DNA from: Chrysophaeum taylorii
Lineage: Eukaryota; Sar; Pelagophyceae; Pelagomonadales; Pelagomonadaceae
DNA: 64,000 nucleotides
Assembly (NCBI GenBank): GCA_029834535.1
Contig: JAQMWT010000037.1
Coordinates: 62,001-126,000 of the forward strand
Reading direction: 5' to 3'
Positions 1-64,000 of this stretch are shown piece after piece. The notes below the pieces were generated by a model. That model did no database searches. It was not told the origin of the DNA and was given only the letters and a program-made list of their open reading frames with translations. The position numbers and the translations under genes were made by a program. The first letter of the stretch is position 1; each line of letters begins with the position of its first letter.

Positions 1-5
1 TCGCG

Positions 6-1019
6 TTGCGAGCGATATTGAAGAAGGTCCACGTCCGAGCGAGCGGCCAGCTCGCCAAGGCAGAGTCGGCTCGCGCGGCTGCCCGCAACGAGGTCCAAGT
101 ATGCCCGCGCTACGGAGAGCGAGATCTACGGTACGCCGATGCAGAGCGCAAGCTCTTTATCGCGCTCGCCAAAGAACGAATGATGATCCACGACGCGAAC
201 AAAGCACGCCGCGCCCTCAATAAGCTCCCGACGCACCTCGAGATTCTGCGGTTTCCTATTGAGGACGAGGATTGCGGCGAAGACGATGCGATTCTCAAGA
301 TCTGCGAGGCCATCGAGGCCAAAATGCGCGCAGGCCACTGCGTCTACGTTTACTCGCGCCTCGGTCACGGCCGTGCTGGGATGCTGGCCGCACTCCTGCT
401 TGGGCGCTTGTATGGCATCTCGGCTATCGAGGCACTGGACCGTGCGCAGATCTACCACGACTCGCGGCGCTGCTTCACCCTCCGACACAAAAATCTCGCC
501 GCAACCACCGGAACCAACGACAACTTTGTGCCGCACGCCGAGACCACCATCGACGCGAGACCTATCTCGTGCCCCCAGACGCTCCGCCAGATTTCGGCAG
601 TTCACCGCCTCCTCGCCCACACCGACACCATCTACGCGGAGCACTGCATGCGTGGCCGCTGGCCCTCTCAGACCCGCTTCCAGCGACTCTGCCGAGGTCA
701 ACCCGGCGTCCCGCGGCCCCTCGCGCCCACTCTCGCGCCACAGGACACCCGAAGCCCTTTCGCCACCGACCACGGAGCTGACGACGAGAACCGCCATTCC
801 GACCCAGCGACTGACCACGACAGACTTCCGGAGGTCCATTCCTCGCTCCGTGGCGCGGCGGCAGCACGCTGGCCCAGTACGGGACCATCCACTGCGACGA
901 ACGCGCGCCCCGCCATCATTCGCCGGCCGACCTTGCGCACCCTGCGCCCGCCCTCCGTGCACGCTGAGTGTCTTGGCCCGAAAGTCACCCCGCACCTCCT
1001 CCCACGCTTCTATCCTTAG
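6..1019 (+). CDS. Tyrosine-phosphatase-like protein, 5' end outside window, catalytic Cys replaced
   Basis: The first ~220 residues look like a real protein. A phosphatase-loop segment around residue 115, VYVYSRLGHGRAG, is followed by a helix rich in Leu/Ala (MLAALLLGRLYGISAIEAL) and then IYHDSR. In dual-specificity and tyrosine phosphatases the loop is HCX5R; here the positions read Y-S-R-L-G-H-G-R, so the His is Tyr and the nucleophile Cys is Ser. A later block, ISCPQT...LLAHTDTIYAE, also looks conserved. After about residue 235 the sequence turns Pro/Arg/Thr-rich and may not be translated in this frame. The true start is probably upstream of the window. By family knowledge a Cys-to-Ser loop binds but does not hydrolyse phosphate, so this is probably a pseudophosphatase (inference). 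Confidence 0.5.
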   Translation: MRAILKKVHVRASGQLAKAESARAAARNEVQVCPRYGERDLRYADAERKLFIALAKERMMIHDANKARRALNKLPTHLEILRFPIEDEDCGEDDAILKICEAIEAKMRAGHCVYVYSRLGHGRAGMLAALLLGRLYGISAIEALDRAQIYHDSRRCFTLRHKNLAATTGTNDNFVPHAETTIDARPISCPQTLRQISAVHRLLAHTDTIYAEHCMRGRWPSQTRFQRLCRGQPGVPRPLAPTLAPQDTRSPFATDHGADDENRHSDPATDHDRLPEVHSSLRGAAAARWPSTGPSTATNARPAIIRRPTLRTLRPPSVHAECLGPKVTPHLLPRFYP

Positions 1020-3324
1020 CCGCTGGCCTCCTCGGTCGAGGGGCGCTTCTCGGGAGGCTTAATACTGCGCTATGAAGCGGTCGCAGTAGGATGCCATACA
1101 TCCCAAACTGACCGCCATAACATGTTCCAGGCGAGGCGGGCAAATCTGTTGTTGTGAGAGCATTAACCCCATATCGCGGCACAAGCCACAAGGATGGCAA
1201 GAATCCCCGCCGGCAACCGACAGCGTTCGAAGCTGTATCAATGCCATCGGCAAATGGTAAAGCAGAAGGATCCGTGGACCAAGCACAACAGAAGTCTGAT
1301 GTGCAGAGAGATGCGCAGTCAACCAGTCCCGCAATTCTGTGCTCGCGCAACTTGCGAGTCGCAAGTGCGAAATGATCAAGTTGCAAAGTAGCCGCAAAAG
1401 CCTGTCGCGCCGTCGTCATAGCTGGATGTGGTTGCGTGGTCCAAATGATGGTGAAGACACTAGGGAGAATCAGGGCGGTGACAAAACATCAACACTTGTA
1501 CGAAGTTATGGACGCCAAATCCCCACGCAGCCGAACGCTGCCTAAATTAACCTATCATCCGGCATGGAGCGTACCACAAGAGACATACGGGCGAGCGGGC
1601 GGGCGGCAAAAAGATGTTCGAACTAGCAAAGGCAGAGAGTAGACATCCTCAGTCTCATCATACACACGAAGATGCGCAATCTCGAGCTGCGTGAGCAAAG
1701 TCGAGCAATTATTGTCAAAAAAAACGACGCAATGGAACGCGATAAACCAGCGCCAGCCATGACAAGGACTGTGGAAGCAAGATGCAGCGCTCAGAAGAAG
1801 AATTGCGGCGGCGTTCGAGTGAACCACGCACCCATGCGAGGTCAAAGGAGACAAAATGCGCGCGGAGTCAAGTTCGCAGTCTCATCCGGAACATCGCCGG
1901 GCGTAACGGGCGCGAGCTGCGAGAGGACGAAAGGCGCGTGCGCAGCGCCTCATAGTCAAGGACAGCTTCCACTGGTAACCGAGGCAGAATATCACCAAGG
2001 GACCAAAGCGCAGCCTATGCGGCATAGAATACCATGATTTCAGCACGATATGCGCGAGAGTCTCGGGGCCAGGAATGTGACCTGCGTGCGAAAGTGTAGA
2101 GGCGCCGGGTGACAGGGTCATAAATAGCAACAGCTGCGCCGCCTTGACTCCGAGACATGGTCCCCGTCGCTGGTCACCTAGAGACGACCGGCCATCACAA
2201 CCGCCATTCGCAGATCAAAGTGGGGCCCACGCATCCTGTGACGCAGGGAACCAGCCGGGCGCCGACAGCGTAGCGTGGTAGGAGCCGAGATCCGATATCC
2301 GAGGGAGATTGGGACGCTTCCGGTTCTGGAACGTATGTGTGGCGGCGCACAAGGTAACGAGCAAACGCGTCAAGCATTGCAGCCGGGCTGAGCGGCAAAG
2401 AGAAAGTTCCCTGGTGGAACTCGCCCGACAAATACAGACCCGACAATCGTAATGGTCGTAGCAACCGGGACAAACCACGCCGTAGATCCCAGCCAGCAGA
2501 AACGTCATACGAAGAACGCAAAACGGCCGAAAGGCCTTCTAGACAAAACAGCTCTCTGATCTCCATAGCTAGCACAAAAAACGGACGCCGGCGTGTCTGT
2601 AGCTGCCCGCGTCGCCGCCGATACGATGACTCTCATTCCAGCCCCTTCGATGTTGCCGTCAGCAGCACTTAAAAGCAGCTCAAGGCGGTAAGACTTGTAT
2701 TCCAATTACAGACAAGCGCGCTGTCTGTCACCACCTTGTGCTGCACCTCGTCGTCGTCGTCGTCGACCACGCGGAGTTTGCGTCAACGACGACAAGCCAC
2801 CACGACTACCACTGGGCAATCAACTCGACACATGGGGGTGACAAAGCGAGCAGCATTCACACGAAACAATGCCCACAAGTGCCCGACGAACAACCAAGCG
2901 CGCGGTCCGCTGCCGCCGCCGCCGCCGGAAGAACAAGTAATACACGCGCCATCGTATTTACGCCCGTCCGCCCCGAGAAATGATGTGGACCACCAGACGT
3001 CGTTCTCGTGGCACGCACGCACGCACGCGCAACATGAAAATATCAGGGGCCTCGGCCAGCCGACAGCGAGATGACGACAGGCCGAGCCTGGAAGGGGACC
3101 GTCACCAGCAAAAGCTGGATATCGCCATCGCTCGCCCACATCGGCCCTTCCTTGGGAATGGAGGCAGGCCTTTTGGCGGGATTCAAGGACAGGGGAACTA
3201 ATAATAATAATAATAATAACTGGGGCCAAAGCGCATTTGAGCCCGACGAATGACCGCCATATTCTATGATGATAGATGAGTCGAAACAAAGAAAGAATTT
3301 TTTCAGTGAAGTAAAATGTTCAAT
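1020..3324. other. Intergenic, no supported gene
   Basis: Open frames here are short, lie on both strands and show no recognisable domain. Simple sequence includes a CGT run near 2748-2765, a GCC run near 2911-2930 and an AAT run at about 3199-3220. The AAT run lies just beyond the 3' end of the WD40 gene. Confidence 0.5.
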
Positions 3325-6300
3325 TTAATAGGCGGCGGCGGCGGCGGCGGCGTCTCCGTTGGCGAAGGTCTCGACGCTGTCGAGAGTGGCTCGGTCCCTG
3401 AACATGTCGCGTTCTCTGATTTGCCTGGTGATGTCGAGAGCTCGCTGCCTTCGGACTTGGGCCTCCGCCTTGTTCTGCTCCACAAGCTTGAGAAAAATCT
3501 TACGTTGTTGATCTTGCGTACACCTCTGGAAGACGATGGCGATGAGCTCGCGCATGTTGATGGAGCCGTCGCCGTCGTTGTCGATGTGGATGAAGAGAAG
3601 CTGGGATTCGAGCTGGGAGAGGCGTTGGTTCATGCGGCTCATGAACATGAACCATTCTTCCATGTTGATGGAGCCCGAGAGGTCGACGTCGACGTAGTTG
3701 AACGAATTCCGGAACTCGACGATGTCGTGGGAAGTGTAGTGAGGTCTCGCGAGTTCCTCGAATGTCGCTTCCATGTAGGATGTGCGTCTGGGTGCGGCAC
3801 GGATGTGGGAGCCAACCTTGGCGCGGGCCGACCTCGGCGCCGACGAACCGTCGTTCTCGGGTGATGCCATCGCCTCTCGCATCCTGTCCACGTGGCGCTG
3901 GTAGTCGGCTGTGTCCTTGTTGGAACGGAGAAGCGGCGCGTTGTTGTTGTTACGTCGATTTTTGTCTCGCGACGACGACAGCGGCGCGTCGATGAGTGGC
4001 CTGACTTGGTCTCCGTAGCGCGCTAATTCGACGATCGGACGTTTCTTCTTCGTCGGCGCTCGGGGGGCGTCGTCGTCGTCGTCTTGAGAGTCGTCGTCGG
4101 CGTTGGTGGCGTCAGCGGCAAGCTGTTTGTCGAGGGTATCGAGCATGGGCACAGAATGGCTTGTGCGGACGCGGCTGTAGGCTTGGCGGCGCTCGCTGTA
4201 TTTGGCAATGTCGCGGAGGCGCTCGACGGCCTCGACGTCGTAGAAGCCGAGGCTGAGCCCCTGGTTGATCGATCGTCGCGAGAAGGCTGGCGGGAGGGCG
4301 TGCTTGTTTGCAATCTCGCGTACCAGCTCATCGACGTCCTTGTGTGATGTCGAGTTTCTCGAGGCGGTGGGGGTACCGTCGTCGTCATCGTCGTCGTCGG
4401 CCCGCTTTGTCGTCGCGATCTGATCGAGCAACTTTTTGCGCTTTTGTCGCTCGTCAAGTCGGCGTTGCTTCCGGAGCGTCGCGTAGGGATCGGCGTGAAC
4501 GGCGGTCTTCCGGCTACGGCCGAGGAGACTCTCGCGTCTGCTGGCGCGTGCCTCGACGTTGGCCTTGTCGACCGGCGAGCGCTTCTGCTGCCGTTTTTTC
4601 CACTCGGCTTCGACGTCGGCGGGGTTCGCCTGTACCTCAATCCCGAATGCGTGGATGCCGATGAGTCGGCGCACGGCCCGACGAAACCGCTCCATCCCCC
4701 GCTTTTTTGGAGGCGCGAGCGCGTCTATCATCTTGCGCGCGGAGAGCTCGTATTCGGGACCGACCTCGAGCGGCGTGCCGTGATAATACGTCCAATCGCT
4801 CGGCGGGATCGTCCGCTTATGTTTGGCTACGTGGTTCGGCAGCGGAAACTCGCCGTAGGGCGCGAGGTCGATCCGCCAGATTCGCTGGAACCCGTCAGCC
4901 GCTGTCGTGTATACGCACGGCGGGTCGTCGACGACGGCGACGTGGAGCACCGACTCCTCGTGTGCAAGGCGCTGCCTTTCGGCGACGATGTCAGGGCCTT
5001 TGAACTCCCGCGCCTCCTCGGTCTTGAGGTCGCATCTTGACATGTTGCGGACTATCTTCCGGTAGGGCTTGAACGACAACTGCCGGTACGGGAGTTCGTC
5101 AAGCGCCGGCGGCTGGACGTTCCGGAACTGCGACGCGAGGATCGCCCCGAGCCGCCACGAGACCAAGTGCCCGCTGTCGGTCGCCGCAAACAGCATCACC
5201 GATGGTATGTGGTGAGGGCTCGCCACCTCGACTGCTTTCGTGCGGAGTTTTTGACCGTCGCTCGCTCCGCGGTCGTCGTCCTCGTCGAGCGAGCAGCACG
5301 CGGACGAAGAACGCGTCGGCCGGCGGTGACCGAAGATGACAGCGATCCCCGTGATGGCCGTGCGCGAGGATGCAGAGACGGTAGCACCGGTCGCGTCGAG
5401 GAGGAGTTTTTCCGGTAGCGAGAGCGAGCAGAGCGGCGAGATGGCAACGACAAAACCGCCGTCGTCGTCTTCTTTTTCGTCGCCGCCGCAATTACCTCGG
5501 AGGTGCCAGACGAGGATCCTGCCCGCAGTGTCGGCCGCGAGCAAAATGGGGTAGGGGTCGATGATCTTGCACGCCGTGATGGGCGCATCGCACTGCAGCA
5601 TAGCGTGTTGCTGGAGCGTCTGGAAATCCCAGACGGCGAGCGTGCTGGTGGCGTCGGCCGAGGCGATGATCGACAGTGGTGGCGAGTAGCAAAAACTCCT
5701 GATGCTCGAGGCGTGCGCGTTGGTGACCGTCCGCAGCAAGTTGAGCTCGCCCTTGACGTCTTTCCACACGAGCAGCCGCCGGTCGGCGCCGCACGACACG
5801 ACGCACTTCGCGAGATCGCAAAACGCGAGGCCAGTCACTTCTTCGGGGCAGTGCCCCGAGCTCGCAGCCATGATCGCACCCGTGACGTAGTTGACGGTCA
5901 GAATCTCGCCCAGCTCGGTGCCGACAAAGAGCCGTCGCTGCCGCGGGTGGTCGAGGCACAGCGTCGAGACGTCGCACTTGCGTTGTTGTTGCTGCCGTAG
6001 GGTGAAGCGCTGGACGTGGTGGCCCGTGCGCGAATCCCAGAGGTGGATGTTGTTCGCGACGGCGGCGACGAAGTGGAGGTTGAGCGAGTTGAAGACAACG
6101 GCCGACGGCGGCGCGAACTCGCGCAGAGTTTTAACGGGGACGACGTGGTACATGCGGCTTCGGCCGCTGCCGCCGAAATAGATATCTGAGAAGTCGTCGA
6201 CGGCGTGCTGGCTGTTAAAAGGGAGGACGAGCGTCCGCGTGGGGGGGTCGTTGCAAGGGAGTTTCAAGATTTCGACGCACGAAGCCGACGGTGTCGCGAC

Positions 6301-8388
6301 TTTCCAGACCCTGCATTGGCCTCCGTCGTCGAGCGTAACGACCATCGCCGCGTCGATCGACGGTGCGGCGATAGCGATCGCGCAGATTGCTGTCGCGTGA
6401 CCCTCGAGCCGCGCAATGCAGTCGCGCGACGTCACGTCCCACACCATCACGTCGTTGTCGAAGCCTCCAGAGACGATGGCACACTGCGCGTACGCCAGGC
6501 ATCGCACGCCCAGTCTGTGGCCGACGAGGGTGCCGCGATGACGCAGGTTCTCGATACCCCAGAGCTGGATCTTCTTGTCGAGTCCGCATGTCGCGAGGAG
6601 CCCCTTGTCCTTGATGAAGATGCAATCCATCACGATGTCAGCGTGCGGCGAGAACGGTTCGCTCGCCGACTTTTGTCCGGGCCCGGGCTCGGGGCGCCAC
6701 GAATACAACTTGGAGTAGCTGTCGAGCGAGAAGAGCCTCTCCGCTGTCGAGCTCCATACGAGCTTGCGGTGGAGCGAATGCGTGACGATAACGCCGGCGT
6801 TCTTGTAGGCTCGATGCTTGCCCGAAGATGACAGCTGCTCCGCGAGCAGGTGGATAGCGTGGTCTGATAGTGCCGCGGCGAGAAGGTCGCGTTCGGCGAT
6901 GTATATCAGGTCGTGAATGACTTTTGGCGTCGTCGTCGTCGCTGCCGTCGCCATCGGCGGTACAGCGCCCTCGCGGTGGGACTGTTTCTTCCTCTTCGTC
7001 GTCGTCGTCGTCGTCGCGGCGGACACCTTCGGGCGGCGGTCGTCGTCGTTTGCGTCTATCGTCACGAAGAGAGCGTCGCCGCCGATGGCCTTGGCCTCGA
7101 CTTGTTGTTGACGACGCCTCGCCGCCGACTCGTCCAAAGCAAGAAAGTTGTGCGAGTGCTGCAATCGGCCGAGTCTGTCGTACGCCTTGAAGAGCGGCGA
7201 GTCCTCTTCCACGACGAGGATTCTCCCGAGTTCCTCGACGTAGTGCATGACGACGATCGGTTTCGCACTTTCGCCGTCGTCGTGTTGTTGCGGGAGCGGT
7301 TGGTAGGTGATGATGAACTCGTCGGGCGACGACAGCGCCTCGTGGCTGCCGCCGATCCTCGCCTCGGTCGCGGCCCGCATTCCCGCGCTTATGGTGTGAT
7401 TCGTGAACTCGTCCCAATCGACTCTTTCGTCGCCGTTGATATCGATCTGATTGAAAAGCTCGTGCAAAAGTGCGATCAACATCGCAGCCTCGGCGTGCTG
7501 CTCGATCAGCACGGGGTGCTGCGACGCGAGCTGTTTGAACAAGATCTCGACAAAGCTCTCGACGTCCAAACCCTCCTTGGTCTTGAACTGCGGTTTGAGT
7601 GTCGGTAGCGACCGGGACGACAGCGCCGCGCATACCTCCGGCACCGACTCGAACAACCTCCGCCGGTCCTTTTTGAGCCACGGAAACAGCGCGTTCAGAC
7701 TCTGCTGCGTCTCTCTCGTCACCTCCGCGCGCGTCCGCGCGAGCGCCTGCGACATGACGCCCTCGACGTCCCAAACGTTGAGTGGGGCTGTCGAGTGCTT
7801 CGTCGCGACCCTCGAGAGAGAAAACAGGACCACGAAGTTGGCTTGCTTGGCAATCGTGTGCGCATTAACGTCGCGCGATCTACGTTTCTCGCGCAAAACT
7901 GTCCAGAAGAGCGGCGCGACGGCGACGAGCGTCCTCGCGAACCACGGTGTTTTGAGCGAGTCGGTCAATGCCGACTCAACAAAACTGAGATGCTTGACCG
8001 ATACCTCGAGCCTCGACAGTTTGACGTCTTCGAACGTCCTCGAGAATATGGCGGCCGCCACCGCGACCGCGTGCACGCGGTAGTGCAATCGCCGCGTGTC
8101 GATGTACACCTGCTCCGACTTCCCGGCGGCGTCCACCGACAGCGCGTCGCCGCCATGGCACACGGCATGGTCGTTCGACACAGAGTTGTTGAAGTCGACG
8201 ATCTCCAGCACGCGCCCCTGGCTGTCGAGCAGGAGGCAAGATATGTCCACGTCGCATGCCGTCTTTCCCCGCGAATCCCACGTCACCTCCGTCAGAATGT
8301 CGTTCTGCGCGTTGCTCAGCCGCTCTCGCCCCCCAACCTCCAACCGCCGCGCCATTTTTTTTGCCTTCAACGACGACCCATACTTCAC
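3325..8388 (-). CDS. TerD-like / EF-hand / WD40 / EF-hand protein (CFAP337/WDR49-like)
   Basis: A 1687-aa uninterrupted ORF. Residues ~30-130 resemble a TerD fold: VTWDSRGK, then an Asp-rich strand (CDVDISCLLL), then SNDHAVCHGGDAL. An EF-hand follows near residue 320 with loop DINGDERVDWDE. WD40 repeats run from about 490 to 1130, for example VWDVTSRDCIARLEGH and LAVWDFQTLQQH. After a charged, disordered stretch, two canonical EF-hand loops lie near 1590-1650 (DVDLSGSINMEE and DNDGDGSINMRE). The C-terminus is a poly-Ala run. EF-hand plus WD40 is the pattern of axonemal CFAP337/WDR49/EFCAB8-type proteins, so a flagellar calcium-responsive scaffold role is likely (inference). The TerD-like N-terminus is not usual for that family. 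The opposite strand carries long shadow frames caused by codon bias. Confidence 0.85.
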   Translation of the reverse strand: MKYGSSLKAKKMARRLEVGGRERLSNAQNDILTEVTWDSRGKTACDVDISCLLLDSQGRVLEIVDFNNSVSNDHAVCHGGDALSVDAAGKSEQVYIDTRRLHYRVHAVAVAAAIFSRTFEDVKLSRLEVSVKHLSFVESALTDSLKTPWFARTLVAVAPLFWTVLREKRRSRDVNAHTIAKQANFVVLFSLSRVATKHSTAPLNVWDVEGVMSQALARTRAEVTRETQQSLNALFPWLKKDRRRLFESVPEVCAALSSRSLPTLKPQFKTKEGLDVESFVEILFKQLASQHPVLIEQHAEAAMLIALLHELFNQIDINGDERVDWDEFTNHTISAGMRAATEARIGGSHEALSSPDEFIITYQPLPQQHDDGESAKPIVVMHYVEELGRILVVEEDSPLFKAYDRLGRLQHSHNFLALDESAARRRQQQVEAKAIGGDALFVTIDANDDDRRPKVSAATTTTTTKRKKQSHREGAVPPMATAATTTTPKVIHDLIYIAERDLLAAALSDHAIHLLAEQLSSSGKHRAYKNAGVIVTHSLHRKLVWSSTAERLFSLDSYSKLYSWRPEPGPGQKSASEPFSPHADIVMDCIFIKDKGLLATCGLDKKIQLWGIENLRHRGTLVGHRLGVRCLAYAQCAIVSGGFDNDVMVWDVTSRDCIARLEGHATAICAIAIAAPSIDAAMVVTLDDGGQCRVWKVATPSASCVEILKLPCNDPPTRTLVLPFNSQHAVDDFSDIYFGGSGRSRMYHVVPVKTLREFAPPSAVVFNSLNLHFVAAVANNIHLWDSRTGHHVQRFTLRQQQQRKCDVSTLCLDHPRQRRLFVGTELGEILTVNYVTGAIMAASSGHCPEEVTGLAFCDLAKCVVSCGADRRLLVWKDVKGELNLLRTVTNAHASSIRSFCYSPPLSIIASADATSTLAVWDFQTLQQHAMLQCDAPITACKIIDPYPILLAADTAGRILVWHLRGNCGGDEKEDDDGGFVVAISPLCSLSLPEKLLLDATGATVSASSRTAITGIAVIFGHRRPTRSSSACCSLDEDDDRGASDGQKLRTKAVEVASPHHIPSVMLFAATDSGHLVSWRLGAILASQFRNVQPPALDELPYRQLSFKPYRKIVRNMSRCDLKTEEAREFKGPDIVAERQRLAHEESVLHVAVVDDPPCVYTTAADGFQRIWRIDLAPYGEFPLPNHVAKHKRTIPPSDWTYYHGTPLEVGPEYELSARKMIDALAPPKKRGMERFRRAVRRLIGIHAFGIEVQANPADVEAEWKKRQQKRSPVDKANVEARASRRESLLGRSRKTAVHADPYATLRKQRRLDERQKRKKLLDQIATTKRADDDDDDDGTPTASRNSTSHKDVDELVREIANKHALPPAFSRRSINQGLSLGFYDVEAVERLRDIAKYSERRQAYSRVRTSHSVPMLDTLDKQLAADATNADDDSQDDDDDAPRAPTKKKRPIVELARYGDQVRPLIDAPLSSSRDKNRRNNNNAPLLRSNKDTADYQRHVDRMREAMASPENDGSSAPRSARAKVGSHIRAAPRRTSYMEATFEELARPHYTSHDIVEFRNSFNYVDVDLSGSINMEEWFMFMSRMNQRLSQLESQLLFIHIDNDGDGSINMRELIAIVFQRCTQDQQRKIFLKLVEQNKAEAQVRRQRALDITRQIRERDMFRDRATLDSVETFANGDAAAAAAAY

Positions 8389-8777
8389 TTCAGACTAAAG
8401 AAAGATATTCGGATACCCTACTACTTACTTACTACTCGAGCGATTTCGGTCTGTTGATTTTTTTTGCCGTCGTCGGGGGGGGGGCGTGGTCGCGGTGAAT
8501 TTCATGCTACTACGATCCTCCTCCTAGTGCTACTCCAATCATCCAATGGAGTCGCGCGTCGGAAGACGCACGGCCGGTTTCCGGGGGCCTTGTTGATAAG
8601 CAAGTCCCTGCGCTAGTGAGATAATTTTTTTGCTCGAGCCCCTGGGGGGGATAATAATATAATCGCCAGTTGGTGTGCGATCGCCAACCATATGGTTGCG
8701 ATGGAGGACGGCGCCTAACGCGTTTGCTCCCTGCGGCCGGCGGCCCCCGCCGTCCCGGAGTGAGACGGTGCCTGCTC

Positions 8778-9095
8778 GTCTCCCGAGCTGGCCGGTTAGC
8801 ACCCGGAAAGTCCGCGCTGGGATGGGGTTCGTTCGGTCGGGCAGCAAAAACGCGACGGACAGGTCGGTTGTTCGTGGACCAACACGTTCACTAGACCGGC
8901 GACGCTTTTGCACGGCCTCGCACAAGACCGCGCGCAGTGGCGGTCCGCCATCAACAACTCCTCGTCCCTCGTCTCTGCCCCAACTGCGTGATTTTCCTCT
9001 GTGATTCCGGATCGGCTCCTGCCGGTCCGGCCTGGCTCCCATGCTCTGGCTCCCATGCCTCGGGAGAGGTCTAAAGTTAGTTTGTTAGTTGGCGT
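8778..9095 (+). repeat. Inverted repeat, left arm
   Basis: Matches the reverse complement of 10577-10890. The match starts near ctcccgagctggccggttag on the outside and ends near gttagttggcg on the inside, next to the 41-bp tandem duplication. It carries no convincing coding sequence. Confidence 0.7.
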
Positions 9096-9169
9096 GCGCA
9101 AAAAAACCTAATCACCACCCCGAGGGGCGTTGGCGTGCGCAAAAAAACCTAATCACCACCCCGAGGGGC
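9088..9169. repeat. Perfect 41-bp tandem duplication
   Basis: Positions 9088-9128 and 9129-9169 are identical. Each unit starts gttggcgtgcgcaaaaaaac and ends ccaccccgaggggc. The lack of divergence points to a recent duplication at the inner edge of the left inverted-repeat arm. Confidence 0.9.
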
Positions 9170-9383
9170 AACGACAACTGGCACACGAGCCCGCAACAGG
9201 CGCGTTCTCCGCCGAAAAGCTTCGGTGAAGCAAAACTGTTCGTGGCCTTTCGTGCTTGTGTTACGCTCGCTCGTCGAGGCACGTACAACGTGTTTCGCAC
9301 AGCAAAACTTCGTAGCCCTAGCGCCATCGAAGACAAGATGTAATAACAACAATAAAAATCTCTGCTGTGGCTGCAGGGATACG

Positions 9384-9623
9384 TCAGCCGTTGCCCGCAG
9401 CCGACACTCGGGGTATGTCGTTGTGTTCCGTCAACGACGCCAGTTTTTCGTTCAGTTCTTCCACTCTTTCGCGGTGGGTCTTCAATGTCTTCACGGCGCG
9501 CTTTCTGCTCTTGTGTCGTTTCTCGGCCTCGGTTTCCTCCGACCCCGCCGAGGCGACGACGACGGCTTTCCGCTTTACCTTGAGCTTGAGCTTCGACGCC
9601 GACACGGAAGCGTACTCCTTCAT
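9384..9623 (-). CDS. Small basic coiled-coil ORF, bZIP-like in character
   Basis: A 79-aa frame inside the inverted-repeat segment. It has a Lys-rich start, a basic stretch EKRHKSRKRAVK, then a heptad-like tail (VEELNEKLASLTEHN). Basic region followed by heptads is the layout of a bZIP factor, but the protein is too short and lacks the conserved Asn of the basic region. Further coiled-coil-like pieces occur on the same strand at 9732-9956 and 10013-10100, so this may be one exon or a remnant of a larger gene. It may equally be untranslated. Confidence 0.25.
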   Translation of the reverse strand: MKEYASVSASKLKLKVKRKAVVVASAGSEETEAEKRHKSRKRAVKTLKTHRERVEELNEKLASLTEHNDIPRVSAAGNG

Positions 9624-10576
9624 CCACTCTTATTAACAATTACCCCGGATCAGGAGCTCACCAGGTTACTGGCGGTGACTAACGTACCGGACATCACTGA
9701 AACATACATTAGTAATACCGTACAGAAGTAATCACGAGGCTACAAATTGCTTGACCTCCGCCAAGAACCACGCCTCTGGGCCGCTGAGGCGCGGGCCTCG
9801 GCGTCCCAGGCGCGCACCTCCGCCTCCGCGGGCCTCGGCATCCCGGACGCGCACCTCTGACAAAATCTCGACTCGGCGTCGAGCTCCATCAGCAGCTCGA
9901 CACAGCGCCTCGAGCTCGCACTCCTGCTTCTTTATCGTGCTGGCGTTGAAGGTCACGAGCTCTCGATGCCGGCGTACTTCGACTAGAAGATCGTCGACCT
10001 GGTGGTAGGCGGCTAGCTCTGCTGGAGCTTGGTCTTAAGGTCCTCTTTCTCGTACTCGAGGTGCCTGACGCGCGCTCTCAGCCTAGCGAGAACTCCGTTG
10101 AGTGATCCTAGGCTTCGAGCTTGGGCTTCGCCATGATGGCCTCGGGTCGCCGGTGCGGGGCTGGCGACGGCGTGTCGTCGTACTCCTCGTCCGACTTTGG
10201 CAGTGCTTTGCTCGGCGTCGACTGAGCCCGCCTCTTGTTCGTACGCGACATTGGGTCTCGGTGGAGGCCAGGGCCGTGGCGAAGTCGGGGGCCGCGGCGG
10301 GGACTGGGGCCTCCAAAGCACGCGGCTTGGGTTATAGCCGCCGGCGCCAGCGCCGTACTCCGAGAGGATGGCCCACGTCGTTGTATTCGGCGAGTCAGAG
10401 GCCGGACGGGCGGGCTTTGGTCCCGCGGCTTCCGCCTGCGACGCACTGGCAATGAATACGGCGGGGGGGGGGGCGCCCGTGAATTTCGCCGGGTTACTGC
10501 AGTACGACCAGTGCCTCCGGCCAGCCGCATCTTTGTGATGGTGCCTTCGAAGAGTCGGACCAAGATCTCTAGTGAG

Positions 10577-10890
10577 CGCCAACTTAACTAACTCCAGACC
10601 TCTCCCGAGGCATGGGAGCCAGAGCATGGGAGCCAGGCCGGACCACAGGAGCCGATCCGGAATCACAGAGGAAAATCACGCAACTGGGGCAAAGGCGAGG
10701 GACGAGGACTGGTTGATGGCGGACCGCCACTGCGCGCGGTCTTGTGCGAGGTCGTGCAAAAGCGTCGCAGGTCTAGCGAACGTGTTGGTCCGCGAACAAT
10801 CGACCTGTCCGTCGCGTTTTTGTTGCCCAACCGAACGAACCCCATCCCAGCGCGGACTTTCCGGGTGCTAACTGGCCAGCCCGGGAGTGA
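10577..10890 (-). repeat. Inverted repeat, right arm
   Basis: Reverse-complement partner of 8778-9095. Single-base differences are scattered across the arm, so the two arms are related but not freshly duplicated. Neither arm matches the decayed LINE at 20.4-21.9 kb. Confidence 0.7.
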
Positions 10891-11820
10891 GCGCGGCGTT
10901 ACGCATTTCGCAGTCGACAGTGAGATTTAGACTCGCACCAACGCGTCGTGCGAAGCCAACGTCGACTTCCCACCAGCCTTCGGCGTCTAATGTTGTCGTT
11001 ACCGCATAAATTTGATGCAGGAAGTGCCATAAGGACGCGGCCACAGCACACTCCGATTACAACACTCCGCAAAATGGCGTGACAGCGAAGGTCGTGAACT
11101 TTCCGTAGACGCAAAGTGCGGATAGCGCAGCGCTGCTCCGATCGCGTGCTTTCGCGGCCCGAAGTTGGTGTTCGATTTAGAACATATTGTGCCGTCGCAG
11201 ACGCACGTCGCAGCCGTTGGAGCGGACCAAGCAACTTTTACTAGAAGCCGGCGTTTCCGACGGCCAACAACACCTCCTAGCGCGGCCACCAGCTGCTAGT
11301 GCGTTGCTCCGTGGTCCCTTGCTCCCGGCGGCGCGGTCCGCGGGAGATTATCGGAGGCTTTGAATGGATATGAGCAGCTTATCGCCGAAGAGGCCGCTGC
11401 GGTGAAGGACCCACCGGCCGGACCGGAGCCCGTCGGCATCGATCTCGCAACGTCAACGATCTCGCGCACCGCACGTAGCGCTAGGCCCCGAGGTTGCGCT
11501 GGTTGGCGCTCGACGACAACGTCTAGCCCCCACTTCACATTTGCCGCTGTCATCTTCCACTGCCGGGGTAGAACGCTGGTGCTGGCCGTCAGCAGGGAGG
11601 GGGTCGACCAATACCTCCAGGACCAGGACTTCGCCGAGGCCGCGGCTGAGCAACGAGAGCGCAAGCGCGTCGTCAGCGGGAAGGTCCGAGGTCTGATCGT
11701 CAAACCAAATCGCTCAACGGTGCAGTCCATCTTTCCGGGTGACCAGATTCCATCTCGCCACTCCTCAGACACCTCAGTGGACGCACAAAGCTCTATATTC
11801 CGCGTTTTACCTTTTCGGCC

Positions 11821-12900
11821 TCAGTTCGCTACAATTTGCAGCTGTCCGAAAGTCTCCTTCGAGCTTACTGTAGGTTTTAAAAGATCGACTACTAAAAGCG
11901 GGAGGTGCGTGTTTTTCGCATGGTGTGTGGGGGGTGAAGGATGTGCCTGATAACTGGCGTAGATAGGTATGCGGGACCTAGTCGGGGTCATCGCCGAGAG
12001 AGACCGCGGGGCAGGCGAAGAGAGGACGGGCCCCGCCCGTAGGTCGTACGCATGCTGCAGCCGGACGTATGTGCGACGAAGGGCGACGTCCTGCTGGGGT
12101 CGGGCGGCCTGGGTGGGGCTGCTCGAGGCGGCGACATGGGTGAGGGCGGTGAGGGCACAGCGCGCCCGGCCCAATGCGTTGGCGATCCCCCGCTCACGGT
12201 AGATGCGGCGAGTTTGGGCCGCCTTTGCCTCTGCGAAGTTTGGCGCAGCCGCTTTCCACCCAGGTTCGCGCAGCGATGCGCTCTGAGCATGTTTTGGCGA
12301 GGGCGTGGCATGCCGCGCTCGCCTCACCGAAGGCACCAAAAACGAGGCCGGCGACGGTGCCGTAGCTACGTAGCCGCTGTTCGACAGGGCCCGAGAAGTC
12401 AGGCCGTGGTGCCGTAGCCGGCTGGGTGATGATGGCGTCGATGCCGCGGGCGTGAGCGAGGTATTCGGAGTGGACTTGCGCTGCGCGTTGATCGACAGGC
12501 GACGGGTGGGAGGGATGGAGGGCGTGTGCGGTATAGAACGAACCCCATGCATGTGACTCGGGTTTTGAGGGTCGTAGAGTTGCTCCCTGTTGTCGAGCAG
12601 GGTGTGGATGTCCGGGACGATGTGGCGTTGGGCGAGATTGGCTCGATACCGGCCGTAGAGGCGCGCGCGAACGGCAGGGGCGACGACGTCAGCAAAGATG
12701 CCGAAGACCTCGGACAGGACGGGGATGCCGGCCGCATTCGAGTAAGGCGTCGTGCCAGGTGGTCCTCCGCGGTTGAGAAGGTTGAGGTGCGTGAGAAGCG
12801 CCTTGCCGTGGGCGTCGAGGACGGCATCAGTGCCCAGAATGCGAGTGCCCACGAGGCCCGAACAAGCTGGAGAGGGGTAGCCAAAGTATTGGGCACACAT
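11821..12900 (-). CDS. Unrecognised 359-aa ORF
   Basis: The first ~130 residues look protein-like, with runs such as CSGLVGTRILGTDAVLDAHG and IPVLSEVFGIFADVVAPAVR followed by LYGRYRANLAQRHIVPD. After that the sequence becomes Ser/Pro/Arg-rich and may not be coding. I do not recognise a family. Given the gene-poor, repeat-bearing surroundings it may belong to a mobile element, but no polymerase, integrase or transposase motif is visible. Equally it could be a lineage-specific host gene whose 3' half is mis-framed. Confidence 0.3.
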   Translation of the reverse strand: MCAQYFGYPSPACSGLVGTRILGTDAVLDAHGKALLTHLNLLNRGGPPGTTPYSNAAGIPVLSEVFGIFADVVAPAVRARLYGRYRANLAQRHIVPDIHTLLDNREQLYDPQNPSHMHGVRSIPHTPSIPPTRRLSINAQRKSTPNTSLTPAASTPSSPSRLRHHGLTSRALSNSGYVATAPSPASFLVPSVRRARHATPSPKHAQSASLREPGWKAAAPNFAEAKAAQTRRIYRERGIANALGRARCALTALTHVAASSSPTQAARPQQDVALRRTYVRLQHAYDLRAGPVLSSPAPRSLSAMTPTRSRIPIYASYQAHPSPPTHHAKNTHLPLLVVDLLKPTVSSKETFGQLQIVAN

Positions 12901-13556
12901 CTCGGCCCAGCACCGGTTGGGGATTTTTCTGTAGGTTTCTTCAGAAACGGAAATTTTGGAGAATCCAGGAAGATTCTTGGTCGGCGTTCACTTTTCAGGA
13001 ATTCCGCGAGTCATACCACTTCGCCCGACGTGCATCAAGCGGCCCCGGAGACTCTGGCTCCGAAGGTTGCTGCGGAACAACTGCCGCGGCAGGCTCCGGT
13101 CGCCACGGTCCGCGCCGCCTCCAGTTACGCACTTTTGAAATCTGCCAGACGATGCGGTGTCCACGAAAAGGTTGATGCCGCTTTCGCCGACAGTCTGCGT
13201 GGCCACGTCCTCGGCGATCGCCTTAGCGAAGGACGGGGGCACCGCCGAGTTCGAATACGCCAAAATCGAGCGACAAAGAGAGGCCGCGCTTCTCAAGCGC
13301 AAGCACTCCTCCCATCGCGCGATCGACGCGTCAATTCTATGCGCGTTGACTTTGGAGGATAACTAACGTCGCTGACTAGCTATATGCATGACCCTGGTGA
13401 TTACCTCGGCACACGAAAAGCGTGGCGAGTGGACAAGGAAGAGTCCCCTCTTGTATCGAAGCCGCTCTGTGGCCTTACTGGAGTCGCCTCCGACCGCTAG
13501 CGGCACGTCGGGCGCCGAAATTGGACTCTCCATACGGTCGCCAACTTCAGGCATAG

Positions 13557-13567
13557 TGTATATAAGG
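13557..13567 (+). promoter_or_regulatory. TATA-box-like element of the AMP-ligase gene
   Basis: The sequence gtatataagg lies about 30 bp before the first in-frame ATG (13593) and about 200 bp before the second good ATG (13767). If it is the TATA box, transcription would start near 13590, which favours the later ATG. That is inference from spacing. Confidence 0.45.
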
Positions 13568-13592
13568 CACACGGGCTCGCCCGGAGTCACTT

Positions 13593-16500
13593 GTGCCTTC
13601 ACGGAAGAGGACTCCTCGGAGGCCCGAACGAAAAACTCCGGTCAAAATCGACCGATTTCCCCCTCAAAAAACCTGCGGACCCCGGTTGGGTTTATGGTCG
13701 GACATATATGCTTGTATTCTCGGCTTTGACTTGTGGAAAGACGAGCAGGTGTGGAATCTTTGGAATATGGAAAGGTCGTGCGTGGAGAGAGCACGCCCAG
13801 CGTGGTATCGTAAGTGGAGCGAGGCGCCGTCGTTGCTCGCTCAGGCCTCGGCGACGGTGTCCCAGTTGCGCGGCGAGACGAGCATCGTCTGGCTCGGCTC
13901 GGACAACCGCGAAGAAGTGTGTATGAGCTTCGGCACGATGTGGGAACGGACGACAACCGTGATGCGGTATCTCACCGAACAAGGGGTCGCGACCAAAGGG
14001 GACCGTGTACTCCTGTGCATGAGCCCAGGTCCGACTTTTTTCTGGGTGATGCTTGCTTGCCTGCGCGGCGGCATCGTCGCCGTGCCCGTCTACCCGCCTA
14101 ACCCGAGCCGCCACATGCAGCGCGGTCTCGACAAGCTGCAGCTTCTCCGCGAGAACTGTCAGGCGAATGCGTGCTGCTGCGACAAAGACGTCGATAGGCT
14201 TCGACGCACGACCAGCGTTCTCTACGACTGGCCGTCGGGCCTCGCGTGGGTGAATTGCGAGGGCATGACCGAGGTCTCGTCGGGTTCAGTCGTGAGCGCG
14301 CTAGGCCGTGCCATCAGCGCCGACCACGGCTTCGAGGAGGTGGCAGCATCGAAGCAACTGGAGACGAATGTCGATGAAGACCACATCGCATTTCTCCAGT
14401 ACACTAGCGGATCGACCGGCGAGCCCAAGGGCGTCATGCTTTCGCACCGCAACCTCTGGCACAACGTGAACGAGTTGTACATACCGACCTTGGAACGAGG
14501 CGCCGCCTTGGACGATCGCACAACCGAAGTCAGTGTTGAGTCAACCGCCCGTTAATGATGTATCCATCCATGATTTAGCGTCGAGGTAACGATTTCAGGT
14601 TTCTTTTCCTCATTTCAAGTTTCGCGGCGTTCCACAAAGGCTGATCGGCTGCAGCTGGCTACCCCAATATCACGACACCGGCTTGGTCCAGAGAGCAGGG
14701 TCTTTCTTTTCTCAACCCATGAAGAAGAACTAACGTACTGCGGTGCTCGGCGTAGGTCCTCATGTTCCTCGGGCCGTTCGTCGGGGGCTGGAAGATGATC
14801 CACACGTCGCCGTTGATATTCCTGGCCGATCCACTCGGGTGGCTCAAAACGATGTCGACGTACAAGGTCCACTGGTCGGCGTCGCCTGACTTTGGATTCG
14901 ATCTGTGCGTCCGACGCCTTTCGCGATCTCCGGCGGACTTTCTCGAGAGTATCGACCTCTCGAGCATCTTGCGCCTCGGGGCCGGCGTAGGACAAAGGTG
15001 CCGGCCCGACCAACTCCGGACGTTCTACGATACGGTTGCGGCGGCCGCGGGTATCTACGCGCCGTTCGAGCGCTTCTTCATGCCCGCGTACGGCCTCGCC
15101 GAGCACGTCGTCGGCACTTCGTTCGAACTCGACGGAATCGTCAGCTCGAAAACGATCCCGTCGCTCGTCTCGAGCGGGTCACAGTTTCTCTGCGACATCA
15201 GCATCGTCGACCCGGAGACGCGGACTGTTGTCACCGGCGACGCGATGACCGGCGAGCTCTGGATATCGGGTTCGGATTCGGAAGCTCGAGGTTATTGGGG
15301 CAAGCCCGAGCTCTCCGAGGAGACGTTTCGAGCTCGCGCGCAAAACGAGGACGACGACCGGTCTTATCTTCGCACCGGGGACTTGGCCTTCGTCGAAGAT
15401 GGTCACCTGTTTATCTGCGGTCGACTCAAAGATCTCATCATCGTTGGTGGCTGCAACTACTATCCGGAAGACTGCGAGATCGCCGCCGACAAAGCGACTG
15501 CCGGCGTCGGGCGACCCGGGTGCATCGCAGCGTTCGCGATAGAGAATCTTGAAGACAACGGCGAGGAGACCCTCGCCCTCGTCTTTGAGGTTTACGAGCA
15601 CACCGAACTTGAAGCGGCCGATGCTGCGCAGCGTGCCGCGAGTGCCGTTTTCCGGGACGTGGGTCTCAATCCGGCTCGCGTCGTAGCAATCAAAGAGAAG
15701 TCGATTCCAAAGACGACGAGTGGCAAGATTCGTCGGCGCGCGACGCGCGACGCGCTCAGAGAAGGCACCCTCTCGATTGTCTTCGACACGGCGGCCAAGC
15801 TCGCGGACGCGTCGCCTCGTTCAAACGAGACGAGGCCGATCTTAGAGAGAATGTTCTCTTGGCTCAGCGCCGCATCCCCAGCGCCTGATGGGGATACGGA
15901 GTCGCTCGTCTCGATCGTCACGCCAAAAAAAAAACCCTCACCATACTCGAAGGCGACGGCATTCACTTTTCAAGAGACTACCCCCGAGCTGCTGCGACCG
16001 TCGGTTAACCAAAGTTTGAACAACAAAACGGGGAGGTCCTGGACGTCCCTCAAGAGTGTCCGAGAAACAGTCCTTGCTGCGTGCAACGACGACGACGACG
16101 ACGACGAAAAAAAATCGACGACGAGGGTCCTCCCCAGCCCGCTCTCGACCCTCGAGGACATCGCCGCCGCTTCTTCAAGCTCTGGCGGTGGTGGTCAGGT
16201 TGTTAGGGAGACGCTTGACGCCGTACGACACAAGCTGCTCGCGTCGCCCACTCTCGAGTGGACGGCAGACGAGCTCGCGCGCAGTATCGAGGTCGCTTTC
16301 GTTGAAGTCACTCTCGTGTTCGAGACGCGGCGACGCGCAGTCGCTCGGGAAATCAACAGCAAGACCTGCGTATTCGACGTTGGACTATCGTCGATGGAAC
16401 TCGTCGGCCTCCGAGACACCGTGACGGTGGCGCTCGATGTCGACGTCAAGTTGGAGCTCTTGTTGCGAGCGACGTTTCCAATCTCTTCTCTCGCCGAGGA

Positions 16501-19500
16501 GATCGTCGCGACCGTCGAGGCCATCTCCGACGAGGCAAGGGCAGAAGCTCGCGTCGCTTCCGGGGTGTTCGGCGGCACTTGCCCCGCAGAAGGCGCTGCA
16601 GCACTCGAAGCTTACTCCGAGCTCGCTGACCTGGGCGACGATCGGGTGTTTCCGTACGCGTTGTCTCGCTTCGAGCGCGCGACGACGTGCCAGGTCATCG
16701 CGTTCTGTTTATGGCTGCCGTGTGGCATCATGCTCGCAGCGGTGCGGCTGTGTGCTTTCGCAGCGCTCGTCGCGTCCACGTCGCCGGTCAGCTGCCTTCG
16801 GCACCTGCACTTCATCATCGGCCTCCGGTTGACCGCGTTGGATGCTGGTGCCTCGAAGTCGTCGACGAACAAAAGAACGGGCTCCGGCGATGTTGAGGAC
16901 GATGACGAAGATGACGAACTGACGACGACCAGTTGTAATCTCCCAGTCTCCGACGATGAGCCAACTCTGGTCCTCGTAAATCACCACGTGACACCCGACT
17001 TGTTTTTTGTAGTCCACGCGCTCTTACGACGCGCGAAAGCGCCACTGGTTCCGGTGGTTCTGGCGCACGACAAGCTCGCTTCGTTTTATCGGATTTCGGG
17101 GCTGGGAGGAATGGTTGAGCTGGCAAGCGGGACAACTGTCCTTGAGCGGGTTGAGGCGTGGAAGGAACACGACGAGGCGCGCCGACGCCCAATGGTGCTC
17201 GCGCCGCACGGACAGACGCTTCGGGCGCCGTTCATCTCGCCGCCAATGAAGTATTGGCTCACGCAGGACGTCCGCACGGTCGTCGCGTCGACGATACTGG
17301 CGAACAACCCCTTCAACATGGAACTTCGCGTCGTGGGTGGGAGCTTGCTCCTCGACTTCCTTTTATTCCTGGCCATGCCAACGCATCGCGCGACAATCCA
17401 CTTCGACCTCGTGCGTCGCGGGGAGCGCCAGCTACAAGCGGAAGAAGAAGACGGAAAGGCGTCGCCCAGTTGGCTGCGGGCCTGGGGCAACGTTGTCACA
17501 TCGCGCGGGCTCACAGTCACACCCTGGTCCCCCCAACTCAAGTCTCGAGTTGTCAGCGGGGACTCGTCGCCGCGCGAACTCAACGATGATCACTTCGAGA
17601 CCATATTGGGCCACGCGGCTGCGAGGAACAATCAAATGCGAGCACTAGTCGTCGTTGTCGAGAGAGTCCTACGGCACCCAGGAAACACGAGTGTCATCAA
17701 TCGTAAGCTTGACACGTTGCTCACGTCGTACGCTGCGCGCTTCGACCTCGTCGTCGTCCAAAACGGCAAGGTCGGAATAGATGTCGTCGATTATTTTTTC
17801 GCCAAGTTGGTTCCGACGGTGTCGGTGACGCTGTCGCCATACGCGTCGCTCGCGGAGACCGTCGAGGGATACTCCCCTGACGTCGTTTTCGTTGCGTCTC
17901 TCGAGGAACTTCCGCGAGGTCTGCTCGCGACGCGCCGCGCGGCCGTCGTCGTGGTGAACCCCTCTGACGCGGACCGCAACACCGCCGAAGCATTTGGCCT
18001 CTCAGTGTTGCGGGCGCCCGAGGGTGTTGCGTCCTGGTGGCGAAGCTTGAATCAGTTCGAGGCCAACATAATCGCGAGGATCCAACGTTGGATGTTGCGG
18101 TCGTGCGTTACGCAGATCTTTGTCTCCTGGGTTCATTGGATATTTGCGGAGGAACAGGTGATCGTCCTCGGCTGCGTGCTCGCCGCGGCGCGTCAGAGTC
18201 CCGACCTTGTTATCTCCGTGGGTCGCGCCTACACCATCACGCACGCGTGGGCGTGCTACGTACCTAAACTCTTCTTTGCGAGGCCCCGGCCATTCTGGTT
18301 AGAGAATAATCACGTCAAGTTTGCGTGCTCGTGGGATCTCTCCGTGCACGACAACAGCTTCCCGTCCGGCCATGCGGCCTTCGTCGCGACAATTGCTGCG
18401 ACCTGCTGGAATTTTGGTGCTGTGCGAATCACGAGCCTCGTTACCACTTGTCTCGCGGTCGTCGCGGCTTTCGCGCGCGTCGCTGCCGGAGTCCACTATC
18501 CGTCCGACGTTGTTGTTGGCGCTACGGGCGCCGTGGTGCTCAACTATCTCGTGTTCTGGCCACTCGGTCTCTTGGAAAGATCCCGAGGCCCTAAGGGTTT
18601 TATGGTGCGCGACGAGGAGCTCGTGAACCGCCAGCTCGGCGCGACAGCGGCGGTGACTGCTGTCAACGCTATTGGGATCCTCTTCGCATTTTTGTTTGCG
18701 AAGGTACCCCCGATGACAGATCGCATCGCCTGGACGAGGACGCATTCATCAGAGTCTCCAAATCGATGGACTTATTAGACGCCGGCGGTTTTTTTTAAGA
18801 GGTTTCGTTTCTCTCGCCGTAGGTATCAAAAGCACGTCGACGCGGCTGGCGTCAATCGAAGCGTCCAACTCATTGACTCGCACAAAAAAATTGAAAGTGC
18901 CGTGACTGCCCTCTTCGCCGCATCGATCACCGTGTTTTGGACGACTGCCTTGACTCGTGAGATATATGTTGCGAACAGGTGGCTACCGTACGACCGTGAG
19001 TCGCGCGTCGGAGGGAGGAAGAAGAAGCATTTCTTCTTATGAATCGCCACGTTATAGGCGAGCCGAAGCACGCAGCGGCTGCCATCCTTATTTCGATCGC
19101 GAGCGTCGTGCTCTTCCTCTTAACCCGTGGGTATGCGCGTCGCACCAAAGCGAAAAACAACCGCGGATGCTTTTTTGTCATCCAAACCGTGCTCATCGCG
19201 GTGCTCTTGTTCTTCAATTTGGTTGTCGTGGACGTCATCATCTTCAAGCTCTTCGAAAACGAAAAGATGAAATGCATCAGCGGTTTCAGAGGGTCGGATT
19301 TTAGATTCGAGAACTTTGACTCGTATCCGACTTACTTTCGCGAAGACAGTACGCTGACGCTCGCGCAAGCTGGAACGTACCAAGGGCCAGAGGATATCGA
19401 AGAATACATGCGGTAAGGAGGATAGTGCCTCCTGGGTGGTCATGATATTTCTTGTCGCAGGTACGCGTCGCACTTTTCGCCGTTTTTTTCCTTTGCGGCT

Positions 19501-20109
19501 CTGGTTAAGGAGTCGATCACGTTCAAGTCATTCGACGTCGACGCCGGTATCTGCCAGTTCGTCACCGTCCAAACGTCCGATTACATCACGAATCCGAATG
19601 TCGCTCTTGCAACGCGAGTGAACGCAACAAGCTTGGCAAAGATATACTACGACTCATACGACGATTACTTTCCGCGCGTCGACGTATACTATTCTCGAGG
19701 TCTCGTTAATTTCCTCTTCGAGGAGACCTTGAATACGCAGCAAACGAGGGAGTTTATCTGCGGCGTCATGGCGGACAACTGCACATTCACTACTCGAAGC
19801 ATGGCCGAATGCGTCGCTGACTTGGACGCACTCCCAACGTTCTCGAGTAACTACAGCCACGTTGACGGCAACAGCGAAGCCTGCCGCGACCTGCACGGAG
19901 TCTTCGCGCGCGACGACCCGGAAAATCATTGTCCGCATATTTCCTTCGAGCCAATGGTTGACCCCAAGGGCCGGATCAAGTGCCAGAACTCGTCGAACAT
20001 GCTCCCCTCGGACCTATTCGATGACTTCGACATCGACTTCTACGAGAACTTCTGCGAGGACAACGGTGTCGACCCGGACCAAGGCTACGTGGTCGATGCC
20101 GCCTGGTGA
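13593..20109 (+). CDS. Multidomain lipid-assembly protein: FAAL - carrier - HX4D acyltransferase - PAP2 - membrane/luminal tail
   Basis: Six exons can be joined in one frame: 13593-14528, 14599-14685, 14756-18753, 18823-18995, 19058-19412 and 19461-20109. The introns are 70, 70, 69, 62 and 48 bp, all GT..AG, and the product is ~2065 aa. Start 13593 is the first ATG; 13767 is an alternative that still keeps the whole ligase. Fatty-acyl-AMP ligase, residues ~60-670: P-loop LQYTSGSTGEPKGVML, SWLPQYHDTGL, GRLKDLIIVGG and the C-terminal Lys motif PKTTSGKIRRR. Carrier protein: FDVGLSSMEL, Ser ~887. Membrane segments follow at ~985-1040. The acyltransferase has NHHVTPDL (HX4D, ~1082) and APHGQTLRAPF (~1157), GPAT-like. 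PAP2 phosphatase has KLFFARPRP, FPSGH and ARVAAGVHYPSD (~1512-1587). The tail has more membrane helices and a domain with several N-glycosylation sites, perhaps SnoaL/NTF2-like. Inferred role: activate a fatty acid, hold it on the carrier, acylate a lipid phosphate and dephosphorylate the product at a membrane. Confidence 0.8.
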
Positions 20110-20168
20110 TCACAAAACAGCAACCCACTCAGGCTCCCAACAAGTGAGTGAGCTCACAACGTGATCCC

Positions 20169-20207
20169 AACGAAACGAAACGAAACGAAACGAAACGAAA
20201 CGAAACG
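20169..20207. repeat. Pentanucleotide microsatellite (CGAAA)n
   Basis: About seven uninterrupted copies of cgaaa lie ~60 bp past the stop of the AMP-ligase gene, probably in its 3' UTR. A TTC run follows at 20351-20375. Confidence 0.9.
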
Positions 20208-20439
20208 TGTGCACCACAAATTTTGAGCCACAGCAGCAATGTACATCTGATTTTCTTACTAGAACATCATTTAAATAGCCCAATTTTACCTTACTTACGG
20301 AAAAAGACTGTCAAAAGTCAACAAACTCACCAACTGTCACCTGCACCCGCTTCTTCTTCTTCTTCTTCTTCTTCTGCGCATTTCTGTCGCCGCCGCTGCG
20401 TGCGAGTCAAGGTCCTACAGGTGGCCGGTTACCACAAAT

Positions 20440-21935
20440 TTCTATATTTTATTGCGAGGGACATAGCGGACAGACAGGTCGAGAGAAGTCCGGTTCTTGG
20501 TATTTTGGCGAAGAAAGGTGACCTTTCGCAGCTAGGTTCCTATCGCGGCGTGACGATGCTAAAGGTCGCGCAAAAGATTGTCTCCAACATCATGCGCGCG
20601 GGCGGCCTTGGTGTCTGTCATATCCGCTGAGCTAGATGACGAATCGCGGTGCTTCTTTCGGCCGGAACGGGGGACTACCGACGCAACCCTCCTCAGCATG
20701 AAGACGGCATTGAAGAAGCGTCGTGAGCATGGCATGGAAACGTGGGTCGTACGCGTTGATTTAGTCGAGGCTTTCGACAGGCGTGTTCCCGCGGGAACTA
20801 ATATGGCAAGTGCTATCGAAGTTCGGCGTTCTGTCGAAAATTGCACGCCTCACTAGAGCGCTCCACAGCATACAAGTGCGGTTTTCTACCTCCGGCGCTA
20901 CCTGCTCAACAATCATCGGCGTTAAGCAGCGTGATGTCCCCGGTTCTTTTTGTTCTGTACATGGCGGCCTTGACCATCTCATGGCAGCGACGCGAGGGTC
21001 GGGAACCAATCTTTCATGACAAAACAAGGCGATGTACTCACTGGAAGTCGTTACAGCACAAAAAATGAGGAAGTCGAACTCGAAGAGTCGGCTAACGCAG
21101 ATGATGTGGCGTTTCCGTTTTTTGCGCTGAAAACGAGGAGACAGACAGACACCCCGTCTCATCAGATGCTCTACCAGATGGAGTTTGGAAGTCCACATGG
21201 GTGACCGCCAAGCAGGGAAATAGTCGAAATTCGAGATACTGATTGTTGCCAAGCCAGGCATTCTCTACGATGACCCGGCAATCTACGATGGTGCCGACCT
21301 CTCCGACTTGGTGACCGTAGTCCGCTGGTGGCGACGTTTAAGTCCCTGGGCTTGGTACTCTCTCACAACTGTAGTGACTCTGGGGACGTAAACTCTCGTC
21401 AGAAGAAGGCGGCAGCGGCTTTCGGCCCGCTCCGTCGTTAAGTTTTTCCCTCCTCTCGAGGTAGGTTTCTGCGTCTCATCCTCGCCATCCTCCTCCAAGG
21501 TGCGGAATCATGGTGCGTAACCGAGGTTGTCTAGAGTCGCCTACGATGCTTTCACGCTCAGTGCGCGATGTGTTACACGTCGCCAGCTTTTGAATCGTCA
21601 TATTAAAGTGAACTTCATCCCTCCTCCAGCGCCTTGGACTGGAGACTATCGATACCAACATCTCTCGCCGAGAACTCCGATGGACAATCTATGTTGTCCG
21701 CATGCCCTGCTTCTTTCGGAATCAAGATGCTCTCCTCAAGGTGCGCCTCCAAGCGCCCCCGCCTCCAAGCACGCCACAGTTCACGTACGGCCGTGGTCTC
21801 AACAAGGCACTCAGCAAATTCCACGTGCCAACGAAGACCTAGCTCAAAACCGTGAGAACTGGCGACGGATCATCAGCTTGCTTGATCCACCCTTAGAACT
21901 GCCTTGGTCTGAACGCCCAGTCACCCCCTGCTGAT
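20440..21935 (+). mobile_element. Decayed LINE (non-LTR retrotransposon), reverse-transcriptase C-terminal part
   Basis: Pieces of a non-LTR reverse transcriptase can be read in order on the plus strand in different frames. In order they are: a YRGVTMLKVAQKIVSNIM-like piece near 20540; FRPERGTTDATLLSMKTALK and then WVVRVDLVEAFDR at 20650-20780; a KFGVLSKIARLTRALHS piece; IGVKQ near 20930; FVLYMAAL; and a late SRLRCFHAQCAM piece near 21530. These follow the RT order of algal and oomycete LINEs. The 5' endonuclease part and a clear poly-A tail are not visible. Several frame changes and stops mean the copy is dead. It fills the gap between the AMP-ligase and actin genes. Confidence 0.75.
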
Positions 21936-22294
21936 CCCACGGCGCTGGGATTAGCCTACGCCCCATATGCATTGTAGTCAGTAGTTACCTGGTATCTTCT
22001 CGTTGGGTTTGTTGTTTTGTTGCTGATATTTTTTTTTCTCTTGTCGACCGACCCACGGCACACGAACTTTTTAGTGGTGGATGATGATTGGGCGCGCCTC
22101 GTATAAAAGAAGAAGAACAAGAAGAATAAAAGGGGTCGTCGTCGTCGTCGCGCAAATGTATGTACGCCCACAGCGTTTCGAAGAAAGACCATCATCATCT
22201 ACTATATCTGGAGGCAGAAAAAAAAAAAAAAAAACTCCCACCCCCCACTCCTCAGACGTCCTCGTTATCGAGATTCGAGCAAATAAAAAAAAAA

Positions 22295-23773
22295 TCAGAA
22301 GCACTTGCGGTGAACAATGGAGGGGCCAGCCTTTTCGTACTCCTCTTTGTAGATCCAGAGCGTCTGGAAAGAGGCGAGGCTGGCGAGGATGGAGCCGCCA
22401 ATCCAGACGGAGTACTTTCGCTCGGGGGGCGCGGCGACTTTGACGGTGATGGTTTCGGGGGCGAGGATGGATATTTCGCGGTGTAGTCTCTCGGCGAGGC
22501 CCGGGAAGCAGGAGGTACCTCCGCTCAAAATGATGTTGTCGTACATTTGGTGTCTGGTGTCGACGTCGCACTTGACGATAGTGGAAAAGGCGCACTCGTG
22601 AATGCCCGGGGACTCCTTGCCGATGAGCGCGGGGCGGAACAAGACCTCGGGGCATCGGAAGCGTTCGTTTCCGACGACGATGATGTTGCCGTCGGGGAGT
22701 TCGTAGTGCTTCTCCAGCGCGGACGAGCCGTTGACGGACGCCCACGCGAGTTCCTTGTCGTAGTCGAGCGCGACGTAGGCGAATTTTTCCTTGATGTCGC
22801 GGACGATCTCGCGCTCGGCGGTAGTGGTGAACGCGTAGCCGCGCTCGGTCAAAATTTTGGTCAAGTAGTCGGTCAACTCTCGACCCGCAAAGTCGAGCCG
22901 ATTTATGGCGTGAGGAAACACGTGACCTTCGTAGATTGGTACTACGTGCGTGACGCCGTCGCCCGAGTCGACGACGCAGCCCGTCGTCCTGCCCGAGGCG
23001 TACAACGACAAGACGGCCTGGACCTGGACTGACATGGCGGGCGCGTCGAAGGTGTCGAAGACGATCTCGAGCATCTTCTCCCGGTTCGCCTTGGGGTTGA
23101 GGGGTGCTTCCGTGAGGAGAATAGGGTGTTCCTCGGGCGCGACTCTCATCTCGTTGAAGAAGGCGTGGTGCCATATCTTCTCCATGTCGGCCCAGTTCGT
23201 GACGATTCCGTGCTCCACCGGGTACGCCAGAATCAACATACCTCTCTTTTCTTGAGCTTCGTCGCCGACGTACGCGTCCTTGTGGTCCATGCCAAACATG
23301 ATACCCGGGTGTTTGGCCCGCCCGACGATGCACGGAAAGACGGCGCGGGGTGCCTCGTCGCCCGAGAAACCACACTTGCAGTTCCCAGAACCGTTGTCGA
23401 TCACGAGGGCCTGCACGAACTCTTCCTCTTCGTCGTCGTAGTAGTAGCCCTCCGTCGGTCCGGCCTCCGACGCCTCGTTGTATACCCCCCCCAAGGGCTC
23501 TTCTTCGTTCACTTCCAGTTCCTCGACGCAAAGTAAACTCTCCGAGCCGCCGCCGCCGCCGCCGCTTGGAAGGTCGTCCGCACCACCACCAGCAAGTCGT
23601 CTCTCCTCCTCCTCCTCCTCATCATCATCATCATCATCAGGAAATTCGGATTCGGATTCGGGGGGGACGCCGCAGCACACTTCGTCGTCGTCGTCGTCGT
23701 CGTCGGGGTCGACGCAAAAGCCCTCGTCGTCCTCCTCCTCACATTGGGCGATGGACCTCGAGGCGTGGCGCAT
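22295..23773 (-). CDS. Actin with a ~115-residue acidic N-terminal extension
   Basis: From about residue 118 to 492 this is a full-length actin. It has the nucleotide-binding [82 protein letters not shown] and the KCF end. The actin part (~375 aa) has the usual length. Upstream in the same frame, with no internal Met, are ~115 residues rich in Asp, Glu and Gly, including poly-Asp, poly-Glu and poly-Gly runs. Either the extension is translated, or a short first exon is spliced to the actin body. A potential donor (gtgagg) lies just after the first ten codons, so an intron of ~330 bp is possible. Some substitutions ([21 protein letters not shown]) mark it as a divergent conventional actin rather than an ARP. 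Confidence 0.9.
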
Positions 23774-23823
23774 GTGTCTGTGTGATGGCGGCGGTAATTA
23801 TAACTTTTTTCTAACGGCCATTA

Positions 23824-24867
23824 TCATTCATTCGCAAAAGGGGGGCGGCGGCGACGCCAGTAGGAGGCGAGTGCCCCCCCCAGGAGGGAGTGGCAGCAGG
23901 CCGACAACCCCCCAGGGAGGGCCGCGCGCGACGCGGCAGCGAGATCGTGGGGAAAGAGGGAGGCCGCCAGGACGGCGGCGAGGGCCGAGTTCTGCATCCC
24001 GACCTCGATACTGATGGCGCGGCGGGAGGGGGGGTCTTGGATGCGGAGGACGTAACTCGCGACAACGTAGCCCAAGGCGAAGCCCGAGGCGTGGAGCGCG
24101 AGAAGGGAGAGGGCCACTCTGGCGGTGAGGGCCGCGGTGAGCGCGGGTGCGAGGCGTGCGTCCGCGACGACGCGCGAGACGATCGCGGCGATGAGGACCG
24201 AACTGACGGCGGGAGCGACGGCTTTCACGAGAGCCGCGGGCTTGGGTGGGGCCGTTTCGTTAAAGGCGACGCCGAGGAGCGTGGGGACGACGAGGGTTTG
24301 GAGCATGGGCCGGTACAGGAGGCGCGAGGGAATCTCGACGGCGCCGAGTCCGTATCCGAGGCGTCGCGCTAACGCGGGCGTCGCGAGGCCGGCGCAAAGC
24401 GTCGAGGTCGCCGTCATCGCGATCGAGAGACCGACGTCGCCCTTGGCGACGAGCGTGACGACGTTGGAGGCCGCGCCGCCGGGGCAGCACCCGACCAACA
24501 GCATTCCGGCGGCTACGTCGGGGTGACTTTGGACGCAGAGCGACGCGGCCTTGGCCAACGACGGCATCACCGTGTACTGCGCGCACACGCCCCCCAGCAA
24601 GGCTCGAGGCCGCCGCACGAGGGCGGACGTTATGTCGTTGCGGCTGAGGCCGGCCCCGGCGCAGAACATCGCCACGCTCAACGCGTTGCTCACCGACGGC
24701 TGCCCCGCGAGGACGTGCGTCGAGACGGCGTGCGGCCAGGCCCACCCCGCTGCGGCCGCGCCGGCGACGACCCAGGCGAACTGCGAGGACAGCCCCTCGA
24801 GGACTCGTTGCCGCGGCGGCGGAGCCGGCGCCAGGAGGAGAAGAGCGGTCGGCAGCGCGAGGAACAT
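23824..24867 (-). CDS. Bile acid:sodium symporter (BASS) family transporter
   Basis: A 347-aa multi-helix membrane protein. The start is placed at 24867 (Met-Phe-Leu-Ala-Leu), because the longer frame would run into the divergent SGT1 gene. Family signatures are LLVGCCPGGAASNVVTLVAK, with the GDVGLSIAMT that follows, and near the C-terminus SIEVGMQNSALA. These are the Na+-binding crossover motifs of BASS proteins. Plant and algal BASS members carry organic acids such as pyruvate or 2-keto acids across the plastid envelope or sodium-linked organic anions across other membranes. Substrate and location here are not determined. The hydrophobic start could be a signal or transit sequence. Its 3' end lies 50 bp from the actin start codon. 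Confidence 0.85.
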   Translation of the reverse strand: MFLALPTALLLLAPAPPPRQRVLEGLSSQFAWVVAGAAAAGWAWPHAVSTHVLAGQPSVSNALSVAMFCAGAGLSRNDITSALVRRPRALLGGVCAQYTVMPSLAKAASLCVQSHPDVAAGMLLVGCCPGGAASNVVTLVAKGDVGLSIAMTATSTLCAGLATPALARRLGYGLGAVEIPSRLLYRPMLQTLVVPTLLGVAFNETAPPKPAALVKAVAPAVSSVLIAAIVSRVVADARLAPALTAALTARVALSLLALHASGFALGYVVASYVLRIQDPPSRRAISIEVGMQNSALAAVLAASLFPHDLAAASRAALPGGLSACCHSLLGGALASYWRRRRPPFANE

Positions 24868-24931
24868 CAATTTGAGGGTAAGCGCTCGAGGGCGCGCGCA
24901 CCGGCCGGCGCGCGAATTCGATAGCAACAAG
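24868..24931. promoter_or_regulatory. Shared 64-bp divergent promoter (BASS / SGT1)
   Basis: Only 64 bp separate the proposed start codons of the minus-strand BASS gene and the plus-strand SGT1 gene. Both core promoters and 5' UTRs must therefore lie here or overlap the coding sequence of the neighbour. Confidence 0.5.
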
Positions 24932-26050
24932 ATGACGGACACACACCTGGCTTCCGCCAGCCAGCTCATGGTGGACGAACGGTACGAGGAGGCGATCGAG
25001 GCGTACGGGCGGAGTATCGAGTCGGAGCGGAGCACCGCGGCCCTCGCGGGGCGCGCCGCAGCCTTCCTCAAGCTCGGGCAGGCGACGGCGGCGCTGCAAG
25101 ACGCGAGCGCCGCGCTCGCGATTGACAGCGCGTACGAGCCCGCGCTGTACCGCAAGGGGCTCGCGTGCTTCGAGCTAGACGAGTACGAGAGTGCCGTGGC
25201 GGCGCTTCGGCAGGGGCTCGCGCTCGCCGGTGGTCCGGTGGCAGAGAGGCGAAAATATAATCAGTGGATCCGCAAGTGTGAGGCGGAGATCGAGGAGGAG
25301 GAGGAGGAGGAGGAGGAAGAACAAGAGGCAGCGCCACAACAACCGCCGGCGCCCATGGCCGTGGGGCCGGCGGTGCCGACGAGCAAGACGATCGCGAACA
25401 CGATCAAGTACCAGTATTATCAGTCGGACTCGGACGTGACTATCAGCGTGCTGGCGAAGAACGTGCCCGAGGAGCGCGCCACGGTGGTCATCGAGGAGAA
25501 GACGCTGCTCGTCAAGATCGTGACAGGCGAGGGCTACGAGATGACGGTCATAGCCGGCGAGCTGTATGATCCGGTGGTTCCGTCCGAGTGTTCGGTGAGG
25601 TACCTCCCCTCGAAGATCGAGATCAAGCTCAAGAAGAAGGAGAGCTTCAACTGGAACGACCTTTTGCTCGGGGATACCATCGGCGGCGACAAGCCCAAGA
25701 AACCCCAGGCCTTGCGCAACAAGCCGGCAGTCGTCACGGGGGCGCCGACGCCCTACGCGAGCGGTAAGAATTGGAACGCCATCGACCGGGAAATGGGCGA
25801 AGAACTCGAAAAAGACAAGCCCGAGGGCGAGGAAGCCCTCAACAAGCTCTTCCAGGACATTTACAGCAAGGCCACCCCAGAGACGCGCCGCGCGATGAAC
25901 AAGTCCTTCCAGACTTCTGGCGGCACCGTCCTCTCGACGAATTGGACCGAGGTCGAGAAGGCCGACTACGAGAAAGACCGCCAGGCACCCGCCGGCATGG
26001 TCTGGAAAAACTGGGAGGGCGAAAAACTCCCGCAGAAAGAGAACGACTAG
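24932..26050 (+). CDS. SGT1: SGT1 co-chaperone (TPR - CS - SGS)
   Basis: 372 aa from the ATG at 24932 (MTDTHLASASQLM), the first Met that gives the standard N-terminus. TPR repeats span ~1-115, for example AGRAAAFLKLGQATAALQDA. A poly-Glu linker follows at ~125. The CS domain (~160-245) begins IKYQYYQSDSDVTISVL, with TVVIEEKTLLVKI and the late strand PSKIEIKLKKKE. The SGS domain (~280-372) contains NWNAIDREMGEELEKDKPEG, ALNKLFQDIYSKATPETRRA and the end motif SFQTSGGTVLSTNW. SGT1 is an HSP90 co-chaperone that acts with SCF ubiquitin ligases and kinetochore or immune-receptor clients in the cytosol and nucleus. All three domains have normal order and length. Confidence 0.95.
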   Translation: MTDTHLASASQLMVDERYEEAIEAYGRSIESERSTAALAGRAAAFLKLGQATAALQDASAALAIDSAYEPALYRKGLACFELDEYESAVAALRQGLALAGGPVAERRKYNQWIRKCEAEIEEEEEEEEEEQEAAPQQPPAPMAVGPAVPTSKTIANTIKYQYYQSDSDVTISVLAKNVPEERATVVIEEKTLLVKIVTGEGYEMTVIAGELYDPVVPSECSVRYLPSKIEIKLKKKESFNWNDLLLGDTIGGDKPKKPQALRNKPAVVTGAPTPYASGKNWNAIDREMGEELEKDKPEGEEALNKLFQDIYSKATPETRRAMNKSFQTSGGTVLSTNWTEVEKADYEKDRQAPAGMVWKNWEGEKLPQKEND

Positions 26051-28401
26051 CGCCGCTGTTCAACTTTCATCTTCTCGATATATATCCGCCCATCACGCGC
26101 GCCGTTTTTCTTCTCAGCGCTTCCTTTCATTCACTCTTTTATTCGCACCAGCTCCGTCCGAATATTTAAAGCACCTGTTCGATTTGGTCCACAGCTTCAG
26201 GCCCGGGGGTGTATGTTGTGGAGGACTCAAAAGTATTTCCGCTGGGAAGCTCCTATATTTTTATAAGGCCGACCGACCGACCGACCTATCTCGCACGCGG
26301 ATAATAATCACAGATGGGTATAGTGAGCCCTGATCACCCCGCCCCCAGGAGCAGCGGGGGTCGGGATTCCAGAAGACAACAATTCTAGGATGCTTTCAAA
26401 GCCCCGTTGGTGCGAAGAAGACGACCCTAGCCAGCGCGACCGACGAGGTGGAGACGACGACAGTCCTCGCAACGAGATGGTTACGATCACGGGGTTTGCG
26501 ACGGCGGGCGTTGAGGCATCTCGACTCTTCGACGCGATCGCCGATGTCGCTCCGTCGCTGCTCGGCATTTTCAAATCCCGACTTTTGCCAACACCTTTGC
26601 GAAAGGCAGGCGTCGTGGCACGAGAACTCTTCGACGCAAGTGCGAAATCGGATCTACAAAGGGAGGGCGAGCTCAAAGGGCAAGGAGTTGCCAACATGGC
26701 GCCGCGAGTGAGAGCGCGAGCGAGAGCGCGAGCGAGAGCGCGAGTGAGAGCGCGAGCGAGAGCGCGAGCGAGAGCGCGAGTGAGAGCGCGAGTGAGAGCG
26801 CGAGTGAGAGCTCTCGCAAAAGGCGGCGACAGGCCGTCACAAGTCTTTGACGTGGTTTTTCTAACGCTGCTGGTTTAATGCAGCTGAACGACTTGAAGGC
26901 ACAGAAACTCGCCAAGATGACATGGAGCGGGTGAGAGCCGAATCTTTTTCAGCGTGCATCGATCTCAGGCATCTTCGATACACCGCTTCGCTAATTCCGG
27001 CGCTCGTTGACTGCGCTGTCGTTGTGGACTTTTAAGGGTGACATCACAACAACTCAACTCAAATCAAATCACCCCCTGCCCCAGACGCTGCGATGATCGT
27101 CTTCGAGGCCCACGGGAGGCGACCAAGACTCACCGAATGTGTGTGCCATCAGTACTCAAACTATTCTGATCGTCACCGAGAACTTCAAAACCTGACAACT
27201 ACAACGTGCGCGGTGACACCAAAAGTATCTATCGCGCTGATGACGAGGACGACGAAGCGACACGTCGCGGGTCACTTTCGCTCCCGCATACTTTTTTCGG
27301 GCGCCATCATCTTCAGGTTCGAAGAAGTTTTCACAACTGAGTTTTTTTTCCACCGCGCGCGGAATCTCACGCAGCGTGCCACGTCTTACGGTTGCGCAGA
27401 ACTGTGCATATTCAGGTGCCGTGCACCGTGCCGTGCCGCTTTTTTTTGAGGAAGTGCAAGGGCACGCGCTGTGCCGTGGCGCATCCGGATGCCAAAAGAA
27501 GAACTCGACACACGAACGAAGGGCCTCCGAAGTCTCCAACGAGCGCGTTTTTCGTACTTAACGTCCGTGCTCGTGCCGTGCCGCCTCATGAGACCGTGCC
27601 GTGCCCGATGTGTACTTCCTGATGGCACACCGCGGAATGTGACCTGCGCGACTTTCTTATTGTTCCGTGCTGAAATTGATTTCTTGGAGTGTGTGGCGAA
27701 GGAGACTTATGTTGTGGCAGTAACGAAGTCAACAACGGCAAGACGTAGGCGAGAATGCTAGATAGACTCACGAGGTGCGAGGGTGGCGAAGGGAGGAGTG
27801 GATGATGGAGCGAGGTGGTGGTGCTGAGGGCTCAGACGCTAGAGTTCTGACCATAGGGCAGATCCTTGGAGCTCCCAGTGCGTGCGCGACGCATAGCGCC
27901 TATTGTGGTGGATGGAGGGTACGTTGTTGAAGGTCAGCGACGGGACGCATGGCACATCGTGCGCGGAAGCAAGCCCGAGATGGGTATGGTGATGCTGAGC
28001 GTGCGGAAGAGGCGTGTCACAGTTGGGGGGGGAGTATGCACCGGTGACGTTGCGAGCACCCGTCTGTCGCCAATCATGATCAGCTAGGCGCCGCCCGAGC
28101 AACGTAGGGGACGCCTTTTTTGTACTACAAGTCCCGACGCTGATCATCTGATTACTTACTACTACTACGCCTGCCTCCTAAAAAGTAGGCCTTCGACAGT
28201 TCTCGTCTTTTTTTCTCTCGCTGTTTGGATTTTTTTTTTCGTTCGCTCCAGTCGCTGCTCGCGCACCCGCGCGAGCAATATACGAGCGAGACGCCACGTC
28301 GGTCTCCCAATGAGGCTGTCGCGCGTCCAATTCGAGAACACTTGCGTGCATGTCCTCAACAATACGGAAGAGCGCCGAAAAACGGTCGGGTCTACTCGTG
28401 T
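26051..28401. other. Intergenic between convergent SGT1 and LRR genes
   Basis: No domain-bearing frame is seen. It holds a 12-bp tandem repeat (separate entry), GACC-type repeats near 26272-26285 and several low-complexity Arg/Ala frames that are by-products of that repeat. Confidence 0.5.
26706..26811. repeat. Dodecamer tandem array gagagcgcgag(c/t)
   Basis: About nine copies of a 12-bp unit, differing only by c or t at one position. Because the unit is a multiple of three, all six frames stay open and give Arg/Ala/Val or Ser/Leu/Ala repeats that look like proteins but have no domain support. Confidence 0.9.
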
Positions 28402-29781
28402 TTATTTGAGAAATGCCGCGCAGGTTCGCGAGTCAAAGCAGAGATCGCGCGCGCGTCCGAGACGAGCCACGAGTCGACCATTCGCTCTCTCCAGGGCGGG
28501 GTTGTTATCGTTGACGCCGTCTTCTTGTTGTTCTTCTTCTTTTTCTCTCCGTCGGTCGCTCGGGACGTAGAGGCGTTGAAAGGCCATGGCCATTTTGAAC
28601 CGGCTAGCGTCGAAGTTGCGTTCGCGGCCGAGAGTGGCGGAGGGTGGTCCCGCGGCGGCGGCGAAGTCGAGGAGGTCGAGGTTCTCGAGACCGGCGGGGT
28701 AAGGGCCTGCATCGAGCTTGGGGTTGGAAGAGAGATCGAGGCAGCGGAGGTGTCGCAATCTCGCGAGAGAGGACGGCAAGATGCCGTCGATATCGTTCGA
28801 CGACAGGTTGAGGTCTTGGATCTCGGGCAAGCGTTCAGCGATATCGGCGGGGAGCGTGCCGCAAATTCTATTCGCCTGAAGGAGGAGCACCCGGAGCGCG
28901 GTTCGCCGGCATGGTAGCAGAGCGTCCAGAGTGCACGCGAGTTTGTTATGGTTCGCGCGAAGTTCGACGAGTGCGGCGGGAAGGTGCTGCGAAAAAGCCG
29001 TTATGCCGTTCTGCGAGGCGTCGAGGAGCGTCAAGCGGGCACACTGAGAGCACTCAAGGCGACCGGTCAAGCGGTTGTCTGCGACGAGCACCGTCACGAC
29101 CGACGGCGAGAGGATGACGCGCCCGTCCAAGAGGTTACCAGAGACGTCGATACGTTCGACGCCGGAGAGCTCGGGCAGGGGTCCCGACAGCCGGTTGCGC
29201 GAGAGGTCCAATTTTCGAAGTGCCGGGAGCCTTGTTGCAAAATCCAGCGTGCCTCGAAGTTGGTTCGCGGCGCAACTCAGCTCGACGAGCGACGCCGGCA
29301 TTTTATTGCCGATACCCTCGAGGTCGTTGTAGTCGAGGCGACAGGTGCGAAGGCGTTTGAGCGCGTCAATTGATGGAAAGTTTCCGACGAGGTTGTTCTT
29401 TGCGAGCTCGAGCGCCTCGACCGAGCCACCCACCATCCCGACCCCCTCCCAGAACCTTGGCTGGATCGCAAAGTAGGGCACCGCGCGCTGTCTGCGAGTC
29501 CCCGCGCGCCCCACCCATCCGCCGCGCCTATGCCACCCATACCCGCCCGTCGCCTCGAAGATCGACACCAGTGTCTCGCGCTCGGTTTGGTCGACCTCAA
29601 GTTTTGATTCCGCGTGTCCGGTAAGCTCCCGCACCCGATTCGCAAAATGCACGACGTCGGCCTCGGCGTTGAGCCGATCATCCCGTGTCGACTTGGCGCT
29701 TTTCCGAACTTCTGATGCTCTTTGTTTCGCGCTCCACGACTCCATCGCAGCTTCGACGATGGCTTCTTCTTTTGAGCACAT
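28402..29781 (-). CDS. Leucine-rich-repeat protein
   Basis: 459 aa. A charged helical N-terminus (~1-75) is followed by an LRR N-cap-like segment (ETLVSIFEATGGYGW) typical of plant and stramenopile LRRs. About ten repeats then run from ~110 to 385, such as LRKLDLSRNRLSGPLPELSG, LLDASQNGITAFSQHLPA and IQDLNLSSNDIDGILPSSLA. The consensus LxxLxLxxNxLxGxLP is the plant-specific class. No signal peptide, transmembrane helix or kinase domain is visible, so it is probably an intracellular LRR protein or a fragment of a larger one. The partner is unknown. The C-terminal ~60 residues are charged and disordered. Confidence 0.8.
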   Translation of the reverse strand: MCSKEEAIVEAAMESWSAKQRASEVRKSAKSTRDDRLNAEADVVHFANRVRELTGHAESKLEVDQTERETLVSIFEATGGYGWHRRGGWVGRAGTRRQRAVPYFAIQPRFWEGVGMVGGSVEALELAKNNLVGNFPSIDALKRLRTCRLDYNDLEGIGNKMPASLVELSCAANQLRGTLDFATRLPALRKLDLSRNRLSGPLPELSGVERIDVSGNLLDGRVILSPSVVTVLVADNRLTGRLECSQCARLTLLDASQNGITAFSQHLPAALVELRANHNKLACTLDALLPCRRTALRVLLLQANRICGTLPADIAERLPEIQDLNLSSNDIDGILPSSLARLRHLRCLDLSSNPKLDAGPYPAGLENLDLLDFAAAAGPPSATLGRERNFDASRFKMAMAFQRLYVPSDRRREKEEEQQEDGVNDNNPALERANGRLVARLGRARDLCFDSRTCAAFLK

Positions 29782-30534
29782 CGAACAACAACAACAACAA
29801 CAACATAAAAGACTTATTATTATCAGTCTTTTGATCGATGACGTCCGTTCAAAGACCTCACGTCCGTTGTACGTGAACCCGAAACAAATTTAGGATTTGC
29901 GTGCGCATAGCTCTCTGATGACTGAGAAGAAGAAGAAGAAGAAGAAGAAAACACCGGCAAGGGGAAAGTCGGGGAGCCACCGGAGCAAGGCATAGGGGTT
30001 CCATGGAGCCAACTACGCCGTCCACACCGAGGCAGGAGGTAAGTTGCGCTGCTGCTTCCCCCAGACGTCGTGGTCGCCTACCCAACGCGGGAGGAACGCA
30101 AGAGAAGAAGGGGCGGAGAGTATATAGATAGAGGGGAGGGGGAGTGTCGACGACGCGTGGTGATCATCAGTCGCGAGGTCGGGGCCTATACATAGTGCGA
30201 AGGCCGTCCGACGGAGACGTAAGCGCAGTTCATTCGTTGGTTCGTAGTGGGTGCCTTGAAATAGAAGAGATAAAGACACTCGAAGCTTGTTGAAAGGTGG
30301 TACTTAAATCGAGGAGTAGGAGAAGATAAGAGTGTCATCGGAGACGAGTTCTTTTTCGTCGTCGACGAGGCCGAGTTAATTTTTGGTCAGTCAGTCAGTC
30401 AGTCACTCGCGGCCGAGACGAGAGCTAGTCGTGTCGTTCGAAGACGCAGCGCGTGACGTCGATGAGGCCGGCGTCGAAGCCCGCCTCGCACCTGTTTTGC
30501 AGAGAATGGATTCCGGAAAAAAAAAAGAATAGTC
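29782..30534. other. Intergenic, simple repeats only
   Basis: Contains ACA repeats at 29785-29804, GAA repeats at 29924-29949 and a GTCA run at 30386-30405. No gene is supported. It should hold the promoter of the LRR gene and the 3' region of the cyclopropane-synthase fusion, both on the minus strand. Confidence 0.5.
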
Positions 30535-33500
30535 TCACCAGGCGAGGTAGAATTCGAAGACGCGGCGGGTGCGCGCGGAGGCGGCCGAGACGGGCATCGC
30601 GTCGAGGTTGTGACGCCAGGCCCTGAGGGTCCTGGCGTAGTCGAGTCCGGTCGCTTCGGAATAGACGCAGCGAAGACCCGCGGAGCGGAATTCGTCGTAA
30701 ACGTGCTCGAGGTAGGGAAGCTGCTGGTCGGGGAAGATGTAGGTCTGGACGAAGGTGGACGGCGGGCGGTGCGCTTTCTGTCGGATGGAGGGGTTGCGCG
30801 AGGCGTAGCCGTGGATAATCTGAAAGACGGCGCGGCCTCGAGGTTTGAGGTGATCAGCGACGGAGTGCGCGAAGGAGCGGTACTGATCGAAATGGAGGGC
30901 TTCGATGGCCTCGACGCAGGTGACGATGTCGAAGCGGCCGAGGTCGGTAGGGGGGACCAGCATGTCGCCGAGGACGACGGTCGCGTCGAGACCCTGGAGC
31001 CTGTCCATCGCGCCCGCCTGCATTAGCGTCGAGTTCGTGAGACCGACCGCGCGCAGGCCGCGAAGTGCCGCCTCGCGGACGAGTTCTCCGTAGCCGCACC
31101 CGAGGTCGAGGAGGCGCTTGCCGGGAGCGCCGGCGCCGAGTTCTATAACGCGGAGGACCTTGCGGTGCTGAGCTCGGTCGAGATCTCCGTCCTCGTCGCC
31201 CCGCGACCACCAGTCTTCGGTCCCTTCCGGCTCGGGCTTGGTCGAAGTGGTGGTCGTCGTCGTCTTGCGCCAGAGGGCCGAGGTGTAGACCATGGTGTTG
31301 CCGAGCATGTGCTTGAAGAGGTCTTCGTCGCGGTCGTAGTGAGCCGAAATGGACGCCTTGCGACCCTCGACGGTGTCGAACGAGAAGGTGGCCTCGACCG
31401 CGCGGGTGCAGAGCCTGCCGACGAGGGAGGTCGCGTCGGTGAGGTCGCCGTAGGCGCGGGCGGTGGCGCGGAGGACGCGGGCGAGGTCGTCGGTTGTTCG
31501 GGTCGTCCAGGCCTCCTCGACGTAGCCCTCGCCCAATCCGACGTCGCCGCGGGCGAGGACGAGGGACGTAGCGCGCCGAGGGTACTTGACGTCGACGCGT
31601 CGCGCGAGGCCGCGGCGGCCGAGGAAGTCCTCGACGAGGCGGCACGCATACCGCGGGAGGACGCGGTCCCAGCATTTGCGCCAGAGCGAGGCGAACCAGT
31701 ACGCGTTGGTCGCGATCGCGAGGAGGATCGTAAAAGGCGTGAGCCAGACGGCGAACGCGGGGACGGATCCGGAGTTGGACGCTCGGAGGTAGGCGGGGAA
31801 GCGCCAGTACGTCGCGAAGGCAAAGCCGAAGGAGAGAAGCAAGACCCTCGAAAGGCCAAAGGTGAGGACGAAGGCAAGGAAAACGGGGACGTTCGCGGGA
31901 TATAGAGAATGGAGGTATAAGAAAACGGTCGAAAATTCGCCGGAAACGAGGTAGACGAAATCGTGGGAATATATTTTAAATCTCGCGTTGACGAAGGAGG
32001 CGAGCCAGAATATGACGTGGTGGGCGAAGATGAGGGGAGTGTACTGGAGAAAGGGTCTTTCGGCCGGGCCTAACACTACGGCGCCGAAGACGACGTCGTG
32101 CGCGACGTAGCCTCGAAACGCGTCGTTCGCGATCGCGACGCTCTGGTCGTCAAAGGGAACGCGCGCCGTTTTGTGGAAGATCTTTGAGGCATGGAAGACC
32201 GCAAACAAGGTCATCGCGATGGCGTGGACGAGGCCCAACACGGTCATGGCGCGCTTGTGGGCGTCGAGGTCGCGATCGTGGCGGTATCCGACGCGCCGCG
32301 GCGCGGCGACGGCGGCGACGTGCTCGGACCGCGCGACGACGGCGAGGCGCGCGGCGAGCCAAAATAAGGTCCAGCCCGCGAGGAGTCTGGTGTTGACGAG
32401 GTAGGGCGTCAACAGCAGCATCGCGTCGGCGGCTATTCGGGTGGATCTCGACAGGGGCGACGCGCCGAGCGCGAGGTGAGCGCCGAGCTGGACGAGAGCG
32501 GTTCTGGGTTTGGGGGATGCTTTGAGAGCTGCGCCGAAGAGTCCCTGGGAAATCAAGAGGATATCGATGCGCCACTCGCGCGAGACGGTCGCGAGGGTCG
32601 CGAGGGCCCAGAGCGCGACGAGCCGGAGCTGGTGGACCGAGGGCCGGGCCGCGCAGACCGCGAGCGTCGCGAACAACGTCGCTCGGCAGACGCGGGCCGT
32701 CACGCCGCCGCCGGCGGCGGCGGTGGCGGCGGAAGGGGTGTAGGAAAAGAAAGGTCGGCGGCGCGTCGCGACGACGCGGTAGAACATGCGCGCGTAGACC
32801 TCCGCGAAGGCTATCGGAGAGCCCAACTTGTGAAGCAACCACCACCTCTCGTCCGCGGCGAGTTTCATCGTCGTGGCGAAAATAACGACGCGACGGCGCT
32901 TCCTTTGCTCCTGGACGAGTCTCACGGTGAGGGTCTTGGAGGAGGCCTCTCCGACTTGGAATTCGTAAAAAAACTTGTTGTTATCATCCTCGTCTTCGCC
33001 TTCGTTGTTGGGAGGAGCGTGGGCGGGCGAGACGTGCATTTTTTTGGGAGCGCGGTGGGCCGTCCCGAGCCAACCGTAGACGACGGCTTCGCCGTAGGGC
33101 GTGTTGTGGACTTCCACGAGGTGGCCAATAACCTTGGCGCCGTCGAGCTCGTCGTACACGAGGCACCAGGTCAGGGGGTTAAACGCCGCGAGCCACGAGA
33201 AGGCGCGCGGCGCGGCCACGACGTCGACGCGCCCGACGGGATAGACCCCGGTTTCCCTCAAAAAGGTGTCGCGAACGTCCGCGTTCCGGATGGGCTCGCG
33301 GGTCGAGGGGGACCCCCGACACAGGCCCGGGTGGTCGGCGGGCACGACGCCGCGCGGCGCGTGGGATGCCTCGAACCGAACCATCGCGAACCTCGAACGA
33401 AACGCGACGTTGTCCGAATCGACGTGCGAGAGCTCGGCCGTCACGGGCGTCGGCGGCAGCGGAGTCCGCGCGTCGGGCCGCGCGGCCCGGATCGAGGGAT

Positions 33501-34866
33501 CGCCGAGGACATCCCGCACGGCCCGCCGCGCCGACAAGACCCCGTCCTCGTGGAACCCGTGGGCCATCCACGCCCCCGCGTGCTGGAGCGACGTGCCGCG
33601 AGACACGAGCTTGAGCCTCTTCGCGGCGATCGTCGTCGCGGGGGTCAGGACGGGGTGCTCGAACCGCGTGCGCAATATCACGTCCCGGAGGGGGGCAGGT
33701 CCTCCTTCCTCTTCCTCCTCCGAATCGAGCGTGAGAAAAACAGCGCGGTCGGTGAGGTGTTGGAGGCGCGAGAGCCAGTACGTGAGGCGGCCGTCGGGCA
33801 AGACGTTCCACGAAGACCAATCGGCCTCGACGCGCGGCATGCACCGCGGATCGCGGTGGAGCGAGGCCGTCCAGCGACTCACCCGAACTTCGTTGAGGAG
33901 ATTGGCCCGAAAAGATACGCCCCCGTTCCTCAGGAGCTCGCGCTGCGTGGGGGCCTGCGTCGTCAGAACGACGTAGTCGGCCGTCACGAGCGTTCCGTCC
34001 TCGAGAGTGACCGAGTGCATCGAACAGGCCCGGGCCTTCGCCGCCGTCAAGACCCGGAGCTTGCCGGCGCTCGTCCACCGCCGAACGATCGCCTCGCAGA
34101 GCTCCTCGCTCCGGTGCCGCGGGGTCCGCCACCGGAGCATGTTCCCGAAATCGTCGAGGAACCCGTGATTGTTCATGAAACGGATCGTCGGCGCCGCCGG
34201 AAACTCGCCCACGTCAGACACCTGGGCGACCGACCAGACGGCGCGGACGAAGGGGGCGAGCCACCCCTTCACAAACCGCTCGGGCAAGTGGGCCCAGAAC
34301 GTCGCGAGGGTCGTGTCGTCCAGCCCGTCGTCCTTCAACAGCTCGAGAGCCGCGACCCGGAACGCGCCGTAGTCCCGCGCGAATTGACGCGTCTCCGACC
34401 GCCACGCGTACCGCAACACCCATGCGACGGTCGCCTGGAACGACCAGCTCTTCTCGCCCGTGTCCACGGCAAAGGACATGTCGGTCTCGATCGTCTCTAC
34501 GCCGTACGCCTCGTACAGCTCCAGCAAGTTTGGGTACGTCCAGTCGTTCAGGACCATGAACCCCAGGTCCACTTTTTCTCCGCTCCCCGGCAGCGTCGCC
34601 GTCACCGCGTGACCCCCTACCCGCGCCCCATCGTTCACCAGCACCACTTCGTCCGGCGCCTTGGAGCACCGCAGCGCGGCGTCCACGGCCGCGAGACCGC
34701 TGATCCCGCCCCCGACCACCACCAGTCTCGACAACTTGGTCGTCCGCGCGACCAGAGGCATCATCATCGTCGTCTCGGGGCTGCCGCTGCCCCGCGATCC
34801 GCACGCGTTCATCCGCCGTCGCTTCTTGTCGTCGTCGTGATCTGTGGACACCAAGGATTCACTCAC
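30535..34866 (-). CDS. Four-part fusion: FAD oxidoreductase - DUF1365 - TLC-like membrane domain - cyclopropane-fatty-acid-synthase methyltransferase
   Basis: A 1443-aa uninterrupted ORF. Residues ~45-470 form an amine-oxidase-type FAD/NAD protein with dinucleotide motif VVVGGGISGLAAVDAAL, GGHAVTATL and DLGFMVLN. Residues ~500-720 match DUF1365: FNPLTWCLVYDELDG, VIGHLVEVHNTPYGE and HVSP. Then come many membrane helices. One part, with YVAHDVVFG, LIFAHHVIFWLASF and EFSTVFLYLHSLYP, resembles a TLC (TRAM-LAG1-CLN8) domain. Residues ~1090-1443 are a SAM-dependent CFA-synthase-type enzyme: YDRDEDLFKHMLGNTMVYTS, LLDLGCGYGELVREAA, TCVEAIEALHF and YIFPDQQLPYLE. The oxidoreductase, DUF1365 and CFA-like genes form operons in many bacteria, and plants fuse the first to the last. 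The likely product is a methyl-branched or cyclopropane acyl lipid made at a membrane (inference). Confidence 0.9.
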   Translation of the reverse strand: MSESLVSTDHDDDKKRRRMNACGSRGSGSPETTMMMPLVARTTKLSRLVVVGGGISGLAAVDAALRCSKAPDEVVLVNDGARVGGHAVTATLPGSGEKVDLGFMVLNDWTYPNLLELYEAYGVETIETDMSFAVDTGEKSWSFQATVAWVLRYAWRSETRQFARDYGAFRVAALELLKDDGLDDTTLATFWAHLPERFVKGWLAPFVRAVWSVAQVSDVGEFPAAPTIRFMNNHGFLDDFGNMLRWRTPRHRSEELCEAIVRRWTSAGKLRVLTAAKARACSMHSVTLEDGTLVTADYVVLTTQAPTQRELLRNGGVSFRANLLNEVRVSRWTASLHRDPRCMPRVEADWSSWNVLPDGRLTYWLSRLQHLTDRAVFLTLDSEEEEEGGPAPLRDVILRTRFEHPVLTPATTIAAKRLKLVSRGTSLQHAGAWMAHGFHEDGVLSARRAVRDVLGDPSIRAARPDARTPLPPTPVTAELSHVDSDNVAFRSRFAMVRFEASHAPRGVVPADHPGLCRGSPSTREPIRNADVRDTFLRETGVYPVGRVDVVAAPRAFSWLAAFNPLTWCLVYDELDGAKVIGHLVEVHNTPYGEAVVYGWLGTAHRAPKKMHVSPAHAPPNNEGEDEDDNNKFFYEFQVGEASSKTLTVRLVQEQRKRRRVVIFATTMKLAADERWWLLHKLGSPIAFAEVYARMFYRVVATRRRPFFSYTPSAATAAAGGGVTARVCRATLFATLAVCAARPSVHQLRLVALWALATLATVSREWRIDILLISQGLFGAALKASPKPRTALVQLGAHLALGASPLSRSTRIAADAMLLLTPYLVNTRLLAGWTLFWLAARLAVVARSEHVAAVAAPRRVGYRHDRDLDAHKRAMTVLGLVHAIAMTLFAVFHASKIFHKTARVPFDDQSVAIANDAFRGYVAHDVVFGAVVLGPAERPFLQYTPLIFAHHVIFWLASFVNARFKIYSHDFVYLVSGEFSTVFLYLHSLYPANVPVFLAFVLTFGLSRVLLLSFGFAFATYWRFPAYLRASNSGSVPAFAVWLTPFTILLAIATNAYWFASLWRKCWDRVLPRYACRLVEDFLGRRGLARRVDVKYPRRATSLVLARGDVGLGEGYVEEAWTTRTTDDLARVLRATARAYGDLTDATSLVGRLCTRAVEATFSFDTVEGRKASISAHYDRDEDLFKHMLGNTMVYTSALWRKTTTTTTSTKPEPEGTEDWWSRGDEDGDLDRAQHRKVLRVIELGAGAPGKRLLDLGCGYGELVREAALRGLRAVGLTNSTLMQAGAMDRLQGLDATVVLGDMLVPPTDLGRFDIVTCVEAIEALHFDQYRSFAHSVADHLKPRGRAVFQIIHGYASRNPSIRQKAHRPPSTFVQTYIFPDQQLPYLEHVYDEFRSAGLRCVYSEATGLDYARTLRAWRHNLDAMPVSAASARTRRVFEFYLAW

Positions 34867-34930
34867 TCACACTGGTGGTGGTGGTTTGAAGTGAAGTAAT
34901 AAGTGCACCCTAACGTGTATGATGCTGACT

Positions 34931-35747
34931 TCAACGCGGAAAACCCGTTGCGACCTCCTCAACGTCAACTACCGCACGCACCACGCACAGCCCTTCGTTT
35001 CCTACGCCCACAAAATATGTGTAATCTACGACGACCACCACCACCACTACTGTGCCACCACTCTGCCACCACGACAACAACAACAGCAACAACAACAACA
35101 ACAACAACGGGACGCCGCGGATTGTTGTTCGACGCGCTCGACGGCTCAAAACCCGCTCCACCTGCGTACGCGCGATGAGGAGAATAATAATCATCATGGC
35201 ACGCACGCACCTCGTAGCCGAGGGCCGCGAGTTGGCCCTCGACCTCCTCCGGCTTGTTCTCCTCGCTGAGGAGGAGGTAGACGAGCCTCGGCCCCGGGAG
35301 CATCGAGAGAAACCGGTCGATGACCTGCCGCCCGTGGACCCCGCCCGCCCAGCTCGCCTCGACGCCGGTGCCACCGACCTCCTCGGGGGGCGTTGTCACG
35401 TAAGGGGGGTTAAACACCAAAGCGTCGCACTTGGCGACGCTCGAGATGAGGTCCCCTCGCACGACCTCGACGCGACCGCGGTTCTCAACCGCGGTGGCCC
35501 TCGTCACCTCGCAGGCAGCGGGGTTGACGTCGACGGCGAGGACCCAGGCGTGCGGCGCGAGCTTGGAGGCGTAAGTCGCCACAACGCCACTTCCCGGTCC
35601 GACCTCCACGATGAGCGCGGCCTCGCGCAGCCGCGCGCGGTCCAAGTAGAGCGTGTCCAGCAGCAGGAAGGTGTCCTCGGCGGGCTCGTACACCTTCTCC
35701 CACGCCTCGAGACCCGCGTGCTCGACCGACGGCACCCAGCCTTCCAT
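34931..35747 (-). CDS. HEMK2 / N6AMT1-type glutamine methyltransferase, one 49-bp intron
   Basis: Exons 35747-35211 and 35161-34931, with a GT..AG intron at 35162-35210; ~255 aa. Motifs: VYEPAEDTFLLLDTLYLDRA, the SAM site IVEVGPGSGVVATYAS, DVNPAAC and the substrate motif VFNPPYVTTP. These are the hallmarks of the eukaryotic HEMK2 subunit that methylates the Gln of the GGQ loop of release factor eRF1. The splice is supported because exon 2 restores the family ending (GYEVERVLSRRA). The unspliced frame instead runs into unrelated sequence. After that ending the reading frame enters a CAA/TTG repeat and adds a poly-Leu and poly-Val tail of ~55 residues, unusual for the family. A further unrecognised splice could remove it. 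Confidence 0.85.
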
Positions 35748-35858
35748 CTCCTTTCCTAAAAATAATAATACGTACAGGGTTTAGGAGCAAACTCAAGGCT
35801 GGGCGCGCGAGGGCATTTTTTCATAGTGAGGGTGTTTGTCCGTTAGTTCATTGTTGTT
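35748..35858. promoter_or_regulatory. Divergent 111-bp promoter (HEMK2 / HTH protein)
   Basis: Lies between the start codons of the minus-strand HEMK2 gene and the plus-strand HTH_40 gene. It is AT-richer than both genes, with AATAAT and TTTTTTCATAG stretches. No precise element is identified. Confidence 0.4.
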
Positions 35859-37103
35859 ATGGAATCCGCTTCCTCGTTGACGAGCGGCCGGGCCGTGGAG
35901 AACGGGACGCAGCAGGAGGAGGGGGTCGCAACAACAACCCAGCAAAGTAATACCAGCAGCAGCGTGCCTGATGCCGACACGCAAAGGAGCGCGACGACGG
36001 CGGTGGTGGACCCGTACGCGACCGAGTCGGGGAGCGAGTCCGAGGAGGAGGACTCGGCGCCGCCGCCGCCGCCGCGGCTCCAGATGTCGGCGACACGCTT
36101 CAACGCCCGAAAACCGGCGCTCCGACAGTCGCGCAAGGTCCACATCGTCGCCGACGACGCCACCAGCGCCAAGGCGCGCGCCAAACTCGAGCTCGCGTGC
36201 TTCGCGCAGACCGGCCGCTGGGCGAGACACAAGTTCGTGCTGGGGCTGGCGGCGCGGGCGGTCGGCGGACGGGTAGAGGTCGAGCTCGCCGCGCACGACG
36301 ACGACTTTGTTTTCCGCGTCGGATTCCCCCACCTCAACAAGATATTGACGAGCCGGCGCGTCCTCAAGGTCGGCACCAAGGACGCCTTCGATTTTATCCA
36401 CCAGCGACTCGATGTTGTTGTCTGGCCAACTCTTGATGTGCTGGATCTCGCTCAAGCTGACTCGATCGAAGTCGCCGTGGACGCTACGCTCGACGCGAGC
36501 TTGTCGAACGCCTCCGTCGCGTACGCGGCTTTTCGGATCTTCGCCGCGCTGCAGAAGCGAGCTTCGGCCGATTCCGACGCGCCGAGTGACAACAAGCGAC
36601 CCTCCTCATCTCCCCCTCGCGCGCCGATCTCCGACAAGAAGCACAAGACGACGCCGCCCGCGAAGCATCGCCCCCACCTCGTCGCCGCGCTCGAGACGGC
36701 GCGAAAGCTCCAGCCCTCCAAGCAGGCTGTCTACGACATGTTCTTCGTGCGCAAGCTCACCATCGACGAAATCTGCGCCGAGCGCGGAAACAAAAAGTCG
36801 ACCGTCCTCGGCTACCTTACCGAGGCCATCACTGCCGGCCACGCCTACGACTGGTCCGTGCTGGAACCCCTCATCCCCGACTCGGACCTCATCCTGAGAG
36901 CCTCGCAAGACGACGGCGCCAGTCTCGGGTCCCTCAAAAAGCAGCTGCCTGGCGCCGAGTGGTGGCAACTCCACCTTATCCGCGCGCACCGGGTTCGAGT
37001 CGCCGCTGCCGCAGCGACAGCCGCGACCACCCCGAAACCGCACGACTCCCCACCCGCTTCCCCACACGGCGAGGTGGGCGAGATCAAGGTCTTCTTCGTG
37101 TAA
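35859..37103 (+). CDS. HTH_40 (WRN/RecQ C-terminal-type) protein
   Basis: 414 aa. The N-terminal ~75 residues are Ser/Glu/Pro-rich and disordered. The only confident domain is near residues 285-345: KQAVYDMFFVRKLTIDEICA, then a Gly/Asn/Lys turn, STVLGYLTEAITAGHAYDW. This is the helix-turn-helix seen at the C-terminus of RecQ/WRN helicases and bacterial RQC-linked proteins. A middle block, RRVLKVGTKDAFDFIHQRLD then LDVLDLAQ, is reminiscent of the centre of the DnaQ/RNase D exonuclease fold, but the first acidic DxE motif is not seen. It may be a nucleic-acid-binding protein with a degenerate or non-exonuclease core. Function is not assignable. Confidence 0.65.
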   Translation: MESASSLTSGRAVENGTQQEEGVATTTQQSNTSSSVPDADTQRSATTAVVDPYATESGSESEEEDSAPPPPPRLQMSATRFNARKPALRQSRKVHIVADDATSAKARAKLELACFAQTGRWARHKFVLGLAARAVGGRVEVELAAHDDDFVFRVGFPHLNKILTSRRVLKVGTKDAFDFIHQRLDVVVWPTLDVLDLAQADSIEVAVDATLDASLSNASVAYAAFRIFAALQKRASADSDAPSDNKRPSSSPPRAPISDKKHKTTPPAKHRPHLVAALETARKLQPSKQAVYDMFFVRKLTIDEICAERGNKKSTVLGYLTEAITAGHAYDWSVLEPLIPDSDLILRASQDDGASLGSLKKQLPGAEWWQLHLIRAHRVRVAAAAATAATTPKPHDSPPASPHGEVGEIKVFFV

Positions 37104-37225
37104 GCGACGACCTCGAGCGCGCACGACGTCTCCACTCTCCATGCCTTCAGGCAGCAGCAGCAGCACCATCCGCACACCCCCCCCCCCCCTTGGCCGTGCC
37201 TGGCGCGGCGGCGATTGCGTGCCCT

Positions 37226-37305
37226 TCATTTATTCATTCATTCATTCATTCACTTTCTAGAAGAAGAAGAAGAAGAAGAAGAAGAAGAAGAAGAAGAAGA
37301 AGAAG

Positions 37306-37337
<32 letters not shown>

Positions 37338-37346
37338 GAAGAAGAA
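37226..37346. repeat. ATTC and GAA/AAG microsatellites
   Basis: An ATTC run at ~37226-37250 is followed by ~28 copies of a purine trinucleotide (GAA) at 37259-37346, interrupted only near its end. It lies in the 428-bp gap upstream of the SGNH gene. Polypurine runs of this length can form triplex DNA (general knowledge). Confidence 0.9.
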
Positions 37347-37531
37347 GTACGGTACGAACCCCCCGCCACCAGAAAAAAAAAGAAGTTCGGCGGCTGACTG
37401 GCGATACTAGGACGCGGACAAGATATCGTTTGCCACGTCATAATAATATCGCTCGATCGGTCACTCCCCAAAACGAAGCGAAGCGCTACTATATAGTGCG
37501 AACAAGCAGCAGAAGAAGAAAAGCTCCGAGG

Positions 37532-39436
37532 ATGGCACGAAGTATCTGGTGGTGGATCGTGATCGCGAGAGGCGTGGAGAGCGCAATCATGGTGATTTGC
37601 GTGGGCGACAGCATCACCCAAGGCAGCGGCGCTTCCAACGACGACATGTCCTATCCATCGCAGGCCCAGGACTTGCTCGGCGGCGACTACGAAGTGAAGA
37701 ACTTTGGGAGAGGCGGAAGGACAATGATGGCCTCGACGGGAAAAGCGTACGTCGAAACGGACGAATACGAGGACGCTCTGTCGAGCTCCCCCGACTACGT
37801 GGTGATCGGGCTCGGGACGAACGACGCCAAGGAAGAGAACTGGCGCGGCATCAGCAACGCCGAGGAGGAGTTTAGGAACAAGTACAACGAGTTCATCGCG
37901 GCGTTCGAGGAACTGGAGTCGTCGCCCAACATTATAGTGCTCATTCCGCCGCTGCAACTCCGGGCGGACGAGGCCGACGGGGATTGGCCGGACCCAACAA
38001 TCGTTAATCAGGAGCTTCCAGCTGTCATCCGAGAAATAACCGCTTCCAACGACGTTCACCTCCTGGATCTGCGAGACTTGTTCGAAAGGGTGGACGGCGA
38101 CATTGAGGAGAACGACGAAATTTTCGCCAACGACGACTTGTACGACGACATTATTCATCCGAACGACGAGGGGTACAAGGTGATGGCGATGCGTATCAGG
38201 TCTGCGGTCGTGGATTGGAGCAAGCCGACCTACTCGCCGACAGACTTGCCTACCTACGAGCCGACGGCGACCTACGAGCCCACCCGAAGTCCGGTGATTC
38301 CGTTCGCGCCGACGCCCGGGCCGACGCGCCGGCCGACTTTCGGTCCGACGCCCGTTCCGGTCGACGACGCGGCCTGGTACAAGCGCGACGAGCCGTCCAA
38401 AGACTGCGCGTGGGTTGGGAATCACCTCCCGCGATGCGGCGTCCGGGGGGAAGACGGGCGCGCGGCCTACGAGGCATGCGGGAGCTCGTGCGCGACGGAC
38501 GCTCCGACGTCGAGTCCGAGCGATACGAGAGATTCTGGCACCAGCAGCAGCAGCAAGAAAAGAAAGGGAAAGCGAGAGGACGAAAATATGGCTCCAGGCT
38601 TGATCATTCTCATCGTCGCATCGATGTGCTCGATTTTCGTGATCGTCGCCGCGATCTGCTTCAGGGAAGACAGCCCGCGCTGCTTGATCGACAGAAAGAT
38701 GCACGACGCCTGGATGAAGGCTGGGGGCGGCGATTTCTGGTACGACCTGCAAAAGGGCGTGGTCAAAACACCGCCACCACCGGAAGAAGAAGAAGAAGAA
38801 GAAGAAGATAGCAAGGAGACGACTGCGCCGGTCGCACTATCCAACGAGCTACAGCAATCCAAGGACGACGAAAACGACGAAAACGAACCGTCGTTCGAGC
38901 TGCGGTACGACATGGAAAAGGGAGTAATCAAGGTCCCGAAAAAGACATGCGACGCCGAGGCGGTGAGATCAACGAACGGTACCGAGGGGGGAGACTACGA
39001 GTTTCAATACGACATGCATCTGGGGGTGATAAGGAACGCTCGAAAGGCGATTCTCGTCGACGACGAGGAGATCGCACCCGGAGGTCACTGCGGCGTCGGG
39101 TGCGCGTTCGACAAGCCGGAACAACCACCACCCGAAGGAAAGCGCGTCGTCTTTTCGGAACCAGCTTCGCCTCATCCTTTGGAACGCACGCGAGAGAACT
39201 CGACGCTGCTCTCGCCGGCGGGCAGCAACGCCTACTCGGTCGTCAACATCCAATTCGACGACGAGCGCACGAACTCGACCTTCACGCCTCCCGAGAGTGT
39301 GATGGACCTCTTCTTCTCCTCGCCGAGGGAAGCCGACGTCCAAACCCCCCCGCCGCAACAACAAGACGACGCGTCCATCTGCAGCAGCCCGCGCCCCTGG
39401 AACTCCCTCCTCGCAGACCAACAAGAAGGGAAGTAG
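37532..39436 (+). CDS. Membrane-anchored SGNH hydrolase with Pro/Thr stalk and repeated cytoplasmic motif
   Basis: 634 aa from the ATG at 37532 (MARSIWWWIVIARGV, signal-peptide-like). TATA-like ctatatag lies ~40 bp upstream. An SGNH/GDSL esterase domain spans ~15-225: block I VICVGDSITQGSG, Gly block NFGRGGRTM, block III IGLGTNDAK and block V IIHPNDEGY with the Asp and His of the triad. Next is a Pro/Thr-rich stalk with PTYEPT and PTFGPTP-type units (~230-280) and a short Cys-rich stretch. One transmembrane helix follows (LIILIVASMCSIFVIVAAIC, ~360-380), then a ~250-aa cytoplasmic tail. The tail holds three copies of a short motif: WYDLQKGVVK, RYDMEKGVIK and QYDMHLGVIR. The layout resembles a type-I receptor or cell-wall-facing esterase. 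Substrate unknown. Confidence 0.85.
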   Translation: MARSIWWWIVIARGVESAIMVICVGDSITQGSGASNDDMSYPSQAQDLLGGDYEVKNFGRGGRTMMASTGKAYVETDEYEDALSSSPDYVVIGLGTNDAKEENWRGISNAEEEFRNKYNEFIAAFEELESSPNIIVLIPPLQLRADEADGDWPDPTIVNQELPAVIREITASNDVHLLDLRDLFERVDGDIEENDEIFANDDLYDDIIHPNDEGYKVMAMRIRSAVVDWSKPTYSPTDLPTYEPTATYEPTRSPVIPFAPTPGPTRRPTFGPTPVPVDDAAWYKRDEPSKDCAWVGNHLPRCGVRGEDGRAAYEACGSSCATDAPTSSPSDTRDSGTSSSSKKRKGKREDENMAPGLIILIVASMCSIFVIVAAICFREDSPRCLIDRKMHDAWMKAGGGDFWYDLQKGVVKTPPPPEEEEEEEEDSKETTAPVALSNELQQSKDDENDENEPSFELRYDMEKGVIKVPKKTCDAEAVRSTNGTEGGDYEFQYDMHLGVIRNARKAILVDDEEIAPGGHCGVGCAFDKPEQPPPEGKRVVFSEPASPHPLERTRENSTLLSPAGSNAYSVVNIQFDDERTNSTFTPPESVMDLFFSSPREADVQTPPPQQQDDASICSSPRPWNSLLADQQEGK

Positions 39437-39499
39437 GTTGTTTTTATAATAATATTATAAAAAAAAACCCACCCACCCACCAGCTTTTTTTTTTTTGTG

Positions 39500-40666
39500 T
39501 TAATGGTTGCGGGTAACGACCTTGGTGGCGAGGGAAAGGAGGGCGTCTTTGGCGTCCGACGGGGGAAAGGGGTCGAGGGCGTCTTTGGCGAGGTCGGCCT
39601 GGACGTAGGCGAGGTCGCGCGCCCTGTCGATCGCGTTGGTCTCGTAGACCAAGGCGAGGGCGGCGTCGACGTCGCCGGGAAGGGCAAATTTGCGAGTAAC
39701 GAGGGGGAGGAGGTCGGGGTGGTCGTTGAGGGCGAAGAGGACGGGGGCCGTGGCGAGGCCCTGGCGGAGGTCGGCTAATTTCGGCTTGCCCAAGTCGGCT
39801 TCGGAGCCGCAATAGTCGAGGACGTCGTCGACGAGCTGGAACGCGAGGCCCAGGTGGCGGCCGTACCGGAAGGCTGCGTCGCAGAGGGGGCTGTCCTCGA
39901 GCATGGCGGCCGCGCGGCAGCCGTTGGCCATGAGGGAGCCCGTCTTGTAGAAGTTTTTTGCCAGGTAGGCCTCGAGGAGAGAGTCGTTATCGCAGAGTCG
40001 GGGTCGCATCTGGACGATTTCTCCGCGCACGAGGTGCTCTATAACTGCGGCCAAAACCTCGACAACGTCGCAGTCGCGGAGCCTCGAAAGGGCGACGCAG
40101 GCGCGGGCGAGCAAGAAGTCGCCCGCGAGAATGGCGACCTTGTCGCCGAACTTGTTGTTGACCGACGCGACGCCTCGCCTCGTCGGCGCGCCGTCGATGA
40201 CGTCGTCGTGGAACAGGCTCGCCGTGTGAATCATCTCGACAATTTCGGCGAGTCGCGTCTGCCGCGGGGTCGGGGCGCCGTTGCAGGCCTTGGACACGAG
40301 GAGAACCATGGCCGCCCGGAACTTCTTTCCGGCGTCGCCTTCGAAGAGGTGACAGGCCGCCGACGCGAGGAGGGGGTGGTCGATTTTCACGAGCTCGCTC
40401 ATGCGGCTCGCCATGCCGCGGAGCTCGGGCCGCACCACCGAGAAGGGGTCGATTTCGGGCGTCGCCGCGACCATCTCCTTCGCCGACGCGTGCCGCGGCC
40501 GCAACGACAGTTCGTGCCGCAGCTCCTGTGGCGTCGGGCTCCAGACTATCGACGCCAGAGGCGCCACGTCCTCGACGAGCGATAAGGAACGCATCGCCTC
40601 CACCACGGCCTCGTGGCTCGCCGTCGCCAGGCGCCGACGAAGAAGAAGGGTGGCGCGGACGACCAT
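39500..40666 (-). CDS. Trans-polyprenyl diphosphate synthase (COQ1-type)
   Basis: 388 aa. The first aspartate-rich motif is SLFHDDVIDGAPTRRG and the second is FQLVDDVLDYCGSEADLGKP. GDFLLARA and LRQGLATAPVLFALN, between and after them, are typical of long-chain (solanesyl/decaprenyl) synthases. The Arg-rich, acid-free start MVVRATLLLRRRLATASHE looks like a mitochondrial presequence. The reaction condenses isopentenyl diphosphate onto an allylic diphosphate to make the ubiquinone or plastoquinone side chain. The 3' end is convergent with the SGNH gene (63 bp apart) and the 5' end is divergent from the phosphoglycerate dehydrogenase gene. Confidence 0.92.
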   Translation of the reverse strand: MVVRATLLLRRRLATASHEAVVEAMRSLSLVEDVAPLASIVWSPTPQELRHELSLRPRHASAKEMVAATPEIDPFSVVRPELRGMASRMSELVKIDHPLLASAACHLFEGDAGKKFRAAMVLLVSKACNGAPTPRQTRLAEIVEMIHTASLFHDDVIDGAPTRRGVASVNNKFGDKVAILAGDFLLARACVALSRLRDCDVVEVLAAVIEHLVRGEIVQMRPRLCDNDSLLEAYLAKNFYKTGSLMANGCRAAAMLEDSPLCDAAFRYGRHLGLAFQLVDDVLDYCGSEADLGKPKLADLRQGLATAPVLFALNDHPDLLPLVTRKFALPGDVDAALALVYETNAIDRARDLAYVQADLAKDALDPFPPSDAKDALLSLATKVVTRNH

Positions 40667-40753
40667 GTGACGTCACGACGAGAGAAGACGCGACAGCAAA
40701 AACCCTCCTCTCTAAAATAAAATTTAGGTTGGTCATTTCGAGTTGCAGAAAGG
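40667..40753. promoter_or_regulatory. Divergent 87-bp promoter (prenyl synthase / PGDH)
   Basis: Only 87 bp separate the two start codons. An AT-rich core, ctctaaaataaaatttagg, lies in the middle and is the only candidate core element. Confidence 0.45.
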
Positions 40754-42136
40754 ATGCTACTGCGTCCTCCTCGACGGACGATGGTGACCGGCGAGAATCT
40801 GGGTCGGTTTCTCGTAAAGACGTTCAACAAGATCTCGCCCCTGGGTCTCGCGCGGTTCGACCCCCTCAAGTACCAGATAATCCCGGCGGACTCCGAGGCG
40901 GCCAAGGAGGGCATCGCGCACGCGATCTTGCTGCGGTCCCACAAGCTCACGGAGAGCGACGTGCCGATCATGTGCCGGGCCATCGCGCGGTGCGGCGCGG
41001 GGACGAACAACTGCAACGTGGAGCGCATGACCGAGCTGGGGGTTCCCGTGTTCAACACGCCGGGCGCGAACGCGAACGCGGTCAAGGAACTCGTCTTGTG
41101 CGGGTTGCTGCTCGCGTCTCGGGGCATCGTCGAGGGCGCCGCGCACATGAAGCAGCTCCACGAGGCGGGGACGGCCCACGAGCGCATCGAAAAGGACAAG
41201 GCACTCTTCGGGGGTCGAGAGATCACGGGCAAGACGCTCGGCGTGATCGGTCTCGGCGCGATAGGGGCGGCCGTCACCGAGGCGGCCATTGCCCTCGGGA
41301 TGCGGGTTGTCGGCTACGACCCCGCGCTCTCGGTCGAGGCGGCCCTCCGGCTCCCCGGCACGGCCAACGACTTCAAGGTGACGACCGATTTGGGCGAAAT
41401 CTGCTCTACGGCCGATTACGTGACGCTGCACGCGCCCTACATCAAGAACGTGACGCACCACCTCATTGGCCACGCCCAGCTCGCCGCCATGAAGCCCGAT
41501 GCCTGTCTCCTCAATTTCGCGCGCGGCGAACTCGTGGACACCGACGCCCTCGAGGCGAGGTATCGCTCGGGCGCGTCCGGGCGCTACGTCTGCGATTTCG
41601 CGCTTCCTCCCGACCTCGCCGAGCGCGAGAACGTCATCTCGATACCCCACCTCGGTGCCTCCACGGCCGAGGCCGAGGAGAACGCGGCCTCCATGGCCGC
41701 CGACACGGTCAAAACATTCCTCGAAACCGGCAGCATTGTCAACTCGGTCAACTTTCCCACTACTTCCCTCTCGTCTCGGCCCGACTCGATCAATCGAATC
41801 TGCATCGTCAACGAGAACCGCCCCGGCATGCTCGGCGAAATCATGAGCCTCTTCGGATCCTCCCAGATCAACATCCTCCAGCAGATCAACGCCTCGCGCG
41901 GCGACATCGCCTACAACGTCATCGACATCGAAAAGCCCGGTCCTGCCGCCGACGTCACCACCTTCAACTTCAAGTCCTGGGACGCGCTCCAGTCCGCCCT
42001 CACGGCCATCCCGGGCGTCAAGTCCACCAGGTTCATCATGGGCAACGCCGGAGCCGGCTACGCGATCAAGCTCGACGAGGAAATTCACGGCATCGGCGTC
42101 CGCAAGCCGATTCGCCCGACCCTCGCCCACCCCTAG
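40754..42136 (+). CDS. D-3-phosphoglycerate dehydrogenase with C-terminal ACT domain
   Basis: 460 aa. The start is either 40754 or the second Met ten codons on. Substrate-binding parts include CGAGTNNCNVERM and NTPGANANAVKELVLCGLLL. The NAD-binding fold has GKTLGVIGLGAIGAAVTEAA and the acidic VVGYDPALSVE. Catalytic residues: Arg in LNFARGELVDT, Glu in LAERENVISIPH, His in PHLGASTAEAEENAA. The ACT domain (~345-420) begins RICIVNENRPGMLGEIMSLF. It catalyses the first step of the phosphorylated serine pathway. The short ~400-aa core with a single ACT resembles the bacterial/type-2 form. No strong organelle-targeting signal is obvious. Confidence 0.93.
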   Translation: MLLRPPRRTMVTGENLGRFLVKTFNKISPLGLARFDPLKYQIIPADSEAAKEGIAHAILLRSHKLTESDVPIMCRAIARCGAGTNNCNVERMTELGVPVFNTPGANANAVKELVLCGLLLASRGIVEGAAHMKQLHEAGTAHERIEKDKALFGGREITGKTLGVIGLGAIGAAVTEAAIALGMRVVGYDPALSVEAALRLPGTANDFKVTTDLGEICSTADYVTLHAPYIKNVTHHLIGHAQLAAMKPDACLLNFARGELVDTDALEARYRSGASGRYVCDFALPPDLAERENVISIPHLGASTAEAEENAASMAADTVKTFLETGSIVNSVNFPTTSLSSRPDSINRICIVNENRPGMLGEIMSLFGSSQINILQQINASRGDIAYNVIDIEKPGPAADVTTFNFKSWDALQSALTAIPGVKSTRFIMGNAGAGYAIKLDEEIHGIGVRKPIRPTLAHP

Positions 42137-42503
42137 CTTATTTCGGAACTGCGTTCATTCTCCACACCTCTACACCCGTGGTCGTTGCGTGCCTCCCTCT
42201 CGCACCCACCCGCTCCCCATGAATGAGGAGTCTGCCAAATTCGAATTCTCTTTCCAAGTTTCCGCCTCCATCGCCTCCATCGGGGGTGGAAAAAACGGAT
42301 GACGGTCGAACATGCTTCTTCTTCTTTTTGTGCTTGCTCTTCTTCTCCTGCTGCTGCATTGCTGTTGTGCTTTTTTTTTGAGCACGCTAGCTATAGAATA
42401 AAAGGACGCCGTCGTCGTCGTCATCATCACTAGAGATCACCGCGCTTTTAAGGAATCAATCATCACGTTATTTATTTATCACAGACGGCGCTCATCATCA
42501 TCA
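42137..42503. other. Short convergent intergenic region
   Basis: 3' ends of the PGDH gene (+) and the sulfatase gene (-) face each other. It contains TTC/CTG-rich and CGTCGTCGTCATCATCA-type simple sequence. No gene is seen. Confidence 0.5.
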
Positions 42504-44099
42504 TCATTGTCGTCGTGGAGTGCGGACGGGTTTTCCGTTCGCGTCCTTCCAGGGGCCGTAGAAGCCGCCGTAGAGGTCACGCGCGGCGGTGAGGCATGCG
42601 GGGTCGTCGGAGTGGTCGACAGTGAAAATGGCTTCGACTTGGACCGCGAGCTCGGCGCGCAGGTCGTCGACAAGGTCGGCGTTGTCGTCGACCACGTCGT
42701 GCTCCTCGAAAGGATCGTCGACCACGTTAAACAAGCAGCCGCGCGCGCCGCAGACGCGCGAGTACGTCGAGATAGGATCGTCGAAGGACGTCATGTTCGG
42801 GTAGACGGGTCCGCCGCGGGCGTCGTCGACGAGCGTCGTGTTGGGCGCTATATACTTCCAAGGACCTCGGACGTAGGCGTCTCGGTCGACCAGAAACGAC
42901 GCGCGCGCTTCTGTCGCGTCGCCGATAATGAGCGGCCAGGCGTTGACAGAATCGATCGGCGGATACACGTTGTCGACGGGCGAGACGCCGGCGAGGGCGC
43001 AAAAGGTCGCGTACCAGTCGGCGACGTGAACGATGGCGTCGAGCTTGGAGCCTCGAGCCGAGAGAGGCAAAAATCCCCCCGACGCGAAGGCGACCGTCCG
43101 GATGCCGCCTTCCCAGGCGCTGTTCTTGCCGCCACGCAACGGGTAATTCGAGGCCCCAAACTCGCCGTTGACGCACGCGGTCCCGTGCCCGACTTCGCCC
43201 GATCCTCGCCGCGTCGTGTTGCACGGACCGTCCGCCGCCTCGACGAAGCCGCCGTTGTCTGCGCTAAACACCACGAGCGTAGAATTCCAGACGGGCTCGA
43301 GCGCCCCGACGATCGCCGCCAGCTGGTCGTCGAGAAACCGGACCATGCCGTGGTACACGCGCGTGTTGTCGGGCACGACGCCGGGCTCGCGTTGATACTC
43401 CTCGGGCGCTTGGAGCGGATAATGCGCGAGCTTCGAGTCGTACTGGAGGAACAATGGCTTGGTGGCCTTGGCGATAACTGACAACATGCGATCGCGAAAC
43501 AGATACTCCTCGTGCTTCGACCCGTTCAGCTCAAACGCCGGACGGTCCGTGTCCCAGAGATCGGTGATGGACGAGCTCGACAAGTCGGGCAACGACGTCG
43601 AGTTCGTCTCCGATCCACCCCACTCCTTCTGCGTCCAGGCCCAATTCCCATGCCCAAAGTACGACAGCGACGTGTCGTACCCGCGCCCATGCGGCGTGTG
43701 CTTCGGGGTCACTAGTCCCGCGTCCCATTTTCCCACTTGGTGCGTCTCGTATCCCGCAAACTTGAGCTTCTCGGCGACGCCGGTCATGTTGTACGGGATA
43801 GCCCCGTTCCGGTCGCACGGGCCCGGCAGTGCCAACAACAGGTGCACCGGCAGCCGCCCGCTCTGGAGGCTCGCGCGGCTCGGCGTGCAGTAGTAATGCG
43901 CGTAGTGCCTATTTAGCTCCACGCCTTCAGCCACAAGCCGGTCCATCGTCGGCGTCGCGACCGTCGAGTTGTGAAAGCCGACGTCACCCCACCCGAGATC
44001 GTCGGCGAGGATCATCACGATGTTGGGTGGCGCCGGCGGCTTCTTCGGGGTCTGGGCTGCCACAGCCGCCCAACCAACAAACAACCACACCACCTCCAT
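42504..44099 (-). CDS. Secreted sulfatase (type I, formylglycine-dependent)
   Basis: 531 aa with a signal peptide (MEVVWLFVGWAAVAA, cleavage near QT). Metal-site Asp pair: IVMILADDLGWGDVGFHN. The modification site CTPSRASLQSGR supplies the Cys that becomes formylglycine. Later motifs are HQVGKWDAGL (the usual GKWH with Asp for His), DSKLAHYPLQAP (Lys and His kept) and VFSADNGGFVE. Family members remove sulfate esters from glycans or aryl substrates. The aspartate at the GKWH position is unusual and could tune specificity. Many N-x-S/T sites fit a secreted protein. It is the first of two sulfatases in the window. Confidence 0.9.
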   Translation of the reverse strand: MEVVWLFVGWAAVAAQTPKKPPAPPNIVMILADDLGWGDVGFHNSTVATPTMDRLVAEGVELNRHYAHYYCTPSRASLQSGRLPVHLLLALPGPCDRNGAIPYNMTGVAEKLKFAGYETHQVGKWDAGLVTPKHTPHGRGYDTSLSYFGHGNWAWTQKEWGGSETNSTSLPDLSSSSITDLWDTDRPAFELNGSKHEEYLFRDRMLSVIAKATKPLFLQYDSKLAHYPLQAPEEYQREPGVVPDNTRVYHGMVRFLDDQLAAIVGALEPVWNSTLVVFSADNGGFVEAADGPCNTTRRGSGEVGHGTACVNGEFGASNYPLRGGKNSAWEGGIRTVAFASGGFLPLSARGSKLDAIVHVADWYATFCALAGVSPVDNVYPPIDSVNAWPLIIGDATEARASFLVDRDAYVRGPWKYIAPNTTLVDDARGGPVYPNMTSFDDPISTYSRVCGARGCLFNVVDDPFEEHDVVDDNADLVDDLRAELAVQVEAIFTVDHSDDPACLTAARDLYGGFYGPWKDANGKPVRTPRRQ

Positions 44100-44815
44100 T
44101 TCTCTTGCCTTAATATTTATTTATTTATTTTGAGAAAAAAACCCTACGATCCGTTGGGCCCCGAGAGAGAGAGACGAGACGACAATCAACAAACACTCCC
44201 TCGTGTCGGCGCCCCCCAAGATTCTGCCTCTCCCCGGGTAAAGAAAATGGACAATGTAGCGTTCGTTCGGGGCCGGGAATTTTTTAGTGGCAGGTCCGCG
44301 ACCTCCGCGGTTCTTCAGGAACGACCGACGAATGTGCCCCCAACTTCCCGTACGCCTCGCGCATGGTGGGAATCACACATTACATCCTCGTATCTATCTC
44401 TAACCCCCCCCCCCCCACACCCAACAGCAAGTTCTTTTTTTTCTCTCTAACCGCCGATGATTCTCTCGGAGCTCGTCCCGCGCTGGTGACTGGGGCCTGT
44501 TTTTCTTCCAAGTGCGCGTGCGGCAGGCGATCATCTCTCCAGGCACACTAACTAGCCTACGGAGTAGTAATGGCGGGCTGAATACGTACAGGAAGCCGCG
44601 CTACAATCTCCCACTCCCTCCCTCTCATGGAGAGAGAGGTAAGGGATCGTCGTCGTCGTCACCAACGGATACCTACTACATAGAAACGGAAACCCTAGTT
44701 GTTGAAAAAACAACACGGAACCCGAATTTCGAGAGAACCACGAGCTCTGGGTAAGACTTATTATTAGGCGAGAGGTGCGGGAGAAAGAAGGTTCGGTTCG
44801 GTTCGGTTCGGTTCG
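44100..44815. other. Intergenic / promoter region of the CobW-ankyrin gene
   Basis: No gene is seen. A (GGTTC)n pentamer run at 44790-44815 ends exactly at the start codon of the next gene, so it probably forms its 5' UTR. A C-rich run lies at 44405-44418. Confidence 0.6.
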
Positions 44816-46306
44816 ATGATGGCGTCGCAAGAAGGAGGTATGGATGCGCGCGTTCCGGTGACGGTGCTCACGGGGTTCCTCGGGAGCGGCAAGACGACGT
44901 TGCTTAACCACATCTTGACTGCGGAACACGGAAAAAAGATCGCTGTGATTGAGAACGAGTTTGGCGAGGTCGGCATAGATGACGCGCTTTTGGCGAAGAA
45001 CACAAAGATGCAAGCCAGCGAGGAGATCATCGAGATGATGAACGGGTGCATCTGCTGCACAGTCCGCCAAGATCTGGTCGTGGTGCTGGACAAACTGTGC
45101 GCGAAAGTGAAGGCCGGTTTGAAGCTCGACGCGATCGTGATCGAGACGACGGGTCTGGCGGATCCGGCTCCTGTCGCTCAGACTTTTTTTGTCGAGCCCA
45201 AGGTTCAAAGCTTCGCGCGGCTCGATGGGCTCATCACGCTCGTGGATGCCAAGCACGTCGAGCAGCACCTCGACGAGGAGAAGCCGGACGGAGCCGAAAA
45301 CGAAGCCGTGGAACAAGTAGCGTTCGCGGATCGAATAATTCTCAACAAGATCGACCTCGTCTCCGAGACCGATCTCGAGCGCGTCGAGTCCCGCCTACGT
45401 TCCATAAACGCGTTCGCCCCAATCGCGAGATCGCAACGGTCGCGAGTTTCGGTCGATCAAGTCTTGGGTATTCGAGGATTCGACTTGAATCGAACTCTTA
45501 AGATGGATCCCGCCTTCCTCGACACGGACGGCGAGCACTCTCACGATGCCTCCGTGTCGAGCGTCAGCATCACGATCCCCGGCGACGTCCACATGCTCCT
45601 CGCCAACGAGTGGATCGGCGACATCCTGCAGAATAAAGGAAACGACATCTACAGGATGAAGGGCGTCCTTGCCATATCCGGCGCTCCGAACAAGTTTGTG
45701 TACCAGGGCGTCCACATGATCTTCGACGGCAATTTCGACGACGAGCGTTGGGGGAGCGAACCTCGACGCAACAAACTAGTTTTCATCGGCAAGAAGCTGA
45801 ACAAAGCAGAACTGGAAAAAAGCTTCCGCGAATGCCTCGATTCCCCCGAGAACGCGGAGAGGATTTCCCAGGCTGAGCGCGTCAGGGCTATGGAGCGGCA
45901 GCAGAACGCCCTTTTGGGCGCATCCCAAAGGGACGATGTTGTCGCTCTTAAGGCTATCCTCCAGTCTGGCGTCGACCCCTCCTACGCCAATCCGCTGGGC
46001 CAGACCCCCCTCCACATTGCCTGCCTCTGGGGCAACGCCCGAGCCGTCGAGGTGCTCGTTGCCTCCGGAGCCAACGTCAACGCCAAGAACGGCCTCAACC
46101 AAGACACCCCGCTCCACTTGCTCGTCTCCCGCTTCAAGAAAAAAGATAAGCTCCAGCCTCGTCTCGAATGCGCCAACATCCTAATCCAAGCTGGCGCGGA
46201 CATCTCGGCAGCCAACTCCATGGGCATCACCCCTGTCGAATCCATTCCTGACCCCCAAGAAAACGAAAAGGCCGCGACCCGGCTGCGTGACCTCCTCTCA
46301 AAGTAG
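44816..46306 (+). CDS. COG0523/CobW GTPase with CxCC motif fused to ankyrin repeats
   Basis: 496 aa. The GTPase part (~12-335) has Walker A TVLTGFLGSGKTTLLNHIL, VIENEFGEVGIDD, the metal motif MMNGCICCTVR, IETTGLADPAPVA and the guanine motif ILNKIDLV. The C-terminal CobW domain spans ~260-335 (MKGVLAISGAPNKFVYQGVH). Ankyrin repeats (~370-480) follow: LGQTPLHIACLWGNARAVEV, GANVNAKNGLNQDTPLHLLV and ILIQAGADISAANSMGITPV. Family members load or insert metals (zinc in ZNG1, cobalt and nickel in others) using GTP. The zinc-chaperone CPELVP-type N-terminus is missing. The ankyrin fusion probably selects a client protein (inference). ATGATG offers two adjacent starts. Confidence 0.92.
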   Translation: MMASQEGGMDARVPVTVLTGFLGSGKTTLLNHILTAEHGKKIAVIENEFGEVGIDDALLAKNTKMQASEEIIEMMNGCICCTVRQDLVVVLDKLCAKVKAGLKLDAIVIETTGLADPAPVAQTFFVEPKVQSFARLDGLITLVDAKHVEQHLDEEKPDGAENEAVEQVAFADRIILNKIDLVSETDLERVESRLRSINAFAPIARSQRSRVSVDQVLGIRGFDLNRTLKMDPAFLDTDGEHSHDASVSSVSITIPGDVHMLLANEWIGDILQNKGNDIYRMKGVLAISGAPNKFVYQGVHMIFDGNFDDERWGSEPRRNKLVFIGKKLNKAELEKSFRECLDSPENAERISQAERVRAMERQQNALLGASQRDDVVALKAILQSGVDPSYANPLGQTPLHIACLWGNARAVEVLVASGANVNAKNGLNQDTPLHLLVSRFKKKDKLQPRLECANILIQAGADISAANSMGITPVESIPDPQENEKAATRLRDLLSK

Positions 46307-47110
46307 TCGTCTCTCCGAGAAAGTGATGAAGCATTTTTCCGAGCCATCCTTCTTCTTCTTCTTCTTCTTCTTCTTCTTCATCATCATTATTCTGTTTTCA
46401 CGACGCCCTTCGCCGTCGACGAGCCACTATTCCTTCCTTCGAAGCATCCATCCATCCATCCATCCATCCATCGATGTGCCCCCGCCCCGCGCGGGAGACG
46501 CGCGTCAGCTTTCATGGCTATGGGTCACCCTTCTTCTTCTTCCTCTTTTCCTCGTTAATGCCTTCAACTATGATGTAATATGGCGGCGGCGGCGACGGCA
46601 CGATATCTATCTATTTATCTCTCTGTCATCTCCGCGCTCGTTTCGCGACCGAGCCCACCGACTCCCCCCCCCTACAAAAGGGGATGTCTCTTCTCAGCAC
46701 TCCCTTTTATCGTCTCGTGCTTTCCTCCTTGGCTGCTACCCTCCTTCTACACGACTGAACTTGCTACGCTCCACTTTGCGCGGCCTGCCGGTTCATCCAT
46801 TTGCTCACTTCCTGCATCCTGCTTAACTTAAAACGATTATAAATCTTAATCGCGGTGGAGTGAATCAATGCCGGCTGTCAGGGGCGGCGCCGGGCACTTG
46901 GACGCCAAAAAGATTGTGAGTCGGGAGGGATATCCTCCAGGTTCGTTCCCCGAACGAACACGTATCTCATAGGAGGGTGCTGTTGTTCGTATAACAAGGG
47001 GGATTACTTGTAGTTGTTCAAATAGGTGCGGCTTGCACGTGCCGACCTTGCATGGCCATCGTCGGAAGGAGCAGGAGGAAAGAAAGAAAGAAAGAAAAGA
47101 AAGAAAGAAA
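46307..47110. other. Intergenic, pyrimidine-rich simple repeats
   Basis: TTC run at ~46352-46379, CATC run at ~46447-46472 and GAAA runs at 47076-47110. No gene is seen. The left part is probably the 3' UTR of the CobW-ankyrin gene. Confidence 0.5.
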
Positions 47111-47500
47111 GAGTCCGGTTGTCCAGCGTCGCGTCAGCTACAAAATCACAGCGTGATTGTTGCGCATCCGACGGTCATATTGCACGCACGAAACCCTCTG
47201 GAGGAAGGAGGTGAGAAAGAAACCAAAGACGTTGTTGAGAGCTGTTGTGCAGCGTCGCGTCAGCTAAGAAAGAAAGAAAGAAAGAACGAAAGAAAGAGTC
47301 CGGTTGTGCAGCGTCGCGTCAGCTACAAAATCACAGCGTGATTGTTGCGCATCCGACGGTCATATTGCACGCACGAAACCCTCTGGAGGAAGGAGGCGAG
47401 AAAGAAACCAAAGACGTTGTTGAGAGCTGTTGTGCAGTGTCGCGTCAGCTATGAAACCACAGTGCGATCTTTATGCTGCTGCCGACGGTCATATTGCACG
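47111..47500. repeat. 185-bp tandem repeat, two full units and a partial third
   Basis: Unit 1 starts at 47111 and unit 2 at 47296; they are nearly identical. A diverged partial unit continues to ~47500. Each carries gcgtcgcgtcagct, a short palindrome aatcacagcgtgatt in the full units, and gacggtcatattgcacgc. The array lies just past the stop codon of the thioredoxin-hemerythrin gene, likely in its 3' UTR. Confidence 0.85.
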
Positions 47501-47539
47501 CTCGCCTCAGGTCTGCGGGTTCCTCGCACATCAATAGAA

Positions 47540-48508
47540 CTATATTTTGCCGGCGTAGTGTGTGTCGAAGTTGTCGGCGTGGTCGTAGATGGCATCGACC
47601 AGGAGGCGGAGGGTCTCGAGAGAGGATGCAGCCTGATCAGCAAGTCGGAGAACGCGGGCGTGGTCTTTCGCGTGAGTTTCTGTGGCCGAAAATCCGCCGC
47701 CGCCCGCGCGATCCATCCGAGCCATAAGAGCTTCTTCGTGACTGGCATGGCTCGCAAAGGCATCCTTCACGGCAAGGACGCGTTCGCGACTCGGAGAACG
47801 ACAGGCCGCTTCGAGGAGCTCGACGAGATTGTCGTGTTCGTCGTCCATTTCGTCGTGCTCCACTCGCGCCAAAGGCCCGGTTCTCAAGAGGTTTGATTCT
47901 GGAACCACAACAGTCTTAGCTTCGAGACGCACCACAACCTTTTCGTCGGCGCGAATTTCGGCGACGGTACCAACAGAGCCGTTGACGTCGACGCTCGACC
48001 CGGACAGAATCACTCGGCTGCCTCGTCTCAACTTCTTGGAAGCGACCTCCTCGGTGGTCGAGGCGACCTCGGTCACCTTCGACTCGCCGAGGCTCATCAA
48101 GATGTCTTCGACCTCGCGGTAGGCTTCATCGCGATACTGATTCCACGGTTTGGTTCTTATCGCGACGAATCTCCTTTCTTCGTCGAGAATTGCAAACCCC
48201 TGACATCCGAGCTGAGCCGGGAACCGCGGCATATCCCCCGGACCTTCGACGAAGGCGTTCACACAGTGCTCGCCACCGAATCTTGTCGCGACACCCTTTC
48301 CCTCCACACACACACACAGGAACACCGCCTTGTAACTCAATGCCCACTTCTCCATCTGGGCAAAGCAAGGCGGACACCCTCCTCAGGCCCCATCGTAGAA
48401 ATGGATAACCCTCGGCTTGCCGTCGAAAGCGGCCAAGCTCGAACGCTCGTTCGACCTTAAGAGACGAAACCCGAACGACGGAGCAACCTTTCCATGCCAC
48501 GACGCCAT
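47540..48508 (-). CDS. Thioredoxin-like (putative selenocysteine) - hemerythrin protein
   Basis: Read from the ATG at 48508 with the in-frame TGA at 48383-48385 as residue 42, the frame encodes 322 aa. The N-terminus reads MASWHGKVAPSFGF, then VIHFYDGA-TGA-GGCPPC. Counting from the Phe, TGA occupies the place of the first Cys in FWASWCGPC of thioredoxins, giving a UxxC motif. The fold continues with QMEKWALSYKAVFLCVCVEG and FPAQLGCQGFAILDEERRF. A small beta domain, possibly KOW/SH3-like (~150-205), leads to a hemerythrin domain with all seven di-iron ligands: DEHDNL, HASHE (HxxxE), HAKDH (HxxxH) and HADNFD (HxxxxD). If TGA were a stop, only a Met at 48355 would start the protein, losing half the thioredoxin fold. 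Likely an oxygen- or peroxide-linked redox enzyme (inference). Confidence 0.75.
48383..48385 (-). other. In-frame TGA, candidate selenocysteine codon
   Basis: Protein-like sequence in the same frame lies directly on both sides, with no room for a GT..AG intron between GA and GGCPPC. The position equals the attacking Cys of the thioredoxin CxxC. I could not confirm a SECIS element by eye in the 3' flank. ATGA and GCTGA blocks recur there about 48 nt apart in the 185-bp repeats, but the stems between them pair poorly. Confidence 0.6.
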
Positions 48509-50135
48509 CGCTTCGGGTCAGACTTACTGAAACGTCGTCGTGAGCGAACACACACTCAGGGTTTAGGGCTGACTGAGATAGCGCCGAAGCTCTTTGATGA
48601 ATAAATTTTAATGCTCATTTCGGGACAAGGAGGGACTGCGCTTATGGCAAGACGCGCGGTGCCCACCGCTCCGACTTCCTGCTGCTCGACGAACTTATTA
48701 CCCGAGGAGCTCGCCAAGGTCGATACTTTCGCGAAGCGGGCTAGACTCGAAGAAAGATCGAGACGATGAATGTTGATAACGCTCCGACCGACTTCGCCGT
48801 CGTCTGACCAAAGGTCGGGGGCAAGCGACGGACCTCGAGAGGACAATGGCGTCGCGCGGGAAAATGGTTGGGGTGGAACTCACGCCCGGAATCCCGACAG
48901 TAACTCTCTCGCGCGCAGTTAATAATTGGGTCTTCCTCGGGGTGAGATGATAGAACTCACCCGTGGCGTCATTCGAGTCGATATCTGACATGACGCGGCA
49001 GACACGATACGAATGCAGGAGTTGAAGATTTGCTGCGCCGATTTTTTTGAGCTCGCGCGATATTTTGTTTTTGGCCTCGGCGACTAGAATACCGCGGTCG
49101 AGGTCAACGCCGACAGACAGACGAGGCGCACCAGAATTTGTCTGCGGGTTGCTCACACGCTGCGACAAGTTGACCATCCTGCCCGCACGTGGCAACCCGA
49201 CGGACACCACATAAGCTGCGGCGAAAGCTCGTCGACGAGGTCGACGCTCGCCGCGTGACGCGAAGCACGCGGCCGCGTTGGCGCTTTCCGGCCGCGAGAC
49301 CGATGCCGAACGCATCTCCGAGGCGACTGCGGGGCCACTTCCTCGAGGAGATGAAAAGATGGATATCTTCGGGGAGATGGGCAACATCCTGACGCGCGTG
49401 CCGATCGTTGAGAACGCGAAACTGCCTGATCGTTGAGATGATTGTCGGCGGCTTTTTGCGAGCGACGAGTCAGACACCGAAGATGAAGTCAGCTCTGCGC
49501 GGACCGAGGCGGGCGCCTGCTTCAATCCCGACGGCTTCCACGCCGTCACCTACAACAACGAGGCCAGAGTCTCTTCCAGTTCATTTCCAAGGCCCGCGAG
49601 CACGCGGCGCGCGCCTGGTTTGCGACCAAGAATGAGGTAGTGGGCGCGACGGACGAGACAAACCTGCGACAGCGAAGTGCGGACGCCTTTCTTCGATGAC
49701 ACCATCACCTTCGATGACACCATCACCTTCGATGACACCATCGCCTTCTTCGCACATTCGACGAGTGCGCACTCCTTCCTCTCCGTTCTTAAATGGCAGT
49801 TCGCCTCGAAAGCAACCCGCGGCGAAAGGGAGTTCTCGCACGATGATAAAGGGGCGAAGTTCGAACCCCCGGAGGGCGTTATCCTTCCTCCATGAGGGTG
49901 GGCTGGGTCGGGTCGGACCGGAAGGGCTGAGATGATAATAGCCGACTGCTCTAAGAGGGGGAGTGCGCGTGCGAGCACGCGGGGTGTTCAGGATTTGGGG
50001 GCGGGGGAGAAGGGACTTCTAGTGACATTGGTTTGTTGATAGATCTTGCCTATCCTGCTCTTGAGGTTATTACAAAAACTATAAGGCCCAGCGCGTCGTT
50101 GGGCCAGAGCGAGACAGACCCATTATTGCTTGCTG
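48509..50135. other. Intergenic with weak frames
   Basis: Frames on both strands (for example minus 48698-49549) show no domain and are Ser/Arg-rich. Around 49330-49620 on the plus strand, short protein-like pieces appear in shifting frames, which may be a decayed gene. An 18-bp triplet repeat is listed separately. Confidence 0.4.
49692..49745. repeat. 18-bp tandem repeat, three units
   Basis: ttcgatgacaccatcacc repeated three times at 49692-49709, 49710-49727 and 49728-49745, with one change in the last copy. Confidence 0.9.
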
Positions 50136-51272
50136 CTACCACACTGGCTGCGGCTGCAAGGCGGACCTTGTAGACGGGGTTGTGAGGCAACTCAGCCAGC
50201 GCTTACCCGCAGTCAGTGCACACAAAGCTCCTTGCGATGGTTTTTTTCGTGGAGCGAGTAGACCTGCGGCGGCGCACCGAGGGTCGGTCAGGGCCCACAA
50301 AGAAAAGGCACGTACCCGTCCGACGTTGAGATACGCGGCCGACCATGAAAATGCCGACGTGGCGGTGACGAGGGCGTCGGCGGCTACTAGGTGGTGGAAG
50401 GTCTCGGCGATCCCGGTATTCAAACGAAATAAAATCGGAATGACGGCGCTCGGCGGGCGACGGACATTGATGTTGAAATTTTCCTTGCTACCTTCGCTGA
50501 AAATATGGATCCGGGCTGGTCGGTGGTTCTCGACGAGAATCCTCGGCACGATCCAATCGAGGCACGCCGAGATGTTCCGATCGTCGTCGTATCGTTCCGG
50601 GTAATCTTCGGCGTTGACGTCGCCTCGCCTTATGTGGACCGCCAAGTTGAAGTCACTTTTTTTGTAAAATCTGAGCGGCGGCTTGGGCACGGCCCAATAA
50701 GCCGCGCGGACACGCTGGGCAATCGACGGGAATTGGCCGTAGCGAAGGGACACCTCGTTGTGCGCGTGGAGAATCCTCGTCGTATTTTCGTTCATGGGTG
50801 GGCCAAGGAGATGGCCGCCGACGAATCGAAACAGGACTCGGCCGTCCTCTGGGTTCTCCAAGTGTTGCATCGTCTTCCAAACCGACGAGCAGTACTGGAC
50901 GTCGTTCATTACGCTGTAGGCATAGACAGAAATCATGGCGTGATAGTGGGCGCCGAAGCCGTCTTTTTTTCCAAAAGCCGTGATGGAAGTCGGCCCACAT
51001 TTGCGTTCATGACTAGTTGAGCGAACCAAGGGCCAGCCCAACGAAAGAAAATCTGACATCGTGCGCTCATTGCCCGTCGACGGACAACCGCGTCCCAAGG
51101 CCCGACAGGCATCCGGATCCGAATCAACAAGCAGCTTTCGGAGAGCTTGCACGACAAGGACACGCCTGGCGGCGAGAGCGACGATCAGCAGCACCACCCG
51201 CGGTGCTCGACGCATTTGACTCACTCGCGCTTTGCAATAAAATACGACGAGAATAAGGATCCTTGCGTGCAA
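50136..51272 (-). CDS. HxRRGD-type glycosyltransferase (fucosyltransferase-like)
   Basis: 378 aa. The N-terminus is hydrophobic (RVVLLIVALAARRVLVV, ~24-40), giving a type-II Golgi anchor; Met20 is an alternative start. The key motif is FNLAVHIRRGDVNAEDYPER at ~215-235, the nucleotide-sugar phosphate-binding H-x-R-x-G-D seen in alpha-1,2- and alpha-1,6-fucosyltransferases and related GT families. After it come ARIHIFSEGSKENF and a late LVAADALVTATSAFSWSAAY, matching the usual sequence of strands ending in a Ser-rich motif. Fucose as donor is likely but not certain. It sits in a minus-strand run with the GH141-like and sulfatase-sulfotransferase genes. Confidence 0.75.
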   Translation of the reverse strand: MHARILILVVFYCKARVSQMRRAPRVVLLIVALAARRVLVVQALRKLLVDSDPDACRALGRGCPSTGNERTMSDFLSLGWPLVRSTSHERKCGPTSITAFGKKDGFGAHYHAMISVYAYSVMNDVQYCSSVWKTMQHLENPEDGRVLFRFVGGHLLGPPMNENTTRILHAHNEVSLRYGQFPSIAQRVRAAYWAVPKPPLRFYKKSDFNLAVHIRRGDVNAEDYPERYDDDRNISACLDWIVPRILVENHRPARIHIFSEGSKENFNINVRRPPSAVIPILFRLNTGIAETFHHLVAADALVTATSAFSWSAAYLNVGRVRAFSLWALTDPRCAAAGLLAPRKKPSQGALCALTAGKRWLSCLTTPSTRSALQPQPVW

Positions 51273-51843
51273 CTTTCTATGAATGTTTTTTACTCTTCCG
51301 CGCCTTTTCAGGGAAGCAATAATTTAATTTTTAGAGTAATCATCATACTGATTACACAGTACATCAATGTATCCGATTGACGTGGAGCGATCCAATGGCG
51401 ACTTCGCTTGTCCCCGCCGACACAGCATATGATGGGCGAATCGCGGCGAGTTGCCTCTGCCCCGAGAATGCCATCTCGCGATTGATCGATCACCAGGGCA
51501 CTACTACTCGGCCTGCCGTGTCATCGACGAGTTCCCATTCTACAATAATGCATCCTCTCGCACCCATATGCTCTGCAGGGCTCATATGGGGTTTGCTGCT
51601 GTTGAATAGAATGAGCTCATCGCGAGAATGGTCGTCAAGATCGGCGTGTTCTGGATCCCGCGATTACAAAAGAGAGGACTGCCTGCTCGCGGTAGTAGTA
51701 AGTAACTTTCTGGTGCAATTATTCTCCGCTTCGGCCCTCTATAATAGAATAATCTTCTATCCCATTGTTGGTAATTTTTTTCATACGGCGGCTACTACTA
51801 CTTAGAGGAGCAGCAGGGCAGAAATGCTCAAGGGGAGGGGTGT
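51273..51843. other. Intergenic, nothing recognised
   Basis: AT-richer than the flanking genes. It should hold the promoter of the glycosyltransferase gene and the 3' end of the beta-helix gene. No gene is seen. Confidence 0.5.
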
Positions 51844-54087
51844 TCAAAAGCCGAGGAGGTCGCGCGCCCATTGGATGATGGTGTCGGAGTCGGGGTAGGT
51901 GGCGACAGTAGAGTTGGGATCATTGGAGGTTGAGAAGCTCTGCCAGGTGGCGAGGTCGTGGCCGCATTCAGTGAGGGAACCGTTGAATGTAAAGTATTGG
52001 TTGTTGGCGAGGATAGTAGGCACGTCGGTGCACTGGGGATGGCCGACGTCGACGGCGGATAGAACGACCCTGTTGCGTTCGAAGCGGTCCTCGTATCCGG
52101 AGAGCGTAACGTTGACGCGGACGGCTGCGCCAACAAAGGCGTAAACGTTGTCATGATGGTGGTTGGAATGTCCGCCAAAGTCGCTCTTGAGGCCCGTGTT
52201 GCCGTAGACGAAAAAGTTAAAAGAAGTTTCGTAGTAGGCGCTACCGTCGTCGTTGTCCACGCACTCCTGAGGATTGTAGTTGTTGACGAAGAAGTTGCGG
52301 GTGATGTTGCGAGGGATCATGTAGGCGCCGTTGTCTGTGAGAAAGGGCTGGCGGTCCCACGAGTTGAGAACGCCGTGGTCTTGCGTCTCGCGGACGACGT
52401 TGAAGACGAGATTCGAGTCGACGAGATCACCACCACCTAGGCCGTCATTCAGGTTGATGCCGGCACGAGGCGCGTTGAAAAAGACGTTGCGTCGAATTAT
52501 TGAGCCTTGGGCCTTGGCTTGGAAGACAAAAGCCGACTGCTTGGCGTAGAGGCCGATAGCTTTGCCAAAGCATCCCTCGACGCGCGTGCCGACCGGGTGC
52601 TCGCCATCCGTAGCGTCGTAGCCGGATTCCGGCGCACCTCGGAGCTCAATACCTGGCCGAGCGGGGTCCGACTGCGTTTCGTTCGTAAAGCCCCAAATCG
52701 CGACGGCGGTGCCGCCGAGGTAAGAAAAGTTCGAATCCAAAACCCCAAAGTCGCGATTAAAGCCCGACACCACGAGCGCGTTGCCATCCAACCGGTCAAA
52801 GCTGCAGCTCGCCACGGTGAAATTGACGGCGCCCTGAACGAGGACAGCGCCTTGTCGCTCGAGCGCCCAGTCGCCGCCGCTCGGGACGCCGTGAGCGTCC
52901 AAGTAAGTGTGTCTCGTCGCAACAAAGCCAAGATTCTCGAGAGCCACGTCGCGCACAGGCTCCCACTGCGTGCCGGTGGCGTTGACCAACACGCGCAGTT
53001 TGGGAACGACGACGTTGGCGGTTGGCGGCTCTGTTTCGGAGACCAGATAGAGGGTGTCGTCGTCGTCGTCGAAGTAGAACTCGCCCTCGACGTCGAGCTC
53101 TTCCTTGACGTTTTGCACGTGAAAATCACCGCCCTTATCATTCCCTCGCGCCCCCTGAAAGCCGCCGCGCGTGAAAGTGTAGTTGTTGGGTCCGACCTGC
53201 GTTGCTTCGAACATCCAGTTCGCCCAGCGCCCGGGCCGGTACGCGTGAAATTCCGGCGGCTTGGCGTACGGAGAGTTTCCGAAACCCTCGGGAAGCGCTA
53301 TGCCGCTCGGCAAGCGAAAGCGAAAGGCACCGCCGCCCTGCGGGTTTTCGGAGCACCAGTAGCTTGATGCCGGCGAAAAGATCGAGCACGCGCCGCCGAC
53401 GCCGATCCGGTACTCCTGGAAGTAGCCGTCGGCGCTGTCGTTTCGCGTCACGTTGCTCGCATAGAACGCTGGGTCGCCTTTGTCAAGAGGCGGCGCCCAA
53501 GTCGCCTCGTTGCTGCTGACCTCGCAGCCGTAGTAGCACGTCTCTTCGATGCCGCCCGGCAGGTTCGGGTACCGCGCCACCGTCCGCCTAGCCCCGTCGA
53601 CGACTAGACCCGGCACCTCGGTCAAATTATGCGCTGCAAGATCAACCTTGGTCCCCCAGACGCCGGTCTCGACTTCATTCCAATCAAGACCCCCAAGCTC
53701 GATGCCGCCAGACAGCGAGGCGCCGTCTACGCCCACGACTCGCAGCCCGGAGTGTTCTGCCGTCAACTCGAGCGGCAACGCCAGCTCATGCCGGCCGGCT
53801 GCCACCACCACCGTCTTCGACGTCGTCGCCGCCGCCGCATCGCAGGCCGCCTGGACCGATTCGCCGATGCCGACCCATACCGCATCCGCCGGCCACTCTG
53901 CTGCTGGTTTTGACTCAGACCTCGACGCCTCATTCGACACCATACCCCAGGACGATGAGCACTTCTCCAGCTCCAAGGCCTCCGCCAGCTCCGCGAAGCT
54001 GTCGAGGCGCGGAAGAAGTTGACGGCCAAAGTCGTAGGCCGCGAAGCGCCAGGCGCACTCGAAGTCCGCCGGAACGCCCAGAGCCAT
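51844..54087 (-). CDS. Right-handed beta-helix protein, GH141-like
   Basis: 747 aa. Residues ~65-165 carry the opening pattern of GH141 and related polysaccharide-active beta-helix proteins: AVWVGIGESVQAACDAAAA, VVVAAGRHELALPLEL and LSGGIELGGLDW. Next comes a segment with RRTVARYPNLPGG. The helix body (~380-650) contains repeating turns such as ALENLGFVATRHTYLDAHG, FTVASCSFDRLDGNALVVSG and FGVLDSNFSYLGGTAVAIWG, then NVFFNAPRAGINLNDGLGGG. Many N-x-S/T sites suggest the secretory route, but no signal peptide is visible at the chosen start. An upstream exon may be missing. Known GH141 members act on fucosylated pectin or xylan, so a role in fucose-containing glycans is plausible (inference). Confidence 0.7.
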   Translation of the reverse strand: MALGVPADFECAWRFAAYDFGRQLLPRLDSFAELAEALELEKCSSSWGMVSNEASRSESKPAAEWPADAVWVGIGESVQAACDAAAATTSKTVVVAAGRHELALPLELTAEHSGLRVVGVDGASLSGGIELGGLDWNEVETGVWGTKVDLAAHNLTEVPGLVVDGARRTVARYPNLPGGIEETCYYGCEVSSNEATWAPPLDKGDPAFYASNVTRNDSADGYFQEYRIGVGGACSIFSPASSYWCSENPQGGGAFRFRLPSGIALPEGFGNSPYAKPPEFHAYRPGRWANWMFEATQVGPNNYTFTRGGFQGARGNDKGGDFHVQNVKEELDVEGEFYFDDDDDTLYLVSETEPPTANVVVPKLRVLVNATGTQWEPVRDVALENLGFVATRHTYLDAHGVPSGGDWALERQGAVLVQGAVNFTVASCSFDRLDGNALVVSGFNRDFGVLDSNFSYLGGTAVAIWGFTNETQSDPARPGIELRGAPESGYDATDGEHPVGTRVEGCFGKAIGLYAKQSAFVFQAKAQGSIIRRNVFFNAPRAGINLNDGLGGGDLVDSNLVFNVVRETQDHGVLNSWDRQPFLTDNGAYMIPRNITRNFFVNNYNPQECVDNDDGSAYYETSFNFFVYGNTGLKSDFGGHSNHHHDNVYAFVGAAVRVNVTLSGYEDRFERNRVVLSAVDVGHPQCTDVPTILANNQYFTFNGSLTECGHDLATWQSFSTSNDPNSTVATYPDSDTIIQWARDLLGF

Positions 54088-55905
54088 ATATGCTTTTGTT
54101 TATTTATTTCGTGAAATAAAAGCTGGTGGACTATTATACAGTTATTACACGTTATTAGGAAACGTGTACCACTCACTCACTCACTCTTGGTACTCTTTCG
54201 AGGCCGTGATCCTTTTAACGGACCTTCATACATACTACAGCTCCTTTGTTGTACATTTGTAAACGTATCGGCGGCGACCTTGCGATGATGATTATAGCAG
54301 GCGCAAAATAGACTACTACCACAGAAAATAAAAAAAAAACAGACGACGATGTGCTCGCGGTAACGCCGGCTGACGATGTTACCGTGCCCTGCAATACGAC
54401 GAGTCGCCGGACGAGATGCAGCTTTTCCAAAAAGGACCACCCTCAACAACGACGGTTGGTGGATTCAAAACTATCGTCGAAGAAGCCCTCAAACGCCTGC
54501 CTCTCTTCGAGACGCTGCCGTGACGTTGATGAGCATACTTCACTCGGAGAAAGTACTGGCTTGAGTCCACATGTGACTCCGGTCGAGCACGCGACTGGCG
54601 ACTATAAACAAGCTTCGACAGGCGACAATCCACGCCGCTGCAGTACGTCACAGTGCGTCCACGCGCACTTTGTAAGCATGCCTCTGCGCGCACCTGCTTT
54701 TGAAACTACAACACGATCCAAAAGAGAGTTTTTCGTGGCAAGATGCGGAGGATACCTCCGAGTTCGTCCATTCCCTCGGTTGCGACGACAAGAGCAAGAA
54801 AACGAGGCCGCGCACTCCGAAGAGCGAGCCAAGCTCGACAGCGGAAGGAGGATGATACCTTCTGTTGCTCGACGACGCGCGGCGACGGTAGAGGTGAGAC
54901 ATTGCCGGCGCCGGCGAGAAATCGGCCTCAAGCGAAGGCCACGTCAACATTTATGGCAATAATGTAATCGTGGACCCTCCTGACTGCAAAGCCGGGAGGA
55001 CGGACGATCACTGGTGAGCGCAGTATCCAATGTCCCTGCAAACGCGAGACTTATTAAGCCACACCGCGCGTTTTCCCGGGTTGTGGTTCGAACGATAAGA
55101 CTCAGAAGATGCAAATCCGCGCCACTAGGTGTTCGCAGAACAATTCTTGGACTCTGCTTCGTCCGAAAATATTCTCAAAAACGAGGGCGGGAAACTTATC
55201 TCGGCTCCGCTCGCGTCGATATCCACTCACTGGCGGACCTCGACAGACGGTTAATAGACACCGACTCTTCTTTTTATGGGCTCAATGAACGAGCTGTGAC
55301 GCACGATACTCGTAACGAGCGGCCTCGCAAACGGCAGGCTTGGTGCAAGGCTTAGGATAACAACGACAACATCCACGACTATGACACCGACGAGACACAG
55401 ACGCGGAATAGCGATAAATCTTGGTGCCAGAGTAAGCCCTGGTGCTCGTTCTTCTTCGCTTCTTTTGATGGTGCTTCGTTGTTGATTGATTTCCAACGAC
55501 TGACCCGAGGTGCCTTCAACACCTTTAGCGCCTAACCACCCGTGTAAACTGAACTGAATACTGACTTACCCAAACCCAGATTACCCAAGCTTCATATGCC
55601 CCCAGACAACGCACCAAAACCTTCAAGCACCCACGCGCCCCCCCCCCACCATCTTAACAGTCGACCTTTGAAAACCCAAGCACGCCAGGCCCCAAGCTGC
55701 ACCGACAAAAGTCGAGCCTAGTAACCCTCTCGCCACCGGAGAGGGATGTCGTCGTATTTGCCACCACGGTGGCCCAATTTCGAGTTGAAGAATAATTTCA
55801 ACGCGTATAGCATGCATCATTGCGCACAAGACTCAGACCCGCAAGTTATAGTTAAAAACTCCATCAACTTGCCTAGACGAGGATTATAAGAATCAAACGT
55901 CGGTA
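54088..55905. other. Intergenic with decayed coding-like pieces
   Basis: Frames at 54351-54962 and 55014-55355 (+) look partly protein-like (for example TTLNNDGWWIQNYRRR in one frame at ~54430) but shift frame and have no family I can name. This may be an old transposon or gene remnant. No intact gene is supported. Confidence 0.4.
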
Positions 55906-58809
55906 TCAAGAGCGCCGGGCCTCTGCCTGGAGGGTATTCGAATGCGCTTGGTGTGATCGCTGCGTATCGGGGGTGGTGGACTTTCGCGGTGGCCACGCGC
56001 AACGAGCACGGTCAGGTATTGTCGCCGAGATTTCACTCGGGCTTGGTATCTCGAGTGCGTGCTTGTTGGACTGAATCACCGAAGCGTACGAGCAGTTCGA
56101 ATAGCCAAGCCAACCGAGAAGGCGATTAAACGTTTCGACCTTGATGTCCTCGGTCGTGAGGACGAAGGCGCGATCCTTACCCAACGCGCGTGCCCAGTTA
56201 GTGTACAGGCGATTGCGATCGCTCAGCTCCTGTTCGGCTTTACTTGCGTGGCGTTGCTTCCAAAAGGCAGACTGCGCTTGGGCTTCGATGTCCTGTCGAA
56301 AATTAACAATAAATTTGGCACACGGGAATATCTTCGTCATGGTATTGAGGTCATCCATTTTGAAGTAGCGGATTTCCTTCCAACCGACGTAAACGAGATC
56401 GCGATTAAGCTCGCCCACCAGTCTGCGCGCAAGATACTGAATGTCGCAGAGGACGTGGTTAAAAGTGGGCGTGGTCCGCCACCACGCGCTGTATTGCTTA
56501 TCAGACCAGGCTTTCGGCACCGCGTCTAGGTCCTCGAAGGCCTGGCCGGTGCGCGTGATGAAGCCATCGTTTTCGCCGACAACGAGAACACCGGGAATTG
56601 CATTCAACATGTCCATGACGGCGGTCGAACCCGAGCGTCCCGAGGCGACGACAAACAGCCAGTTGTGGTCGCGACACAAATCGCACGGCACGTCACCAAC
56701 ACTTTTTTTCGCCGTCTGCGGCGCGGGGTGTTTCGGGCGGCTCGCTTTTTGAGATGGATCTGCTGCCGACTTGGTGCCTGCTGTCGTCGGCAAGCCACCA
56801 ACACTTTTTTTCGCCGTCTGCGGCGCGGGGTGTTTCGGGCGGCTCGCTTTTCGAGATGGATCTGCTGCCGACTTGGTGCCTGCTGCCTTGGCGACTGCTG
56901 TCTTGGTGCCCACTTTCTTGGTGACTGACGTATTGGCGCCGCCTTTGTTGGTCTCTGGCGCTTTCAAGGCGTCTTCATTCTTCTTCGAAGCTGCTCGGCG
57001 GCGCTCGTTAAGCGCCCCGAGTTCGGAGTTAACGTGCTCGGATCGCTGGACACTCGACGTTCGACGCGACGACACAGCGCCGCGGACGCTCAGACTGTCG
57101 TGCATGCTTGGTGTCCGACACGGGTGATGCGGCACGTGGTTTTTGCCCAGGGTTTTTGGGAGTCGTCGGTACCACGAAAGCAAGGCTCGGGCGAGCGGGG
57201 CCGCGAGCTCGTCCCAAACGCTGCTAGGGTCAGAAGAAGTTTTTTCGAGAAGATCAACCGATTCTCCCGGGTCCGCTGTGATGTTGTACATCTCGGTGCG
57301 AGAGAACAAACTCTTCGTCGTCATCGGGGAGCCCGTTTTACCACCACCACCGAGGACCATCTCGCGGCGATCGTCGACCCGCGGCAACTCCACGAGGAGC
57401 TTGAGGTCGCTGTCGCGCTGGCGCGCAGCGAAGCGTGGCGCCGAGGCGTTGCAGGTGGTCGTCGTAGGCACGGAATACGCCCACTCCCAGAACACAATTT
57501 CCTTGTGGCCGCGGTCGGGAAGAACGCCCTCGGCGCCGCCCGGGCCGACGAGCTCGCGAGCGACGCGACCCGCGAGTGCGCGGCCGCCGTTCGTCGCGCC
57601 GTCGAGCCAGCTGCTGGCTCCCGCCAAAAACGCGAACGTCGGCAAGATGTCGACAGCCAGGATATCAGCGGCTGACGAAGACGCTCGCTCCAGGTGACCA
57701 GGCCACCGCAAGATGCACGGCACGCGCACGCCGCCTTCGTAAAGACTCCTCTTGAAACCGCGATAAGGGTGCGCGCTGCCCAGCTGGGACCATCGGATAC
57801 TCGAGTCGACGCTTTCGGGTCCATTGTCGCTCGTGATCATCACGAGCGTCTCGCTCGCGAGGCCTCGCTCGTCGAGAGCAGCGAGAAGCTCCCCGACTAA
57901 AACATCGAACGAAAAAACCGATCCGCGGTAAACGCGCTCGACGCATACGCGCGAGCCCCGGGATTCTTCCGGTTCCTTCCAATTGGAAATAACCTCTTGC
58001 GTCCACGCGAATCCATCTCGCCAAAACGCTTCGAGGTCGCACTCCTTGGGACCCACCGCAGCCATGTGTTCGCGCCTCGGGGACAGCGGGGCGCTCGGCA
58101 CCGCGGGGTTGATCGACAGAAAGTATCGACGACCGCCAGCATCGTCGAGGGCACGTCGAGTGTCGTTAAGAATGGCCTCGCTCGTCGAATGCTTGTCGGT
58201 CCATGACAACGCGTCGTGCGCAGCGTACCGGGGCCACCCGATGGGATAGCTGGCGTCGTCGCCGGTCTGCCACGCCACGGCCCGATTCCACCCGTATTCT
58301 CGGTACGACGGCAACCCGTCGCATCCTAGTTGCCATACCCCCAGGTGCGCCGTATAATAGCCGGCGTGTTGCATCGCATGGGGAATCGACGCCCAGGTCT
58401 CGTTGAGCCGCCCGACCGCGTCTGTGTTCACTTCGCGTCGCAGCCCGCTCGCGTCGACGTAGTACCCGTCTTTTGAAGCGCACTCGGCGATGTTCGGATA
58501 TCCCGCCACGGATGACTCCTTGCCAACCAAAAACGCCGCCCGAGACGGCGAACACATCGGCGACATTACTCGGAAATTTGTCAGCCGCAAACCTTCCCGC
58601 GCCAATAGATCCATGTTCGGCGTGTCGCCGACGCGCGCCGGGTTGTAAGCCCCCACGTCCCCGATCCCCAAGTCGTCGGCCATAACAAACATAATCGAAG
58701 GCCGACTCTCAGCCCGGGCATCGGCGGAGATGACGCGCGCAACCAACACCATGGACAAGAAGAAGCGGGCGGTCGTCATCGCCATCATAATACTACTATA
58801 TGCAACCAA
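55906..58809 (-). CDS. Sulfatase - repeat linker - sulfotransferase fusion
   Basis: 967 aa with a signal-peptide-like start (TARFFLSMVLVARVISADA). Sulfatase domain, ~38-545: IMFVMADDLGIGDVGAYN, the formylglycine site MCSPSRAAFLVGKES and MITSDNGPE. The family GKWH motif reads GVWQLG, so the usual Lys and His are lost. The later Lys/His site also seems changed (SINPAVPSAPLSPRR). A Lys/Ala/Pro-rich linker (~590-690) holds a duplicated 34-aa unit. The sulfotransferase domain (~690-930) has the PAPS 5'-phosphosulfate loop VASGRSGSTAVMDMLNAIPG and a 3'-phosphate motif FIVNFRQDIEAQAQSAFW. An enzyme that removes sulfate is thus joined to one that adds it. Perhaps the sulfatase part now only binds sulfated glycan (inference). 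It is oriented with the glycosyltransferase and GH141-like genes. Confidence 0.88.
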   Translation of the reverse strand: MVAYSSIMMAMTTARFFLSMVLVARVISADARAESRPSIMFVMADDLGIGDVGAYNPARVGDTPNMDLLAREGLRLTNFRVMSPMCSPSRAAFLVGKESSVAGYPNIAECASKDGYYVDASGLRREVNTDAVGRLNETWASIPHAMQHAGYYTAHLGVWQLGCDGLPSYREYGWNRAVAWQTGDDASYPIGWPRYAAHDALSWTDKHSTSEAILNDTRRALDDAGGRRYFLSINPAVPSAPLSPRREHMAAVGPKECDLEAFWRDGFAWTQEVISNWKEPEESRGSRVCVERVYRGSVFSFDVLVGELLAALDERGLASETLVMITSDNGPESVDSSIRWSQLGSAHPYRGFKRSLYEGGVRVPCILRWPGHLERASSSAADILAVDILPTFAFLAGASSWLDGATNGGRALAGRVARELVGPGGAEGVLPDRGHKEIVFWEWAYSVPTTTTCNASAPRFAARQRDSDLKLLVELPRVDDRREMVLGGGGKTGSPMTTKSLFSRTEMYNITADPGESVDLLEKTSSDPSSVWDELAAPLARALLSWYRRLPKTLGKNHVPHHPCRTPSMHDSLSVRGAVSSRRTSSVQRSEHVNSELGALNERRRAASKKNEDALKAPETNKGGANTSVTKKVGTKTAVAKAAGTKSAADPSRKASRPKHPAPQTAKKSVGGLPTTAGTKSAADPSQKASRPKHPAPQTAKKSVGDVPCDLCRDHNWLFVVASGRSGSTAVMDMLNAIPGVLVVGENDGFITRTGQAFEDLDAVPKAWSDKQYSAWWRTTPTFNHVLCDIQYLARRLVGELNRDLVYVGWKEIRYFKMDDLNTMTKIFPCAKFIVNFRQDIEAQAQSAFWKQRHASKAEQELSDRNRLYTNWARALGKDRAFVLTTEDIKVETFNRLLGWLGYSNCSYASVIQSNKHALEIPSPSEISATIPDRARCAWPPRKSTTPDTQRSHQAHSNTLQAEARRS
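56699..56902 (-). repeat. In-frame 102-bp tandem duplication in the linker
   Basis: Two copies, 56699-56800 and 56801-56902, differ at only a few bases. 102 bp equals 34 codons, so the duplication keeps the reading frame. It encodes KSAADPS(R/Q)KASRPKHPA-type basic, Pro-rich sequence between the two enzyme domains. Confidence 0.9.
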
Positions 58810-59911
58810 ACCCGTACATGCTGGCGTGGAGCCCCCATGATAAAAGAAATAGGATCCGTATAATTTCTTCTAAATTATCGGATTCAAATTTTCACCTTGT
58901 ACTCGAAAACCTTGTATATCCCAACCACCACCTCAAGAATCGACGAAGCAAATTTTAAAAAAGTGAATGGTCACACGGGGGGAGGAGAAAGGCAAAAGCT
59001 TTGATTGCATTGGGGAGCGCTCTAGAGGGAAGGGCGATCACAATAGAGATGCAAAACGCGCAGAAGCGGACCAAGCGCGGAGCGGCAGAGGCACACAGGC
59101 GGGCGGAGGCATGCCGTAGACAGATGAATAGTTGACCGAGGCAGGTGGAGGATTGGCCGTGGAGTGGCTTCAGTGATACAAACCCTTTTTTTCCTAGTGT
59201 GGGAGCCTAGCCCGTTCTGGTAGACCGTCATCCAGACTTACTTTCTATTCACCCCAAACGAGAACGCCACGTACAATACGTGCCCCCTCTTGATCAACCA
59301 CCCTCCCAACTGGACGTTCCCAATCAATCAATCACTTGTCGGTTGCTGGCCGCAGGTGCAATACCTGGACTACGCAGACCGTGACTAAAAGGATGACTTG
59401 GACACCGCGCTCTCAGCAGGCCCTGCCAAATCCGGCAAGCCTGTCCCGAGGGCAACCTCGAAGAAGCCTTAGCAGAAACCACATCTGTCCGAGATGATGC
59501 GGAGCTCGGTCAACAAACGTGCCAAGGAACAAAAAAGGAAACGAGCCAGGCACAGAGGGGAAGTCAATCCGATTCCTCCAAAAAGCTCTCCGCCGCCGCA
59601 AACATTAGAACACGAGGCTTAGAAGCTCAAGTTCATAACAAGGTCCACGTCTAGGAAACAAACAGCGGCTTCCAATGCGAGTCGCAATACCCACCTCGAA
59701 GACGAGTGTGAAGGCCTTGTGTGTTCAAAATCGTCAAGATCCGGACCTCGATCGATCTGACAAGGAACAGACGGGTTTCGATCTGCACCAATTGGACGGA
59801 CCGTGATCGGTTCGACGAACTGGCTTTGGGCCATTAACAACAAGCAGCACAGATCCGCCCCGAGCGCGCGCAACAACGTCATGAGCAGATGGCGAAACTC
59901 ACGGCCGATCA

Positions 59912-59943
<32 letters not shown>

Positions 59944-60794
59944 CGGTTGTGTGATTAGCATAGCGATCAGTCCCGGGCGATCGGTGAGAGACTTCGTTCG
60001 TTCAAAAGATGACCAGGTCAGCACGCTGCGGCACGCATCAAAAAACACGTCGAAATGAGACAAAGCCTGGACGCTATTTTGGCTCGCCGTACGCCAAATG
60101 AGCAAGCCGCGCAGCCACCTATTGATGCTGACAATATGGCCCACGAAAAAGCAATAAGCGGTGCAGGGACGACCGCCAGACGGAACACGGAACCTTCAGG
60201 TCAATATCAAGCTCCATCTCCGCCCCAAACCAATCAATGCCCAACATCGAACTTTCGTCTAGTGCCGCATCGAGAACGCAGCTCGCTGAAAATTTGATGC
60301 TTTAACTTACGACGCTGCGCACGGCTGAAATAGAGACTCTGCCTGGAATAACAACCAAAGCAGCCGAGACAATCGGTAGACGTCAACATCCAGCCATTCA
60401 GTAACGGCAGTAATTCACGAAGGTCGATACGTGGACTTTTGACCCCTCGACAGTGTTGTCAGCTGCTCTGGTTCATAAGAGCAACACGTGGGATCCGACC
60501 CGACCCGACCCGAGCCGACCCGACGGTTCGAAGAAAAGAAACTGGGTGAAATTTGTACGTCTATCGCAAGCAACTTGTACATCCTTACGAGCACCTTGCC
60601 TTCCGCCACAGTCATTATTCTCCGGGAAATCGGAGGGTCCGGAATGCGAAGAGTAGCTCGGATACTCACCTTTATTGCAAGTCGCTTTTCCCCAGGCATC
60701 CCTTAGTACGGCCCCACAAAAACTGAACACCCGACACGCGCGCACTCCCCCGGGACCTCCATATAGCATTCAACCCACAGTTGTCACACGAAAG
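58810..60794. other. Intergenic between divergent genes, decayed frames and microsatellites
   Basis: An AAAG run lies at 59911-59942 and a GACCC-type run at 60493-60525. Plus-strand frames from ~59250 to 59930 read as broken protein-like sequence (for example TCPLLINHPPNWTFPINQSL) with no family recognised. The last ~100 bp should hold the Ku70 promoter. Confidence 0.4.
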
Positions 60795-62690
60795 ATGGCC
60801 GAGGTAGAAGTGCACGAGGAGGAAGAAGAGGAGGAGGAAGTGACGTCCGAGCGCACAGTGTTCCTGATCGATGGGAGCGCGTCGATGTTCGAGGCCGTGG
60901 GCGGCGACGACGACGAGGATTCGGACACTGAGGCTGCCTTGGTGTTGCGGTCGTCTTCAACTCGATTCGAGGCCGCCATGATGTACGTGCTGCGGTACGT
61001 GCGGGCGCGGATTCGGCTTGGGAAGGCGGCCAAGGCGGGCGTGGTGGTGTACGGTGACGGCGAGTCGAAGCGCGCCATCGCCGCGGTGGAGCTCGGTCCT
61101 TGCGGGCCGCGCGCAGCCAAGGAGCTGTTGGGGGCGTTGGGGGACGGGGTCTTTCGGAAGCCCTCCGACGTGAGTTCGTGGCTCGACGCGGATCGCGCCG
61201 TGCAGCATCCGCACGCGCTGCGGAGCGCGCTGTGGGCGGCGATAAACATGCACGAAGCACAGGCGGATCACCGCGCGTCGACGAAGCGCGTCGTCGCGGT
61301 TACGAGCTCGTTAACGCCGTGCGAGGGGAACGAGGCCGAGGTGCTGTTCACGTTTGGGCGCGACTGCGCCGACCGGGGGATCGAGCTGAACGTCGCACTC
61401 TTCGACTCGCACCGAGAACTGCGGACGGACAGGCTCGCGTCGTTTTGGCGGCCGATGCTCGAGAAGCACGCCGCGGCGTTAAAGAGCAGCGGCGCTGTCG
61501 AGTGGGTCGAGCTCGTGTCCAATGCCGCCGAGTTTGTGCGGGGGAGTGTCGGCGAGAGCGCGCCGCTTCGAAAGAGCCGGTCGAAAAAGTACCGGCTGGT
61601 CGTGTGGGGCGAGGAGGACGACGAGGACGGACTCGCGTGCTACGTCGGGCTCGCCAAGCACCTCAGGCCGCGCGGCAAGCCGATGCCCAAAAAGTTCCAT
61701 AACGAGGAAAACAAGGAGGTGACAATGGTAAGCAAGCGATACTGCGCGGTGGTGGGCAGGTTGCTTCCGCCGCACTTGATGCGCAAGTACGTCGGCGCGG
61801 GCCTCGACGGACGCGCGTACGTCGAAGACGACGAGCGCGAGGCCTGCGCCAACTTGGAGTTGGGCGAGGACCGCATCGCGCTGATTGGGTTTGTCGAGGA
61901 CGATCCAACGCTTGACGGCTGGTTGTTCCGCGACATGCCGAAGCTGGCGCTGCCGTTTGACGCTGCCGACGGCGATGTCGTTGGCGCGCTCTGCGGCGCC
62001 ATGCTGCGGCGCCGAAAGCTCGCGCTCGCGTGGCGGATCGAAATCAAGCGCGAGCCGTGCTTGGTGATGCTTCAGGCCCTCGACCGCGGCGGTTTGTTGG
62101 TGGTTGACCTGCCATTCCTCGGCGAGGTCCGCCGAGGCGCGCTCGACGCAACCGACCTGCAACCCCCCCGCAGCGACGACCTCGACGAGGCAGCGCGAGC
62201 CTTGGTCGATCATCTCGCTCCACCGGACGTCGTCGCCTTCGCGCGCCACCTCGCGAACCCTTACCTCGCCAAGTTCGACGCCTACGTGGAGTCTCTCGCG
62301 CTCGATTTGCCGACCACGGCGCTCTGCGACCGCGCCAAGCGCCTCTCGGCCGACCAGTTCCCAAAGCAGACTCCGGCGCTCGACGCGCTCGAGCTTGTTT
62401 TTCTCGACGCCCTCGACGCCCTCGCCCCAAAGCCCGCGGACACCAAACCAAAAAACAAACGCGCCGCGTCGGCCAGACCACCCGACAGAGACACGGTCCC
62501 GAACGACCTCATCGAAAACATTGGTCAGGAACAGGAGGACGTCGCGGCATGGCGCGACACAATGATGGCCTACACGCGAAACGCCCTAGCAGACGTCTGT
62601 CGCGATCGCGGTCTCGCCGTCTCTGGCACGAAACCCGTCCTCGTTGACCGCATCGAACAATACGTCTTCCACCACCACGAGGATGACTGA
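60795..62690 (+). CDS. KU70: Ku70 DNA-end-binding protein with C-terminal SAP domain
   Basis: 631 aa from the ATG at 60795. The longer frame upstream lacks family similarity. A Glu-rich start (EVEVHEEEEEEEEV) precedes the von Willebrand A-like fold at ~19-240: TVFLIDGSASMFE, RFEAAMMYVLRYVRARI and VVAVTSSLTPC. The Ku core beta-barrel spans ~260-470, with TMVSKRYCAVVGRLLPPHL, ACANLELGEDRIALIGFVED and LVVDLPFLGEVR. A helical arm follows (ANPYLAKFDAYVESLAL). The SAP domain (~590-625) reads RNALADVCRDRGLAVSGTKP then VLVDRIEQYV. Ku70 pairs with Ku80 to hold broken ends in non-homologous end joining and at telomeres. Domain order and length are normal. Confidence 0.92.
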   Translation: MAEVEVHEEEEEEEEVTSERTVFLIDGSASMFEAVGGDDDEDSDTEAALVLRSSSTRFEAAMMYVLRYVRARIRLGKAAKAGVVVYGDGESKRAIAAVELGPCGPRAAKELLGALGDGVFRKPSDVSSWLDADRAVQHPHALRSALWAAINMHEAQADHRASTKRVVAVTSSLTPCEGNEAEVLFTFGRDCADRGIELNVALFDSHRELRTDRLASFWRPMLEKHAAALKSSGAVEWVELVSNAAEFVRGSVGESAPLRKSRSKKYRLVVWGEEDDEDGLACYVGLAKHLRPRGKPMPKKFHNEENKEVTMVSKRYCAVVGRLLPPHLMRKYVGAGLDGRAYVEDDEREACANLELGEDRIALIGFVEDDPTLDGWLFRDMPKLALPFDAADGDVVGALCGAMLRRRKLALAWRIEIKREPCLVMLQALDRGGLLVVDLPFLGEVRRGALDATDLQPPRSDDLDEAARALVDHLAPPDVVAFARHLANPYLAKFDAYVESLALDLPTTALCDRAKRLSADQFPKQTPALDALELVFLDALDALAPKPADTKPKNKRAASARPPDRDTVPNDLIENIGQEQEDVAAWRDTMMAYTRNALADVCRDRGLAVSGTKPVLVDRIEQYVFHHHEDD

Positions 62691-64000
62691 GGCAAAATCA
62701 TCCAGTGCCGGCAACGGCTTGATGAACGTGCGATTACGCCCCTCCTCGTCGCCGTCGTACTCGAGCGACGTGAATGAATTTTGGTGGCCGCTCGCGGGGT
62801 AGGGGCAAAAGAGTGGCGTGATGAGGCCTGGCTGCAGGTCTCGCGATGGCCGCGATCGTGACCAATTGAGGCGCCGACGCCGTTGCTTGAGGCGCGCGAT
62901 TTTGAGTGTGGTGCAAGAAGATAATGCGAGCAGCTGCCACGTTCTTTCTTCGTTGACCAAACAGCAACAACGCGCGGGAACGAGCTGTCGAATCGCTTCA
63001 TCTTTGTTCCGGAGTGCTCTTCATGCTCTTCCTGAAGCCAGTCCAAGATGACGTCCGACTGCTCTGGTTTTGGTATACGGACTCATGGGCCGAGCAAGGA
63101 AGACCTTGTAGCTTTGCTCGTCGTCAATCCTTCGTGGCACGAGGCCTTTTTCTTCGTATATCTATCCGCTGGAGAACTGCCGAGCACTTCGGGCACAATA
63201 TATAGCGACCCATTATTTTCACGGCGAGCGTTCGGCGAGCGTTCGAGACCGCCGTCCAAAGATTAACTTCACGCGAGGCGTCCAAGGGCACGGGACGCGT
63301 CGTCGCTTGTCCGGGGGTCTTCTCGAAACCCTGCCGTTCTGCGATTCGAGCGTCTCGACGAACGCACCGAGGAAAAGTCAAGCAACTCCTGCGCAAGGTC
63401 GTTCGATAGCCTCGAATGCAACATGAAGAATCCCCGCCCAAACGCACCGAGCGCAACAAGCACGACGCCGACGCGAGCGAGAAGATGCTGTCGTATCTTC
63501 GCGCCTCGGATATGATCGCCCGCGATATTTCGCTTTCGACTATCTCCTCTTCGGCATTCGTTCGCGCAGCCCGTCTATCGCAGCCTACGAGAGCCCGCCA
63601 CCGAACCATGACGGTCCAACCCGCAGAAGGAAATTTCGCCCTAAAGGCGCCCGTCCCTGAATCGGGCAGCCTCCTGGACTTGGCGCTTTCCCAGGAGGTC
63701 CGGCAGCTCGGCAAAACCGTGCCCGTCGGTGATCTGGACGCGGGACGCGTAGTCTACAAGGTGTCAAGAAAATTCGTTCGAAAGCCGCGGTTTTTTCAAG
63801 AGCAGAGCGGGGTGGGGAGGGCAAGAAGACGGAGACGACGCAAGTCGCTTGCAGAGGACGGCAATACGCGAGCCTAGCCGTCAGAGTGCCACCGGGAACG
63901 CGACGGAAGGTGCCGTTGACGTTCCCGTAGGTGTGCTGGCGATCGATCACGGAATTCTACCCGCGCGTAGTGTTGTTGCCGGACGCGTGACCCACTGAAG
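62691..64000. other. Right edge: no confident gene
   Basis: 62691-63280 has lower GC and no long frame. From ~63290 onward GC rises and frames open on both strands. A plus-strand frame at 63416-63877 is listed separately. Any gene here may continue beyond the window. Confidence 0.4.
63416..63877 (+). CDS. Unrecognised 153-aa ORF near the right edge
   Basis: Charged, Ser/Arg-rich. The middle (EGNFALKAPVPESGSLLDLA, then SQEVRQLGKTVPVGDLDAG) looks more protein-like than the rest. No domain is recognised and an overlapping minus-strand frame (63585-63950) is equally open, so this may not be translated. Confidence 0.2.
   Translation: MQHEESPPKRTERNKHDADASEKMLSYLRASDMIARDISLSTISSSAFVRAARLSQPTRARHRTMTVQPAEGNFALKAPVPESGSLLDLALSQEVRQLGKTVPVGDLDAGRVVYKVSRKFVRKPRFFQEQSGVGRARRRRRRKSLAEDGNTRA

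Follow-up and report, generated by a model that had tools for sequence, protein, structure and literature searches.

A candidate single-chain FAAL, carrier protein, acyltransferase and PAP2 membrane protein in Chrysophaeum taylorii

Gene model and domain layout

The window, i.e., the whole 64,000-nucleotide stretch of C. taylorii DNA analysed here, corresponds to positions 62001-126000 of contig C37 in a searched genome of 70.8 Mb and 697 contigs. Its plus strand contains an uninterrupted open frame of 1340 codons (14756-18778), which encodes the C-terminal half of a fatty acyl-AMP ligase (FAAL), a carrier protein, an acyltransferase and a PAP2 phosphatase domain (Table 1). A chance open frame was rejected as an explanation, given that the probability of a frame so long at the local base composition is about 10^-20 and that protein-level constraint is seen between copies. 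The FAAL is completed by upstream exons, whereas downstream exons contribute three membrane helices and a Cys-rich domain. The resulting chain of about 2000 predicted residues is likely the product of one gene and a membrane protein. The earlier note on this DNA had placed the gene at 13593..20109; its end has been retained, and its start has been moved to the best-placed start codon, a Met at 13767. An alpha/beta domain preceding PAP2 and the C-terminal end domain had been overlooked in that note.

The exon borders were predicted by reading the sequence. The first exon ends at a GTCAGT donor, and the second matches a paralogue (L009), in which the same stretch continues straight into the sequence of the following exon. 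The three downstream exons have predicted joins that keep the frame, with GT-AG ends at the exon 4/5 and exon 5/6 joins and either a GC or a GT donor at the exon 3/4 join.

Table 1. Predicted exons and domains of the fused gene, in window coordinates
Feature	Position	Strand	Evidence
Exon 1: Met start codon, FAAL N-terminal half (YPP, YTSGSTGEPKG)	13767..14528	+	Pfam AMP-binding 2.6e-28
Exon 2: LIGCSWLPQYHDTGL of FAAL	14620..14685	+	GT donor at 14686
Exon 3, C-terminal half of FAAL	14756..15790	+	GRLKDL 15419, KTTSGK 15710
Carrier protein	16256..16630	+	Attachment Ser in GLSSMEL at 16391-16393; PP-binding match of paralogue
Hydrophobic segment preceding acyltransferase; site of the 210-base intron in C320	16679..16798	+	Hydropathy
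Acyltransferase core	16952..17455	+	HX4D (NHHVTPD, 16979), APHGQTLR (17201); PF01553 for paralogue, hhalign
Alpha/beta domain, conserved, weakly GT4-like	17633..18100	+	45% identity to paralogue
PAP2 phosphatase domain	18236..18556	+	Pfam 1.9e-17; KX6RP 18266, PSGH 18362, HYPSD 18494
Exon 3 end, one hydrophobic helix	18557..18741	+	GC donor 18742; alternative GT donor 18754
Exon 4: one hydrophobic helix (C1)	18823..18995	+	Also present in C320, C44 and the two C418 copies
Exon 5 (C2): two hydrophobic helices and first part of end domain	19058..19412	+	Runs on from C1 without a break in C320
Exon 6 (C3): Cys-rich end domain, four N-x-S/T sites	19461..20109	+	62-65% identity to three short paralogues

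Paralogues and protein-level constraint

A search of the genome with the 1340-residue query returned at least 39 matches (35 of the 111 candidates were scored). One of them, on contig C320, is a complete fused paralogue with the same order of parts and 46-55% identity, depending on the piece and the method. It possesses a 210-base GT-AG intron at the carrier/acyltransferase boundary, and after removal of this intron its frame is free of stops and aligns to the window without a gap across the junction. A decayed copy on contig C366 has frame breaks and retains the same order from the C-terminal half of the FAAL onward. The claim of a single chain in the order FAAL, carrier, acyltransferase, PAP2 is thus borne out by the long frame and by both of these copies. 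The last, Cys-rich domain was not found in the approximately 3.8 kb downstream of the C320 copy.

The other matches include many FAAL-type loci and three short PAP2 loci (one on C44 and two on C418). All three short loci start with a remnant of the FAAL N-terminus (alignment scores of 63, 76 and 76, none reached in 1000 shuffles each), which leads directly into the last part of the alpha/beta domain and then PAP2. In each of them PSGS replaces PSGH; in the two intact fused copies, by contrast, all three PAP2 motifs are preserved. As judged from this layout, the short PAP2 genes look like internal-deletion derivatives of a fused ancestor, probably through one event, since the three copies are closely related. 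The possibility that PAP2 is a free-standing gene accidentally joined to its neighbours was rejected on account of the same FAAL remnants.

Eight segments were compared between the window and C320 copies, and pN is lower than pS in every one of them (pN 0.15-0.53, pS 0.47-0.72), with the extremes in PAP2 (0.15 versus 0.67) and in the linker (0.53 versus 0.72); the ratios are rough, because synonymous change is near saturation.

FAAL and carrier protein

Besides the match of the N-terminal part given in Table 1, the Pfam AMP-binding model recognizes the C-terminal part of the FAAL (2.3e-9), and the subtype can be read from this C half. It scores 175 bits with the NCBIfam fatty-acid--AMP ligase model, whose cut-off of 775 applies to the whole protein, and 156 bits with PRK07768, an NCBIfam model named CoA ligase that comes close to the FAAL models; the remaining CoA ligase and acyl-CoA synthetase models listed score 61 bits or less. 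The N half is non-discriminating, with 52 bits for the AMP ligase and 66 bits for the CoA ligase in NCBIfam. Among PDB chains, the C half matches 7r7f (160 bits) and 3kxw (145 bits), deposited as a polyketide synthase and a saframycin synthetase, both of which we take to be FAALs, and the FadD23 AMP ligase 8hd4 (110 bits). Chains deposited as 'Acyl-CoA synthase' follow at 87-96 bits and are presumably FadD23/FadD32-type FAALs, and the first other acyl-CoA ligase scores 42 bits. The sequence retains YTSGSTG, YGLAE, RTGD and the lysine of PKTTSGK, assumed here to be the catalytic motifs. By comparison of its C half, the assignment of the adenylate-forming part to the FAAL type, nearer to FAALs than to acyl-CoA ligases, is very well supported, in agreement with the earlier note.

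The carrier of the window does not match the Pfam PF00550 model up to an E-value of 10, and the C320 carrier matches Pfam PP-binding at 5.7e-4 with 20.5 bits, just below the cut-off of 20.8. A two-sequence carrier profile gave four weak PDB matches (E 0.84-1.4), namely an aminoacyl carrier protein, a peptide-polyketide synthetase fragment of 83 residues, a hypothetical protein that is presumably a carrier as well, and an unrelated protein. The serine previously proposed as the attachment site lies in a conserved GLSS context following the FAAL, GLSSMEL in the window and GLSSIDL in C320. The predicted identity of the carrier protein is well supported, because the FAAL neighbour and the conserved GLSS come together with the weak profile matches. 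The phosphopantetheinyl-transferase family PF01648 has matches at four loci of the genome.

Acyltransferase

The acyltransferase of the window has no match in Pfam, missing the cut-off for PF01553, and its C320 counterpart reaches E 0.011-0.012 with this family (16.0 and 15.9 bits versus a cut-off of 23). Profile comparison by hhalign with nine PlsC-type proteins encoded elsewhere in this genome gave a score of 34.6 (P 0.00056), which was reached by none of 100 column shuffles (maximum 21.5); the reversed profile scored 13.7. The alignment pairs NHHVTPD, the HX4D motif, with NHxxxxD and pairs APHG with PEGT of the PlsC-type proteins. The profile holds nine of the twelve PlsC loci, leaving out L044, for which the chosen frame looks wrong, L048, for which no frame was found, and L045, which was compared alone (P 0.26). 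Seven other groupings of PlsC-type proteins gave weak results (P 0.67, 0.079, 0.0098, 0.26, 0.11, 0.26 and 0.013). The sequence evidence supports the acyltransferase domain as a remote PlsC-type relative.

The earlier identification by HX4D and APHG holds for the first of these motifs, which aligns to PlsC proteins, but motif III departs, reading APHG without the Glu of PEGT in both intact copies. Among the PlsC-type proteins of the genome, ten could be read by eye for this motif, and nine of them have the Glu; the tenth is of the plastid GPAT type, has APSGGRDR as its motif III and matches 1iuq at 5e-56. With APHG in place of PEGT, the usual binding of a phosphate acceptor may therefore be lost; since the plastid GPAT type also lacks the motif III Glu, the loss of this residue alone leaves a glycerol-phosphate acceptor possible. 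The hydrophobic segment together with the acyltransferase core may resemble plant GPATs.

Within the genome, matches to the acyltransferase (up to E 5) were found only on C37, C320 and C366, with PAP2 after each. Scans of prokaryote genomes and viral contigs, using two short peptides per scan, matched 587, 21, 11 and 16 stretches, none of which was confirmed as a relative of the acyltransferase. A profile search of the PDB yielded three matches, all to an acidic low-complexity linker, and the single-sequence structure model of 16673-18145 was not usable (pLDDT 38).

PAP2, alpha/beta and end domains

At the family level the PAP2 assignment from sequence is certain, with 63.7 bits against a Pfam cut-off of 27.2, as had been claimed from the motifs. 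KX6RP, PSGH and RX5HX3D are present in both the window and C320, with Ala replacing Ser of the third motif. The PAP2 superfamily also includes halogenase members (PMC10366177).

The alpha/beta domain occupies about 130-155 residues between the acyltransferase and PAP2. Its match to the glycosyltransferase-4 family PF13579 varies with the piece searched, E 0.0018 for 17600-18100, 0.028 for 17633-18070 and 0.29 for the whole frame, and the C320 domain has no match to this family. In a PDB profile search the best E-value was 0.3, with inconsistent families; a single-sequence model predicts alternating strands and helices at low confidence (pLDDT 48).

Downstream of PAP2 the chain has four hydrophobic helices, of which the first is encoded by the last part of exon 3 and the other three by later exons, and then the Cys-rich end domain. 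Six loci of the genome hold seven matches to this end domain, one of them a 625-codon frame on C533 with 36% identity; no Pfam match was found for the window copy and one paralogue, and the PDB gave no match. The end domain is probably lumenal, as suggested by its four N-x-S/T sites and by a basic loop before the last helix. By the same crude count the PAP2 active site may then be cytosolic, on the side of the FAAL and the carrier, a placement that hydropathy does not fix. It would fit an assembly line, but would be opposite to the orientation of ordinary lipid phosphate phosphatases.

Proposed function and alternative explanations

On domain content and order, our working proposal, to which we give an even chance, is that one membrane chain of about 2000 residues would pass an acyl group from FAAL to carrier to acyltransferase, with PAP2 acting last, and would make a neutral lipid without acyl-CoA. 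In FAAL-carrier pairs, a fatty acid is converted to acyl-AMP and then to acyl-carrier (PMC11837247), and by analogy the FAAL would turn a free fatty acid into acyl-AMP and load the attached carrier. The PlsC-related domain would then take the carrier-bound acyl group and attach it to a glycerol acceptor that is associated with the membrane and probably bears phosphate, and PAP2 would strip phosphate from the product or from a neighbouring lipid, giving monoacylglycerol or diacylglycerol. As a guess, the alpha/beta and end domains may bind or position the acceptor or the product. The domains behind the lipid-assembly logic put forward earlier are supported, and its specific course of phosphatidate synthesis followed by diacylglycerol formation is hypothetical: the acyltransferase lacks the motif III Glu of PlsC proteins, the acceptor may be glycerol-3-phosphate, a lysolipid or another molecule, and the alpha/beta and end domains have no place in this course. 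More tentatively, the chain could be a CoA-independent, self-contained glycerolipid assembly line whose neutral lipid is possibly destined for export or the surface via the lumenal end.

The identity of the acceptor is where a different reading, which we regard as rather unlikely, enters. The acceptor may be a specialised molecule or one without glycerol (a lipid carrier, for instance, or some secondary metabolite), and PAP2 may act on a lipid diphosphate or another lipid phosphate, so that the chain would make a specialised metabolite or a surface lipid. This would agree with a motif III unlike that of PlsC and with the C320 PAP2 domain, whose best model is undecaprenyl-diphosphatase at 44.2 bits, far under the cut-off of 250. 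It would also agree with other FAAL-carrier fusions of the genome, to Pls/PosA-type ends in L051 (6.9e-33) and L054 (8.6e-14), both under the model cut-off, and to a ketosynthase in L055, by which the organism appears to have coupled FAAL-carrier repeatedly to other enzymes. Against this reading, the acyltransferase aligns to PlsC proteins from HX4D through motif III, and the plastid GPAT type is likewise devoid of the motif III Glu, so that a glycerol-phosphate acceptor is compatible with the loss of this residue. The altered motif III, together with an end domain to which no role is assigned, could also be accommodated if the chain were a regulator or a sensor of lipid levels with some catalytically weak domains, by analogy with the FAAL-like DIP2 proteins that control diacylglycerol pools (PMC9342972). 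We consider this improbable, as neither of the two intact fused copies has lost the FAAL motifs, the carrier Ser, HX4D or the PAP2 motifs.

Finally, the C320 intron sits where two adjacent genes, FAAL-carrier and acyltransferase-PAP2, would meet if they had been misread as one. Separate genes, named in the earlier note as the finding that would overturn its claim, are nevertheless very improbable, because the short PAP2 genes hold a FAAL remnant and PAP2 in one frame and the C320 junction aligns without a gap; the window frame is moreover uninterrupted, and the decayed C366 copy has the same order.

Relation to known systems

One close parallel in bacteria is Aas of E. coli, an acyl-ACP synthetase / 2-acylglycerophosphoethanolamine acyltransferase, which likewise leads from a free fatty acid through acyl-carrier to a lysolipid in one chain and without acyl-CoA; its domain order is opposite, with the acyltransferase before the ligase, its carrier is separate and it is not known to have a phosphatase. 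Fusions of FAAL-like domains with lysophospholipid acyltransferases are mentioned for bacteria (PMC8460268), and like the present protein they join a FAAL to an acyltransferase of the same broad superfamily outside polyketide and peptide synthases. Compared by description, the available portion of that source names no PAP2 or end domain, whereas the C. taylorii chain is eukaryotic and predicted to span the membrane. Within the same genome, L051 and L054 also join FAAL and carrier to a membrane transferase-type end, but this end belongs to the family TIGR02353 and no PAP2 match accompanies it.

Among eukaryotic proteins, plant GPAT4 has both acyltransferase and phosphatase activity, and GPAT4/6/8 thus unite the two functions in one chain, giving 2-monoacylglycerol (PMC4112632). 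They differ in using acyl-CoA as the donor and are not known to contain a FAAL or a carrier. Their phosphatase, furthermore, is an N-terminal HAD domain and not PAP2. The FAAL-like domains of DIP2 are linked to diacylglycerol metabolism, but the protein, as far as the available text describes it, consists of a DMAP1-binding domain and two FAAL-like domains, with no carrier, acyltransferase or PAP2 (PMC9342972).

In the open-access literature, the scope of our survey, no description of FAAL and PAP2 in one chain was found. The sole paper with both 'fatty acyl-AMP ligase' and 'PAP2' uses the latter, in its available text, as part of a culture name (PMC5006271). The available portion of the C. 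taylorii genome paper treats PAP2-superfamily genes only as possible halogenases and does not mention the fused gene (PMC10366177). The earlier statement that no described enzyme with the full order was known to its author therefore stands for this literature: FAAL-acyltransferase fusions are known, and what appears to be new, on predicted domains, is the order FAAL, carrier, acyltransferase, PAP2.

Eukaryotic glycerolipid synthesis is taught as dependent on acyl-CoA or, in plastids, on acyl-ACP. If the proposed reading is true, FAAL-driven, carrier-tethered transfer within one membrane chain would constitute a separate route of fatty acid entry into lipids, and eukaryotic FAALs would have a role beyond polyketide synthases.

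Paralogs of the PAP2 region and a frame sharing the end domain

In all three short PAP2 copies (the paralogous loci L013, L014 and L011), the PSGH motif is replaced by PSGS and an N-terminal remnant of FAAL is present. At L011 (5050-9061), the short PAP2 gene and a separate FAAL gene are arranged head to head.

The Cys-rich end domain of the fused gene is shared with a frame at another locus, L058, where it is followed by hydrophobic segments. This frame had no credible match in Pfam; visual inspection suggests a signal peptide and a likeness to an NTF2-like fold.

Other FAAL-containing proteins and multi-domain frames

Elsewhere in the genome, four FAAL-type AMP-binding domains and one acyl-CoA dehydrogenase occupy a single frame at locus L052 (reported length of the entire frame, 4042 codons). 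FAAL-carrier proteins at L051 and L054 have a Pls/PosA-type end, and L050 is similar to them, as judged by eye. Within the window, three frames each combine several domains: amine oxidase, DUF1365 and cyclopropane-fatty-acid synthase in one, TerD, WD40 repeats and EF hands in another, and sulfatase and sulfotransferase in a third. A CobW GTPase there carries ankyrin repeats C-terminally.

Features in the window and at other loci of the genome
Feature	Location	Strand	Remark
End-domain relative, 625 codons	L058:3798-5672	+	36% identity in the end domain
Four FAAL-type AMP-binding domains, acyl-CoA dehydrogenase	L052:1555-9999	+	
FAAL-carrier-Pls/PosA-type end	L051:3874-7491	+	TIGR02353, under model's cut-off
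FAAL-carrier-Pls/PosA-type end	L054:1089-4433	-	TIGR02353, under model's cut-off
Amine oxidase, DUF1365, cyclopropane-fatty-acid synthase	window 30535-34863	-	
TerD, WD40 repeats, EF hands	window 3325-8391	-	1688 residues
CobW GTPase with ankyrin repeats	window 44768-46303	+	
Sulfatase, sulfotransferase	window 55906-58866	-	single frame
Second sulfatase	window 42504-44117	-
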